Source: Manduca sexta
Taxonomy: Eukaryota > Arthropoda > Insecta > Lepidoptera > Sphingidae
Direction of reading: 5' to 3'
DNA: 64,000 nucleotides
NCBI RefSeq assembly: GCF_014839805.1
Contig: NC_051134.1
Location: forward strand, 10,199,170 to 10,263,169
The stretch's first letter is position 1. Each line of letters opens with the position of its first letter. The notes beneath the pieces were generated by a model, which did not search any database, was not told the origin of the DNA, and was given only the letters and a program-made list of their open reading frames with translations. Below, one piece after another: positions 1-64,000 of the stretch. Position numbers and translations under genes: made by a program.

Positions 1-300
1 TATAATATACTGAGAAAAACACATCATCATTCCATATTATATTTGGATTTCCTCAAGTTCTTTTACGACACGGCAACATGACCTCACTGCACGTGCTGGT
101 AAGTGTGGGATTCATAGAATGTCGACTGACGAGAGATGATTACCCCTCGCAAGTCGACACAATTATGCCGGCCTGTTGGAACCGGATATACACGGGCTAA
201 TCCCGGAACGCTACATACTTACCTGGGCCACTATGGGCTTTTAATATCTTATGTACGATGATCGCTAGCCGAGCAGATATAAAATATATCCTACCACAAG
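1..300. repeat. Dispersed repeat, 'accacttaccatcag' type
   Basis: This non-coding stretch shares an ordered set of motifs with copies at about 21700-21940, 23635-23870 and 45110-45340 (GTAAGTG, then 'ATAGAATGTCGACTGA', 'GATGATTACCCCTC', 'GCCTGTTGGAAC', and a tail with 'CGAGC..ATAT'). It is probably a lepidopteran SINE or MITE; I cannot name the family. No gene is visible here. Confidence 0.45.
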
Positions 301-356
301 CAATGACGGGTTTTATCATCTTTACAGCTAATATTAATTTGCAATCATCACTGTCA

Positions 357-637
357 TGCTGAGACGAATGTTCGCAGGTTCAAAACTCAAGGGCGGACAC
401 GCCTGACTTTTCTAAAATTATTTGTGTATTCTTTGTGAATTATTACTTGCTTTAATCTTCGTCGTGAAGAAACCTGCATGCCTGAGAAATACTCTATAGG
501 AATTTTGAAGGTATGTGAAGTCTGCTAATCCGCACTAGGCCAGCGTGGTGGACTAAGGCCTATTCTTTCTCAGTAGTAGAGGAGGCCCGTGCCCAGTAGT
601 GGGAAAGTATATAATACAGGTTTAATATTATTATTAT
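357..637 (+). repeat. SINE-like element, 'GGTTCAAAA...GGACTAAGGCC' family
   Basis: The element begins near 'TGCTGAGACGAATGTTCGC', carries a tRNA-like 'CGCAGGTTCAAAACTC' B-box segment, and ends in 'GTGGGAAAGTATATAATACA' followed by an (ATT)n tail. Further copies or pieces lie at 13050-13130 (minus), 25870-26165, 48925-49045 (minus), 53795-53870 and 54645-54990. A 3' ATT tail with a tRNA-like internal promoter is typical of a tRNA-derived SINE. Confidence 0.6.
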
Positions 638-731
638 AACAATATAAAGAAATTAACATAAGTACCTAATTTTCAAGTTATCCTTATTGTATTTAGTATA
701 ATTGATCCAAACAAAGTCATTATAAAAAAGT

Positions 732-737
732 TTTATT
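732..737 (-). promoter_or_regulatory. Polyadenylation signal of protease A
   Basis: AATAAA on the minus strand, 38 nt beyond the stop codon of protease A. The equivalent signal follows protease B at 4171-4176 in homologous sequence. Confidence 0.6.
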
Positions 738-774
738 TGACACCATTTAATTTTCAGTTCTGTATTCGTTGTCA

Positions 775-3681
775 TCACATTCGCGATTGAATCCAAGGTA
801 CGTAGGATGTCACACGCGCATACCCTGCAGGTCTTCCTGCTTGGCAGCCCAAACCTGATACGAATGAAGTAACTCCAATCTGCAAAACATACGTCTTTAA
901 ATGTAAGTCATAAGATACTTGATTTATTCGTATTAAAACCCGAAAGGATGCAGGGTTTACTATTTCTATAATTAAAATTGGCAGACAGCCGGAGAATTAA
1001 GAAAATAATTATGAGATCAATACATTTCAATAAATTAAACAAATAAAGATACTATGAAAAATTATGGATAAATAATCTGGGTATTATCTGTTGGATCAGA
1101 TAGGATAAATGATTTGAATTGAAAAATATCCGCGAGTTAAATTTGCCGAAGTTTACCTGTTGAAGGGCTGTGAGCTTATATCAAATACGCACTCACCTGC
1201 TCGCAACCTTTTGATACCTTTCGAAATCCACATAGTATTACGAACGAAACCTACAGATTCATACAAATGAAAAAGACAAGAACTGGCATCACCAAGCGAA
1301 TGGTACAATACTGACCAGCACAGGTCTTCCGTCGACAAAAGTGGACAGTGGACCACCAGAGTCACTTTGACAGGGCCCAATGTGGCCCACACCGCTGGTA
1401 CATATTGTAGAGGGGAAAACATGAGCAGGATAATTCAAGAAGCACTCTATATTGTCTATCACGTTCACAAACACGTGGCTCAGGTACTGATGGACGTAGA
1501 TTCCGGACACTGAAATCAAATGTAAATCAGGCATATTAGTGTATAGTAACTAACATATATCTACTATTGCTTATAGGTATGGTGGCTAGATAAACATGCA
1601 TAGCTATATACATTTCTGGTTCTTTCAATATTACGACCGAATTCCATACTTATGTACGGTCGACGCAACATCCCTTTTCAACGGTGCTTGTGAATATTCT
1701 TGACAATTCACGGAAGGACAGACAAAAACCCATAGGTTTTCTTAACCTGGGAATCGATCCCACCCCCTTTCCTACTAAGACCACTAGACCAAGGAAGCGA
1801 CAAAGCAATGTTGCAATAGTTGTAAAAATCTTATCTGTGGGAATTATTCATAAATTTAAGCGCATTAATCCCTTAGTGTAATTCCCTCATTCATTTAATT
1901 AATCAGTGACGTTGTTGGGTTTTAACATATTAAAATTAGATAGGAACATTTATCGATATAGGTATGAAAGTACAGGAAAATGCCACACCAGTTCAATTTG
2001 TATAGAGTACTCAAAATTAATATTTTGATATGAATATGAATTTGAATTCTGAATATGAATATGAATTCATAAGAAAAAGATCCCAGATATTTAAAATAGC
2101 ATGAATTCCCAATTCCAAAAAGAAAAATATGTAAGTACTGTACTTTTTTTCTAGCGTAACGTACTCAGTAATGAAATTTGACTTGTAATGTTCAAAAACT
2201 CATCGGCTCCCCTTTACTTCACTCTCTCCTTTAAAATTAATAGATCTGTAGAGATCTTTAAAATCAAACAAACGTAAAAGTTTTAAATATTTGAGACAAA
2301 TAGAATCAAATGTTGATGCATTTACAAAATGCTTCTACTTTTATTTTAATGTTTTTATATAATATTGTAGCAACAATTAAAATTCGTAATTAACGCCTGA
2401 AAATTTGGAAATACACTTACAATCACCAAGTCTTCCGAAGCCAGACGCCCACGCCCCGCGGCCGGCGAAGCTATCGTGGATCAAGGAGCCAGTGGGCAAG
2501 TCGATAGCTTGAATCACAGCTGAAAATGAGTCGAAGTTCATCTTGTGTTTCTTACACTACATAATAATAATACAAAAATATATATATAAACGGATGTACT
2601 ACACAGAGTGATTCCGGACCGGGACACATTTACGTGAGCAGCTATAGCGGGTTCTAAACCATGTGCGTGGTAGTCCATCGTGGTATTCGTATACATACAA
2701 GTATCTTTGCACCAAAGCAAAAGTTGAAAAATTGGGAAAATAGTTTTCAAAATAATAGTTACCATGTAAAAAAAACCTATCGCGAAATCACTCCCAAATT
2801 CAAATCCGGAGAAATCGAATGTTTCTTGCAATCCTAATTAAAAAAAAATATTGGCCGTTACAAAAATCGAACTCAAAACATGATTAATTTTGTGATGACT
2901 CTAGGCCGAGAAGACGATCTCTTAATAATAAAAAAATAAAACATACGTGTAAACGGTATCCAGCTCAGATAGATCATAGCTATATCATTGATGAGGTTTC
3001 TATGATTGTATTGTTCATGGATTTCCACGTTAGTTGAGTTGACTCTGACGCCCCCAGTGAAGAGACGCGTGCTGCCCAACACTATGGTTACGCCAAGTGC
3101 ACTATCCCGGCCGTCGAACCAGCAGTGGGCGGCTGTTATTGCTCTTGTATGGGATATCAATGAGGAGCCGCAGACTGATGTCCAACCTGATCGCAATGCA
3201 ATCAACAGACCACCCTGTGATGTGGAAATATTTAAGCGACAATAAACATTTGCATTCCTATTCTTTTGCTTTATTATTGTATATGGCTCATCGTTGCGTC
3301 CATATTGTGTTTATATGGGCGATGATTACTTACCTTTAAGTAGATCATCTGCTTATAGCAAAGGAAAAGACATACACAGACGATAAGAAATTTTAGAATG
3401 GGAAAATTATATCCTTCTTTTTTACATTAAATGTTGTTATTTATACACAACTGAAATTAAGATATGTAGGTAGTACATGGATTGAAACTTACAATGTAAG
3501 GATGAGCACCCAGCGGCGCTGGAGCGCCGCCAGTGATCCTCGCGCCATCGAAGTCCCTGGCTAGTTCTGCCTGTCTTATACTTTCTGCTAACTTGATGCC
3601 AACTTTCCTGTGGTAGCCATAAGGCTCGTCCGTAGGTAGTGCAGTCGCTACTGCGGCCACCACCAAAATTGCTAGTTTCAT
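775..3681 (-). CDS. Protease A: secreted chymotrypsin/brachyurin-like serine protease
   Basis: Five exons, minus strand: 3493-3681, 2947-3214, 2421-2519, 1316-1509 and 775-879, giving 284 residues. The start chosen is [10 protein letters not shown], a clean signal peptide shared with paralogues; an in-frame Met 12 codons upstream (MEINIL) is unlikely. The signal peptide is about 14-16 residues, followed by a propeptide ending at R48 before ITGG, so the enzyme is made as a trypsin-activated zymogen. The triad is complete: H93 in TAAHC, D140 in NDIAMI, S236 in SDSGGPL. The oxyanion residue before the Asp-Ser pair is Ser instead of Gly, and the S1-pocket position 189 appears to be Gly, as in brachyurin-type enzymes. 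Exon 4 uses a GTCAGT donor. Probably a digestive gut protease; site of expression is inferred from the family. It is the first of a 3-kb tandem series with B and C. Confidence 0.9.
1735..1810 (-). repeat. tRNA-like relic inside intron 3 of protease A
   Basis: Reading the minus strand, 'CCTTGGTCTAGTGG' resembles a tRNA A box and 'GGGATCGATTCCCAGG' a T-arm/B box. Homologous relics sit in intron 3 of B (about 4985-5045), C (about 7445-7515) and pseudogene D (12215-12285). An old tRNA-derived insertion carried along by gene duplication fits best; no cloverleaf survives. Confidence 0.4.
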
Positions 3682-3726
3682 TTCGAATAGGTGGACTAGA
3701 ATGTTTATCTCCAAATTCCGGATGCT

Positions 3727-3734
3727 CTTTTATA
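3727..3734 (-). promoter_or_regulatory. TATA box of protease A
   Basis: TATAAAAG on the minus strand, 46 nt upstream of the ATG. The same box occurs before B (variant TATATAAG) and C in homologous promoters. Confidence 0.65.
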
Positions 3735-4212
3735 TTCGGTCAGCTGTTATCATCATTGACTTAATAATGTTAAAGGTAGCTGCTTAAGATATAATTTGAA
3801 TAGATAATGTTTGTATAGGCCATCAGTATCTGATTAATAATAATTGTTAATGCAAGACAATATACTGATAGCTTTGTGTTTGAAGAATTATCAAATCTCG
3901 AGTTCTGTTTAAAAATGAGGGGAGTAAAAGTTGGTGTTACATGTTTATGTTTATATGTATCTGTATGTTTGCTTCTGAGATTTTTCCTCCCAAATCAATT
4001 AACTGATTTTGGTGTGGCATTTTTTAAATTATTACACTTGTTCCACACCTTGGACGGAATCGGCTATCATCCTACGCGCCTATAGGATGCCTTTTTTAAT
4101 TACCTAATTCTAAAGTATCGTTATTGTGCTTAATAGAGGTCTCAAAACTACATAATTTAAAATAAAAAGTTTTATTTGTCTCTATTTCACTTTTAATTAT
4201 TGTTCTGTAACA

Positions 4213-6987
4213 TCACATGCGGAGCTGAATCCAAGGTATGTAAGATGTGACACGCGTGTACGCCGCAGGTCTTCCCGCTTGGCAGCCCATAGCTGATCCG
4301 AATGAAGTAACTCCAATCTGCAAATTATACATACGTCTTTAAATGTAGGCTGACAAGTTTTGAAGAACTTATGCGTACTAAAACCGGAATGGATGCATGG
4401 TTTACTATTACTATAATCAAAATAGTCAATCAGCCGGTGAAGTAAAGAAACAATTTCAACAAATTAGACAAATAAAATTCCCAAGATAAATAATAGGGTA
4501 AATAATTTAAAAGACTGGGGACTGTGGGCTCACCGCAAATACATTATTGAAATTGAAACATCAACCATCCATGAAAATCTTATCTAAGTCCACTAGTAGT
4601 ATCATCACGTGGATGGTAAAATACTGACCAGCACAGGTTTTCCGTTGACAAAGGTGGACAGTGGACCACCGGAATCACTTTGACAGGGCCCAATATTGCC
4701 CACACCACTGGTGCATATTGTAGAGGGGAAGACATTAGGGGGGTAGTGTGAGGAGCACTCATCATTGGTTATCACGTTCAGAAACACATGGCTCAGGTAC
4801 TGATGGGCGTAGATTCCAGACGCTGAAATCAAATGTAAATCAGGCATATAAGTCTATAGTAACTAACATACGCTATGCATTTTTGGTACGGTGGCTAAAT
4901 ATACATACATAGCTATATATTACTGGTCCTTTAAATATGATGCCAAAATTCTACGCTAATGTACGACCGATGCAACATCCCTTTTTAACCGTGCTGAGAA
5001 TCGAACTTATATTTAATATGCCCTACCGGCTGCCACTAGAAAAAGGATGCGACCAAGCAATGTTGCAATAATTGTAAAATTGACTTTATCTTTGGGAATG
5101 ATTCATAACATTATTAAACGTGTTAATCTATCAATGACGTTGTTAGGTTTTCACATATTACAATAATATAATTAATGTTAATTTAATAAGATGGATGCTC
5201 TCCAAATTTTATCGGTACAGGTATGTAAAGTACAGGAAAATGACACACCAATTATAATTGTATAGAGTACCCACAATTCATATCAAGTATTTCTAAGGAC
5301 AAGTTCTCAGATATTTAAATGTGGCATAAATTTCCAATTCTAAAATTCTAAAAAGGAAAATACGTACTGTACTTATACTAGTACAAGGTAGGTACTTAGT
5401 AATGCAATTTGACACATAATGATCAAAAACTCATCATAATAAAACTAATCGACTTCATCCTTTAAAATAAATAGATCTGACCTTTAGAATCAAAAAAATC
5501 TAAACAAATTATAAAAAGTCGAATACAATCAAATGTTGATGCATTTACAAAATGCTTCTATATTAAATATTTTAATATTGTAGCAAGAATTGAAATTCGA
5601 AATAGAGGTCTGAAAATTGGGGAAAAACTTGAAAGGTGTGATAAATTATACACTTACCATCGCCCAGTCTTCCGAAGCCAGACGCCCACGCCCCGCGACC
5701 AACGAAACTATCGTGCATCAAGGAGCCAGTGGGCAAGTCGATAGCTTGGATCACAGCTGAAAATGAGTCGAAGATCATCTCGTGTTGCTTACACTACATT
5801 TTAATGATAATAAAAAAAAAATATTTAAACGAATGGTCACAGGCTTATCCAGGAACGGGACGTAGTTACGTGAACTATTATAGCGGGTTCTAAATCATGT
5901 GTGTGATAGTTAATCGTGGTATCCATAGGGATATAGAGATACAAGTATCTTTGCACCAGCGACGTTGCAGAAATTGCTTAAAAAAAAAATATACCCCGTA
6001 ATTTTTTAAATATTATCACTTATGACTCACGCCTCTGTAACAATGACTTGCAGAAGCACAAAGAAAACACTATATTTCTCCGAACTTACCCCTAGCACGT
6101 GATGTTAATGTCAATTGTATCGCAAAATTACTCACAATTTCATATTCAGAGAAATCAAATGTTTCTTACAACACTAACTAAAAAAAATTGTTGGTTGTTG
6201 CAGAAATCGAACACCAAACATCATTGACATTACGAGAAGACGATCGCTTAATAATAAAAAAAATAAAAATACACATACGTGTAAACGGTATCCAGCTCAG
6301 ATAAATCATAGCGATATCATTAATGACGTTTCTGTGGTTGTATTGTTCATGGATTTCCACGTTAGTTGAGTTAACTCTGACGCCCCCAGTGAAGAGACGC
6401 GTGCTGCCCAACACTATGGTTATGCCAAGTGCAGTTTCCCTGCCGTCGAACCAGCAGTGGGCGGCTGTTATTGCTCTCGTATGGGATATCAATGAAGAGC
6501 CGCAGACTGATGTCCAACCTGATCGCAATGCAATCAACAGACCACCCTGCGATGTGGAAATATTAAAGCGACAATAAGCATTTGCATCCCTATTATTTTT
6601 CTTTAGTAAGGCTCATTGTTGCATCCATATTGTTTTTGGAATTGTGGGTATATGGGTGATTAACTTATCTGCAAATGGCCCATCTGCTTATAGGAAAGGA
6701 AAAGAGATTTAAGAAGGAGAAAATGATATCCATCTTTTTTTACTGTTAATGTTGTTATTTTTACACAACGGAAATTAAGATATGTTGAAACTTACAATGT
6801 AAGGATGAACACCCAGTGGCGCTGGAGCGCCGCCAGTGATCCTCGCGCTATCGAAGTCCGTGGCTAGTTCTGCCTGTCTTATACTTTGTGCCAACTTGAT
6901 GCCAACTTTCCTGTGGTATCCATAAGGCTCATCCGCAGGCAATGCGGTCGCTACTGCGGCCACCACCAAAATTATTACTAGTTTCAT
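4213..6987 (-). CDS. Protease B: secreted chymotrypsin/brachyurin-like serine protease
   Basis: Five exons, minus strand: 6796-6987, 6279-6546, 5658-5756, 4629-4822 and 4213-4317, giving 285 residues. It is a very close paralogue of protease A in exons and introns, hence a recent tandem duplicate. The order is signal peptide ([15 protein letters not shown]), propeptide with activation before ITGG, TAAHC, NDIAMI and SDSGGPL, so triad and zymogen features are intact. The exon 3/4 junction creates an Ala (G|CG) where A has Leu. The C-terminus is WIQLRM. The 3' flank has AATAAA in the same position as in A. Predicted role: extracellular, probably midgut, protein digestion (family inference). Nothing suggests inactivation. 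Confidence 0.9.
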
Positions 6988-7032
6988 TTCGAACAGGTGG
7001 ACTAGAATGTTAATCTCCAAATTCCTGATGCT

Positions 7033-7040
7033 CTTATATA
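7033..7040 (-). promoter_or_regulatory. TATA box of protease B
   Basis: TATATAAG on the minus strand, 46 nt upstream of the ATG, aligned with TATAAAAG of A and C. Confidence 0.6.
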
Positions 7041-7251
7041 TTCGGTCAGCTGTTATCATCATTGACTTAATAATGTAAAAGGTAGCTACTTAAGATATAC
7101 TTTGATAAATAATGTTTGTATGCAATCAGTATATGATTAATAATAATCGTTAATGCAAGACAATATACAGATGACTTTGTGTTTGAAGAATTATCAGATC
7201 TCGAGTTATATTTAATAACGAGGGGAACACAGAAAGGTGTTAACATGTTTA

Positions 7252-9470
7252 AGGTGGCTCAGGTACTGATGGGCGTAGATTCCAGACGCTGAAATCAAAT
7301 GTAAATCAGGCATATAAGTGTATAGTAACTAATATACGCTATGGATTATTGGTACGGTGGCTAGATATACATACATAGCAATATATATTACTGGTCCTTT
7401 AAATATGATGCCATAATTCTACGCTAATATACGGCCGATGCAACATCTCTTTTTAACTGTGCTGAGAATCGAACTTATATTTAATATGCCCTACCGGCTG
7501 CCACTAGAAAAAGGATGCGACAAAGCAATGTTGCAATAGTTGTAAAATTGACTTTATCTTTGGTAATGATTCATATCATTATTAAACGTATTAATTTCTC
7601 AATGACGTTGTTAGGTTTTCACATATGTACATAAAAATAATATAATTAATAAGATGGATTCTCCACAAATTTTATCGATACAGGTATGTAAAGTACAGGA
7701 AAATAACACACCAATTCTAATTGTATAGAGTACCCACAATGCATATGAAATATTTCTAAGGAAAAGTACTCAAATATTAAAATATGGCATAGATTCCAAA
7801 TTTTAAAAAGGAAAATACGTACTGTACTGATTCTAGTACAAGTTACTCAGTAATGAAATTTGACACGTAATGCTCAAAAACTCATCATAATTAACCTAAT
7901 CGACTTCATCCTTTAAAATAAATAGATCTGACCTTTAGAATCAAAAAAATCTAAACAAATTATAAAAAGTCGAATGCAATCAAATGTTGATGCATTTACA
8001 AAATGCTTCTATTTTAAATGTTTTAATATTGTAGCAAGAATTGAAATTCGAAATAAAGGTCTGAAAATTGGGGAAAAACTTGAAAGGTGTGATAAATTAT
8101 ACACTTACCATCGCCCAGTCTTCCGAAGCCAGACGCCCACGCCCCGCGACCAGCAAACTATCGTTCATCAAGGAGCCAGTGGGCAAGGCGATAGCTTGGA
8201 TCACAGCTGAAAATGAGTCGAAGATCAGCTCGTGTTGCTTACACTACATTTTAATGATAATAAAAAAAAATATTTAAACGAATGGTCACAGGCTTATCCA
8301 GGAACGGGACATAGTTACGTGAACCATTATAGCGGGTTCTAAATAATGTGTGTGATAGTTAATCGTGGTATCCATAGGGATATAGAGATACAAGTATCTT
8401 TGCACCAGCGAAGTTGCAAAAATTGCTTAAAAATAATAGATACCGTGTGTCAGTCATAAGTGATAAAAAATTTAATTTTATCACTTATGAATCACGCCTC
8501 TGTAACTATGACTTGCAGAAGTACAAATAAAACACTATATTTCTCCGAACTTACCCCTAGCACGTGATGTTAATGTCAATTGTATCGCAAAATTACTCAC
8601 AATTTCATATCCGGGGAAATCAAATGTTTCTTACAATACTAACTAAAAAAAATTGTTGGTTGTTGCAGAAATCGAACACCAAACATCATTGACATTACGA
8701 GAAGACGATCGCTTAATAACAAAAAAAATATATATTTAAATACACATACGTGTAAACGGTATCCAGCTCAGATAGATTATAGCGATATCATTGAGAAGGT
8801 TTATGGGATTGTATTGTTCATGGATTTCCACGTTAGTTGAATTAACTCTGACGCCCCCAGTGAAGAGACGCGTGCTGCCCAACACTATGGTTATGCCAAG
8901 TGCAGTTTCCCTGCCGTCGAACCAGCAGTGGGCGGCTGTTATTGCTCTTGTATGAGATATCAATGAGGAGCCGCAGACTGATGTCCAGCCTGATCGCAAT
9001 GCAATCAGCAGACCGCCCTGTGATGTGGAAATATTTAAGCGACAATAAGCATTTGCATTCCTAATCTTTTGCTTTAGTAAGGCTCATTGTTGCGACCATA
9101 TTGTTTTAGAATTGTGGGTATATGGACAACTGATTTAACTTCACGTAGATCATCTGCTTATAGGAAAGGAAAAGAGATTTAAGAAAGGGAAAATTATATC
9201 CTTCTTTTTTTTACTTTAAATGTTGTTATTTATACAAAACTGAACTGAAGATATGTAGGTATATGAATTGAAACTTACAATGTAAGGATGAGCACCCAGC
9301 GGCGCTGGAGCGCCGCCAGTGATCCTCGCGCCATCGAAGTCCGCGGCTAGTTCTGCCTGTCTTAAACTTTCTGCCAACTTGATGCCAACTTTCCTGTGGT
9401 AGCCATAAGGCTCATCCGCAGGCAATGCGGTCGCTACTGCGGACAACACCAAAATGATTACTAGATTCAT
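7252..9470 (-). pseudogene. Protease C: truncated, frameshifted copy of A/B
   Basis: Exons 1 (9279-9470), 2 (8750-9017) and 3 (8109-8206) are recognisable, with promoter and splice sites preserved. Exon 3 is 98 bp instead of the 99 bp of every intact member except E: one base is missing near 8150, where B reads CCAACGAAAC and C reads CCAGCAAAC, which shifts the frame. Exon 4 survives only as about 35 bp (7254-7288); past that point the sequence switches to DNA homologous to the 5' flank of A. Exon 5 and the catalytic Ser are absent before gene B starts. The copy may still be transcribed because its promoter looks normal, but it cannot make an active protease. A deletion between gene C and the flank of gene B explains the structure. 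Confidence 0.85.
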
Positions 9471-9515
9471 TTCGAACAGGTAGACTAGAATGTTTATCTC
9501 CAAATTCCTGATGCT

Positions 9516-9523
9516 CTTTTATA
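9516..9523 (-). promoter_or_regulatory. TATA box of pseudogene C
   Basis: TATAAAAG on the minus strand, 46 nt before the ATG; the promoter outlived the coding sequence. Confidence 0.5.
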
Positions 9524-9689
9524 TTCAGTTAGCTATTATCATCATGACTTTATAATGTAGAAGGTAGCTACTTAAGATATAATTTGATAAAATCAATGAA
9601 CTGGTTTTTATGCGGCGTTTTGTAATGTTGACGTCATCGAGAATGTTTTGAAGATCATTAGCTCATTTCCTACATTTACAGCTCCGATT

Positions 9690-9860
9690 GATTAAAAATT
9701 TAGTTTACTTCGGTACTGTTACTTCGGTAGTATTTCCAAGATGTGGAGGAAACCTTGAGCTGGAGCATAAAGTAATCAGAGGAATACCCAACTTTCCGGA
9801 AATTTACAGCAGATATAGCATGTTTAGGCTCATAATAAGTAAATGTTAAATTAAATACCT
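9690..9860. repeat. Block shared with intron 1 of proteases F and G
   Basis: The motif 'TACTTCGGTGGTATTTC' or a one-base variant occurs here, at about 34905 (intron 1 of F) and at about 42315 (intron 1 of G), followed by about 120 bp of looser similarity. It lies upstream of pseudogene C, outside any exon. It could be a transposon fragment or a relic of an F/G-like intron. No coding sequence is seen between 9600 and 10000. Confidence 0.35.
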
Positions 9861-10021
9861 GATGACGACGAGGCCCATGGTGGAGAAAATAGTAAATAAT
9901 AAAAAAAAAATTACAAAACCCGTGATACAAAAATCTCTGAAAAGTAAAATGTGTTTGTTTATTTATTAACTTTAATATAAGTAGTATTCTTTTTTAAGAA
10001 GTATTCGCATTATGTATTATT

Positions 10022-10245
10022 AAGTATTCCTGGGTTCGAATCCCGGGTCGGGCAAAGTGATATTCGGGTTTTTCTGCTCGGTATCAGCCCGGAGTCTGGA
10101 ATTTGTGCCCGATATGGCGATAGGCTCGCCCCCTATCACATCATGGGACGGAACATACTTGGCGAAAAGTGGGTGCCCTAGTTGCGCCTCTGCATACCCC
10201 TTCGGGGATAAAATGCGTGATGTTATGTATGTATTCGCATTATGA
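10022..10245 (+). repeat. tRNA-derived SINE, 'GGTTCGAATCCCGGGTC' family
   Basis: A perfect tRNA T-arm/B-box (GGTTCGAATCCCGGGTC) is followed by a conserved body (CCCGATATGGCGATAGG, CCCCTATCACATCATGGG, ACCCCTTCGGGG) and a TATGTATGTA tail. Inverted copies are at 19412-19672 and 34498-34745, with a fragment at 21455-21512. The short open frame across it is a repeat artefact. Confidence 0.65.
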
Positions 10246-10479
10246 CAAGACTGACTCCAGTATAAACTGTTAACAGAGGGTACGTGGTATTAAATTCTTT
10301 GAAAAACCCCGTTCAAGTTGCTAATCAATCGCAACAGCTAAAATTTTCATGTTAATGTAATGATACAACGTGTTTAAAGTTTTTACACCTAAATATTTAC
10401 ATCAAACTAAAATAATTGTATTCACACGTTATTTGATTTGATTGATTCACGCAAATTGATGATGGATAAAATGTAGGCG

Positions 10480-11270
10480 ACGTTCAATGGAACCAAGAAT
10501 GAGAACCAGCTTGGTCTCGGGGACAACAGGTGACGTAGTAGTGGGCGGTCGGTGCGCCCGCGCACTATTGATACTACGAAGCCTGTATTATTGTTACATC
10601 CTACTGCTTATTGTCTCGCTACTTCTAGACTATACTTTTTATATAGGACTGTTACTTAGTGCTACTACCGACTATTTATTTTTATTTTTTTTTGTTTCAC
10701 TGAAAAAGTGCTTTATTACTACCGCTCAGCCTTTGTGGGGCAGGAGGGCGGGAGCGGAGGGGGGGGGGGCAATTGAGCAGTTATGTTAGGATCACCGCAC
10801 CTTACGACCCGGCGTGCCGTCCGGATTTAATGTTGATCTTCAGGCGACCGCCGTGCCGAGTCCCTAACCCTATATACAACGCACGGCATACCAAATAAAA
10901 CTCCGCGGACGGCTGTGGGCTTCCTTCGACGGAAGTGCCTAAGTCTTCGTCCGCAGCCACCCCTGCGTGGTGCCGCCTGTTGCAGCCCCTCTCCTCAGAG
11001 AAAGGGGGCTCAAAAGCCCCTGCGCAACCGAAGTACGCTCTCAGCATCAACGGCAGCATGAGGCCTACCTTCCACACTGCCGTCCATTCCGGGGCCACCA
11101 CAATGTGCTAAACATGCACAGCCTACACCAGAGGCGGACAGCCCCTTGCTGCCCGCCGGCAACCCCCGTATGGCCCCTATTGCTCGCCTCTTACGACAAG
11201 CAGGGGATACCGTGGTGGAATTCTTCAAACGCCTCTAGTCCACAGGGCGGGTATTACCGACTACTTCTTA
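10480..11270. repeat. GC-rich interspersed repeat (retroelement 3' region?)
   Basis: This GC-rich island differs from its AT-rich surroundings. The part at 10745-10980 is related to 52825-53105 in intron 4 of protease I (TTACGGCCCGGCG, CTTCAGGC, AACTCCGCG, CTTCCTCCGACGGAAGTG). The part at 11140-11225 (TATTGCTCGCCTCTTACGAC, GGGGATACCGTGG) resembles 3' regions of lepidopteran non-LTR elements. 10485-10590 is echoed at 44625-44700. ORFs here do not look like genes. Confidence 0.45.
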
Positions 11271-11439
11271 TGACTTTTGTGCTATACTATAAGTTATAAT
11301 TCTGTGCTTCTTCTAACTGAACTCAATTGTTCTCTTGCTGTTCACCTACGTTCATTCTTCTTTGCTTCTGCTTTATGTGGTTTACTCTTTCTGTCAATAA
11401 AAAATAGTTGTGTGTATACGGTGGTTCAATTTTACTGGT

Positions 11440-11715
11440 GGTAGGTCTCTCATATGTGATAGTAGGTAGGGTAGGTCATGTCTATTTCGACCGCCAAGCA
11501 GCAGTTTGTAGTCACTGTTGTGTTCCGGTTTGAAGAACATTATAGCCAGTGTAAATACTGGACATAATGAGACTTAATACCTATCTCATGTCTCAGGATA
11601 GCGAGCGCAGTGGAATACCAAACAATACTTTGTAATTGAAGGTGTTGGATGGTGTTTGTACTGTTTATGGGCGGTTGTATTACTTACCATCAGGTAAACG
11701 ACAAGCTCGTCTCAT
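11440..11715. repeat. Dispersed repeat ending in 'CTTACCATCAGGTAAACGAC'
   Basis: The tail 'CTTACCATCAGGTAAACGAC' followed by AAGCTCGTCTCATC is a common lepidopteran repeat end; a related 'ACTTACCATCAGG' stretch occurs near 22270. No coding content. Confidence 0.4.
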
Positions 11716-11909
11716 CATTTAAAGCAATAAAAAAAATATTTACACTTATTCCACACCTGGGACTGAATTGACTACCATTTCACATACCCAATCTGAATAC
11801 CTAATTTTTAAATATAGTTATTGTGCTTAATAGGGGTCCCAAAAATACGTCATATGAAATATATAGTTTTATTTGTATCCATTTCACTTATAGTAATCGT
11901 TCTGTAACA

Positions 11910-12962
11910 TCACATGCGGGGCTAAATCCAAGGTATATAGAATGTAACACGCGCGTACGCCCAAGATCTTCTTGACTGGTTTCCAAAGGATGCCCCGAAT
12001 AAAGTAATTGCAATCTGCAATATAAATATAATATTAAAATATAATAATTAAATTAAGTCTTAATTTAATTGTACTAAATATGGCTAAACTGCTTTCGGCG
12101 CTAGGTTCACTATTATTATAACAGAAATTGGCAATCAACCGGTAAAACAACAGAAAATAAGGATGGGGATAAATACATTTCTCTAGATAAATTATAAAAT
12201 AAATAGATTTTTTTTTTGCCTGAGAATCGAACCCACACGATTACGTGTGGGTTCGATTCTCATGCTGGCTGCCACTAGACCAATGAAACGGCAGACCGAT
12301 GTTGCAATAGTTGTAAAATTTATCTTATCCATAGGAATTATTCATAACATTGTTAAGCGCATTAATCCATTAATGAAATTAATCAATGATTGTGTTGGGT
12401 TTTCACATATTAAAATAAGATGATTAGATAGGTACTCGGGAAATTTATCGATATAGGTTTGTAAAGTACAGGAAAATGCCACACCAATTCAAATTGTATA
12501 GTGTACCCAAAATTCATATCAAACATTCATAAGAAAAAGATCCTCGATATTTAAAAATTGCATGTATTCCCAATTCCAAATGAAAATATGTACTGTACTT
12601 ATTTTATAGTGGAACGTGGTCAGTAATGCAATTTTTCGCGTTATGCTTCCTACTTATGTAGAAATCTTTAGAATCAAAGAAACGTGAAAGTTTTGTTAAA
12701 AGTTAAATAGCATTGAATGTTGATACATTTAAAGCAATCTACTTAAACAATGCCTTATTATTTTATTTTAGGATCAATTGAAATTCGTAATTGAGACGTG
12801 TAAATATGGGAATTTGAAAGGTGCAATAAATGATATATTTACAATCATCAAGTCTTCCATAGTCAGACGCCACGCCCCACGGCCAGCGAAGCTATCATGG
12901 ATCAAGGAGCCAGTGAGCAAGTCGATAGCTTGGATCACAGCTGAAAATGAGTCGATGATCAT
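11910..12962 (-). pseudogene. Protease D: relic with only exons 3 and 5
   Basis: Exon 5 (11910-12014) keeps the family length of 105 bp but ends early (Trp-Ile-stop, where paralogues read WIQ) and has Asn in place of the conserved Cys that pairs with Cys191. Exon 3 (12843-12940) is 98 bp: one base is lost, so frame is lost within GRGAW. Exon 4 is absent; intron 4-like sequence runs straight into intron 3-like sequence at a poly-T stretch near 12207. Exons 1 and 2 and the promoter are missing upstream of about 12975. This is a dead A/B/C-type duplicate. Confidence 0.85.
12222..12261. repeat. Perfect 18-bp palindrome with T-arm-like sequence
   Basis: GAGAATCGAACCCACACG, a 4-base ATTA loop, then its exact reverse complement. 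The arm contains GGTTCGATTCTC, a tRNA B-box consensus. It lies where A, B and C carry the tRNA-like intron relic, and at the junction where pseudogene D lost exon 4. Confidence 0.6.
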
Positions 12963-12974
12963 TTTGTGTTTCTT

Positions 12975-14310
12975 ACACTAAATAATGATAATACGAAAGA
13001 AAAGATGATACATAGCATAGCAAGCTGTAGTGCGGTTTATGGCTTATACCGCACCTGTACCTTATAATAATAACATCAATCCTGTATTATAATATACTGC
13101 TCCACTGCTGAGCACGGTGCCTTAAGACTTCTTAATTTCGTTCCAGTAATTATGCATTACACTTGTTACATTTCCACATATTCTTTTCATATTCCAATGG
13201 AGGGTAAGCCTGGTTATTCAACTACATTACGTAATAGAAATCGCTTAGTTTATCGAACCGCGTGCCTAACGTCATCTGAGTGTTGGCCTTGGCCAGCAGG
13301 AAGCCTCAGGCGGCAATAAGAACCCCTAATTTTAACAATTTCGTTCGCACATGGTTTCGTAGTTACAGGTGGTGGACTAAAAAAGGTTCCTCAGGTGACA
13401 ACTAAGTCACCTTAATACCCATCTTGTATGTGCCCTTTGTGTAGCGCGAGGTCCCGGGCGATTACTCAATTCGCAACATAACCTCTTATCTTTTATTCAA
13501 TGTAAGAGCGTCGTCGGGGTCATCAGTGTTCTTGTTGATGCTGTAAATTATGGGAGTAACAACCCTAGCGTATAAATTAAACTCAAGGATGGCACTGTAT
13601 AATTATATTCAAAGTTCCAGAGTACGATAATACACAGCGATGTACTTAGATGGTAATAGTAACAATTTAGTGGACGTACTGAGTTAACAAAGGCGCACGT
13701 CGCTTTTGTATGGGAGGTATGGTGTGACACAGCATTCCCGCACAACTATGCACGTGCACTTACACAGCTGCGCAAGTGTGTGTGTCCCTACATAAGTAAT
13801 AATAATAAAACAATTAAAAGCTAATTCAGTAACATTTTCACTTGATATAACCAATAATTGATTTTTATCAAGCGTTTAATGTAAATGTAGATATGTATCA
13901 GCAAAAACAATAAATAATTCAAGATAAGTTTCCATTTTTCATGTATCTGTCTTGTCATAATGATATTTAAAAAGTATGGCTTCTACAGTCACCTGTTTGG
14001 ATGTAGTGTGGTGCAGGTTTTTCAACACCATTTTATAGCATCCTTTTTCTTAAAAGTTTGTCCTATCAACCCCTTCTTTCTAAAATGTTCAATCAGATTT
14101 TGATAACTATCTACTATTTTAGAATAAATAATTAATTGGTCTCTTGACACTGTTTTATATGAGTAATCTTTTACGTTACAAGATTTTCAGCAGTTTAATA
14201 GCTATACTTATTAATAAAGTAAGTTAACTGTTATCAATCTGTAATTCCCTATAATATTATTGGTGGATGTTTGATTATACTCATTTTCATGATATTGAAA
14301 TAAAACTAAA
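12975..14310. other. Gene-free stretch
   Basis: No coding region recognised. A 3' fragment of the ATT-tailed SINE lies inverted at about 13050-13130. The remainder is unique AT-rich sequence without visible structure. Confidence 0.5.
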
Positions 14311-14314
14311 AACT

Positions 14315-14990
14315 ATTTAACGGATATTATCGCGGTTTTTTATATTATTATTTTCTACCGACGTTTCGAAGACTTTGCAGCCTTCATGGTCACGGGGGGG
14401 ACTGAGGTGTTGTTCATCCGTAAAGTCAAAGTTACAATATCTACCTACATTTTTCAAATATACAACTTTTTAAAATTTTTAACTGTTGACGGTCCGATCT
14501 ACGCAGAATGAGCTCACAGTGTCTTGAGGTCTGGCAGCCGGTCTTTTGGGATCTGATTTAATTAAAGGTAGAACAGGATCCCAGGCTTGTGCAAGCTTCC
14601 AACCATCTTCCCTATTGAAATTTGGGTGTTTTTAATTTCAATAGCCTCGCGAATCATCCTAGGCAGGAATCGGTGTTCTTTGGCAAGGATTTGTGGCTTG
14701 TCTAATCGCAAATAATGATTGGAGCCTCCTTCAGAATGTTCAGCGACTGCAGACTTCGTAGAGCGTCGGTTTCAGTTCGGTTTTCATGATTATTATTATT
14801 CTGTCTTTCCAGTCGATCCCTCATTATTGAAGATGTTAAACGTTCAAAGTAAGTGCGAATTGTTTCATTTCCGTAGACATTTATGAGCACGCGTTCCGTT
14901 TCACATAGCGACAATATAGCACACAGTACATTTTCATTCGTCGTCCTTCGTAAGATTTTTTTATTGATAATATTATTATTTATGTCCATA
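14315..14990 (-). mobile_element. Penelope-like retroelement fragment
   Basis: Reading the minus strand, a broken frame gives LRLDKPQILAKEHRF, PRMIREAIEIK and then, after frameshifts, FNREDGWKLAQAWDPVLPL. This is the C-terminal GIY-YIG endonuclease region of lepidopteran Penelope-like elements. It is followed by the family's terminal sequence (GACCATGAAGGCTGCAAAG, CTTCGAAACGTCGG, AACCGCGATA). A 95-codon open stretch at 14702-14989 lies upstream in another frame and I do not recognise it. Related copies: 19115-19265, 36385-36720, and short termini at 23475, 28474, 48830 and 58015. Confidence 0.6.
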
Positions 14991-15560
14991 TCTTTAGCAG
15001 ATTAAATAGGATCGTGGATTTATGTTGCTGACTCACTACTATAATAATAATCTGTGGTACATAAGCAATACGCACGCTACTAGGGCGTCGAGCACACGAT
15101 ATCAATTTGTCAAGGCTGCACCACTAAGGAGATGACAGTCGATAAAGTTTTTGACAATTCAGCGTAGGGTAGTGTTACTCCACCAGTTGTATCCAACATC
15201 TTACCTATATGGACCCTTGCTCGTAAATGATTGCTGTTACCCACGTGCATACTGCATGATATCAGTGGTTACAGATAATAAATACATCTAGCAAGATCCT
15301 CGCATACCTTGCTAAGCGACAAGATGGTCATATTATTATACCTAGTATCTAGTAACAACATTCCGAACTTAAAATCTTAAAGCCTTCTAAACGGCGAACT
15401 AAATATAATGGTAAAATATTATAATACAAAGGTGTTTTATATAATAGTCAACAAATCTGTGGAAAATAAAATAAAGAAATGGGTAAATCTTTTTAAATAA
15501 ATTAACACATAGTTGGTAAAAATAATTTATATTCAACGTAGTGTGTTTATAAATAGGCAC

Positions 15561-18010
15561 TTAAAGGTATCGCTGAATCCAAGGCAGATAGTAGCTGACG
15601 CGAGAGTAAGCGGCAGGAAAACCAGCCTGGCAGCCGAATACGGAAGTGAACTGCGCCACTCCAATCTGTTAATACAGGGCATTTATTATTAACTAAAGTA
15701 GCTACTTCGTCCTCCCTTTCCATCGTACTTCATCTCATCTATATATATATATATATATATAAATCTATTTCCCTTGGTCATCGCATCACGCGTGAACGGG
15801 TGGAACAATTTCACTAATTCTTTTTTGTTGTAATATTTATTATCAGGAGAAGAATGAATGAAAGAAAAAATTCAAGAAATTGCGCGGAAAATAAAAACAT
15901 TTAAGAAAACTTAATAACAATATTACATAACTGTCAGTGATTTGAAATAACTGTCAGCGATTGACAGAATGCGCGCGTGCATACATAGTTAAGACAGGAC
16001 AACATCTGTCGGGTCAGCTATTTATAAATATATTTTATTAGCTCGGATCTTTAGCTCATATTATTTGACGTGGTTTGTTTTTGCCTTCGGTATTGTTTAC
16101 TTTCGCAGTTTAATGCTAAACATGGCCTTCCCTAAAGATTTTCAAATCAACTGATTACTTATTACTCACCAAAACACGTTGTCCATATGAGTATGTGGTG
16201 AGAGGACCACCGACATCACTGATGCAAGGACCCTTGCCTCCGTCTCCGCTGGTGCAGATATTTGAGCTGAAGATGTATGCAGGGAAGTACGAAGCGCACA
16301 CCTCGTTAGAGATCACAGGCAAATTGACGTGGCTCAAATACTGGTTAGCTGTGATGGGCCGCTCTAAAAAAATAAAAGGTTATAAAATGCATAAGGATGG
16401 CCCTTATTATGAAGAATAAAATAACTTAGTCATCAGTTAATTAGTTGCAATATTCTTCTACCGTCATTATTCCAATATGGGGACACATTAATGCCTGTTG
16501 CATAGCTTAATTATATAATCGACTTGCATAATATAACTCTCGAAGAGGTCATGATAAAGTATCTAAGTAAATGGTAGTTCGAATAAGATAAAGTATTATA
16601 TGTCGGCTTAACTTACTAAGCCCATTGACCCTGTCGTTGGAACAAGCTCTTATAGAAGGTTTTGGTAATGGTCCCTAACCAGTCAGATAAAGCATGTCCG
16701 GTACATTCTTATTTGTAACTTACCATCATCCGTGTAGCCGAATCCAGAAAGCTGCGCATTAACACCTACGAAGGTATCATAGTTGTTGCTGGGCAAACGG
16801 ATAGGCTGAATGTAATCTGGAAAATAGAACGTTAAGGTTAATTTTGATTGTATTCATATTCTAAAGCATAAGTGAAATACCTATTAATCAGTGAATCATG
16901 TTAAAAGAAAATTTACAAAAGTACGACTGAGTAAGATAAAAATTTTCTTTCAAGTTGACGGGCTTTTCGAAGTACGCGGAGATTAATGTCAGTGACTATA
17001 GTACCTACTAAATGAATGGTTATAATTACCAACCAATATTTAAAAAATATATTTCAAATAATTACTTACTGCTCATAGGAACGTAGGGCATGTTGATGAT
17101 GGCAATATCGTTCACGTTCCTGAGAGGGTCCCACTGTTCGTGCATAATGACGTCACGGCTGAGCACTCTGAGACCTCCGTGGAAGAGGTAGTTAGAGCCA
17201 AGAACAACGGTTACTTCATGACCGGCTATTTGACCATCGTACCAGCATTGTGCAGCAGTCAAGGCACGGTTGTAGGAAATTAGAGATGAACCGCATACCG
17301 AGGTATATCCTCCGAGCAGGGTAATCAGCAGACCGCCCTGTACAATACAATATTTATATGATAGACTTCTTAGTATAGCGGTTTGCAAGCAAGGAATGTG
17401 TTTGGATTTAATTAGCCAACTGCATGAAGGTCTATTTTGTTAATTTTGGATCGTTTTGTAAGGTCATCATATTAAATTTGAATCTTGTTTTATAACTTTT
17501 ATCTCTATTAACTATATCTTCAATATTGGTACTAAGGACATGGGTTCTAGTAGAAAAGTATTTTGCTGCAAAATGTGTAAATAATATGTTAGATAACTAA
17601 TTCACAAACCTATATTTTCACTTGGATATGAAACTGTGGTAAAAATATATTCCTGTTATTTAGGTTATAAATTTAGTTTGACCAGGTTCATATCACTATG
17701 TAAAATTATGTGCATTAACGGAAACTTAATAAAATATAAGTCTTGCTACCTGACAAATTACAATAACCTCGAGTACCTAAGCTACATTCAATGAAGATAA
17801 TTGTCACGGCGAACTTACGAAGTAGGGATGAGCACCAATGGGAGCCGCTACACCGCCAACGACTCTAGCACCGACGTGACGGAGAGCATCCTCAGCCTTT
17901 TTGATGCGAGCTGCCTCCTTGATACCGATCGAAGAGTGGTAGAAACGCCTGGGTTCAGCAGCACTGGCGACTGCTGCAGCCACCAACAACAAAATTAGCA
18001 CCGCGTTCAT
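15561..18010 (-). CDS. Protease E: predicted non-catalytic serine protease homolog (SPH)
   Basis: Five exons, minus strand: 17819-18010, 17070-17337, 16724-16816, 16170-16363 and 15561-15665, giving 283 residues with no stop or frameshift. The signal peptide is MNAVLILLLVAAAVASA; the propeptide ends at R49 before VVGG, so the zymogen cleavage site is kept. The catalytic His is Gln (TAAQC, Q94) and the catalytic Ser is Val (SDVGGPL, V235); Asp141 in VNDIAII is kept. The position equivalent to Ser214 reads Gln (GVAQF). Cysteines for the usual disulphides are present. Exon 3 is two codons shorter than in other members. The fold is thus preserved while the active site is gone, as in SPHs that act as cofactors or binders elsewhere. 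Function here is unknown. It is the most diverged member. Intron 4 holds a Helitron-like insertion. Confidence 0.9.
15738..16019 (+). mobile_element. Non-autonomous Helitron-like element (copy 1)
   Basis: It shares its whole length with 54274-54545: TCTATA start after an A, CCCTTGGTCA, CACGCGTGAACGG, GCGCGGAAA, 'AACTGTCAG' repeats, and a 3' hairpin segment GACAACATCTGTCGGGTC. It sits in intron 4 of protease E. The 3' end is slightly decayed compared with copy 2, where TC...CTAG termini are clear. Confidence 0.5.
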
Positions 18011-18539
18011 TTCGTCAGCCGATTCGCACGAAGAATAAACTTTGCTCCAGAATCCGTACCCCTTTTAAGCTTGTGTTATCCATTTATCTTGTGGATTATT
18101 TTTTTCCAATTAAAACCCTAAACCCATGGCTTTTCATTATCAAAATATTTCCGCGGTATATTTATTAGGTAAGTAGGTATCAATGGCCATATATCTTATA
18201 GATATGCCGCCTTAAAACGGATTGATTAATTATAGGGTTTAGCCTAAAAGATTACGTAAACAAAAAATATTATTCATCAGACCAATACTTGGTTGGCATT
18301 TGTTAAATATTGTCCATACAAGATTCTTTTTTGGTACCACAATAGCGCTAAGTTTGAAATGGGTGACATAAGAATCTAATACACATCTTCAAACTGTCAC
18401 CATCATCTAATAAACGGTATAATATGTAACAATATAAGTTAAATAAATATTTTAACCTCGTCAATAAATATCAATAGAAAGATTTTAACTAACAAAATGA
18501 AATCTCGATCTCTCGATAATCTTCAATACTTTAATTTGA

Positions 18540-18765
18540 TATTACTAGCTTTTGGTCGCGGCTTTGCCGCGTGAAGGCGTTTTATGGGATAAAAGTACCG
18601 CTACATATTGTCCCGGTATAAAAAGTAGTCAATAACCTCCCCAGGGTCTTCAACTATTTCCATATCAAATTTCATAAAAAACCGATCAGTAGATTTTGAG
18701 AAAATTGAACACATACAGACAGACAGAAAAGGGGACTTTATTTTATAATATAAATAGATGACGAT
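18540..18765 (+). repeat. 'CGCGGCTTTGCCGCGTGAAGG' short repeat
   Basis: An ordered consensus: TTTTGGTCGCGGCTTTGCC, CGTGAAGG, GGGATAAAAGT, CCAGGGTCTTCAA, CATATCAAATTTCATAAAAA, CAGACAGACAGA, ends ATAATATAAATAGAT. This family is abundant in Lepidoptera and is often treated as the 3' end of RTE-like LINEs or a SINE derived from them (family knowledge; name not verified). Other copies are listed separately. Confidence 0.55.
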
Positions 18766-19114
18766 TGTTCATGTTAAAACAATGGCATAGTGGGTCAGGA
18801 AATTAAATATACACCTATATAAAATCCAATAAGTACCTACCAATCTACAGATTCATAGGCTAAGGTGGTGGCAAGCGTTTCACATGAAACTTTGGACATC
18901 AGATAGATAGTGTGGGTCCCATACAACTTTTGTGTTTTTGTAGCCAAGCAGCTATAATAAGCACAATTGTAAGTAGTTAAACAGCTTTGAATATCATTTC
19001 ACATTGCAGCCAGTGAAAGAAATACTGGAAATTGTATAATTTCAGCTCATTTGTCATGTGTCATAACATTTTATATTTATGCGAATGTAAGACATCGAAG
19101 TAAAACTAGTTTTC

Positions 19115-19265
19115 AGATTCATCGCGGCTTATTAAATTTTAATTTTCTCCCGATGTTTCAAAGACGGAGTTTTCATGGTCACGGGGCGGACAGAAGGTAT
19201 AGGTCGTCCGGAAAGTCGACATTACCATATCTTCCTACATTTAACATATCTTATGTAAACCCATG
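19115..19265 (-). mobile_element. Penelope-like element terminal fragment
   Basis: Related to 14330-14460: TTCTCCCGATGTTTCAAAGAC, CATGGTCACGGGGCGGAC, GGTCGTCCGGAAAGTC. Only the terminal region remains. Confidence 0.5.
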
Positions 19266-19411
19266 ATACAAACGCAATGCAGCTCATGTAATTGTTTGAT
19301 ATATAAATTATAATTAATGGTGGGTATCCGAGATACTATTGATAAGACAAGCGTGATGTTATCCAAAAGGTCGTGTTATTATAGTTGTTATATTTATAAA
19401 CAAACAAACAG

Positions 19412-19672
19412 ACATCACGCATTTATCCCCTTGTGTATGTATGTAGAGGGTATATAGAGGGCGCAACCAGGGCACCCACTTTTCTCGAAGTGTGTTCCGC
19501 CCCATGATGTGATAGGAGACGAGCCTATCACTATATCGGGCACAAATCCAACACTCCGGGCTGACACTGAGCAGAAAACCCAAACTCACTTTGTCCGACC
19601 CAGGATTCGAAGCCAGGACCTCAGAGCACTACCGAACCACGCGTGCAGTACAACTACGCCACCGAGACAGTT
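19412..19672 (-). repeat. tRNA-derived SINE, inverted copy
   Basis: Reverse complement of the 10022-10245 element: CATCACGCATTTATCCCC, TGATGTGATAGG, CCAGGATTCGAAGCCAGG. The 76-codon open frame inside it is a repeat artefact. Confidence 0.6.
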
Positions 19673-20329
19673 ACATTAATATCGTAAGTATTATCTATTA
19701 ACATATTAATTTACAATCATAGTGCGGCAGTATTAAAATGTTATTTTTTGGTATTATTCGTTATCTGATAGAGGTATCAGATGTAAGGCACACGCTGCTG
19801 ATTTAGTATTCAGTGTGTGAGACATTGACCGAGCGCCGACATTTATAAATACATACGTAACAGTTGCTAGAGGTGGAATTTTCCGAAAGAGAACCCGACA
19901 TAACATATAGGTACTAATATGTATAAATGCGGTCTACAAATTGTTCTAATGGTAATTAGATTCTACATAAAGGAGAGCCGGCAGAAATCAGTTATATGGA
20001 CCCATCGCCACTGTAATGCTTGCGGCTTCATCTAAGTTAAAAGCTTTTCCAATTACAAAAGTATTTAAATTTCTGTACTTACATGTCCACATCAATTATA
20101 AGACGTGCTGTTTACTTAAATATTTTCAATAAAATTTTTAATACTTCTTACGAAAGCAAATAATCGAAATAAAAAGTATACTATAATGTGATAATCAAGG
20201 ATGGTCAATTCGTGCTAAATTTCATCCACAATTTATTCAGGAGTTGCTGCTTGTAGGTAGGTAGCTAGTTCTAACAAAGATTAAAACATTCACATCACTA
20301 CATAGGTAGTAGGTATAAAACAAAGTCGC

Positions 20330-20830
20330 TTTCTCTGTGCCTATGTATGCTTAAACCTTTAAAACTACGCAACGGATTTTGATGCGGTTTTTTTTAATAG
20401 ATAGTGATTCAAGAGGAAGGTTTATATGTATAATAATAACATCCATTAAATAGTGGAGAAATACTGTTATTTTGTTATGTTATACCCGTGCGAAGCCAGA
20501 GCGGGCCGCTATGTTTTTATATACAACGTTCACAGTTTTCCTGTAGTGTATTTAGTATCAGCATTGCACCCGTGCGAAGCCGGGGCGGGTCGCTAGTTTA
20601 TATAGACTAGGTTTTATTTGCAGTTTCGCCGGCGTGAGTTTTCCGAGATAAAAGTTGCGCTATGCATTTTCTCGTGGTAGAAAGTAGCCTATGTCCTTCC
20701 CAGGGTCTCAAATTATCCCCAAATCATACAGCGAAATATGTTGGGTAGTTTTAGAATTTTTCGCGTTCAGACAGGCAGACAGATGCGGCGGGAAACTTTG
20801 TTTTATAACATTTTTTAGAACTTTTTAAGA
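20330..20830 (+). repeat. Two adjacent short repeats
   Basis: At 20335-20600 lies the repeat with AACGGATTTTGATGCGGTTT and a 'CCCGTGCGAAGCC' end (that end is itself present twice). At 20610-20830 lies a copy of the 'TTTCGCCGGCGTGAG' family ending with CAGACAGATGCGGCGGGAAAC. Both are widespread lepidopteran repeats. 19680-20330 and 20830-21440 show nothing I can identify. Confidence 0.5.
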
Positions 20831-21439
20831 GGAACAATACCGTCATACATGTTTATTGCGTAACAATGGAAGGTGTCAAACAAACTCTTCAGCTTTATAG
20901 AATAGTATAGATATTATACCTATTTACACAATTGCATTTATCTATAATTTTAGAAAGATAAAAGAAGTGAGATTTACTTGCCGAAAGCACCAGGTATCCG
21001 GGACACTAAGTACCTACTACCTACATTACTATTTAATAGCGATGGAGTTGGCTGGATTGAGACATATGTCATTAAAAACGAAAAAATATAATTGGGCTCG
21101 TTAAATAGTGGTGATGGTGGTGATGGTGGAAGGACATTCGTATCCGTTCAGATATTTACCATGATTGATTAGTTCCTTCCTAGCCAAATTTTGCCCACGG
21201 CGGCCAATCTCAACGAAGATCAGCCAAGTACGCAGGAGACATTATAGTGCAAAAGTGTGTGCATTATACGCAGGTGCGCTCTGTATTCTTTCACTAATAG
21301 TCCGATAAGACGGCAGTCCGACATGACCGGAGAGAGATCAGATACAAGACCAACAGCTTTACGTGCTTTCCGAGACATAGGGATATCACACCACCAACTC
21401 CTAACTCCAAACGGTGACTGAGTCATTTCTAAGATGTAA

Positions 21440-21940
21440 AAATCCAGTCACAATTATTTTGGGCCGACCCGGGATTCGAACCCAGGGTCTCAGCGTTGCG
21501 CTACCGAGGTAGTCATTTACAATACACAAAGTGTAAAACCCGCCATACTGGCCCCGTAAGTACCCATGTAGTGCTCCCGGATCAGCCTATATAATGACGT
21601 AAAAATAATGAAAAAGTATAAAAACACGCAGGGAGAACGCACGGCCCATGACTGGTAGGGACGCTGCAAGTTTTTAATTTTATTATACGTCATTTTATTA
21701 TACGTAACGGTAAAGTACCCCACTTCAGCTGATGGTAAGTGGAGTGGGGTCCAATAGAATGTCGAGTGATACAAGATGATTACCCCTCAGCAGTCGCTAC
21801 AATCATGCCAGCCTGTTGGAACTGCATACACAGGAACCCAGAACGCGACACACTTTCTTGGCCTACGTATGTGTCGTTTTAAAACTTGGTAGAATATGGT
21901 CGCTATCCGAGCGGTATATCGTACCACTAACTAACGTTTA
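21440..21940. repeat. SINE fragment plus 'CTTCAGCTGATGGTAAGTGG' repeat
   Basis: 21455-21512 is an inverted SINE fragment (GACCCGGGATTCGAACCC). 21700-21940 is the repeat also seen at 1-300 (GGTCCAATAGAATGTCGA, GATGATTACCCCTCA, GCCTGTTGGAACT). 21940-22230 has no recognisable feature. Confidence 0.45.
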
Positions 21941-22234
21941 GACAGAACATAATATTTTATTAATCATTCAATCGATCATTCTAATCATAAATTTAATGCG
22001 TTTCCTTGTATTTTGAGGACCGAGAAATCCAGTTTTTTGTGTACTTAAATTACTGATAATTTATGCATTGTCGCATCATACTAGATCACACGTATTAAGT
22101 AGGTACTTACTGATAGGAAAGCCCAATTAACATGAATGAAATTCAGGTTTCTAGTAAAATCCATTCGTATTATCTGATATCAATTTACTGTGTCCTCGGC
22201 ATTATGACTTGTCCTTCAAACGAGGTTTGAAGTT

Positions 22235-22435
22235 TTTCATAGTAAGCAGCGACTTTGCTGTGGCCCTGAACTGCGGTGACCACTTACCATCAGGGGGCTA
22301 CCCTCGTTTACCTTCTGAGTAAAAAAATTGTTCGCGAAGGCAGAAGCGAGCAGCTCAACCCAAAGTGTGGTCACCGTGAGCCATGGACGTCGGCAATGCC
22401 ATTCGACTACTGAACCTACCACCATAAATATAGCA
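22235..22435 (-). repeat. Repeat with 'CATGGACGTCGGCA' motif
   Basis: Shares GGTCACCGTGAGCCATGGAC, GTCGGCAATGCC and the flanking order with 48090-48260. Non-coding. Confidence 0.4.
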
Positions 22436-22529
22436 TTTTGTATCTAATCAGGGTAAAACAGCATTTATCATCAAAAAACTGAATACTTAAATTATTTTCT
22501 CTTAATAGTCTAGGTATACAATTAACTAA

Positions 22530-22740
22530 CATATTATAAAAGTCCCCTTTTCTGTCTGTCTGTATGTTATCCAGTTTCTCAAAATCTACAGGAAGGATTT
22601 TTATGAAATTTGGTATGGAGATAGTTTAAGACCCTGGGAAAGGCTATTTTATATCCCGGGAAAATATAAAGCGGGAGTTTTATCCCGGAAAACTCCTTCA
22701 CACAAGCGAAGCCGCGAGCAAAAGCTAGTCTATAAAATAA
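22530..22740 (-). repeat. 'TTTGCTCGCGGCTTCGC' short repeat, inverted
   Basis: Reverse complement of the 18540 family: ends CTTTTGCTCGCGGCTTCGCT and GACAGACAGAAAAGGGG. It abuts the 3' end of the putative snoRNA host gene. Confidence 0.5.
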
Positions 22741-23367
22741 AAGATCCAATGTATATTTAAATTATTTTAATAATCATGTGGTTTACAGCAAGGCAGCTAA
22801 CTCGCAGTTGGTAGGAACGCTAACCGAATTTTCAAGACGCTTAGCTGGTCGTAGTTAGCCTGTAAAAAACAAACATTATTTTCAATTCTAAATCGTTGCA
22901 AAGGATATAATAATTATCAAGGCAATAAAACACGATTTCCAACAAACAGATGATGTAAAAGAGGATCAAAATATTATATATTTTTATTAACAGTTTATCA
23001 GAGCGATAAACATGAGATTGACATGCCAAAACCCTAAATTCAAACATATATTTATGGAATACAGTTGATATTGCTTTAACGAAAACAAACGCTTTCTATG
23101 GCCCGTACATTTTATTACACAAATATAAGCCTTATACAAAGATACATTAAGATGATACTAAATTATTATCAAAAGTAGTCATCGCCCCTTACCTTTGCAT
23201 CATTTAGTTTTAAGACTGACATAATATATTTGAACATTAGTTCACAAATATAAGGGCTGGTGCACACTTACCATAAGCTATTTTAGCGCAGATTACCATT
23301 CAGCGTCTGTAAAAAAAAAATACTAAGAAAATTGCAATGAAATCGGTAACTTCCTAGATAAAACGGA

Positions 23368-23434
23368 AGTAATCAGGATGGAAAATTATAAACATCATTG
23401 ATTCATAGTGTGCAACTGTGTATCATCATGTATC
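23368..23434 (-). ncRNA. C/D-box snoRNA candidate, family 1 copy 1
   Basis: Minus strand: C box ATGATGA (23423-23429), D box CTGA (23373-23376), about 55 nt from box to box. The core GTTGCACACTATGAA is identical in four copies. D box lies 66 nt from the acceptor at 23307. A C'-like AATGATG occurs inside. Confidence 0.7.
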
Positions 23435-23474
23435 GAGTCATTGTTAATGATTTCTTATGTTAATGCTAATGTTA

Positions 23475-23592
23475 GAAATTGAAATTAAAGTATTTTTCGG
23501 ATTTTATCACGGTTTTAATGGTTGAGTTTTCTCCCAAATGAACTAAAACATTAAAACCGCGATAAAATCCGAAAATAGTTTCATTTTTAATG
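23475..23592. mobile_element. Palindromic Penelope-like terminus (copy 1)
   Basis: TTTTCGGATTTTATCACGG and CCGCGATAAAATCCGAAAA face each other across about 45 bp. This is the terminal sequence of the Penelope-like family seen at 14315, in fold-back form. It lies in the intron holding snoRNA copy 1. Confidence 0.5.
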
Positions 23593-23634
23593 ATCAATGG
23601 CGATATAAAAAGGGGGAATGGATTTGCTGGTGAT

Positions 23635-23870
23635 GATGTATTTTGGGCGGACAGCGACCACCGTACACAATTAGTTAAAACCCACCATAGTGGCTCACAT
23701 AAGTGTGTCGCTTTACTGGATCACCCTATATGATGGGTCCGCCCTGGTCCAACGGGCCGGCATAATAATGTCGACTGTCGATGGATAACTGTCAGTCGAC
23801 ATTCTATTGGAACCCACTCCACTTACCATCAGGTGCAGTGGGATAAACTGCCGTGCTTGTTTAAAAAAAA
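23635..23870 (-). repeat. 'CCACTTACCATCAGG' dispersed repeat, inverted
   Basis: Contains CAGTCGACATTCTATTGGAA, CCCACTCCACTTACCATCAGG and GCCGGCATAATAATGTCGAC, the reverse of the 1-300 and 21700 family. Confidence 0.45.
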
Positions 23871-24027
23871 ATAGGAATACCCATTTTCTATGGAATACTT
23901 ACAATGACCGATTGCTTATGTACTTGTCCCCACCATTGCTTCAAAACTATGAAGTGGTGCACAGCAACTATAAAAAAAGTTTACTTAACAAATTGCGGTG
24001 CAAATATGTGTTAAATTCAATATTTAA

Positions 24028-24094
24028 TGATATCAGAATGCAAAAATATAAACATTGATAATTCATAGTGTGCAACTGTGTATCATCATCTTTA
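24028..24094 (-). ncRNA. C/D-box snoRNA candidate, family 1 copy 2
   Basis: C box ATGATGA at 24083-24089, D box CTGA at 24033-24036, 65 nt from the acceptor at 23968. Flanks TTCAATAT and ATATTGAA can pair over 8 bp to bring the boxes together. Core GTTGCACACTATGAA conserved; the segment before the D box differs slightly from the other copies. Confidence 0.7.
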
Positions 24095-24445
24095 TATTGA
24101 ACTTCAATTGGGTTACAATGACTTATTTATATTGGTCATAGTTAAATCCCCAATACCTCATAAATTAATCATCTTACAAAATATCAAAGTAACATAAAGA
24201 AAATTCTTGTTATAAGTTTTTTTTTAAGAAAGGAAATCAAGTTCTTTATTATGTACCAAAGCTCATAATAAAAAAGGTCCTTTTCTATAAAGCGACATTT
24301 TGCATAAGCATTAAATAATCCTTATATAAAATTACCATTAGGTTGATTTTTGTGCAGCAACCAATCTTCAAGTAGGCGGCTTCTGCAAAATTTCAACAAA
24401 CTTAACATACAGCTGTTGAGATATATGCCTTCATCCATTGATAAA

Positions 24446-24512
24446 GATTGTCAGGATGGAAAATATTAAACATTATTAATTCATAGTGTGCAACTGTTTA
24501 TCATCATGTTTC
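24446..24512 (-). ncRNA. C/D-box snoRNA candidate, family 1 copy 3
   Basis: C box ATGATGA at 24501-24507, D box CTGA at 24451-24454, 68 nt from the acceptor at 24383. Core GTTGCACACTATGAA and TTTTCCATCCTGA conserved with copy 1. Confidence 0.7.
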
Positions 24513-25611
24513 TGGTCAGTGGGATGGCCATCATGTCAATAAGGAGTCCGCATTTTTAATCAAAACTTGGTTTCTATTGACACTGTGCCTATGAACAGTT
24601 TCCCAATAAAATTTGATACAAGGCCATCTACACGGTATGTCACTGCTCTGAGGTTCGGACCACGTACACAACCTGACATACTGAGGTTTGTTTTTTGTTT
24701 GTCGAGCAGTGATTTTGATTCTAACAGAAGGATCATAATTTGAATAGTGGTCATTTGACTTTATATTTTGGGTCAACAAGTAATTGTTAATATGAAATAT
24801 AGTATTTACCGACTTAAAAAGTATAAAAAATACTTTGGTCCAATAAAAAATTATAATAAAAGGCACATGGGGCTTGTATTGTGAACATTATATTTCATGT
24901 CCAAAGGCATGAGAAACAACCTCAGAAATCTATGGAAATACATCCCAGCTAGTAGACTGTTATTTCATAGTACAAGTGGACCGAGTTTTGCCAAATTGTA
25001 ATATATAAATTGGTGTATGAAGACTTCTGTTTTGCATAGAATAGTTTAAATGTAGAATAAAATTACTGTGAACTATATAATATATAACGAAAAAACTAAT
25101 TAAAAGTAGTAACACTATGTGTTATAGTAGTTTTGCAAACTGGTACCTTTCGGTAGAAAGTATTGACATTTTTGTATTTAAAAACCACCTGTATATTAAA
25201 TACTTACATTCTGCAATAAAGGAGTTTAATTTATTTTCAATATGTATCAACTACTTTATATATTTCTGGATTATTATTTGTTGCAGCTGGAATTCCTTAT
25301 GTAAAAAAAAAATCACACATACTTTTTTGTGTTAGATATAGTTCTTGGCATGTTTTGCTAAACAGTATAGTAGATCGCATTTGGACTATTTGTGTGTTAA
25401 CTATTAACTTATTTTTAAATAATTTGTCAGTTCATTTTGGCATAACTGGGTCCAATTATGAAAAAAAATATTAGTAAACATCAACACTTACCATGAAATA
25501 TTTTTGAATGTTGATTGTTGACCGATCCATATTCCCAATCAGGTTACTATGCCTGTAAAATACCTAATTTAACTACTTGTCTATATAAATTTACGGATGT
25601 TTTAATCAACC

Positions 25612-25678
25612 AATCATCAGCTTGGAAAATTATAAACATTGTTTGTTCATAGTGTGCAACATAGTATCATCATATTGA
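25612..25678 (-). ncRNA. C/D-box snoRNA candidate, family 1 copy 4
   Basis: C box ATGATGA at 25667-25673, D box CTGA at 25617-25620, 64 nt from the acceptor at 25553. Flanking TCAAT and ATTGG can form a 5-bp terminal stem with one G-U pair. Core GTTGCACACTATGAA conserved. Confidence 0.7.
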
Positions 25679-25869
25679 ATTTTAAGTTTTAATAAATTGC
25701 AATAAGTATATAAATGGTTAGGTAGGGCATGGTTGCTTCTAAGGTGAAATTGAAATCTATAAAACAATCATATCCATGAGAAAGTAAAGAAAACATAAAA
25801 ACAGCAGACATTTTTTTCATATGGGATCCATGCAAAAAAGTGCACAATAGCGTATTTGGGACTGGAACA

Positions 25870-26165
25870 TTCTTCTGAAACAAATGTCCGCAGGTTCAAA
25901 ACACACGACTTTGACAATTCAGTTATATGTGAATTGTTTATAAAGTATTGTTTGCTTTAGCAGTGAAGGACATCATTGTGGGAGAGCCTACGACCTGAGA
26001 ATTGTTTAAAAAGTGTTTCAAGGGTATGTGAATTCTGCTAACCCATACATTCTAATACATACTAAGCCAGAGTGTTGGACAAAGTTTTAAATCTCAATAA
26101 TAGAGGCCAGTGTTCAACAGTATGCAATATATACTAATACAGAGCTGATATTTTTATTAATATCC
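25870..26165 (+). repeat. Degenerate ATT-tailed SINE
   Basis: Aligned with 357-637: AAATGTCCGCAGGTTCAAAA, GTGAATTCTGCTAACCC, AGTGTTGGACAAAG, AATACAGAGCTGATATTTTT. More diverged than the 54-kb copy. Confidence 0.5.
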
Positions 26166-26722
26166 TTATAAAATGTCTATAACCTACGATCTTTATATAT
26201 TTATATCTTAGGACAACGAGATATAACATTTAGCTTCATGGATTCCAGAAAGTGATTTTATAAGCGGTAATGGTACCCTGTCACACCAGGGTCATTCGAT
26301 ATGCAGGGCCAATGTTACAAATAACGTAAAGTTGGTTCCATAAATCAAGACGTGAGGTTATTTTTTGGCTGTCATTATCACGTTGGGGAAAAGTTTATAG
26401 GTTAAGTGTGTGAAACATACATAATGAGTTTTTTTTAACTCGTACATATGTATTTTAACTGAATTCATAGATTGATTAGATTAGATAATTAAAATGCTAC
26501 CACGCCACCACGTGGGGCCTCACCACTGGGGGTTCCTGAGCGTTCACTTTCTGGTTTTCATTGTTTACAAGATACATAAAAATCGAATAACTACGTGTTA
26601 TTTTGTGATATAAACATGCACATTTAATACATTAGTAGGTATTATTTAACTTTATTCTTGAAAATAAAAATTAATATACCTGCTCGCCTGAAGTCGAACC
26701 GAGTCCCGAGCAATGCCGAGAC

Positions 26723-27315
26723 CAGGGTGACCACCTCAAAAATCGCGAATCTGCCTGACCCTGGCAAAAAATCTGCCAAAATCTGCCTAACCCAACTCCA
26801 GAATATATCTAAAATATGCCATCATATTATAGCATCCATGAAGACGGGTATAAATAAATTAAATACTATGTATTCAAAGGAATTCCTTTATTGAACTTGA
26901 AACATTTGAATTTTTTTTAATTACTCCATTCACTACATATTTTTATGTGTCACTCTGGTCGGTACGAACGCTCGTATTTTCTCTTCATCATACACGGAAA
27001 ACAACTGCACACATTAAACGCTAAAATAATAGCACAGGAAATCCCCGTACTATGCCCGTGACAAAAGTTGCTAGCTCAGTAAATAATTTCCTACCAAATA
27101 TATGCATAATAAAAATAATGTAAATAATAAGCAACAGAAAATTATAAGGATTCAATTTATATATAATAAAGATAGAGATTCAAAAATAATAAAGATTAGC
27201 TTGAAATCTGTCAAAATCTGCCACTTTTTTGAAACTTCAGCTTAGTCTGCCAGAGTTAAAATTTTGGTGCCAAATCTGCCCAAATGGCAGAAATCTGCCA
27301 CAAATGGTCACACTG
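26723..27315. mobile_element. hAT-type MITE with intact target duplication
   Basis: Terminal inverted repeats CAGGGTGACCA and TGGTCACACTG (10 of 11 match) are flanked by a perfect 8-bp direct repeat GCCGAGAC at 26715-26722 and 27316-27323. An 8-bp duplication and CAGGG/CAGTG termini are diagnostic of hAT transposons. No transposase is present in 593 bp. Subterminal AATCTGCC motifs recur at both ends, a possible transposase-binding array. It lies in the long fourth snoRNA-bearing intron. Confidence 0.8.
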
Positions 27316-28473
27316 GCCGAGACGTCAATATTTGACAATTGCCAGAAAAATTGCTATCGCTAACTACTTATTTTCTATGAGTGTTGCTATTCACCCTTTT
27401 AAATAAACAGGATACTAAAATTATTTTTCTCTTATATCGTTCAAAGCTTCAATAAATTATTAATAAAATACATAACAGGTATGTACATATTGAAAATTTT
27501 TACTTATTGTGTTTCTTGGCTGAGAGGAATTTAGGTAGATTTTTTGTTAGTACATGGAGCATACATAATATTTAATTTAAAAATTTTGCTAAGATTCCAG
27601 TTTTGTAATACGGAGGTAGGTACATGTAAATAAAAAACCAATACTCATTTAATTCGACCTAGATATTATTAAGTCTGGTAGATAATTTATTTTGTATATA
27701 AAACAGAATTTATATAGTATTTTCTGCAGAAATAGGTTCGTGCGTGCCAGTATTTTTTAAAAATAAAAGTATTCAACGATTTTTTTCAACATTTTCTACA
27801 GGTCTGAGGAAGCTCTTCTTTCATCATCTTCAGCGTCGGAAGTATAAGTTTTTTAGATCTTGATAATAGAATTATTCTGAAATAGAAAAATAGTATTTAA
27901 TTAGTAAAGAGTGCAAAATGATAAAATTAATAATTATAATTAATGCTTAGCTGGGCTTTTTGTTCGGACGAAATGATTGGGTGGTTGGGTGAATTTTAAT
28001 TATTTAGGAAGCAAAGAAAAAAAGTAAAAAAAAATACTAAAGACTACTATTTTTATATATCGGCAAGGCAGTGACCCCATAGCACATGTTGCTAAGTAGA
28101 ACGGGGTCCAGATAGAGCGTTGACTGATGAAGAGTTTATCCATCATCAGTTGACTTGCCGACATTTTCTATAAAAGCAAAGAAGGAAGAGGTTTAATTAG
28201 GCACCCGCTCCAAAATTGGTAACCAGTATAATATAGGTATTGTTAAATATTTTTTTGGTTTTTAGTGGTTTTTGAGGGCAGTATAATTTTTCGTTCCATC
28301 TCAAAAATGAACCAATCAGAACAAAGTTTTTTTTTTATATGGTTACAAAATATGACTTAATTTGATTAATTCGGTCTCGGAAAGGAATGCAGATTGAGAT
28401 AGAGATCGTTTATTAAAAAAGGCTGTTGATGATGCCGGCCTTTTTTAAATCCTTATGTAATACATAGACTCAT

Positions 28474-28621
28474 ATTGAAATTAAACTAATTGTTGGATTC
28501 TATCGCGGTTTTTTATGTTTTGACCCCCGTGACCATGAAGGCTGCAAAGTCTTCGAAACGTCGAGAGAAAAATAAAATATAAAAAACCGCGATAGAATCT
28601 GAAAATTAGTTTAATTTCAAT
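28474..28621. mobile_element. Palindromic Penelope-like terminus (copy 2)
   Basis: ATTGAAATTAAACTAATT at the left is answered by AATTAGTTTAATTTCAAT at the right, and ATCGCGGTTTTTTAT by ATAAAAAACCGCGAT. Between them is the family signature CCATGAAGGCTGCAAAGTC. A compact fold-back derivative of the Penelope-like ends. Confidence 0.55.
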
Positions 28622-28969
28622 GTCTAACATTCGCGTAAACATAAGAAATCATTATATAGACTGATCCCGGAAAATAATACACTTATGTAGACCACTATAG
28701 CCAGTTTACCACCTTGCGTAGGTACGGGTTTCGCTTTGATACAAGTATATGTATGTATTTTTTTAGGTAACTGATTCGTTCGTATTCCTTCTAACGATTC
28801 ATGAATGTAAAACACGTATATACTTACTATTTCAGGTTTTTATTGTTTGCGATAGACTGCAAACCTGCAAAGTAGGTGATCATATTTTGGTTACACCTTA
28901 GCCCCTGTAAAAAAAGAAAAATATTATCATGGTGCGATTGAGTATTCTTTACATTTGTTGAAGGTAAGT

Positions 28970-29037
28970 AGTCATCAGCATGAGAGGTTGTATACACGGT
29001 TTAATTCCTATCAGATGTTCAGTGGTCATCATATTTA
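28970..29037 (-). ncRNA. C/D-box snoRNA candidate, family 2
   Basis: C box ATGATGA at 29026-29032, D box CTGA at 28975-28978, and inside them a D'-like CTGA followed by a C'-like CTGATAG, so a full C-D'-C'-D order. The D box is 70 nt from the acceptor at 28905. Guide sequences differ from family 1. Terminal stem is weak. Target not determined. Confidence 0.65.
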
Positions 29038-29344
29038 ATCTTATAAAAAGGTAAATAAAATTTTGACAATGAATTTTGTTCAATTTGCCACTACAAAATT
29101 ATAATTAAGTCATTACACTGAAATAGTGCCCATTGAAGACAAGGGGCCTTGAGCACTTTTTTAAAAAGGTTTTACTTGACTGCACCAGAAGATGGGAAAT
29201 GGTTTTGTTTTGGAAAATGAATGGTATTCAATGGACTTTGTCAAAAACTACAAGTGTAAAGAAAATGTATTAAATTGGTACTTACTAAATATGACGATGC
29301 TGCTCATACCAGTATTTTGAATTGGATTTTTGCTTGATCCTGTT

Positions 29345-30890
29345 TCAAAAGGTGAAGTTATTATTTTCTTCAAGAAAGTTTCTCATTTTGTCCAATGGCC
29401 ATTTTCGTCAGGTTTTTAGGCTCTTTTGGCATAACGATTGTTCCCGTTGACCGTTTAGTGTAGTTTCCATTGAAGCGTTTAACTCCATAATGTTTTGTTA
29501 TAGCCAATTATCTTGTGTCAATAAAGATATTGTATACAAATTGTAGTTGGAGTCTCTCCCTTCCATTTCTTGCTATGATGGTGTTAATCAGCTAAAGTAA
29601 TACTTTCAACGATGGTGACATTAATGCACCATTTACAGCGCCCCATGCTTTTTATACATTTTTATAGATACAACGCTATCTAAATACGTTTATCACCAAT
29701 TTATCTATTTTGGTAAACATCGATAAATCATAACGAATTATGTCAACTGATTTTGTAGACAGGTAGGTACTTGAAATTTTAACGTTTGTACGCTTACGTC
29801 TAAAGCCCTAGAGGTAGGCACGTTTCGAACTCACCTAAGTCTTGCATCTTGGGACTTGTAAAACTAAAAATAAATATTACCATAAATTATTTACATTCTA
29901 GTTTTTATCATATTCATTATTCTACTATTGATATAAATGTTAAAGTTGGTGAAGAAGTTTAGATATTTGTTAGAAGTACTTACATAATGTAAACTCAAGT
30001 GAAAATCGATACAATTGACACCTGACCTGTAAGTTCAACTATTCTTTATTCATTTTTAATTTGTTTTATGTTATTTACAGTAGAAGAGTTAAAAGTAATT
30101 CACTTGATGGCAGGTAATCATTGTCGTCTATAATTAATACCTACAATACAAAAATGGATTTATGTGCCGTTAGGGTCTGTTCCACTATTTCTTTTGATTG
30201 ACAGTGATACGGACTTTTCGTATGAATGCGTGTATGTTTATGAGGTATATAATATGATAGAAATGCATGCGTAGCTTCTTCATTAGATATAAGTTAGCCA
30301 TTTTATAATAATAAATTATAGCTTTCTTTCATATAATGATTTGTGATGGGATCTTAGTTTTCTTATTGATTTTCGAATTTAATTGTTTGTTGATTTTTAT
30401 AATGCTATCAAATTATAATCATAATTAATGGTTATCATCAATTTTATCTACTTCATTAATCTTCGACAAATCGTTACGAATTTTCAGGTGGTGTTCTACT
30501 TCGGTGGTATTTTATTTGTCATACTTTAATCATACACAGGACTACATTCTGGCCTTGAAGTGTTCGCAAAACAATTAATAAACCTATAATGTTACGAGCC
30601 ACATTTCCGTTCGATGATGTGGTAGAAGGTAAAGTTATTTCCATATCTTCTTATTCTTCTTCAAGTTATATATGAACCCAATGCTGAGTGTAGGCCTCTT
30701 GCAATGCACGCCAGGTTGTTCTGTCTACTGCAGTCCTAATCCAGGGTCATCATGCCACGTGGACCAGGTCATCGGTTTTTGTGACTGTTACTCCCAAACT
30801 GGCTATAATTTAATCTTCGACAGCTAGCATGTGGTTTTTTGTCTAATATTTTCCCCATTTGGGCATTGAGTTAGAGATTATCGGTTTCAC
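29345..30890. other. Gene-free or uncertain upstream region of the snoRNA host
   Basis: Two small putative minus-strand exons with good splice sites lie at 29835-29863 (TATTTTTAG acceptor, GTGAGT donor) and 29984-30026 (CTTACAG acceptor, GTAAGT donor), but their introns hold no recognisable snoRNA. Otherwise nothing is recognised. Confidence 0.35.
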
Positions 30891-30896
30891 ATTGTA

Positions 30897-32182
30897 AGGC
30901 CTGTTTTCAATTTAATTAGTGCGAGTGTAGGTAATTAGTAATCGCGACTGATTAGTGCAGGTGTGTAGTGCGAGTAGTGTCTAATTTTGTTTATGGGCGG
31001 ACATTTATAACTCATTTAGATAATATACAACGGCTTCAACTACGTATTCTTAAAACAATAGTTCCACAGAAAATAAAGGAACAATACAGTGATAACAATT
31101 ATTATGGCTTATTCCACTTTTGTAATATTTTACCAATTCGAGAAAAATTCAACTTTTCTATAATTGTAGATCACGCACAGAACACTGATCTCCAAACAAT
31201 ATCGCAGCACAATAAAAGTACACGGTTAACATTAAAATCACAGTACAAATTACCTCGTTATAACAACCTTTACGGACGTCGTACAGTAAAATATATGGTA
31301 CCCTACCTATTAAATCAGTTACCCATTGACATAATAAATAAAATTAATTCCGAAAACATAAAAGTAACACTCAAAAAGTATCTCTTAAATAAGATTAAAA
31401 TATAACATATATTAGACAAAAAGTAAGAATAAAGAAATAAATAAAAAACAAAAATATATATATTTACATATTAAAAAGCAACATGATGTATGGAACCATT
31501 TAATGATCCTGTCGGACGTTCCACGAGAACGCATGCATACAGCTACCTACCTGCACTTGATAATTTACAATAACTTATTGGAAATATAAGCAGCTACCCT
31601 CGTAGGTCAGCCAATGTAGAAATAAAAGAGGTATATATATATACATATATATATATCCTTAAGGTTACATTAAATTTATTCTTATGTAGTTCCTTTAATA
31701 TTAACTGCACTTGATTAAATTATAACTCAATTCTTTATTAATGTATTTGTTATATTTAGTAAATTTAGCGGATGACGGATGATGTAGATGTACACAAAAA
31801 CTTAATCTAGTTTATGCTACATCTTTTGCTATATCAACTATTGTTAAGTGTTATTGATTATAATAAAAATAAATAAATAAATAAGCTGTGTTTAGTAAAT
31901 TTAGTTGTGAACCGTCGGCCCGCAAGTATGGACGAGCCTCAAAAAGAGCGCTAAACACTAAACATTGCTGTCCAGACGTGTTTAGTGGTAGGCACTCAGC
32001 CAGTGAGGGGGAAGGCAGAGCGCGCGGGACGTGGCTACTCGCAGTCTACTCGCAAAAAATAGAACACGCTTTTAATCACTATACTACGCAGGTTACTATA
32101 CACTCGCACAAATTAATCGGGGACCACACATGTTTGATATTAATCACTTAACTCCTGCACTAATCAAAGTGAAAACAGGCCT
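30897..32182. mobile_element. DNA transposon with AGGCCTGTTTTCA inverted termini
   Basis: AGGCCTGTTTTCA at 30897 is matched by TGAAAACAGGCCT ending at 32182, with weaker pairing continuing through ATTAGTGC. GTA flanks both sides (30894-30896 and 32183-32185), a likely 3-bp target duplication. The superfamily is not certain; a 3-bp duplication would suit PIF/Harbinger-like or related elements. No transposase seen. A LINE fragment is nested inside. Confidence 0.55.
30968..31885 (+). mobile_element. 5'-truncated non-LTR retrotransposon (LINE) 3' end
   Basis: A 145-codon frame to 31405 (LDNIQRLQLRILKTIV, LPIREKFNFSIIVDH, YNNLYGRRTVKYMVPYLLN) looks like the region after the reverse transcriptase in CR1/Jockey-type LINEs. 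It runs to a TAA, a 3' UTR and a terminal (AATA)n repeat at 31865-31885. The 5' part is missing. It is an insertion into the surrounding TIR element, not a host gene. Confidence 0.55.
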
Positions 32183-32317
32183 GTAGCCACATTGCTTACT
32201 CAGGCAATAATTTTTTTATTGGGTATTCAATAAACTAAACACAGTACAATATAATTTAAATTGTTTACTAGTCATAAATTGAACAGGTATTGTTGGTTCC
32301 AACTAGTTTTACTGGAG

Positions 32318-35300
32318 TTACATCTGGCCCCGAATCCAGGGTACGAAGGAGGTGACACGTGCGTAAGCTGCCGGATGTCTCGCCTCGCAGCCACGGTTGG
32401 ACCCGAAGGACACAATTCCAATCTAAAAAAATACAATATTAATAAAATGGTTATTAATAATATTACAATATGAATAACTGAGCTGGTATTCCTTATACCA
32501 CACATCATGCAAGGAATCCGTTGTGTGCCTGGTATTGTTAACTGTGTGTGTGTGTTTTTTTCTTATTATACTTTTTTTTGTTGTATTTATGTGTTTGTAG
32601 AGAAATAAATGGTTTAAAACATGTCGTGGGGGGGAAACACATTTTTTCCTAATTAGTCATGAGACGATGCAAGCAAGAATAGTGTTAAATATTTAATCAA
32701 GTCTCCATTATGATATCAGTTAGAACGTACAATTGATCGATAAGCAAACGCACAGATAAAAATTATTCGTTCTAGGTGTGCTATTTTTTAGACAAAATCA
32801 GAACTGAATTTATGGGAATGACATAACCGTACTTAATACATTACATTTTCTATTTTAAAATTAAGACTTTTTTTATGTACATATAATTGATTGTCAATAA
32901 TTTAAATAATAAAGAACTTAATTGTAATACGTACATACACTTAAATATTCATATTATTATCCACATAATGTTGTAGTGTTGTATGTATTTCGCGCCGGTA
33001 AGGCTTAACTAATAAATAAATAAACTAGAATTAATAACAAATGTTGCAAATATGATAATTAATTTATATCCTCCATTATAACTAATTATGGTTTAAATTA
33101 GATAATGAGGTTCCATTTCGATCCCTGGACGATTACTTGTAGTCATAAATCTACAAATCCATCACTCGTCATATTATTTATTATCTACCATCAAGTATGT
33201 ACTTCCACAGTATATCTGTCAGAGTAAATACCTACGTCACATTATTTTCTGATTCATCCTTACACCTGTGACGTCTTCAATATAGAAAATATCATTCCAC
33301 CAGTCTGAAGAAAAATAGCTGTACTAAATAGTTTTTGTTAAAGCGGAATCTAAATCAGGTCTTCTAAATTAGTGCTTTTCCTTCAATGGAATTCTTCAAT
33401 ACTCACAAGAACTCTTTGTCCTCCGATGGTGGCTGATAGTGGACCACCAGAGTCGCTGCTGCAAACGTTGCCACCGTTGGCCGCTGGGTTCGTGCAGAGA
33501 TTAGAGTCGATAATATTATTAGGGAAGACACCGCGGCATGCAGCATTAGTGATAACTTGCAGGGTCACGTGGCTCAACACTTGGTTAGGGCTGATTCCTA
33601 CATCTGTGAATTAAAAGATTTATTTGATTTCAATCTTTATCATCTATCACTTCTTTTATAGATTCGTCTAGTACTTTTCCTTCTATGGAAGTTAGTCAGT
33701 TTAATAAGTTCGTTTGTTTAAATTTTAGGGTGCAATAGACAATTAAATTGACTTGTCTTTAATTGGTACTATAATATTACAAATTTTGAAATTTAAATTA
33801 TTATTGAAAAAAGTAATGTGGAACAAAATTATATTTGAACATCTTGCCAAAAAGGTAAGGCTGATATTATTACTTCTATTCTTAGACTGGCTCAATTTTA
33901 TACGTTTTAACTTACTGTCACCAACCCTGCCAAAGCCTGCTGCCTGGGCCCATGTTCCAGTGAAATTATTGTTTAGCTGAGCACCAGTAGGTAGATTGAT
34001 GGGCCGGATCACATCTGAAAAGTTCATTGAATATTAATTATAAGCAAATAAATAATGATAGGCTGTTAGGACTATTTTATGTCACATTTTCATGTCGTAT
34101 ATGCATCATCAGGTTGACGGCGTCTGCGTGGAGTCTTAGACTCAAAGTTTTTGATAATTTTAAAGTACTTACTTGTGAACGTTATTCTATTGAATCTAAT
34201 CATGGCGACATCATTATTTAAATTCCTTGTATTCCAGTTGGGATGCATGGTCACGTTACTGGTGCGAACTCTAACTCCGCCGCTGAAGAGACGGACAGAG
34301 CCAAACACAACTTCGAACTGTCGCGCCTGCACCCACCCGTCGAACCAGCAGTGGGCCGCTGTCACAGCACGAGTGTTGCTGAGCAGTGCTGAACCGCAGA
34401 CAGATTGGCCACCAGGCACCGCAATCACCAGTCCGCCCTACGTAATGATTAGACGATTGTCAATTTCAAGGTACTTAGGATTCTTATTAACATTGCACAC
34501 ACATCACGCATTTATTCCCGAAGGGGTATGCAGAGGTGCAACCAGGGCTCGCACTTTTCGCAGTGTGTTCCATTCCACGATGTGATAGGGGGCGAGCCTA
34601 TCGCCATATCGGGTACAAATTCCAGACTCCGGGCTGATACTGCGCAGAAAAACTCAATTATCACTTTGCCCGAGCCAGGATTCGAGCCCCGGACCTCAGA
34701 GCGTTGCCGTACCGCGCATGCAGTACAACTACGCCACCGCAAGTAGTCGATTATTAGCATTAGTGAATTTAAATAACCGTTGTATGATCACTTGCTCCCA
34801 CTTGATACCCCAAAATTAGTATAGTACAACCCTATATTGTCACCGCTTCCATTAAGTATGCTGCTGACGTATTCATAAAATTTTGTATCAATTCGATGTA
34901 CTATTACTTCGGTGGTATTTCTTAATCATGGGAATTTGAGTTGATGATGCATCATTATATAGTCTGCTGGATAACCAACCTGTCATTTCACCAGTTTACA
35001 GGAGGTAATATAGCGTATTTCGCACCTTAAGTATCGTCCCAGTGTAGATCATGATAGACGCGCAACGGTGGAAACAATAGAAATTTTAAGTTTGAAATGT
35101 AAATTTAAATAAACATCGATCAAAAAATGAAATTAAAAAGTCTGCTTGTCGACTCCTTAACTGTGTTATAAGTGCCTAGATGATAATATTTTGTGTACCT
35201 AGTGATTAATGCAGTCACTTTTTTATTTTCTTTCTAAAGATTTATTTGTCTAGGTTATTAATACAATAATACAATGTTATCTCTCTTATTGCAGTGTCGA

Positions 35301-35688
35301 TTTTAGATGAACCTAGAACATGGAAAAATCGATTGAATAGTGAAGACCAACTGCAGGTATCGACGTTCAATATCCCTTCTTAAATAGATTTACTGCTTTT
35401 TTTTCATAGGTGGAAATGATAAGTTAAATACCAAAAAACCTTGTATCTTATCTTGTTTTTTGTGTTTAAGAAAATTCTTGAAGTACTAACCATGTAAGGG
35501 TATGCGCCGAGTGCTGCCGGAGAGCCATTGAAGATCCTGCTGCCGTCGAAGTCAGCGGCCTGTTCAGCTTGCCTGATGTGCTCCGCCTCCCTCATGCCCA
35601 CATTCTTGTGGTAGTACAGCACGGGCTCCTCCGCGGGAAATGCCGACACTGACGCCGCGACCGCGAGTAGCAATATTTCAAGTTTCAT
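32318..35688 (-). CDS. Protease F: secreted chymotrypsin/brachyurin-like serine protease
   Basis: Five exons, minus strand: 35491-35688, 34173-34437, 33916-34014, 33407-33603 and 32318-32422, giving 287 residues. The signal peptide is [16 protein letters not shown]; the propeptide ([17 protein letters not shown]) ends at R51 before IFNG, an unusual variant of the IVGG start. The triad is complete: H95 (TAAHC), D142 (NNDVAMI), S239 (SDSGGPL). The residue before the Asp-Ser pair is Ser, not Gly. The C-terminus is FVPWIRGQM. An AATAAA-type signal lies at 32215-32220. Intron 1 carries an inverted SINE (34498-34745). F, G, H and I form a subfamily distinct from A-D, with exon 2 one codon shorter and exon 4 one longer. 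Role: extracellular proteolysis, probably digestive (inferred). Confidence 0.9.
34498..34745 (-). repeat. tRNA-derived SINE in intron 1 of protease F
   Basis: Reverse complement of the 10022 family: CATCACGCATTTATTCCCG, CTATCGCCATATCGGG, CCAGGATTCGAGCCCCGG. Absent from the same intron of G and H, so inserted after those genes separated. Confidence 0.6.
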
Positions 35689-35733
35689 CTTCGACTGTTT
35701 TATTTACGACAACCATCTTCGCTAAATACTCAG

Positions 35734-35741
35734 CTTTTATA
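35734..35741 (-). promoter_or_regulatory. TATA box of protease F
   Basis: TATAAAAG on the minus strand, 46 nt before the ATG, in a promoter block conserved with G and H (TAAAAGG/CTGAGTATTTAG). Confidence 0.65.
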
Positions 35742-36384
35742 TTGAAATGATATTTATTATCTTGATATTTGTGATAATTGTAAAACTTTAAGCATTTTTT
35801 CAGTTAATCAATTCGATTAACTGATTAGTTAATTGGATTAGGGTTTTACCACCATTATTTTAAGAAGTACCTAGACCTTCGTGTCTATTTATAAGTTTAA
35901 TTACTTGTCATTTTGTCGCAAAGCGGCAGTGTGTAACGAACTGTTATGTACCTTTGTGAACATCATTGAAGTTAATAAAATTGCAGTGGATTATGAAACA
36001 AGAACTTCCGAAACTGGCATCGTAGTGACGTGTCATATTAGATAGGTGCTTTTAAACTTACATTTAAACAATAAATTATTATAATGACGTCAAGGTAAGA
36101 ATATTTCTGTGACGTACATTTTTACTATAAAGTCTTCAAGTATTAGACTGATTTGAGCAGTTATCTTTGACACTCGTATCGTTCGGTTATCTGGTGATAG
36201 TCTTTAATATCTTTTTTAATGAAAGTATTAAGTAAGGTATTAAAGATTCTCACCTGTTACATTACCCGCGTAAAATAACGTAATATAGCAGATGTGAAAC
36301 GCCGACACTTAACGAATTCGGCAGTTGTTGAACATTCTGAAGAGGGCTCCAATTATCTCCGACTAGATAATCCACAAAACAGAC

Positions 36385-36720
36385 TATTACCAGATTATTC
36401 GCGAGGCTATTGAAATTAAAACACATCTGAATTTCAATAGCGAAGATGGTTGGAAGCTTGCACAAGCCTGCGAGCCTATTCTATATTTAATCAAATCGGA
36501 ATTCAAAAGACCGATTCGAGACTATCGAGACTTCGAGATACTGTGAGCTCATTTTGCGCAGATCGGACCGTCAACAGTAAAATTTAAAAAACAAAAGCAT
36601 TTTATTGTAAAATGTAAGTATATATTGTAATTTTGACTTCTGGATGACCAACACCTTAGTCCGCCCCGTGACCACGAACGGTGCAAAGTCTTCAAAGTTC
36701 AAAGTGCTGGTGGGGTTGTC
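36385..36720 (+). mobile_element. Penelope-like retroelement fragment
   Basis: Plus-strand frame FNSEDGWKLAQACEPILYL, followed by the family terminus (CAGATCGGACCGTCAACAG, CCGTGACCACGAACGGTGC, AAAGTCTTC). Same element as 14315-14990, opposite orientation, more decayed. Confidence 0.55.
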
Positions 36721-37303
36721 CCGTGTCTGTAGTGCATCAGGTACGTTTGCGGACGGCCGTGTGGATTGCTTTTACATCATAATGCGCAAGAAGAGCTTGT
36801 CTCTCGTGAGTGAGCGGGCTAGCTCCAACAGCATTCTCCAAATGATTGCCAGTAAACTGAATTGTTTTTACGTGGCTCGCTGTTGTGCCATTTCACATGG
36901 AATGGTGCAGCGGTGCACTAATAATAATTAATATATTTTTATCGTTTAATTTTTATTTTTAATTACTAACATAGTTTTAAGAAAAAAATTATCGTTTACT
37001 TATAATATGAGTCCTATGTTATTCAAATAAATAATAATAATAATATATATTATACAGTTTAGCAATGCGTGTGATATTTGCAAGTCTAGCGACGTTAGTT
37101 CTACAATTAGTAATACTGGATCGTGGAAGCGAATGTTGTGGGGGTCTACGCCCTACGGGATATATCAATTACTAGATAAAACGGCTTTTATCTATAAGTC
37201 GTTAACGCTGTTAAAGATACGGAAAGCTATATGTCATGCTAGCGTTTCTAATTTGCATAAGGCTAAGTACCTACTAGTTGCTGCTTTATTATTTTTACGC
37301 TTT

Positions 37304-37576
37304 CCCCATTATTCATAGACGTTATTTTTCTAAGGAAGGAGCATTGCTGTGATTACGAGCCTGTTTCTCAGCTTTATTTATCTGACACCTTACTTTTTGT
37401 TCAGCTTTGTTTATCTGACAGCCAACTAGATTCAAGTTGTATATCAATATTAGCCAATCAAACTGCGAAGGCTGCCATGCCGTCAGCACTGAGAAACCGA
37501 CTTGTTATCACAGCAATTCTCCGTCCTTAAATAAATAGTACACACATTAAATAAATAACGTCTATGAATAAGGGGG
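37304..37576. mobile_element. MITE with CCCC(A/C)TTATTCATAGACG termini
   Basis: CCCCATTATTCATAGACG at the left and CGTCTATGAATAAGGGGG at the right form long imperfect inverted repeats, with inner pairing of CTGTTTCTCAG. TTAA follows the right end directly, as for piggyBac insertions, but the left flank reads CTTT, so the duplication is not confirmed. Confidence 0.5.
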
Positions 37577-38224
37577 TTAATATACTGAGAAGTATGTAGG
37601 CGGACTTAATGCCAAAGGTATTTTTGTAACAAGCGACCTTAGAGTAGAGCAGAGATAAACAAGGCAGGTGCATCTATAAATGATGAAACAAATCATTTTT
37701 GTGAGGGTATTTGTGACACGTTTTGCTATATTATGTAAATATTTGTTATAGATCTCTATCGCAAATTGTTACATTTAAATAGTTTTTTATTTCTTTTTTA
37801 AGTATTGTAATAGTGTTATCTGTACAATTGATAAACTAAGTACTTGAACATTTTCTATTGTCTTAAAGATTGTGGCTCATGCTGTGATTGCTTATAACCA
37901 GAGTTACAATTACGTAAGCTATTATAGCTATAATGTGTAGTTATTATAAGAATTATTGTAAACTCCGTTAGCAATCCTTATCCAATAAATAAATAAATAA
38001 ATAACACTGAGCATTTGACAGACCGGGGCATTGCAGTTGGAAGTTGGCAACGGGCAGTTGTTCATTGACAGTCGTACCGGTCGTTTGGTTTGTGTAATAT
38101 TTGTGAAAGTATGTACTCCTATATCTGTAGTCAGTGATACTTATTTTATTTGAAATAAAAATCGCTTCAGTGTCAACTATACCCACTTTTATACATAGGC
38201 GATATTAAACTTTATTAAATAGCA

Positions 38225-38700
38225 GGGGCCGTCCGCCGATAGTGTGGTGACAACTGGGCTGGACAGCAGCGTGGTGAGTGGGTCTCGCGCTATCGTTGAC
38301 GCTAAGATTGTCCTTCAGTGTGCGGAGTCAGAAGGTCAAAAACAAATCCGAACGGCACAACGCTGGGTCGTAAGGCACGGTGACCTGAGCATAATCGCTC
38401 AGTCGCCCCCCGCGAAGGCTGGGTGGTAGTAAAAAGGTACTTTCTCCACGAAACCAAAAAAAAAGGAGTCATACACTGGCTACAATGTCTGCTTCTTGGT
38501 GGCCGAGATAGACATTGCGGTGGTACCTACCCAGGCGGACGTTCACATATGAGAGACCTACCACCAATCCCCCCACGAGAGAGAAAAATATACCGAGCTT
38601 CTCAATAGAAATAAAAATGCAGTGGTAAGTAAGCCGCGTTCGAACAGTGCCTATTGTCCTTTTCAGTACGGGTGTTATCCCTAAGTCACTCCACACTATT
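38225..38700. repeat. Dispersed repeat, 'GACATTGCGGTGGTACC' type
   Basis: GC-richer than its surroundings, with GGTGGCCGAGATAGACATTG, GGTACCTACCCAGGCGG and GAGAGACCTACCACCA, motifs typical of a lepidopteran interspersed repeat; pieces recur near 11440 and 55450. The flank at 37,980 ends in (AATA)n, a LINE-like tail. No gene seen. Confidence 0.4.
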
Positions 38701-39113
38701 AATAGTCAGCACATCCGGCCCTCAACATATTTGTTATTACAAAAAGCTATTATACTTAATACCTGCCGCTTAAACGTTTTTAACCGTAACGATGCATAGG
38801 GTTTGCAATAAGAATAACGCACTTGGCCTTGGCCCGTGCTTCTAGGGACCCTCCATTACGAGGAGAACATATACGTGTAAAATCTATATCTTGATATGGT
38901 CAAGTGGAACGATCAACATCATCCACGTTCGTGTTGTCTGTGTTTCTGTATCAACAAACCCATAAGTATTGTTTCACAATGCAAGTTAACAGACTTAAGA
39001 TGAAGAGACTAGAATTTACGAAGTTATTGAAAGCTGCATAATAAAGAATAATAAGTTTATTACATTTAAGTTACAATTATATGCAAGTTTATTTAAAATA
39101 AATTTCAGTCGAA

Positions 39114-42100
39114 TTACAGGTGTCCTCGAATCCAGGGTACGTAGGAGGTGACACGTGCGTATGCGACTGGGTATCTCGCCTGGCAGCCACGACTCGAGCC
39201 AAACGACACAATACCAATCTAAAACAATACAATACCAAATGCAATGCGTTGTCGAAAGTGAATAATTTTATTTGACTTTCACGAAACAAACAATCATAGT
39301 GTTCAATATTTAATTACGTCAGCATCTTTTGTTACTTCTTGCTTTTTATAAATAACTAGCTTTTTCCCGCGGCTCCACTCGCGTTATAAAGTTTTTCGGG
39401 CTAAAGTTTTCCGTTATAAAAGTCACGCTATATATTTCCCCATGAGCTTATGTCCTTCCCAGGCTCTCAAACTGTCTGCATACCAAATTTCATCTTAATA
39501 CGTTGGGTAGTTTTTGAGTTTAACGCGTTCAGGCAGACAGATGCAGCGGGGGACTTTGTTTTATAGTATACTAGCTTTTGCCCGCGGCCCCGCCCGCGTT
39601 ATAAAGTTTTTCAGGCTAAAGTTTTCCGTTATAAAAGTAGTAGTTTCCCGGGAGCCTATGTTCTTACCAGGGTCTCAAACTGTCTCCATACCAAATTTCA
39701 TCTTAATACGTTGGGTAGTTTTGAGTTTAACATGTTCAGACAGACAGATGCAGCGGGGGACTTTGTTTTATAACATATTTTTTAGAACTTTTAAAGTGGA
39801 ACAATCCCGTCATACATCATTGTTGCATAACTTTAACCGTTTACGCAGCGCAGGCAACGGAAGCTCTCAAAACTTATAAGTTTCCCCGTTTTTGCAACAT
39901 GTTTCATTACTGCTCCGCTCCTATTGGTCATAGCGTGATGATATATAGCTTATAGCGGTTCACAAATAAAGGGCTATCCAACACAAAACGAATTTTTCAA
40001 TTGAAACCGGTAGTTCCTGAGATTAGCCATTACTGCTCCGCTTCTATTGGTCATAGCGTGATGATATATGACTTTGAGCACTCCACAAACAAAGGATTAT
40101 TCAACCCAAAAAGAATTTTTCAGTTCAAATCGGTAGTTCCTGAGATTAGCCATTACTGCTCCGCTCCTATTGGGTATAGCGTGATGATATATAGCCTATA
40201 GCACTCCACGAACAAAGAGCTATCCAACGCAAAAATAATTTTTCAATTTTGGACAGGTAGTTCCTGAGATTAGCCATTACTGCTCCGCTCCTATTGGGTA
40301 TAGCGTGATGATATATAGCCTATAGCACTCCACGAACAAAGGGCTATGCAACGCAAAAAGAATTTTTCAGTTTGGACCGGTATTTCCTGAGATTAGCCAT
40401 TACTGCTCCGCTCCTATTGGGTATAGCGTGATGATATATAGCCTATAGCACTCCACGAACAAAGGGCTATCCAACGCAAAAAGAATTTTTCGGTTTGGAC
40501 CGGTAGTTTCTGAGATTAGCGCGTTCAAACAAACAAACAAACAAACAAACTCTTCAGCTTTATATAATAGTATAGATATGGTATGTTAATATAGGCTACT
40601 TTTATCCTGGTCATTTGCTTCTATAGGAAATTATGGAATTTAGGTTGGAGTTGGACTTTGGAATGCAGAAAGGCTTTCCACGCGGGCGAAGCTGCAAGCG
40701 ACATCTAGCTAAATATAAGTTAGGCTTTTTATGTAAATTTTTCGTATGAGCATTATGGATGTATTTTAAATAGGAATCTATGCCATTTCATATTATTATG
40801 TACCATTAATTACTTCCATAGCATATTAATGATAGACAAGACGTCACATTATTTTGTGATTTGTCCTTCAAACAGATGTGAGAGGCCTTCCATTTAGCAA
40901 ATTCCAATTAACCAGATTAAACAAGAATAGCTGCACTAAACAGTTGTTGTTAAAGGAGGGCCCAAAACAGGTCCTATAAATTAGTCAGATGTCGTACAAT
41001 ACAATTCTCTAATACTTACAAGAACTCTTTGTCCCCCAAGATTGGTTGATAGTGGTCCACCAGAGTCGCTGCCGCAAACGTTGCCCCCATTGGCCGCAGG
41101 GTTCGTGCACAGATTGGAGTCTAGAATGTTATCAGGGAAGACACTGCGGCATGCATCATTAGTGATAATTTGTAGGGTCACGTGGCTCAGCACTTGGTTC
41201 GCAGTAACTGCTGCATCTGTGAATTAAAACATTTATTTCATTTTTATCTTTATCATCATTAAAGAAGTCTTTAACAAGTTAGTTCTATACACTAAACATA
41301 AAATGACATAAGACCTAATTTCTTTGAATTTATTCCTTTCAGCAAGTTCGCTTGGGTAGATTTTCACACTGAAGTTGACTTTAAAATTTATTTGTATTAC
41401 AATCAAAAATGTCTTCGCCTTATTGGATTATGTTTGAAAATCTTGGCAAAAAGCTCAGGCTGATATTATTTCTTCTATTCTACGATTGTTTTAATATTCC
41501 TTCGTTATCACTTACTGTCTCTAGTCTTGCCGAAGCCGGCTACCTGAGCCCATGTTCCGGCGAAATTATTATTGAGCTGAGCACCACTAGGCAGGTTAAT
41601 GGGCTGGATCACATCTGCAAAGTTCGTAAAATATTAATTATAAGCAAATAGATAATGACAGCTCGTTTGCGCTATTTTGTGTCGTATCTTCATGACATAT
41701 CTGGTTCAACAAGTTGACGACGCCTTCGTGGACCCCTAGACACAAAGGTTTTTGAAAAAGTTTAAAGTACTCACTTGTGAACGTAACCCAATTGAACCTA
41801 ATCATGGCGACATCATTATTTAAATTTCTTGTATTCCAATTGGGATGCATAATCACGTCATTGGTGCGAATTCTGACTCCCCCGCTGAAGAGACGGACAG
41901 AGCCAAACACAACTTCGAACTGTTGCGCCTGCATCCGCCCGTCGTACCAGCAGTGCGCCGCTGTCACAGCACGAGTGTTGGAGAGCAGTGAGGAGCCGCA
42001 GACAGATTGGCCACCAGGCACAATAATCACTAGTCCCCCCTAAGTAATATTTAGATTATTTTAAATGTCAAATAGGTATTGGGGATTCGTATTAATATTA

Positions 42101-43121
42101 ATGAATTTAAAAATCCGTTGTGTGATCACTTGCTCCCACCTAATCAAACAATCAAAATTTACCAATTTTGATGCTTTTTTTTAAACTTGATGCAATCGAG
42201 ATTGTTCAATATAATTATTATGTATTAATATTAATATTATAATCATTCACGCGTTTGGAGCTCATCAGCTTTTTTCTACTTTCTAGGGTCCTATTGATTT
42301 GAAATTTCATTTACTATTACTTCGGTGGTATTTCTGACACATAGCAATCTGAACTGATGCTGCAGCATCGTGTAGTTTGCGGGACAACCAAACCGTTATG
42401 TCAGCAACTTACAGAGGATAATATAATGTATTTCATTCTTAAAGTATCGTTTTAATAAGTAATGTTATAGATTATGATCGAGATGCCATAGCGGAGGAAC
42501 TTAAAATTTAAAAAAAAAAATTATATACTTAAATAACGCCCGATGCAAAACAAAAAAAATGCTTGTCGACTCCTTAACTTTGTTATAAATAGATAACAAT
42601 ATTTTTTAATTATCTAGTAATTAATCCGATCACTTTAGTATTTTTTCTATAAAGATTTACATAATGTCTGGGCTATTTAACATTAAATATAATTTTAGCT
42701 CTCTTATGGCGGTGTCGATTGTAGATGAACCCAGAGTATAGATAGATCGCTTGAGGAAAATCGATTGAATAGTGAAGACCAACTGCAGGTATCGACGTTC
42801 AATATCCCTTCTTAAAGAGATTTACACCTTTTTTTTTCATAGGTGGAAATGATAATTTAAATACCAAAAAACCTTGTTTCTTATCTTGTTTTTTGTTTAT
42901 AAGAAAATTCTTGAAGTACTAACCATGTAGGGGTAAGCGCCGAGTGCTGCCGGAGAGCCATTGAAGATCCTGCTACCGTCGAAGTCAGCGGCCTGTTCGG
43001 CTTGCCTGATGCGCTCCGCCTCCCTCATGCCCACATTCTTGTGGTAGTACAGCACGGGCTCCTCCGCCGGGAGTGCCGACACTGACGCCGCAACCGCGAG
43101 TAGTAGTATTCCAAGCTTCAT
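39114..43121 (-). CDS. Protease G: secreted chymotrypsin/brachyurin-like serine protease
   Basis: Five exons, minus strand: 42924-43121, 41775-42039, 41516-41614, 41020-41216 and 39114-39218, giving 287 residues. I start at [10 protein letters not shown]; an in-frame MNQSI lies five codons upstream, but the paralogues support MKL. Signal peptide, propeptide ([17 protein letters not shown]), IFNG activation site, [16 protein letters not shown] and CGSDSGGPL are all intact. Pocket position 226 is Val (RYPVAYARV) where A, B and F have Ala, so substrate preference may differ. Intron 4 (39219-41019) is expanded to 1.8 kb by repeats. Polyadenylation signal AATAAA at 39056-39061. Closest relative is H; even introns align. 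Confidence 0.9.
39355..39780 (+). repeat. Two direct copies of the 'CCCGCGGC' short repeat
   Basis: Two units beginning AGCTTTTTCCCGCGGCTCC and AGCTTTTGCCCGCGGCCCC, each with GGCTAAAGTTTTCCGTTAT, CATACCAAATTTCATCTT, ACGTTGGGTAGTTTT and AGACAGATGCAGCGGGGGAC. They sit back to back in intron 4 of protease G. Confidence 0.55.
39905..40525 (+). repeat. Tandem repeat, five copies of a 123-bp unit
   Basis: CATTACTGCTCCGCT recurs at 39905, 40028, 40151, 40275 and 40398, i.e. every 123-124 bp. Each unit continues CATAGCGTGATGATATA, CACTCCACGAACAAAG and GTAGTTCCTGAGATTAGC. The array ends in (CAAA)n and GTATAGAT, the common end of this repeat family, so the expansion is inside a transposable element. 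Confidence 0.8.
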
Positions 43122-43166
43122 TATCGACTGATTCATTTACGACAACCATCGTCGCTAAATACTCAC

Positions 43167-43174
43167 CTTTTATA
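43167..43174 (-). promoter_or_regulatory. TATA box of protease G
   Basis: TATAAAAG on the minus strand in the promoter block shared with F and H. Confidence 0.65.
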
Positions 43175-43569
43175 TTGAAATGATATTTATTATCTCGATA
43201 TTTGTGATAATTGTAAGACTAAACATTTTTTTCAATTGATTGATGGTTGGATAATTTGATTTTATCACTATTATTTTAGAAGTAGGGTTTTAAGTCGATT
43301 TAATGAGTTTAATTACCTATCATTCCGTCGCAAAGCGGCAGTGTGTAAAGAACTGTTATGTACCTTTGTGAACATCATTGAACTAAGTAAAATTACCGCG
43401 GATTATGAGACAGGAACTTCTGAATGTGGCATTATAGTGACGAATCATATTAGATAAGAATTGTGTGTTTAAATTTACATTTAAACAATAAATAAGGCTA
43501 ATTTTAGGATAAGAACATTTCTGTGACGTACATTTTTCAATATAAAAATGTAAAGCTCTCTTCATTTGG

Positions 43570-44254
43570 CCCCTCATTTCTAAGGATCGTAATTCCGTCC
43601 AAGGTCATCAGTACTCTTCTCCACGAGACACGATCTTCGGCTTGGTGCACCGCTACGCTCATTGGCATATTTAGGGAGTTGGCGACCTAGTCCGACCCGC
43701 GGTTCGGATTACGCCCTCTTGGTCACTTGCCTTCGAGCTTGCCGGTGAGCACCTACTTCTCCAAATTGTCTGGTTTTCGTCGCAAATTTAATATGAATAA
43801 AATATTTTAAAATACGACTAAGACAGACGGAGGATAGCCTCTGTTGACGTTCCAGCTTGAGCTCTCTTAAGATGGATTCATTTGTGCGATGAGCTGTCCA
43901 TGAGATGCTGAGCATGCGACGCCTGCACCACATTTCGAACGATCAATAGCTTTAAAGGTCCAGGTCTCGGAAACATACAGGAAGACAGAAAAAGCAAAAG
44001 TCCGGACCATGAGAATTTTCGTACGGTTGCCGATGTTTCTGTCCCTCCAAACCTTATCGAGCTTTGTCATCGTAGTTTTCGCCATCGCAATGCGTCTACG
44101 AATTTCTTTTTCGCAGCTATCGTTGTTGGTAATGAGAAATCCCAGATATTGGAATTCTTGAACTATTTCGTAGTTATGAAGTAGAATCGTGCGCTGATTG
44201 GTCGCAGATCGATGAACGGTTATTATCTTGGTCTTGTCGTGGTTTATAGTGAAT
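43570..44254 (-). mobile_element. RTE-type LINE reverse-transcriptase fragment
   Basis: The minus strand encodes the end of a reverse transcriptase and the downstream region: INHDKTKIITV, QEFQYLGFLITN, SCEKEIRRRIAMAKTTM, NRTKILMVRTFAFSVFLY, SETWTFKAIDR, then WCRRRMLSISWTAHRTNES in another frame. The latter blocks are hallmarks of endonuclease-reverse transcriptase elements common in Lepidoptera. Frameshifts and stops show it is dead, and the 5' part is missing. Confidence 0.8.
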
Positions 44255-44855
44255 CAACACAGACGGTGAGTAAACAGCATACGTAATTAAGGTTTAATCG
44301 TCCGTGCAGATCTACGAATCAAATTTTTATACTAATCAACTGATAAACTCTTTGAAAAAAATTATTTGAGATTCATATCCAACCAGACCAACAATACATG
44401 GGTGACTTACATATTAACACTTACATATATCATTATAATACAACTTACACAATTCCTTATCAACTAATTAAATACAAATAATAAATTAATATTATATACC
44501 CATGCCCACACACATATACACTCATACATGCATAATTACGGGCGCAGCTATTATATATATCTAAATATTGACATTATACCCACACAAATTAATGACAGAT
44601 CAAATATAGACGACGTTGAATAGAACCGAGAACAAAAACCAGCTTGGTCGCTCGGACAATGCGCCCTCGCACCATCAACACTGCGAAGTCCTCGGCTCCC
44701 GAACAGTCTATTCAAATTATTGGTTTCACAATGCAAGTGAACAGACTACATGAGGAGATTAGAGTTTACGAAGTTATTGAAACGGGCATAAAAATAATAT
44801 TTTTATTAGACATAAGTTACAATTAAATGCAAACTTGATTTCCATTAGTTTGAGT
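44255..44855. other. Gene-free stretch downstream of protease H
   Basis: No coding region. 44625-44700 echoes 10485-10590 (ACCAGCTTGGTC...GACAA). The AATAAA signal of protease H is at 44802-44807 on the minus strand. Confidence 0.4.
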
Positions 44856-44859
44856 CGTA

Positions 44860-47147
44860 TTACAACTGTCCTCGAATCCAGGGAACGAAGGAGGTGACAC
44901 GTGCGTATCCGACCGGCAGTCTCGCCTGGCAGCCACGGCTCGAGCCAAACGACACAATTCCAATCTAAAAAAATACAACACATAATGAACTGTATTTTCG
45001 AGAGTCCATCATTTTTTTTCAGATTTTTCACGAAGCAATGCGAACAATCATATTGTTCATTATTTAATTAAGTTCCTATCTTATCTCACTACTTGCTTCT
45101 TATTATCTACCATTCATTACTTGTTGGTGGTAGGATATGTTTTATATCCGTCTGGATAGCAAACACCGTACACAAGGTGTTATACCCAGGATTAGTCTGT
45201 GTATATGCGTCAACTGCCAAGATAAATATCTCTCGTCAGTCGAAATTCTATTGGATCCTACTCTACTTACCATCGGGTGATTCCATTTACATAATCACTT
45301 TACGTCAGATGCCGTGGGGTCACCGTACACGTATAAAAAAAAACTTCCATAGTATATAGCCAAGACGGCACATCATTTTGTGATGTAGCCCACATACAGA
45401 TGTGGTCTGCCATATAATAAATTCCATTCAACTGGATTAAACAAGAATAGCTGTATTAAATAGTTGTTATTAAAGAAGGGCTCCGAGCAAGTCCTCCAAC
45501 TTAGTTGCATATCGTTCAATTGAATTCTTTATTACTTACAAGAACTCTTTGTCCCCCAAGATTGGTTGATAGTGGACCACCAGAATCGCTGCCGCAAACA
45601 TTGCCTCCGTTGGCGGCAGGGTTCGTGCAGAGATTAGAGTCAACAAGAACATCACGGAAGACATTGTGGCATTCAGAATTTGTGATAACTTGCAAGGTCA
45701 CGTGACTCAACACTTGGTTTGAGCTAATTGCTGCACCTGCGAATTAATTGAGTTATTCGAATCCAATCTTTATCATCTATCACTTCTTTCACTAGTTCGT
45801 CTAATACATTAGACAAGACATAATTTTATTGAATTTAAGAAATTCGTTTGGGTAGTTTTTTTTTTGACGCGGGCGACATTGAAATTCACTTGTTTTTAAC
45901 TGATACATACAAAATTCGAAATTTATTTGTATTACTATCAATAATGTCTACCCCTTTTTGTATTATATTTGCAATTCCTGGTAAAAAGGATAGTCTGCTA
46001 TTATTTCTTCTATTCTTAGACTGTCTTAATATTATTCATTTTAACTTACTATCACTAATTTTGCCGAAACCGGCTACCTGAGCCCATGTTCCAACGAAAT
46101 TATTGTTGAGCTGACTACCACTAGGCAGGTTAATGGGCTGGATCACATCTGTAAAGTTCGTAAAATATTAATTATAAGTAACTAGATAATAGCAGCTCGT
46201 TAGCGTTAATTTGTGTCGCATCTTCATGACATATCTGGTTCAACAAGTTGACGATGCCTTCGCCGACTTCTAGACCCAAAGGTTTTTGAAAAAGTTTAAA
46301 GTACTCACTTGTGAACGTAATCCAATTGAATCTAATCATAGCGATGTCATTATTTAAATTCCTTGTATTCCAATTGGGATGCATGATCACGTCATTGGTG
46401 CGAATTCTGACTCCCCCGCTGAAGAGACGGACAGAGCCAAACACAACTTCGAACTGTTGCGCCTGCATCCATCCGTCGTACCAGCAGTGCGCCGCTGTCA
46501 CAGCACGAGTGTTGGTGAGCAGTGAGGAGCCACAGACAGATCGTCCGCCTGGCACCATAATCACCAGTCCCCCCTATGTAATAAATAGATGATTTTCAAT
46601 TTCAAATAGGTAATGGGGTGCCAGTGAGTAGTGTTAGATAGAATATGATCGAGGTGCCATGGAGGAGTGATGAAATTTAAAAAATTTCAAACCTAAAATA
46701 AATAATATATTTAAATAACCCTGATTCAAAAATAAATAAAAATATATCCTTTTAGACTCCTAAACTTTGTTATAAGTTCCTAAATAATAATACTCTAAGT
46801 ACCTACTAATGAATCCAATCACGTATTTATTTCCTTTTAAGAGGTTTGGTTATCTGGGCTTTTTAAATACTAAATTTAATTATTGCTCTTATTGCGGTGT
46901 CGATTGTAGGTGAACTTAGAGCATAGAAAGATCGCTTGAAGAAACTTACCATGTAGGGGAATGCGCCGAGTGCTGCCGGAGAGCCATTGAAGATCCTGCT
47001 ACCGTCGAAGTCAGCGGCCTGTTCAGCTTGCCTGATGCGCTCCGCCTCCCTCATGCCCACATTCTTGTGGTAGTACAGCACGGGCTCCTCCGCGGGGAGT
47101 GTCGATACTGACGCCGAGACCGCGAGTAGTAGTATTCCAAGTTTCAT
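44860..47147 (-). CDS. Protease H: secreted chymotrypsin/brachyurin-like serine protease
   Basis: Five exons, minus strand: 46950-47147, 46309-46573, 46050-46148, 45540-45736 and 44860-44964, giving 287 residues. Signal peptide [16 protein letters not shown], propeptide as in G, IFNG activation site, [17 protein letters not shown] and CGSDSGGPL intact. Exon 5 gives [13 protein letters not shown], so pocket position 226 is Val as in G. Very close to G in exon 2 and neighbouring introns, pointing to a recent duplication or conversion between them. Intron 4 holds a 'CTTACCATCGGG' repeat (45110-45340). It is the last minus-strand gene of the array and faces protease I head to head. Confidence 0.9.
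45110..45340 (-). repeat. 'CTTACCATC' dispersed repeat in intron 4 of protease H
   Basis: CAGTCGAAATTCTATTGGAT, CTACTCTACTTACCATCGGG: same family as 23635-23870. Confidence 0.45.
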
Positions 47148-47192
47148 CTTCGACTGATTTATTTACGACAACCATCGTCACTAAATACTCAC

Positions 47193-47200
47193 CTTTTATA
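47193..47200 (-). promoter_or_regulatory. TATA box of protease H
   Basis: TATAAAAG on the minus strand, 46 nt before the ATG; block conserved with F and G. Confidence 0.65.
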
Positions 47201-47399
47201 TTGTAATAATATTTATTATCTCGTTATTTGTGATAATTATAAGACTATGCGCATTATTCCAATTTAGCGATACGATTGATCTATAATTTAGATTGAGGAT
47301 TACACCATCATTATATTTTAATTAGCACTTCGCGTCTATTTGATGAGTTTAAAAATCATGCTAGTATGCTATACTTATGTTTGCGTCGCAAAGCGGCGG

Positions 47400-50050
47400 T
47401 GTGCAGTGAACTGTTATGTACTGTTCCACTAAAACCAGGCCGTTAACTTGTAAGAAATGAAGTCGATTGGCAATCTACTGTTTAGTTATAATATGACTCG
47501 TGAAATTGTTATATCACGGATTTGACAATATACCTTCGACATATAAAAACAAACAAAAAAAATATACTAAAATAATATTTAACGTTTTCAATTGATCACA
47601 TTATACGGATTATTTTAATTATAACGTTGTAGTTGGCGGTTTCGCCCCCGCAGACACACTTTACTCCTACAAAAACCCCTTAATCACTGTAGTGTTCAAG
47701 ACTAGCGCATTTACTTAAAAAATTTAAGTTCCTATATTTGAGTTTGTGTAATATTTTATATGCAATAGAAACTAGTACGGAGAAAAATATTTTGTGACAT
47801 CAACATCAGAATTGGTTGAAAAATAATATTTAAAGAATTAATTAAAAATAAAAAAAATAATAATAACTTTTATTTTGAATTCCTTTTAGACTGATCATAT
47901 TGTATTTCGTACGATGCCACCGCTTAAGTTAATTGTTGTGTGTATTTGTAATAGGGCTTTAAGCTCACCTTGTTTTTTTTTGTAGCATGATCTAATATTT
48001 GTTTAGTCTATAGTCTGTAACTGTACCTAATAAATAAAGGAAATATAATTGAAATTTTGTTGTGAGCAAAAGTGGGGCGTTTTTTTTTTCTTTGTTGTTG
48101 CCGAAGGCAGACGTGCTAACCTGCCGCTGCCGCAACAAAGAAAAGATAACAGCCCGCCTGTTGGTGTGTGGTTACTGTTGCCCATGGACGTCGGCAGTCC
48201 CAGGGGCACAGCCAAGACGCTGCCTACCATGAAAAACTTTTGTTAAATCTCGTTAGAGGAAGGACAAGTCATAACGCTGAAGAAACACCGTGGGAGGAAG
48301 TTCGTGTGGTGGGGTTATCACGTTATCTCTTTCTCATGCTCGTAGAAATATGACCGGTAATACACGGTGACGTCACAGTTTGCCATTAATGTTATTGGAC
48401 CATTAAACTTTCATCAAATTTCGAAGCTTTTGAAAATTGTTTTTCCGTTATATTTTGGATGAGATACATTTTTGATAAATGTATTTTTATAATTAATTCA
48501 CTACCCTATTCGAAACAATGAGCAAAGCTATAATTACGGGGCAGTTGAAACTAGACCCTAATGGAAGCAAACTTAAACATGGCGCATTAAACATTCTAAA
48601 TTAAATATAAACCTTGTATGAAGCGATTCGGTAAGTTGATTAACTATTGAAATAAGTGTCCATTAATTATATTTATCAGCAAAAAATTACACGTATTATC
48701 TTCATAGTGCAGATTGAATTTCCAATTCGTAATAAATCTTGCAGTGTAACGCAATTCATGTCCATGCCATTCATGTTTAATGATTTTTTATATTTACGCG
48801 AATATTGACGCGACCATCGATGAGTTATGAGTCCTTTCATGACCTGAAAGCTGTAAAGTCTTAAGAAAATTATAATATAAAAAAACCGAGATTAAATCCG
48901 TAAAATAGTTTTATTTGAATTATAATAATAATAATATCAGCCTTGTATTATATGCTGTCCCACTGCTGGGTTTGGGCCTCCTCTACTACTGAGATGGATT
49001 AGGCCTTAGTCCACCACGCCGGCCTAGTGCGGATCAGTATTTTTATTTGAATGCCATTCATATTTGTACCGTTCACAATTTACTCTACAAATTTGAATTT
49101 ACTAGATTAAAGGGACAGTTATCTATTACTCGATAATGCTATTTAGATACCAGCTGTAATCTCCTTGTCGTGTTTACTTTCATATCAATGTTTCCGTAAG
49201 TTGGCACCTGCCTATGAAATATTATTACCCACATCCATATTTGCTTAAATCTGTGTTGTTGACCCATTGTAATGCAGTATTGCTCTTGATACTTGAGTAA
49301 TAATATATTGATACTTGTATAGACGAGTGCGATGTTCAATTAATAATAATAATTTATTCCGGTCCTATAAAATTCTGTTCCACTGTCCCGGTCTGCGCAT
49401 GTCCAGTTAATTAGCTGGACAATTTATCTAACACTAGCTTTTGCTTACAGTTTCGCCGGGATAGAAAGTGCCTGTTTCCTTTTCAGGCTGTCAAACTACT
49501 GCCATACCCCCCCCCCCACTTCCGAGGAAATTCTTGTGCGTTCAGTCTCCGCACCGAATGTACGCCCGTGAGGGGGATCTTTGTCGCGGCCCTAGGCGCA
49601 TAGTTAACTGTGTATACCTCATGGTTGTCAATTCACATTGAGGCCTACAAGGGCTTGCGAACATTTCCTGATCTCCTTCTCTTCTCTCATCCTAAGAGGT
49701 TTCCTTACCCTTCTCTCACACTTCCTTCCCAGATATCCCCTCCCGGTTTTCCTTCAGGGCCTTGAAGTCGGTAAGCCGGGGATTCCTATTCACAGGATGC
49801 CCCCGGTGCTGACTGCGGGGTCCGATACCCAAAAAAAAAACTATTTCCACACTGAACACCATCGAAATCTGTTGGGTTGTTTTTGATTTTATCGCTTGCA
49901 GATAGGCAAACGCATGCGACGGAGGATTTTGTTTTAAATATAGTTTTCAAATCTTTTTATGAGGAACAATTATTAGTAAATCAATATTAGATGTACTTTA
50001 CCTTTTTTTGGGTAAAAAATAAGGAAACTTAAAAGTTTAGTATAAAATCG
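47400..50050. other. Intergenic region between divergent proteases H and I
   Basis: No coding region. Repeats: 48090-48260 (CCATGGACGTCGGCA family), 48830-48920 (Penelope-like terminus), 48925-49045 (inverted ATT-tailed SINE), and 49430-49950, a 'TTTCGCCGGGAT' short repeat split by an insertion of about 310 bp ending GGGTCCGATACCC and poly-A, i.e. a nested retroelement 3' end. Confidence 0.5.
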
Positions 50051-50136
50051 CAGTTTAGTTTAGTTTATTAGTTAGTAGTAAGTTAAGTTGTAAAAAAATT
50101 TACAACTTAACTTACTACTAACTTAAACTTAAACTG
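50051..50136. repeat. Long near-perfect hairpin upstream of protease I
   Basis: AGTTAGTAGTAAGTTAAG and the following TTGTAAA are answered by TTTACAA and CTTAACTTACTACTAACT, with outer arms CAGTTTAGTTTA / TTAAACTG nearly matching: about 40 bp per arm with almost no loop. It lies 203-288 bp upstream of the TATA box of protease I. Confidence 0.75.
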
Positions 50137-50338
50137 TTAGACGAGACATAATAAATCAGTAAAACACAATCTTCACACTAATTTACACCCATATTAATCT
50201 CGAGAACCGGTCACATAGGCGAAAAAGAATTATGATAATACTAAATTCAATGATAAAAATGATTTCAAAGTATATGGGGCTTTCAATTGTAATCAATTTA
50301 AAAACGATAATGAAAATTTTTAGATTAAATTACTGGTA

Positions 50339-50345
50339 TATAAAG
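50339..50345 (+). promoter_or_regulatory. TATA box of protease I
   Basis: TATAAAG, 47 nt upstream of the ATG, matching the distance in the minus-strand paralogues. Confidence 0.65.
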
Positions 50346-50385
50346 TAAATGGAGCAAGACCAATATTTAGTCATAATCTATCAAA

Positions 50386-53300
50386 ATGAAACTCGCAATA
50401 CTGTTAGTAGTAGCAGCGGTGTCAGTATCGGCACTCCCCGCGGAGGAGCCTATACTGTACTACCACAAGAATGTGGGCATGAGGGAGGCAGAACGCATCA
50501 GGCAACTCGAACAAGCCGCTGACTTCGACGGTAGCAGGATCTTCAATGGCTCTCCGGCAGCACTCGGCGCATACCCCCATATGGTAAGTACACGTCAGAT
50601 TCTTTGGACAAACGCTACATATTGAAATTTATATTCAGCCTCAGATACATTTAATTGTTGATAGAGTTTCAAACGGTGCAAGTGATCCATAACTTCCTGT
50701 ACTTCAGCAGACGCAAATGATGGAAGAATATTTAAATTCACCAAATGCTCAGAGTAAAATTAAAACATTTACATCGTTTCGATCAATACTATCGACTGTT
50801 ACGTGGCCCGTCCTGGTAACTAACTGAAAATCGAATGGTCTTCATAAGTAAAATATTTATGATACAGGGTGGATTGGTAATTGCATTGCCAGTTGGTCAG
50901 TCCGTCTGCGGCTCCGCACTGCTCAGTAATACTCGCGCTGTGACAGCGGCCCACTGCTGGTATGACGGATGGGTTCAAGCGACCAGGTTCACTGTAGTGT
51001 TTGGTTCCATTCGCCTCTTCACTGGTGGACTGAGGATAGAAACCAACAATGTGGTCATGCACCCCGACTGGAATACAAGGAATCTAAATAATGACATCGC
51101 GATGATCAGGCTGAGCTGGGTGACATATACAAGTGAGATAGCAACATAATTTTTTATTCATTACTTTTGGTGTTAAAGAAGTATGCACTCCTGTCGAAAT
51201 CATTGATCCAATCTAATATTATCAATTTAGTCTTGTTCATCATGATATAGTTAGGAAATCATTGGTCCAATCTAAAATGTCAATTCAGTATTTTCATCAT
51301 AATATTGTTATGTTAGTTCGAATGCAAAATATACTCTACATTTACAGATGTGATCCGCCCCATTAACCTGCCAAGTGGTTCTTTGCTGAACAACAATTTC
51401 GCCGGATCATGGGCTCAAGTTGCCGGATTTGGCAGGACTGGCGACAGTAAGTATATTATATATTTTATGATTTACTATATTCTTGTAAAGAATAATCTTG
51501 GTGTCACTGTTTAGATCAAGCATAGTGCATACAGCCTAGAAGTATCTCCAGAAGCACGAAGTTTTGCAAAATAGTACTATAACATACGAGTAATTAGAAA
51601 GGTTTTTCGAGTGGATGAATTGATGATTATTTTTTTAATCTTCCAATGTAGTAAAGTTTTAGTGCAAAACCGGTCTTTATAAATAAACTAAAAAATCTTC
51701 GAAACAATGATTTATGCAAATTTGTAAATACACGTAGATTGTGCGTGTTCACTACAAAATCATAGCCGATATAACGTGGGTGAATATGTTAGATAAATTA
51801 TCGAATTGATTTTATATAGTGAACTAGCTTTTGCTCGCGGCTTCGCCCGCGTGAAGGTGTTTTCCAGGATAAAATTCCACTGTTTGATAAAAGTCTTGCT
51901 ACATATTTTCCCGGTACTTATAGGTTCAAACTAATTTTATCCCCAATCTATAATTTCAGTTCAATCAGTCGAAAATCTAAGAACATTTATACAAACTTTC
52001 ATCCCCTATTTTATCCCCTTAAGGGTAGAATTTATCAAAATCCTTTCTTAGGGGATGCCTACGTCATAGTAGCTTTATGCATGTAAAGTCTTAGCCCGAT
52101 CCGTCCAATGGTTTGGGCTGTTCCTTGATATATCACTGTCAGTCACCTTTGAGTTATATATTATATTAACAACTGAAGTTAGCTAAAATTGAGTTTCTCG
52201 AAGTCGACCACTATTTATGTACTATGTATTTTGAGACTATGCAATTTTGTCGCGTTCGCGATTCACTTTCACTTTTGTTGAGTTTCAGAACGCAATATTA
52301 GATCCTCCAACGCGCACGCGAATTTGAACTTTATGCAGCGGTAATAAATTACAAATTGACTCTCCATTTTATTTAGAAAACGTTTGTATGGGAAATAGAA
52401 AAATGCTGTTTTGAGGATTTTCCCGGCAATTATTCGAATTTTTCTCACCTTTTAAACCTTCCCTAGACCTCCACGAATAATTCAAGACCAAGATAAGATA
52501 AATCCGTTCAGCCGTTCTCGAGTTTTAGCGAGACTAACGAACAGCAATTCATTTTTATATATATAGATATTGCTTGAATTATAGATGTCGGTATCGCATC
52601 AACTCAATTCCTGAGCCATATCACGCTCCAAGTGATCACCAACGCCGTGTGTCGCATGTCCTACCCGTTCTCTGTTATCGCCTCAACGCTCTGCGCGGCC
52701 GCGGCGCCCAACGGGGGCAACATCTGCAGCAGTGACTCTGGCGGGCCGCTGTCAATGGCCATTAACGGACAGCAAGTACTCGTAAGTACATTCTGATGTC
52801 TTCATACTCCAGACGCTATAACCTTTTTTTTGTCGCGGAGAAAGTACCTAATAATTGCCGCCGAGCCTTCATGGGGGGCGACTGAGCGGTTATATTGGAA
52901 TAACCGTGCCTTACGGCCCGGCGTTGAGCCGCCCGGATTTGATGGTGACCTTCAGGCAACTGCCAGGCTGAGTCCCTAACACTGTACGCATCCTACGCAT
53001 GGCCTACCAACTAAAACTCCGCGTTGGCCCTCTTCGGCGCATTTGGGACGGCTGCGGGCTTCCTCCGACGGAAGTGTCTAGGTCTTCGTCTACCTGCGCA
53101 GACACCACAACCTGTGATCGATGTTATGTACAATGGCTAGCATATTTATAATTGAGCGAGGTGGTAAAATCTACTATATGAATACGAACTAAATATTTCC
53201 AACTTCTAATATTGTATTGTAATATTGCGTTCCGTCCAAGTCCGATAACTGCTTGCTTATTTTTTGCATACTTTCCAAACTATCAAGTAATCTTATGTAC

Positions 53301-53558
53301 CCCCAGCACAGGATTACCCATAAAGCAACAATGGACCATTGACGACGTTTATTGGTAAACATGAGAACTGGTTAAGGAATTTACTTGATTACTTGCGCTG
53401 TTCTCCTAGCATCATAAACCTACCTATCAACTCATGTCTCTTTTGGTCTTCAGATCGGAGTGGTGTCATTCGGGTCAGCGAGAGGCTGCGAGGGTGGGCA
53501 ACCAAGTGGCTACGCGCGTGTCACATCGTTTGTGCCTTGGATTCAGTCACAACTATAA
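50386..53558 (+). CDS. Protease I: secreted chymotrypsin/brachyurin-like serine protease
   Basis: Five exons, plus strand: 50386-50583, 50868-51132, 51348-51446, 52585-52781 and 53454-53558, giving 287 residues. Signal peptide [16 protein letters not shown], propeptide [21 protein letters not shown] activation site, [10 protein letters not shown] (H95), NNDIAMI (D142), [10 protein letters not shown] (S239): triad intact. Exon lengths equal those of F, G and H, yet it is on the opposite strand. Exon 4 is more diverged ([20 protein letters not shown]) and exon 5 gives [13 protein letters not shown], so position 226 is Ser. Intron 3 holds a short repeat (51825-52567) and intron 4 a GC-rich repeat (52825-53105). 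AATAAA at 53617-53622. Confidence 0.9.
51825..52567 (+). repeat. 'TTTGCTCGCGGCTTCGCCC' repeat in intron 3 of protease I
   Basis: Starts CTAGCTTTTGCTCGCGGCTT, contains TTTTCCCGGTACTTATAGG and CAGCCGTTCTCGAGTTTTAG, ends TTTATATATATAGAT. A long copy of the 18540 family or an element sharing its start and end. Confidence 0.5.
52825..53105 (+). repeat. GC-rich repeat in intron 4 of protease I
   Basis: Related to 10745-10980: CCGTGCCTTACGGCCCGGCG, GACCTTCAGGCAACTG, GAGTCCCTAACAC, CTTCCTCCGACGGAAGTG. Composition is clearly different from the rest of the intron. Confidence 0.5.
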
Positions 53559-53794
53559 TCAAACTGGAAATTATAAGGGATCATAGCGAGCAATCGTTTT
53601 GTTATTGTGTTGATTTAATAAATAATATTAACGAGACAATGTGTTTTGTTTATTGGTAATAGACCTACTATTTTACGTGGTATAATGCTATCTGGGGAAT
53701 TTATAACACAAATGTAAAGTGTAATACGAACATTTACCATTAATTCACCTTCAATATAAATAGTAATTTAATAAAATCAAATATTTACAATGAC

Positions 53795-53870
53795 TCTCAG
53801 TAGTAGAGGAGGCCGTGCCCAACAGTGGGACAGTATGTTATACAGGGCTGATATTATTATTATATTATTA
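53795..53870 (+). repeat. 3' fragment of ATT-tailed SINE
   Basis: CTCAGTAGTAGAGGAGGCCG, AACAGTGGGACAGTATG, CAGGGCTGATATTATTATT. Confidence 0.55.
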
Positions 53871-54273
53871 TTTACAATGAAATCCAAAATCTTAATTAGT
53901 CAAAATATTATTATTGCAAGCATTTTACTGGGAAATTAGATGGTGCTTAACTTTGCAAAAAAAAAAACTTGCATAATGCGATTTTGTATCTGTCAAAATA
54001 AATTTCCATCCATAATATACAAAATACACAATTTATTATCTTTATCTCGGTTGTTTGACTTTTATAAATAATGATATTACATAGTTAATTGCATAATGAA
54101 AATGTCCCTAGAATTTGTAGATTACATGCATCAGCACAAAGTAAAGTTTATCATGATAGGGTGCTATCATGCATAGTGCTTGCTATCCAATGGAGTGCAA
54201 AAATATTAGCAACGTCTTATTTACGTTTTAATTTTTAAATCCATCTTTTAAGATCGTTGTTAGTTAAGAACTA

Positions 54274-54545
54274 TCTATACATATAAAAATGAATCCCTAT
54301 TTCCCTTGGTCACGCCATCACGCGTGAACGGCTGGACCGACTTGACAATTTTTTTTGTTGTGTTTGTTATTGTCAGGAGAAGGTTCTTATGAAAGACAAA
54401 AATCAAAAAATTTGCGCGGAAACTTAGAAAATTTAAGAAAACTTAATGAAAATATTAATTTTATATAACTGTCAATTATTGGAAACAACTGTCAGCGATT
54501 GACATATCATAGTTAAGACGGGACAACGACTGTCGGGTCAACTAG
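54274..54545 (+). mobile_element. Non-autonomous Helitron-like element (copy 2)
   Basis: Begins TCTATACATATAAAAATG after an A and ends with ACTAG before a T, fitting Helitron rules (5' TC, 3' CTRR, insertion between A and T, no target duplication). A short GACAACGACTGTC hairpin lies about 10 bp before the 3' end. Full-length similarity to 15738-16019. Confidence 0.6.
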
Positions 54546-54589
54546 TTAATAATAATTTCAAATTCAACTTCAGAAAACCTACAATCTAG

Positions 54590-54990
54590 TCGTGGATAGG
54601 GGTAGGTTATACCTCGACGCAAGGCTTAGGGGAGCGCAAGCTAATCGCACGGCAAAAAAAGCAAAAACTATGCACCCAATTTTTATGTGCCCCGCCTAAT
54701 TGCTGAGACGAATGTCCGCAGGTTCAAAATCTAAGGGTACACACCTCTGATTTTTCTTAAATTATGTGTGTATTCTTTGTGAATTATCGCTTGCTTTAGC
54801 GGTGAAGGAAAACGTGATGATACCTGCATACCTGATTAGTTCTCAATAGGAATTTTGAGGGTGTGTGAAGTCTACCAATCCGCACTAGGCGAGCGCGGTG
54901 GACTTAGGTCTAATCGTTCTCAGTAGGAGAGGAGGTCCGTCTCCAGCAGTGGGACAGTATATAATGGAGGGCTGATATTACTATTACTTG
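54590..54990 (+). repeat. ATT-tailed SINE, longest copy
   Basis: Best preserved copy of the 357-637 family, with additional 5' sequence (GGGGAGCGCAAGCTAATCGC): GAATGTCCGCAGGTTCAAAA, CGCACTAGGCGAGCGCGGTG, AGTGGGACAGTATATAATG, GGGCTGATATTACTATTAC. 55000-55650 holds no recognisable feature. Confidence 0.6.
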
Positions 54991-55656
54991 TACATACATA
55001 ATAGTAACATAAAACATCATTTAAATTTTTTGTTACCAAGGAGGTATCTTCGCGGTAATCTATGGTTAAAAAGGTCCCGATGAAACATTATTGGTCTCCT
55101 AATAGGTTGTTGTTTAAAAGTGGGTTGCTTGGAATATCTTAAGTGGCGTTCTTATAATACGTTAATACACAGATTATCGAATTAAAATAATAGATTACGA
55201 AACATACATAATACAACTATATAAGATAGCTTTGACGAATATAAAAGTAATGACAAATATTGATAAGTTGCCTGGATTATTTACTGGAAAGGCCCATAAT
55301 GATTACAGATTAACGGCGAATTTCATTGACAATAGCTGTCAAAAAGACTGATACTTTTACCTACATTTTTACGTTAGTGTTGTAACAGGACCTATTCCTT
55401 TTTTTTTAGATATTACCTTTACTATTACAGATGATAACAAGTTTTTATTAGATGGTAGGTCTCTCCTACGCAAAAGTCTGTTGGTAGGCGCCATTCATGA
55501 GATGATAGACATCTACTGTTAGAGCCCAGAAGAACCCCGCATTCAGTGCTGATGCGCTCAAAATGGCCGGAGTTATAGTTTGTGTTGCCGTGTATAGATG
55601 ATAATATCATATCATTGACGTATATTCTATAGACACGAACGGCCTTATAAACTATT

Positions 55657-55964
55657 TGTTAAAAATTTGAACTGAAATGGCAACAAAAACGTCACTGTTA
55701 TAACCTATTTATTCACTTGAACAACAAATAATTTTACTTATTTGACTTTTATTTTTATTCAAATCCAGATTTACACTTAGACTCGAGTTCTTATATCATG
55801 AGCGCTCCGTACACAACCACAAGCTGTCAATATTGACCATACTAAAGTCAGTTTGAACGGACTGCAGTTCAATTCAGTTGAACACAATGAATGTTCGGAA
55901 CGCCAAATCTAGGACGTAGTATATATATATCGACGTATCATAAAGTACACACACTAAATTAACA
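55657..55964 (-). mobile_element. Possible 3' LTR of the gypsy-like element
   Basis: Minus strand starts TGTTAATTTAG and ends AAATTTTTAACA, i.e. TG...CA with a 6-bp inverted end TGTTAA/TTAACA. It contains a TATA-like ATATATATA and AATAAA, and starts 35 bp after the pol fragment ends, where a 3' LTR is expected. No second LTR or clear polypurine tract, so tentative. Confidence 0.35.
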
Positions 55965-55998
55965 ATAAGCATTATTTCAGCGGAAAAAATTAATCTTT

Positions 55999-56785
55999 TT
56001 ACATCTGGCAATTGTCAATGCCAAGCCTTTTAATAGGCTTACGCTCGCGTTTGGGCCTGGGTTCACGGGGAGCGACTACAGACTCAGTGCTGGGCGCCGT
56101 TTGAGCTGACGTTTTAACAGGAGAGTCAGTCGTAGCAATGCCCGCTCCTGTCGACGTTCCCACTGCAGGCATTGCCTTGACACCTGTGCCCCTAGTCTCA
56201 TCTGCTACTACCACGGGCGTCGATCTTTCGGATCCAACACCTTGGCTAGGAATACTTAGTACCTTTGGGAACACGCATGAACTCATTAACCGCCGTTTCA
56301 ACTGGCAAAATATGCCGATGTATATGGGAACCATTACAAGCCACAACAGTGTAATCTCCCTTACCAAGACATTCTAAAACCTTCCCCTGCGACCATTTAG
56401 ATTCCCGCGCGAAATCTTTATATCAAACCAGATCCCCAGGCTTGAACTCTCTCACTGACCGGGACCTTTCATCTGTAGGTCCTCATGATTTCGCAAGCTT
56501 CGTTACTACGGGCTTTAAGGAATCAAGTCTTGTTCGTAACTTTCTACCCTGCATCGATTGTGCAGGAGTCACACCAGTAGTACAATGAGGAGTATTATGA
56601 TATACTAACAAAAACCTGTATATGGCCGACTCGACGTTTAGCCCCTCATGTAAAGCCTTTTTGATAACCCCTTTAACTATTTTAAATGCATTCTCTGCGG
56701 CCCCATTGGACGCTGGATGATAAGGAGCCGTGAAAATTTGTTCAATACCAATTAGCGCTACCCGTACGAAGCCAGGGCGTATCAC
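55999..56785 (-). mobile_element. Decayed Ty3/gypsy-like pol 3' end (integrase)
   Basis: Minus strand 56785-56483 encodes part of the integrase core: TAPYHPASNGAAENAFK, the Asn-Gly-x-Ala-Glu block, then YHNTPHCTTGVTPAQ, typical of gypsy-class integrases. It continues in another frame as VREFKPGDLV, a stop, then WSQGKVLECLGKGDYTVV and a proline/charged tail ending PRPKRERKPIKRLGI. The stop and frame changes show it is dead. The upstream part is cut off by the repeat at 56745-57095. Confidence 0.7.
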
Positions 56786-57095
56786 TAGTCTTATCTAACT
56801 GTTATTAAATGCTAATGTTTGTAAAAAATTTACGATGTTAGTGTGAAATAAACGCAGAAACAGGTGAACAGATTTCGATGAAATTTGGCACACGGATATA
56901 CAATATCCTGGATTTACATATAGGCTACCTTTTATCTCGGACATTTACTCCATGGGAAATAAAGGGATTATTAATCTAAGTTAATGAATAGATCGCGGTG
57001 GCGTCGTATAAATAGTACTAAGTATTGCCAGTGTTTAGGGAATTTTATAGTGAGAAAGGATTACCACGCGAGCGAACCGCAAACAACACCTAGTA
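56745..57095 (-). repeat. Short repeat truncating the gypsy-like fragment
   Basis: Contains CCGTACGAAGCCAGGGCG, GATTTCGATGAAATTTGGC, AGGCTACCTTTTATCTCGG and ends CACGCGAGCGAACCGC. Overlaps the 5' side of the integrase fragment, consistent with insertion into it. Confidence 0.45.
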
Positions 57096-57099
57096 TTCT

Positions 57100-59830
57100 A
57101 TAAAAATTATCACAAAATTCGTTTACTATGGAGGATTAAACTAATAAAGCACTTATTAGATAATTTAATTAATCATAATAATTAATTGATTAAGAGATTG
57201 AGTATAGCCTATTATCAAAACTGGGTTTTCCGTTCTGAAAGAGTGCGTCATAAAAATATTTGTGTCACAATTAATGTCACCAGGTCAAAGAGTTATAAGA
57301 TAGAACGGACATTGAGAAGATTGTTATACAAAAATTGTGCGCTCATGCGATGTTTACTCAATCTACCATGAAATAGTAAAACATCAATGTGAAATACTTT
57401 ATATTTTTTACATATCGTGGTGTGTACGCTTTTTACACATTTTAAATAAGACAACGACTTATTACCAATTAGTAATAAATTTTGATGAAGATGTCCCCTC
57501 TATATCTAAATATACCGTTTATAGACCGGAGAACTTTTCAGGGATCTCAAGATAGGTAATTAATGTTCGAATATTTTGCTTAACTATAAAGGACCTATCC
57601 AATATATCAGTAAATCCCCGTAAGCACATAAGCTACGAGTTCAGTTCGAGGTTTTGCCTGTCTAGGTCATACGCACTTAGGCATAATTAGTGTAAGGTAA
57701 AGGCACCCATCATGGACACTAAGAATGCGAATGGCATTAATTTACTCCTATCACAATTTCTTTTTGTATTAAAAAATAATGTGATATTAGAAAATAATAC
57801 AGAAAAAATATTTCCGTCGGAAGGAAAATCTTCGTTTTTGTTTATTTTTTAACAAATTACTTTAAAGGCATATTTGCTACATAACTGAAAAGAAAGATAC
57901 CTTAAATATTAAAAAAAAATATTTTTTAAAAATACTAATTAAAATCATACTTAAAACAAAAATCCTTTGGTTTTATAAATATATTACCATTTGAATAAAT
58001 GAGTTCGCAGTCACCACGAAAGCTGCAAAGTCTTCGAAACGATGGAAGAAAATTAGAATAGAAAAACCACGATAAAATCCGAAAAATATTTTTATTTTAA
58101 TGCCTAACATTCGCGTAAACATAAGAAATCATTAATATCTTCCTATTACAAAGCATCATGATTTTATCAGTTAATTGAGGAAATATTAAATAATTATCAT
58201 GATTTACTGGTGGGGAGACCGATTTATTGAATGATAGATCTGAAGGCATAGATTGTATCAGAATAGCTTCTTGTTTATTGTTTTTAATAATTGGTCATCG
58301 AATATTTTATAAGAGCTACAAAATAGTACCAAAATGAGTTTAAAAATGGCAATCGTAAAAGCACGTTGAATAAATTGTGGAGTGTAATAATTAAAAATAA
58401 ACACGAATACACCATTTTATGGAGAGGATGAATAGTTATAGATCTGTGTTAAGCATTCGATGAGGGATTGACACACACAAAACCCTAAAAGGTTTACACA
58501 ATAAACTATCAAGAAACATTTTTCACGGTCTTGTATTTTCTTGATGTGAGCAATCGATGTCTCTAGCTCCAGTTAAATACTTTTTTTGGATACCGGGTGT
58601 TCAACAACACTTTTTGCATTTCATCTGTAATCTGTATTGTATTGCTTTAGTTGTGTTTGTTCAACTAATATTTTTGGTGTAATAAAGCTTTATTATTATT
58701 AGTGTAAACTAATTATGATGAAGTTAACATTTCTTTTTTTTTGCAGGTTATAACGCGTTAGCACTATTGACACTGGAGGGATGAGTGGAACGGATATGTT
58801 GGTTTCACCGGTCTTACGACCCAATGTCGACACTCGGAAGTATAGCATCGTCTGAGCGAGTATTGGACCGAGTCAGTAATATTATGAACAGTCATCCACA
58901 AAAGTAGCTTAAAAATTTCAAAGGTCAAAACGATTTTACATATTAACTTCAATCGAAATATATTTTTTTCTTTATTTAAACAAAGTCGACTCTTTGCAGT
59001 GTAATTTACAAGAGAAAAAGTGATTGTGGACAAGGACACAAAAGTTTAAAGCTGATTTGAAATTTCGAATTTGTATAGTTAACTTTGTAACTGACTATAC
59101 AAATAGCGATACCGACCAATAAAGGAAGTAAGATACATATTGTTAGTATCGTTTGAAATGTTTATGAAACAATTCAAAGTCAAAGATAGTTAATAAAATA
59201 CTCAACTTTTCTTGTCATATTTTGCAATTATGATACATGACCTTCTTTCATACGCTACACATAATAAAAAAAACAATCCAAACTGACCAAATTATAAACC
59301 TAACATCAAAAATTTACAATTAATAATTAAACCCAACTTTAAATTCAACATATTTCAAAGAAACATAGCAAAAATGCAGAGCAATATCCAGTAATATTGC
59401 CACAACAGACAGCCGGGCTCAAGATCAGCTATTTAATAAAGCAGGCTATTGGACTATAAAAGAGTTTACGATGACGGCAAGCCGGCAAAGCCAATTAGTA
59501 GGTTAGGAATTTACGAACGCCATCCAACCGTAAATTGTTACATTTTAATTTAATTCCGAGAGGCCGTCCATAACTTGAGTACGACTTCAGGTTTTCCTAT
59601 TCTCAGAAAAAGCGGGCCAATTGAAACTATTCTAGGATTTTATACGATTGCAATGCTTGAAAGTTATAATTAGTATTCGTTTATGGTAAATACGGCATAA
59701 TTGTAAAGATCTGAAATTAAATGCTTGTGATGGAATATTATGTTCGAAATTTAAATTAAATTGATTTTATAAAACTTGTTTCTCGCGGCTTCTCCTGTTT
59801 TATCGTTCGTTGTTCTGCAAATGAAAATAA
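57100..59830. other. Gene-free stretch
   Basis: No coding region recognised. A Penelope-like terminus lies at 58015-58115 (AAAGCTGCAAAGTCTTCGAA, ACCACGATAAAATCCG). The remainder is AT-rich single-copy sequence as far as I can see. Confidence 0.45.
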
Positions 59831-59836
59831 ATTTGT

Positions 59837-61028
59837 TGTAAAACGCTCTTTTTTTTACAGTAAACATTATATTAGCAAAATAATTACAGAATACAATTTT
59901 AAACATTCTTTTTGACAACGTCCAGCCAGAGAGAATAATAATAGAATAGTCGCCGCGTGACATATCTTCTCTTCTGCCAGCCTGCCCGCGCAGCCGAATA
60001 CTTCCGGAAACGCCCGATGTCATCGGCTAGGATAGCGGCGCGTAACATCGGCCATCCTGCAAAGTGAATACCATAAGGTATTCACAAAAATAAATTTGAG
60101 AAAGTAGAACTGAATTGGGTACCTATATTTTAAACAAATAGGGCCCAGCAACACAAATCAGAATGCTCATGACTACAGACAGAATATGATCACAGACAAT
60201 GAATGACAGAATATGTTCATGGTCACAGACAGAATATGATCAGAATGCTCATGGCTACAGACAGAATATGATCAGAATGGTCATGGGCTACAGACAGAAT
60301 ATGATCACAATGCTCATGGTTACAGACAGAATATGACCAGAATGGTCATGGCTACAGACAGAATATGATCAGAATGGTCATAGCTGCAGATAGAATATTA
60401 TCAAAAGGCTCACGGCCACAGACAGATCAGATTAAATAAAATAAACAGTTACGCACGTTCGCATTGTCAGCCTGAAGTGTTGCGCCACCGATTTGACTTC
60501 ACATGACTCCAGTCATTCCTGTCTCCAATGATTTAGTTTCTAAGAAAACACCCTCTCCAGTGAGCCATACGCAGGCATAACGAAGTTTTTGTTATGAATG
60601 TCGTGAATCGTACTAATGTGCAGACATCAATTCCATATGCATTCCCAACATATTTACTTCAACAAACGTAGACGTTACCATGGTAACTAAAATCTGAGAA
60701 TCTGATAATTTTAATTTTGGCATTCAATGATTCATCACAGATTTATTCCGATAGTTCTCTTCACATTCGAATTCAATTGTAACTTCAAATTATCATTTGT
60801 ATAATCCCACTTCTGAATGTAAAACGCTCTTTTTTTTACAGTAAACATTATATTAGCAAAATAATTACAGAATACAATTTTAAACATTCTTTTTGACAAC
60901 GTCCAGCCAGAGAGAATAATAATAGAATAGTCGCCGCGTGACATATCTTCTCTTCTGCCAGCCTGCCCGCGCAGCCGAATACTTCCGGAAACGCCCGATG
61001 TCATCGGCTAGGATAGCGGCGCGTAACA
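59837..61028. mobile_element. TRIM-like element with identical 211-bp terminal repeats
   Basis: Two direct copies, 59837-60047 and 60818-61028, appear identical base for base. Each begins TGTAAAACGC and ends GCGCGTAACA (TG...CA; read on the other strand TGTTACGCGCC...GTTTTACA). TTGT flanks the pair on both sides (59833-59836 and 61029-61032), a likely 4-bp target duplication. The 770-bp interior has no coding sequence and contains a minisatellite. Read on the minus strand, the purine-rich GCAGGATGGCCGA precedes the 3' repeat as a polypurine tract would. This is the layout of a terminal-repeat retrotransposon in miniature. Both 89-90-codon ORFs are just the repeat read in reverse. Confidence 0.75.
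60150..60430 (+). repeat. Minisatellite, about 32-bp unit
   Basis: About seven variable copies of CTACAGACAGAATATGATC followed by AGAATGGTCATGG. Lies inside the TRIM-like element, near its left repeat. Confidence 0.8.
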
Positions 61029-61359
61029 TTGTATTATATTAAATTCCATGGAGAGGCAGTGGTAGCTAGTACACCTATGGCCTCCGAGTAATTTCCATTT
61101 CCTGTTATGGGAACGGGCTAGGGCTACCATATCAACAAATACCAATCCCGTATTAAGGGATTCCTATCGGCTTCACTTTATGTAAAATGAATGTATAATC
61201 TAATTATCATTAGAACGCAGACCACATTTATACATGTTAGCATGTATATGTTGTGTCGGGTTCCCTTTCGGCAAACTATACCTTTTGCCACTTGTCTATA
61301 TTGCTAACATAATATGATATAACTAATCTTTATATTCCAGTTAATTCCTATAAATATAT

Positions 61360-61735
61360 TTATTACTACCTTTTGCTCGCGATTTCGCTCGCGTGTAAAT
61401 TTTTCGTGATAATAGTCCCGATATAATATATTGTCACCAGGGTCTTAATCTCCATAGCAAATGTCATCGAAATCCGTTTAGTAGATTTTAAGTTTATCGC
61501 GTTAATCGTTATATTTCATTCAATTTACATAAATCCGTAATGTACTAATAACCTAAACTTTCCTCAAGAAATCTTTTAGTAAAAAGCGTCCAAAAATCCG
61601 TTCCGTAGATTTTATGAAAATAAATTATGATCTTTTTTCGCAAAATCTACTGAACGGATTTTTGTACGGTTTCTGTATATGTATAGACGACTTTTGAGCA
61701 CTTTGATTTAACAATATGTATAGATGAGGATCCCA
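61360..61735 (+). repeat. 'TTTGCTCGCGATTTCGCTC' short repeat with related tail
   Basis: CCTTTTGCTCGCGATTTCGC, ATAGTCCCGATATAATATAT, CCAGGGTCTTAATC, ATCGAAATCCG. A second stretch at 61590-61735 repeats CAAAATCTACTGAACGGAT in inverted arrangement. Confidence 0.45.
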
Positions 61736-62374
61736 GCGAAAGTTAATCCGTTATTTCGAAAAGTAAACTCATAAATCAAAATCACACATCGTATACATAA
61801 TCAAAGTCAAATATTATCAAATCACATAAATTGTGGAAAGTTTGTTGCATTTGTTAAAAGTTCACTGATGAGGTCTCGACTTTCGTGTGAAATTTGCGAA
61901 TATTCAGCAAATTTCATTCGGTGGACAAAAGTACAAATTGAGATATTGAATTTTTTTACATTCAGAGTTTGTAGTTTTCGAATAAAATTTAATGTATTTT
62001 TTTAGGTTACAAGGCGTGCGATTGTAAGCGTGTACATAATAGCAATATTTTTAACATTATTTTAAAATACTTCAAAGCTTTGTATACCAGTATTTTTCAA
62101 AATAAAAGTACATGACAGATTTAAACAAACGTTATTACGATTTTTTTCTGACTCAACTGTTTTTTTTTGTTGTTTCTTTCATTTTGAGTATTCAGATTAT
62201 TCAGGTGATCCTGTGAAGATTAATAGATATTAGATGACCTACATTCATCTGATTATAGATAATTGGTGTTCCCTGTGGAGTCGGGGCAGGTTGCTTGTAA
62301 GACATATAAGAAAGTAGGTTAAAACACATATAACTACTGTTATAAAAACAACTTCCCATTGTACCCAGTTATTA

Positions 62375-62569
62375 TCTTGTACAGCTTTTGCCTGCGGTTC
62401 CGCTTGCGTGGAAAAAATTCTCCGGGATAAAAAGTAGCCTGTAGCACTAAAGAGTATGTAGTAATATCTTCCTATGAAAGAATTTTCAAAATCGGTTTAG
62501 TAGTTACATAGATTAGCTCCTACAAACCTACGCACTCACAAATATTTCCTCTTTATAATATTAGTATAC
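62375..62569 (+). repeat. 'TTTGCCTGCGGTTCCGC' short repeat
   Basis: CAGCTTTTGCCTGCGGTTCC, CCGGGATAAAAAGTAGCCTG, AAAATCGGTTTAGTAGTT, ends TATAATATTAGTATA. Abuts a MITE on its right. Confidence 0.5.
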
Positions 62570-62826
62570 TGCCGTGCTAAGCGCAGAAGCGGTATGTCAG
62601 GGAAACCTTATTTCGAGATAATCGAAGTTTTGTAAATATAGTTTTATAGTTTTGTATGTAAAACTGAGATAGAGAAACTCTTTTAAGGTTATTTTAACAA
62701 ATTCCAAACAAGACACCGTTATTTAGGTAAGTTCATTGGATGGGTATTTCTTTAAGCTATCTGACGACACAAAAATCAAGGTTTTTATTTTCTTTTTGAG
62801 ATACCGCTCTTGAGCTTAGCGCGGCA
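62570..62826. mobile_element. MITE with TGCCG(C/T)GCTAAGC termini
   Basis: Left TGCCGTGCTAAGCGCAGAAG and right, in reverse complement, TGCCGCGCTAAGCTCAAGAG; pairing continues through CGGTAT. 257 bp, no ORF. A TA occurs at each flank but the duplication is not clean. Confidence 0.6.
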
Positions 62827-62829
62827 TAT

Positions 62830-64000
62830 TAAAATATTTCACAGATTCTTTAAAAACAATCCCAATTCTTCTAAAACATCACCTCCCCTGCAGTAATATA
62901 CCCTCATTTTTATACGCCTAACCCGACTCCATTTCTCACGATACGAGCCATCACGAACTTTATATCGGATTCGATATCCAATAAAGTTTTACACTGACAG
63001 TCAATAAACCGACGTAGTCAAGAAGGCTTAATTTCACGGCATGCAGGCGGCCTTTCGGTATTGATGGTTATGTACAGACATTATAGAAGACGATCAACAA
63101 ATTAAGACGTCTTTGAATTAGCTGTCGTTGGGAATGTATGGATATGAATTTTGAAATGAGATTTGTAACTTGCAAGATTATTGTGGTCTATGCTTCAAAT
63201 AAATGACATGATTATGTACAGTTAACCACAAAAACAGCACAACAAATTCAAATAGCGTGTAGTACTTTCATGCTCCTAATAACTTTTTGCTTCCCCTTTT
63301 TTCAATTAAACTTAACGTGCATAGGCTATATGGTTATTTTATTTGTTCATCTGCTTTAGTGGCTGACTGTATACACGTTTTTTTTTGTAATTAAAATGGT
63401 ACAACTATTAAAGCAATAAACATAGTGGTAACCTTTTGTCCAATGATATCATAACAATATAAAAAATAACATTATTTAAAAGTAAATATTTCACATACAA
63501 ATTCAAACTCAAAAACAATTATAAATTTACTATACAATAGTTTTTGCTTGCCACTGATTTCATGAGTCATAGTTATCATATTATTATATTACAAGGAACG
63601 GTGCAGCTTTTCCTTTATTATAAAATTTTACAACTGGTCTAGGATTCCAGTAATTCATTACAATAAACTCGCAAATCATTTCATCATAATAATATAAATA
63701 ATTTTCTAACAACTTTAGCACGCAATTAGAAACATATCTATAAAATAATGTATTATTTTGAATCCTATTTTCTATCCAAATTTAAATAATATGCATGATA
63801 ATTTTTGTCAAAAAATTTAATATTGCATATCCACATTATTCTGACGGTATCGAAGGAAACACAGCCCGTTTTCCCCGGTTATTGTTCAGGATTCTGGCTT
63901 GATACTCAGATTAATTTATACGGGCACTAGTAGGTTATATTAATACTCAGTTCTGCGTTATTGCGGCGCACTTCCAATATTCCAAAATGGGTTTTAAGAT
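62830..64000. other. Gene-free end of window
   Basis: AT-rich sequence without a convincing ORF, RNA gene or repeat that I can identify. Confidence 0.4.

Follow-up and report, generated by a model that had tools for sequence, protein, structure and literature searches.

Does the minus strand of the window (the whole stretch of Manduca sexta DNA analysed, 64,000 nt) carry a snoRNA host gene between positions 22745 and 29339, and which RNAs might its snoRNAs guide? The first-pass annotation had proposed a host of the UHG/Gas5 type, and this proposal was supported by the anatomy of the locus, by paralogy limited to the snoRNA bodies, and by complementarity to the species' own 5.8S rRNA. Together these argue for a UHG-type snoRNA host gene with C/D snoRNAs in introns 1-5 (i1-i5), of which i2-i5 are likely 5.8S guides; judging from the sequence, we give this reading a probability of about 0.92.

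29286..29339, minus strand: exon 1 as first annotated, GTAAGT donor; 5' end a candidate
28905..29285, minus strand: intron 1, 381 nt, GT..AG
28975..29032, minus strand: C/D element i1, ATGATGA...CTGA; D to 3' splice site 70 nt
28828..28904, minus strand: exon 2, 77 nt, from splice sites
25553..28827, minus strand: intron 2, 3275 nt, GT..AG
25617..25673, minus strand: C/D element i2, four-copy family; D to 3' splice site 64 nt; 10+3 pairs with own 5.8S
25492..25552, minus strand: exon 3, 61 nt, from splice sites
24383..25491, minus strand: intron 3, 1109 nt, GT..AG
24451..24507, minus strand: C/D element i3, four-copy family; D to 3' splice site 68 nt; 10+5 pairs with own 5.8S
24336..24382, minus strand: exon 4, 47 nt, donor GTAATT
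23968..24335, minus strand: intron 4, 368 nt, GT..AG
24033..24089, minus strand: C/D element i4, four-copy family; D to 3' splice site 65 nt; 10+5 pairs with own 5.8S
23903..23967, minus strand: exon 5, 65 nt, from splice sites
23307..23902, minus strand: intron 5, 596 nt, GT..AG
23373..23429, minus strand: C/D element i5, four-copy family; D to 3' splice site 66 nt; 10+5 pairs with own 5.8S
23272..23306, minus strand: exon 6, 35 nt, from splice sites
22860..23271, minus strand: intron 6, 412 nt, GT..AG; without C/D element in the scans made
22745..22859, minus strand: exon 7 as first annotated, 115 nt; 3' end a candidate; ATTAAA at 22771-22766

Splice sites and box C/D elements

All six junctions of the first-pass annotation were found as GT..AG introns at their positions on the minus strand. 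Each of introns 1-5 contained one ATGATGA...CTGA element on that strand, and the end of the D box lay 70, 64, 68, 65, and 66 nt from the 3' splice site in introns 1 to 5, just as had been claimed. The donor was GTAAGT in five of the six introns (1, 2, 3, 5, and 6) and GTAATT in intron 4, and the acceptors ended in ACAG (introns 1, 2, 5, and 6), GCAG (intron 3), or ATAG (intron 4), giving exons 1-7 of 54, 77, 61, 47, 65, 35, and 115 nt. The branch-point motif YTNAY was present in three of the six introns, with the motif at the acceptor itself set aside. Two imperfect candidates for the TOP/TCT start of UHG-type genes (TCT-like, C+1) were seen by eye at 29378 and 29351, and the ATTAAA of exon 7 started 27 nt before its claimed 3' end.

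Box C (RUGAUGA) and box D (CUGA) were exact in all five elements, with 57-58 nt from C to D. In addition to these boxes, i2-i5 contained an invariant D'-like AUGA and a degenerate C'-like box (AAUGUU or UGAUGUU); in i1, CTGA was also present at positions 11 and 19, and no clear C' was seen by eye. The terminal stems were weak, and the external stems were better than those of mononucleotide-shuffled flanks in three of the five elements (shuffle fractions of 0.03, 0.02, and 0.05 for i3, i4, and i5, and of 0.52 and 0.84 for i1 and i2). The MFE folds were unremarkable (z from -2.0 to +1.0). An optimum of ~50 nt before the branch point is given for intronic C/D snoRNAs in PMC8162545. Intron 6 contained no C/D element when CTGA or TTGA was sought at a distance of 50-85 nt upstream of its 3' splice site, with one mismatch tolerated in box C.

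None of 4,227 Rfam families reached its gathering score in the 64-kb window. SNORD29 (RF00070) matched i2 at 21.6 bits (E 1.3), short of its gathering score of 48, and no SNORD29 match to i3-i5 was found at E <=5 in 22500-29700. Near their middle, i2 and SNORD29 have CACTATGA in common, and their guides differ. Hairpins in introns 2 and 5 matched models of several miRNAs and of one leader, all below threshold; they were considered as miRNAs and rejected as inverted repeats. Among the literature matches listed, by title and start of abstract, nothing concerned this host or a 5.8S guide of Lepidoptera.

The four-copy family and rRNA targets

Elements i2-i5 are paralogs: over the span from C to D their identity was 0.81-0.91, with a mean of 0.85, and the mean identity of their flanks was 0.38, 0.28, and 0.41 in three 30-nt stretches. 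The bodies have stayed alike while the flanks diverged, which implies that the snoRNA sequences, unlike the introns around them, were retained. A pattern search of the 470-Mb genome with two mismatches allowed returned four family matches, all exact and all at this locus, and the reversed-pattern control returned none. With a family model, the four copies in the window scored 67-72 bits, and the next of 41 matches (E <=5) scored 10.1 bits (E 0.054). No match to the family pattern was found in viral contigs. The first-pass annotation was silent on the kinship of i2-i5 and proposed no targets.

The invariant stretch of i2-i5 was antisense to the 5.8S rRNA of M. sexta itself (query of 6 nt of spacer plus the 5.8S minus its last 6 nt; positions are in the fly numbering, obtained by counting from the first nucleotide of the Rfam 5.8S). 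It formed 10 pairs, a one-base bulge, and 5 pairs in i3-i5, and 10 pairs, a bulge, and 3 pairs in i2. The host and its snoRNAs might be real and this match coincidental, the family being orphan or having a better target in 28S rRNA, an snRNA, or an mRNA. Such a coincidence would agree with the bulge in the duplex and with its overlap with the D'-like box, whose letters are used by 4 of the 10 unbroken pairs. It would also agree with the 18S duplex energies, which were as low as or lower than those on 5.8S for two of the four copies (best duplex -20.4 versus -17.2 kcal/mol for i2 and -22.5 versus -22.2 kcal/mol for i5, the 18S being nine times longer), and with the 5,000 N that follow the 5.8S/ITS region in the rDNA contig and hide the species' own 28S. 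The length of the match argues against it, since 15 pairs were reached by 0 of 20,000 shuffles of i5 on 5.8S (8 of 20,000 on 18S); the unbroken run of 10 alone came up in 7 of 2,000 shuffles compared with 5.8S and in 81 of 2,000 compared with 18S and 5.8S together. On the own 18S compared (1,463 nt, all but about 420 nt), every element stayed below 9 unbroken pairs. The 5.8S duplex energy was equalled by 1, 13, and 47 of 300 shuffles for i3, i4, and i2, and by 10 of 300 for i5 (20 of 300 in another run).

Conservation also argues against coincidence: the family alignment has its longest stretch without variation at columns 16-30 (15 of 59), which takes in 13 of the 15 paired columns, and invariant columns made up 13 of the 15 that are paired versus 19 of the 33 others outside the boxes (Fisher p 0.046). 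Comparison with pieces of 28S, with fly 18S, and with human snRNAs, taken as a lead only, gave no better canonical match for the family. The site is moreover among the known methylations of fly 5.8S: Gm74 and the newly reported Um66, the latter at ~76% by Nm-VAQ, lie in the stretch homologous to the paired one, according to a preprint (PMC13228274). The family guide fits the own A64 by pairing, where the fly letter is C in an oligo given there. A merely coincidental match is thus unlikely in our view, and we retain i2-i5 as probable 5.8S guides. The methylated nucleotide is uncertain because the duplex is bulged and overlaps the supposed D' box.

The i1 guide ACCTCTCATG, directly before box D, was antisense to 28S CATGAGAGGT, with 10 pairs next to D on the 28S of other eukaryotes, one of them represented by a 28S piece. 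The 28S fragment found in searching for the own 28S is 543 nt long and lacks the part needed, and a 70-nt 28S query gave no match. The best 18S duplex of i1 (-29.2 kcal/mol, longest unbroken run 8) was equalled by 2 of 60 shuffles and may be regarded as a rival to the putative 28S target.

Coding potential and chance occurrence

The elements could instead lie in introns of a protein-coding gene whose coding exons were mis-joined or shortened in the first-pass annotation. Such hosts are usual for vertebrate intronic snoRNAs (PMC8162545), and the start of exon 1 is only a candidate. Against such a host, the joined exons had no reading frame, as had been noted before, with stops in all three frames and a longest ATG ORF of 21 aa, which rose to 26 aa when 300 nt upstream were added. 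A protein-coding host is therefore very improbable.

Strict C/D pairs (RTGATGA, 40-58 nt, CTGA) were counted on both strands of the window; five were found on the minus strand, all in introns 1-5, and one on the plus strand. In 200 dinucleotide shuffles of the window the mean number on both strands was 1.0 and the maximum 5. With the acceptor defined as a YAG 60-75 nt downstream of D and having 10 or more pyrimidines in 15 nt, two of the five elements passed versus 0.06 per shuffle. Chance boxes, or retroposed or dispersed unexpressed snoRNA copies, are scarcely credible: the sequence is AT-rich and up to five loose C/D pairs arose per shuffled 64 kb, but the five elements lie each in its own intron, 64-70 nt from the acceptor, no family copy was found elsewhere in 470 Mb, and bodies are conserved where flanks have diverged.

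Proposed function and known snoRNA hosts

For transcription, splicing, snoRNP formation, and methylation with its exact site, we infer the following course for the UHG-type host. RNA polymerase II would produce a non-coding, spliced minus-strand transcript, and introns 1-5 would each release one box C/D snoRNA. The snoRNP proteins would assemble on the element, whose place before the 3' splice site is one known to favour splicing-coupled assembly; the debranched intron would then be trimmed down to the snoRNA, leaving the short exons as a by-product. The first guide of i2-i5, between box C and the D'-like AUGA, would pair with 5.8S positions 60-74 and most likely direct 2'-O-methylation within them, the D'+5 rule pointing to U68, two nucleotides 3' of the homolog of fly Um66. 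The snoRNA released from intron 1 would be of another kind, with a D guide that matches 28S and a predicted CAUG-Am-GAGGU.

We tentatively suggest, at somewhat less than even odds, that four selected copies are maintained in one host solely to methylate 5.8S around the fly Um66 site, as a dosage-amplified and lineage-matched guide. If true, this family would supply a guide for the newly reported Um66 or for a neighbour (U68). The locus offers a guide that can be tested for a part of 5.8S where methylation in the fly (Um66) has only lately been described, and it is a clear example of paralogous snoRNAs retained in host introns that are no longer alike. The gene is hidden from Rfam thresholds, and an ORF-based annotation would miss it too; our impression is that annotated snoRNA genes are scarce for insects other than Drosophila.

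The gene looks like a further UHG-type host, unusual in that four of its five putative snoRNAs copy one 5.8S-matching guide. The vertebrate hosts UHG/SNHG1 and GAS5 likewise carry one C/D snoRNA per intron, with poorly coding exons and a conserved distance between snoRNA and 3' splice site, but their snoRNAs are mostly different from one another, whereas four here are copies of one. SNORD71 and SNORD96 of vertebrates are C/D guides of 5.8S, at sites U14 and G75; they resemble the family in its probable target, where the paired stretch of the family lies immediately 5' of the G75 equivalent and extends to it. UHG and GAS5 are named in PMC6954239. Bm-15/Sf-15 is likewise an insect, lepidopteran box C/D snoRNA, and the probe in the methods text of PMC6458620 had nothing obvious in common with i1-i5 by eye. 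In Drosophila, Uhg4 is, like the gene described here, a non-coding insect host with several intronic snoRNAs; PMC9710044 gives it seven, including Psi28S-2949 and Or-aca5 (H/ACA by name), whereas the M. sexta locus has five C/D elements, four of them of one family.

Structure and surroundings of the proposed host gene

The proposed host gene consists of seven exons and six introns, with exons of trypsin-like serine proteases lying on either side of it in the same orientation.

Features of the window
22745..29339, minus strand, proposed UHG-type snoRNA host gene
2873-3310, minus strand, trypsin-like exon (Pfam Trypsin)
6178-6612, minus strand, trypsin-like exon (Pfam Trypsin)
17062-17439, minus strand, trypsin-like exon (Pfam Trypsin)
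34090-34437, minus strand, trypsin-like exon (Pfam Trypsin)
41638-42039, minus strand, trypsin-like exon (Pfam Trypsin)

Re-reading of the sequence bore out the six minus-strand junctions claimed in the first-pass annotation, as all six introns were GT..AG, with the donor GTAAGT in five and GTAATT in one. Introns 1-5 (381, 3275, 1109, 368, and 596 nt) each contained one ATGATGA...CTGA element of 57-58 nt, and the end of the D box was located 70, 64, 68, 65, and 66 nt from the 3' splice site, respectively, which confirmed on the sequence the claim of one C/D element per intron at 64-70 nt. A scan of intron 6 (412 nt) for a C/D element found none. All five strict box pairs that the window carries on its minus strand fell within introns 1-5, with one more on the plus strand; dinucleotide shuffles of the window gave an average of 1 over both strands and a maximum of 5. 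Acceptor strength was mixed, because only two of the five element-bearing introns satisfied the strict pyrimidine-tract rule. The joined exons (454 nt) contained no ATG ORF above 21 aa, the length of the longest, consistent with the claimed absence of a reading frame.

At least 15 ORFs were listed in the window, nine of which were scanned, and five matched Pfam Trypsin; ORFs 8736-9083 and 46172-46573 were similar to the protease exons by eye. Introns 5 and 2 contained long, related inverted repeats (23478-23591 and 28474-28621; arms 80% and 92% complementary), which are probably MITE-like and gave sub-threshold matches to several Rfam miRNA models. The minus strand of intron 2 carries six GGCAGATT motifs (26748-27299), perhaps belonging to a decayed mobile element. 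TATCGAT at 29719-29725 (minus), which lies some 350-370 nt before the candidate TCT-like starts judged by eye at 29378 and 29351, resembles the DRE core and may be due to chance.

The four-copy family and 5.8S rRNA

The elements of introns 2-5 (i2-i5) formed one family, a relation absent from the first-pass annotation, with ungapped pairwise identities of 0.81-0.91 among the four from box C to box D; the intron 1 element (i1) differed in sequence. In the flanks, mean identity was 0.38 over the 30 nt preceding the element, 0.28 over the 30 nt following it, and 0.41 over the 30 nt beyond that. Bodies kept between such diverged flanks match the expectation if selection acts on every snoRNA body. 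When the same genome (470 Mb, 4056 contigs) was searched with a pattern allowing up to two mismatches, these four copies were found, all exact, and none outside introns 2-5; the reversed pattern used as control gave 0 matches, and repeat counts from this search are possibly lower bounds. A DNA search with intron 4 as query recovered the same four places.

The 5.8S model search located a complete 5.8S gene of this genome on contig C2209; 1,463 nt of 18S lie upstream of it, and the place expected for 28S is taken up by a gap of 5,000 N. The family guide, lying between box C and an invariant AUGA (the D'-like box, one letter from CUGA), was antisense to UCAUAGUGUGAACUG of this 5.8S: 10 unbroken pairs are followed by a single bulged G on the guide side and then by five pairs in i3, i4, and i5, or by three pairs in i2. 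In the family alignment, the longest run of invariant columns (15) fell almost wholly within the antisense stretch, and 13 of the 15 paired columns were invariant, compared with 19 of the 33 remaining non-box columns (p 0.046). When the interior of i5 was dinucleotide-shuffled 20,000 times, no shuffle reached a total of 15 pairs on 5.8S, and 8 did so on the 1,463 nt of 18S. None of the real elements showed an unbroken run of nine on this 18S. An unbroken run of ten alone was not rare (7/2,000 shuffles on 5.8S, 81/2,000 on 18S plus 5.8S). The 5.8S match is less striking when judged by total duplex energy, which was equalled by 1/300 shuffles for i3, 10/300 for i5 (20/300 in another run), 13/300 for i4, and 47/300 for i2. 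On 18S, which is much longer than 5.8S, the duplex energies of i2 and i5 were equal or lower and did not beat shuffles (22/60 and 11/60 as good).

Counted from the start of the Rfam match, which equals fly numbering, the target covers 5.8S 60-74, including U66, U68, and G74; the fly 5.8S sequence agrees with this numbering. With AUGA as D', the D'+5 rule points to U68 as the predicted site, two nucleotides off the reported fly Um66, and the exact predicted site is uncertain since the pairing takes in letters of the D'-like box. According to a preprint (PMC13228274), fly 5.8S carries Gm74 plus a new Um66, about 76% modified, and a guide could not be assigned for some rRNA sites. The Nm-VAQ oligo for fly U66 pairs with ...GUCAUCGU (PMC13228274), and the M. 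sexta 5.8S reads ...GUCAUAGU in this region, which ties the positions given here to the fly numbering. Within the locus, it is this putative four-copy family of 5.8S guides that deserves an experiment.

The intron 1 element and 28S rRNA

The i1 guide, ACCUCUCAUG, directly precedes box D, and ten of its letters are complementary to CAUGAGAGGU, a motif of human 28S. A eukaryotic 28S piece in IMG/VR contains the same motif; as this piece was retrieved by searching for the motif itself, the match shows only the presence of the motif in one genuine 28S. By the D+5 rule, the predicted site would be CAUG-Am-GAGGU in 28S. On the 18S of this genome, the best i1 duplex was -29.2 kcal/mol (2/60 shuffles as good) and the longest unbroken run was 8. 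Because the 28S match comes from other eukaryotes and the 18S duplex is of low energy, the putative 28S target is a lead.

A 28S rRNA fragment (160 bits; L014 4128-4670, G000:C5 about 168.6-169.2 kb) was observed inside a long contig. By eye it stops at CTATCTACT, where other sequence, perhaps an R1-like retroelement, begins. A below-cut-off 5.8S match lies about 50 kb away.

Predicted snoRNP assembly and likeness to known hosts

In PMC8162545, intronic C/D snoRNAs are described as preferring a position ~50 nt upstream of the branch point, with snoRNP assembly aided by the splicing factor AQR/IBP160. The 64-70 nt distance of i1-i5 to the acceptor fits this preferred position; a YTNAY branch-point motif was present in three of the six introns. 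In i3-i5, external stems near the boxes were better than those of most shuffled flanks. This did not hold for i1 and i2, for which splicing-coupled assembly may therefore be more important than for i3-i5.

The gene has the anatomical features of a UHG-type host gene, and we classify it as a further one, with predicted transcription and splicing and a candidate TOP/TCT start. It would work like UHG-type hosts such as Drosophila Uhg4 (PMC9710044).
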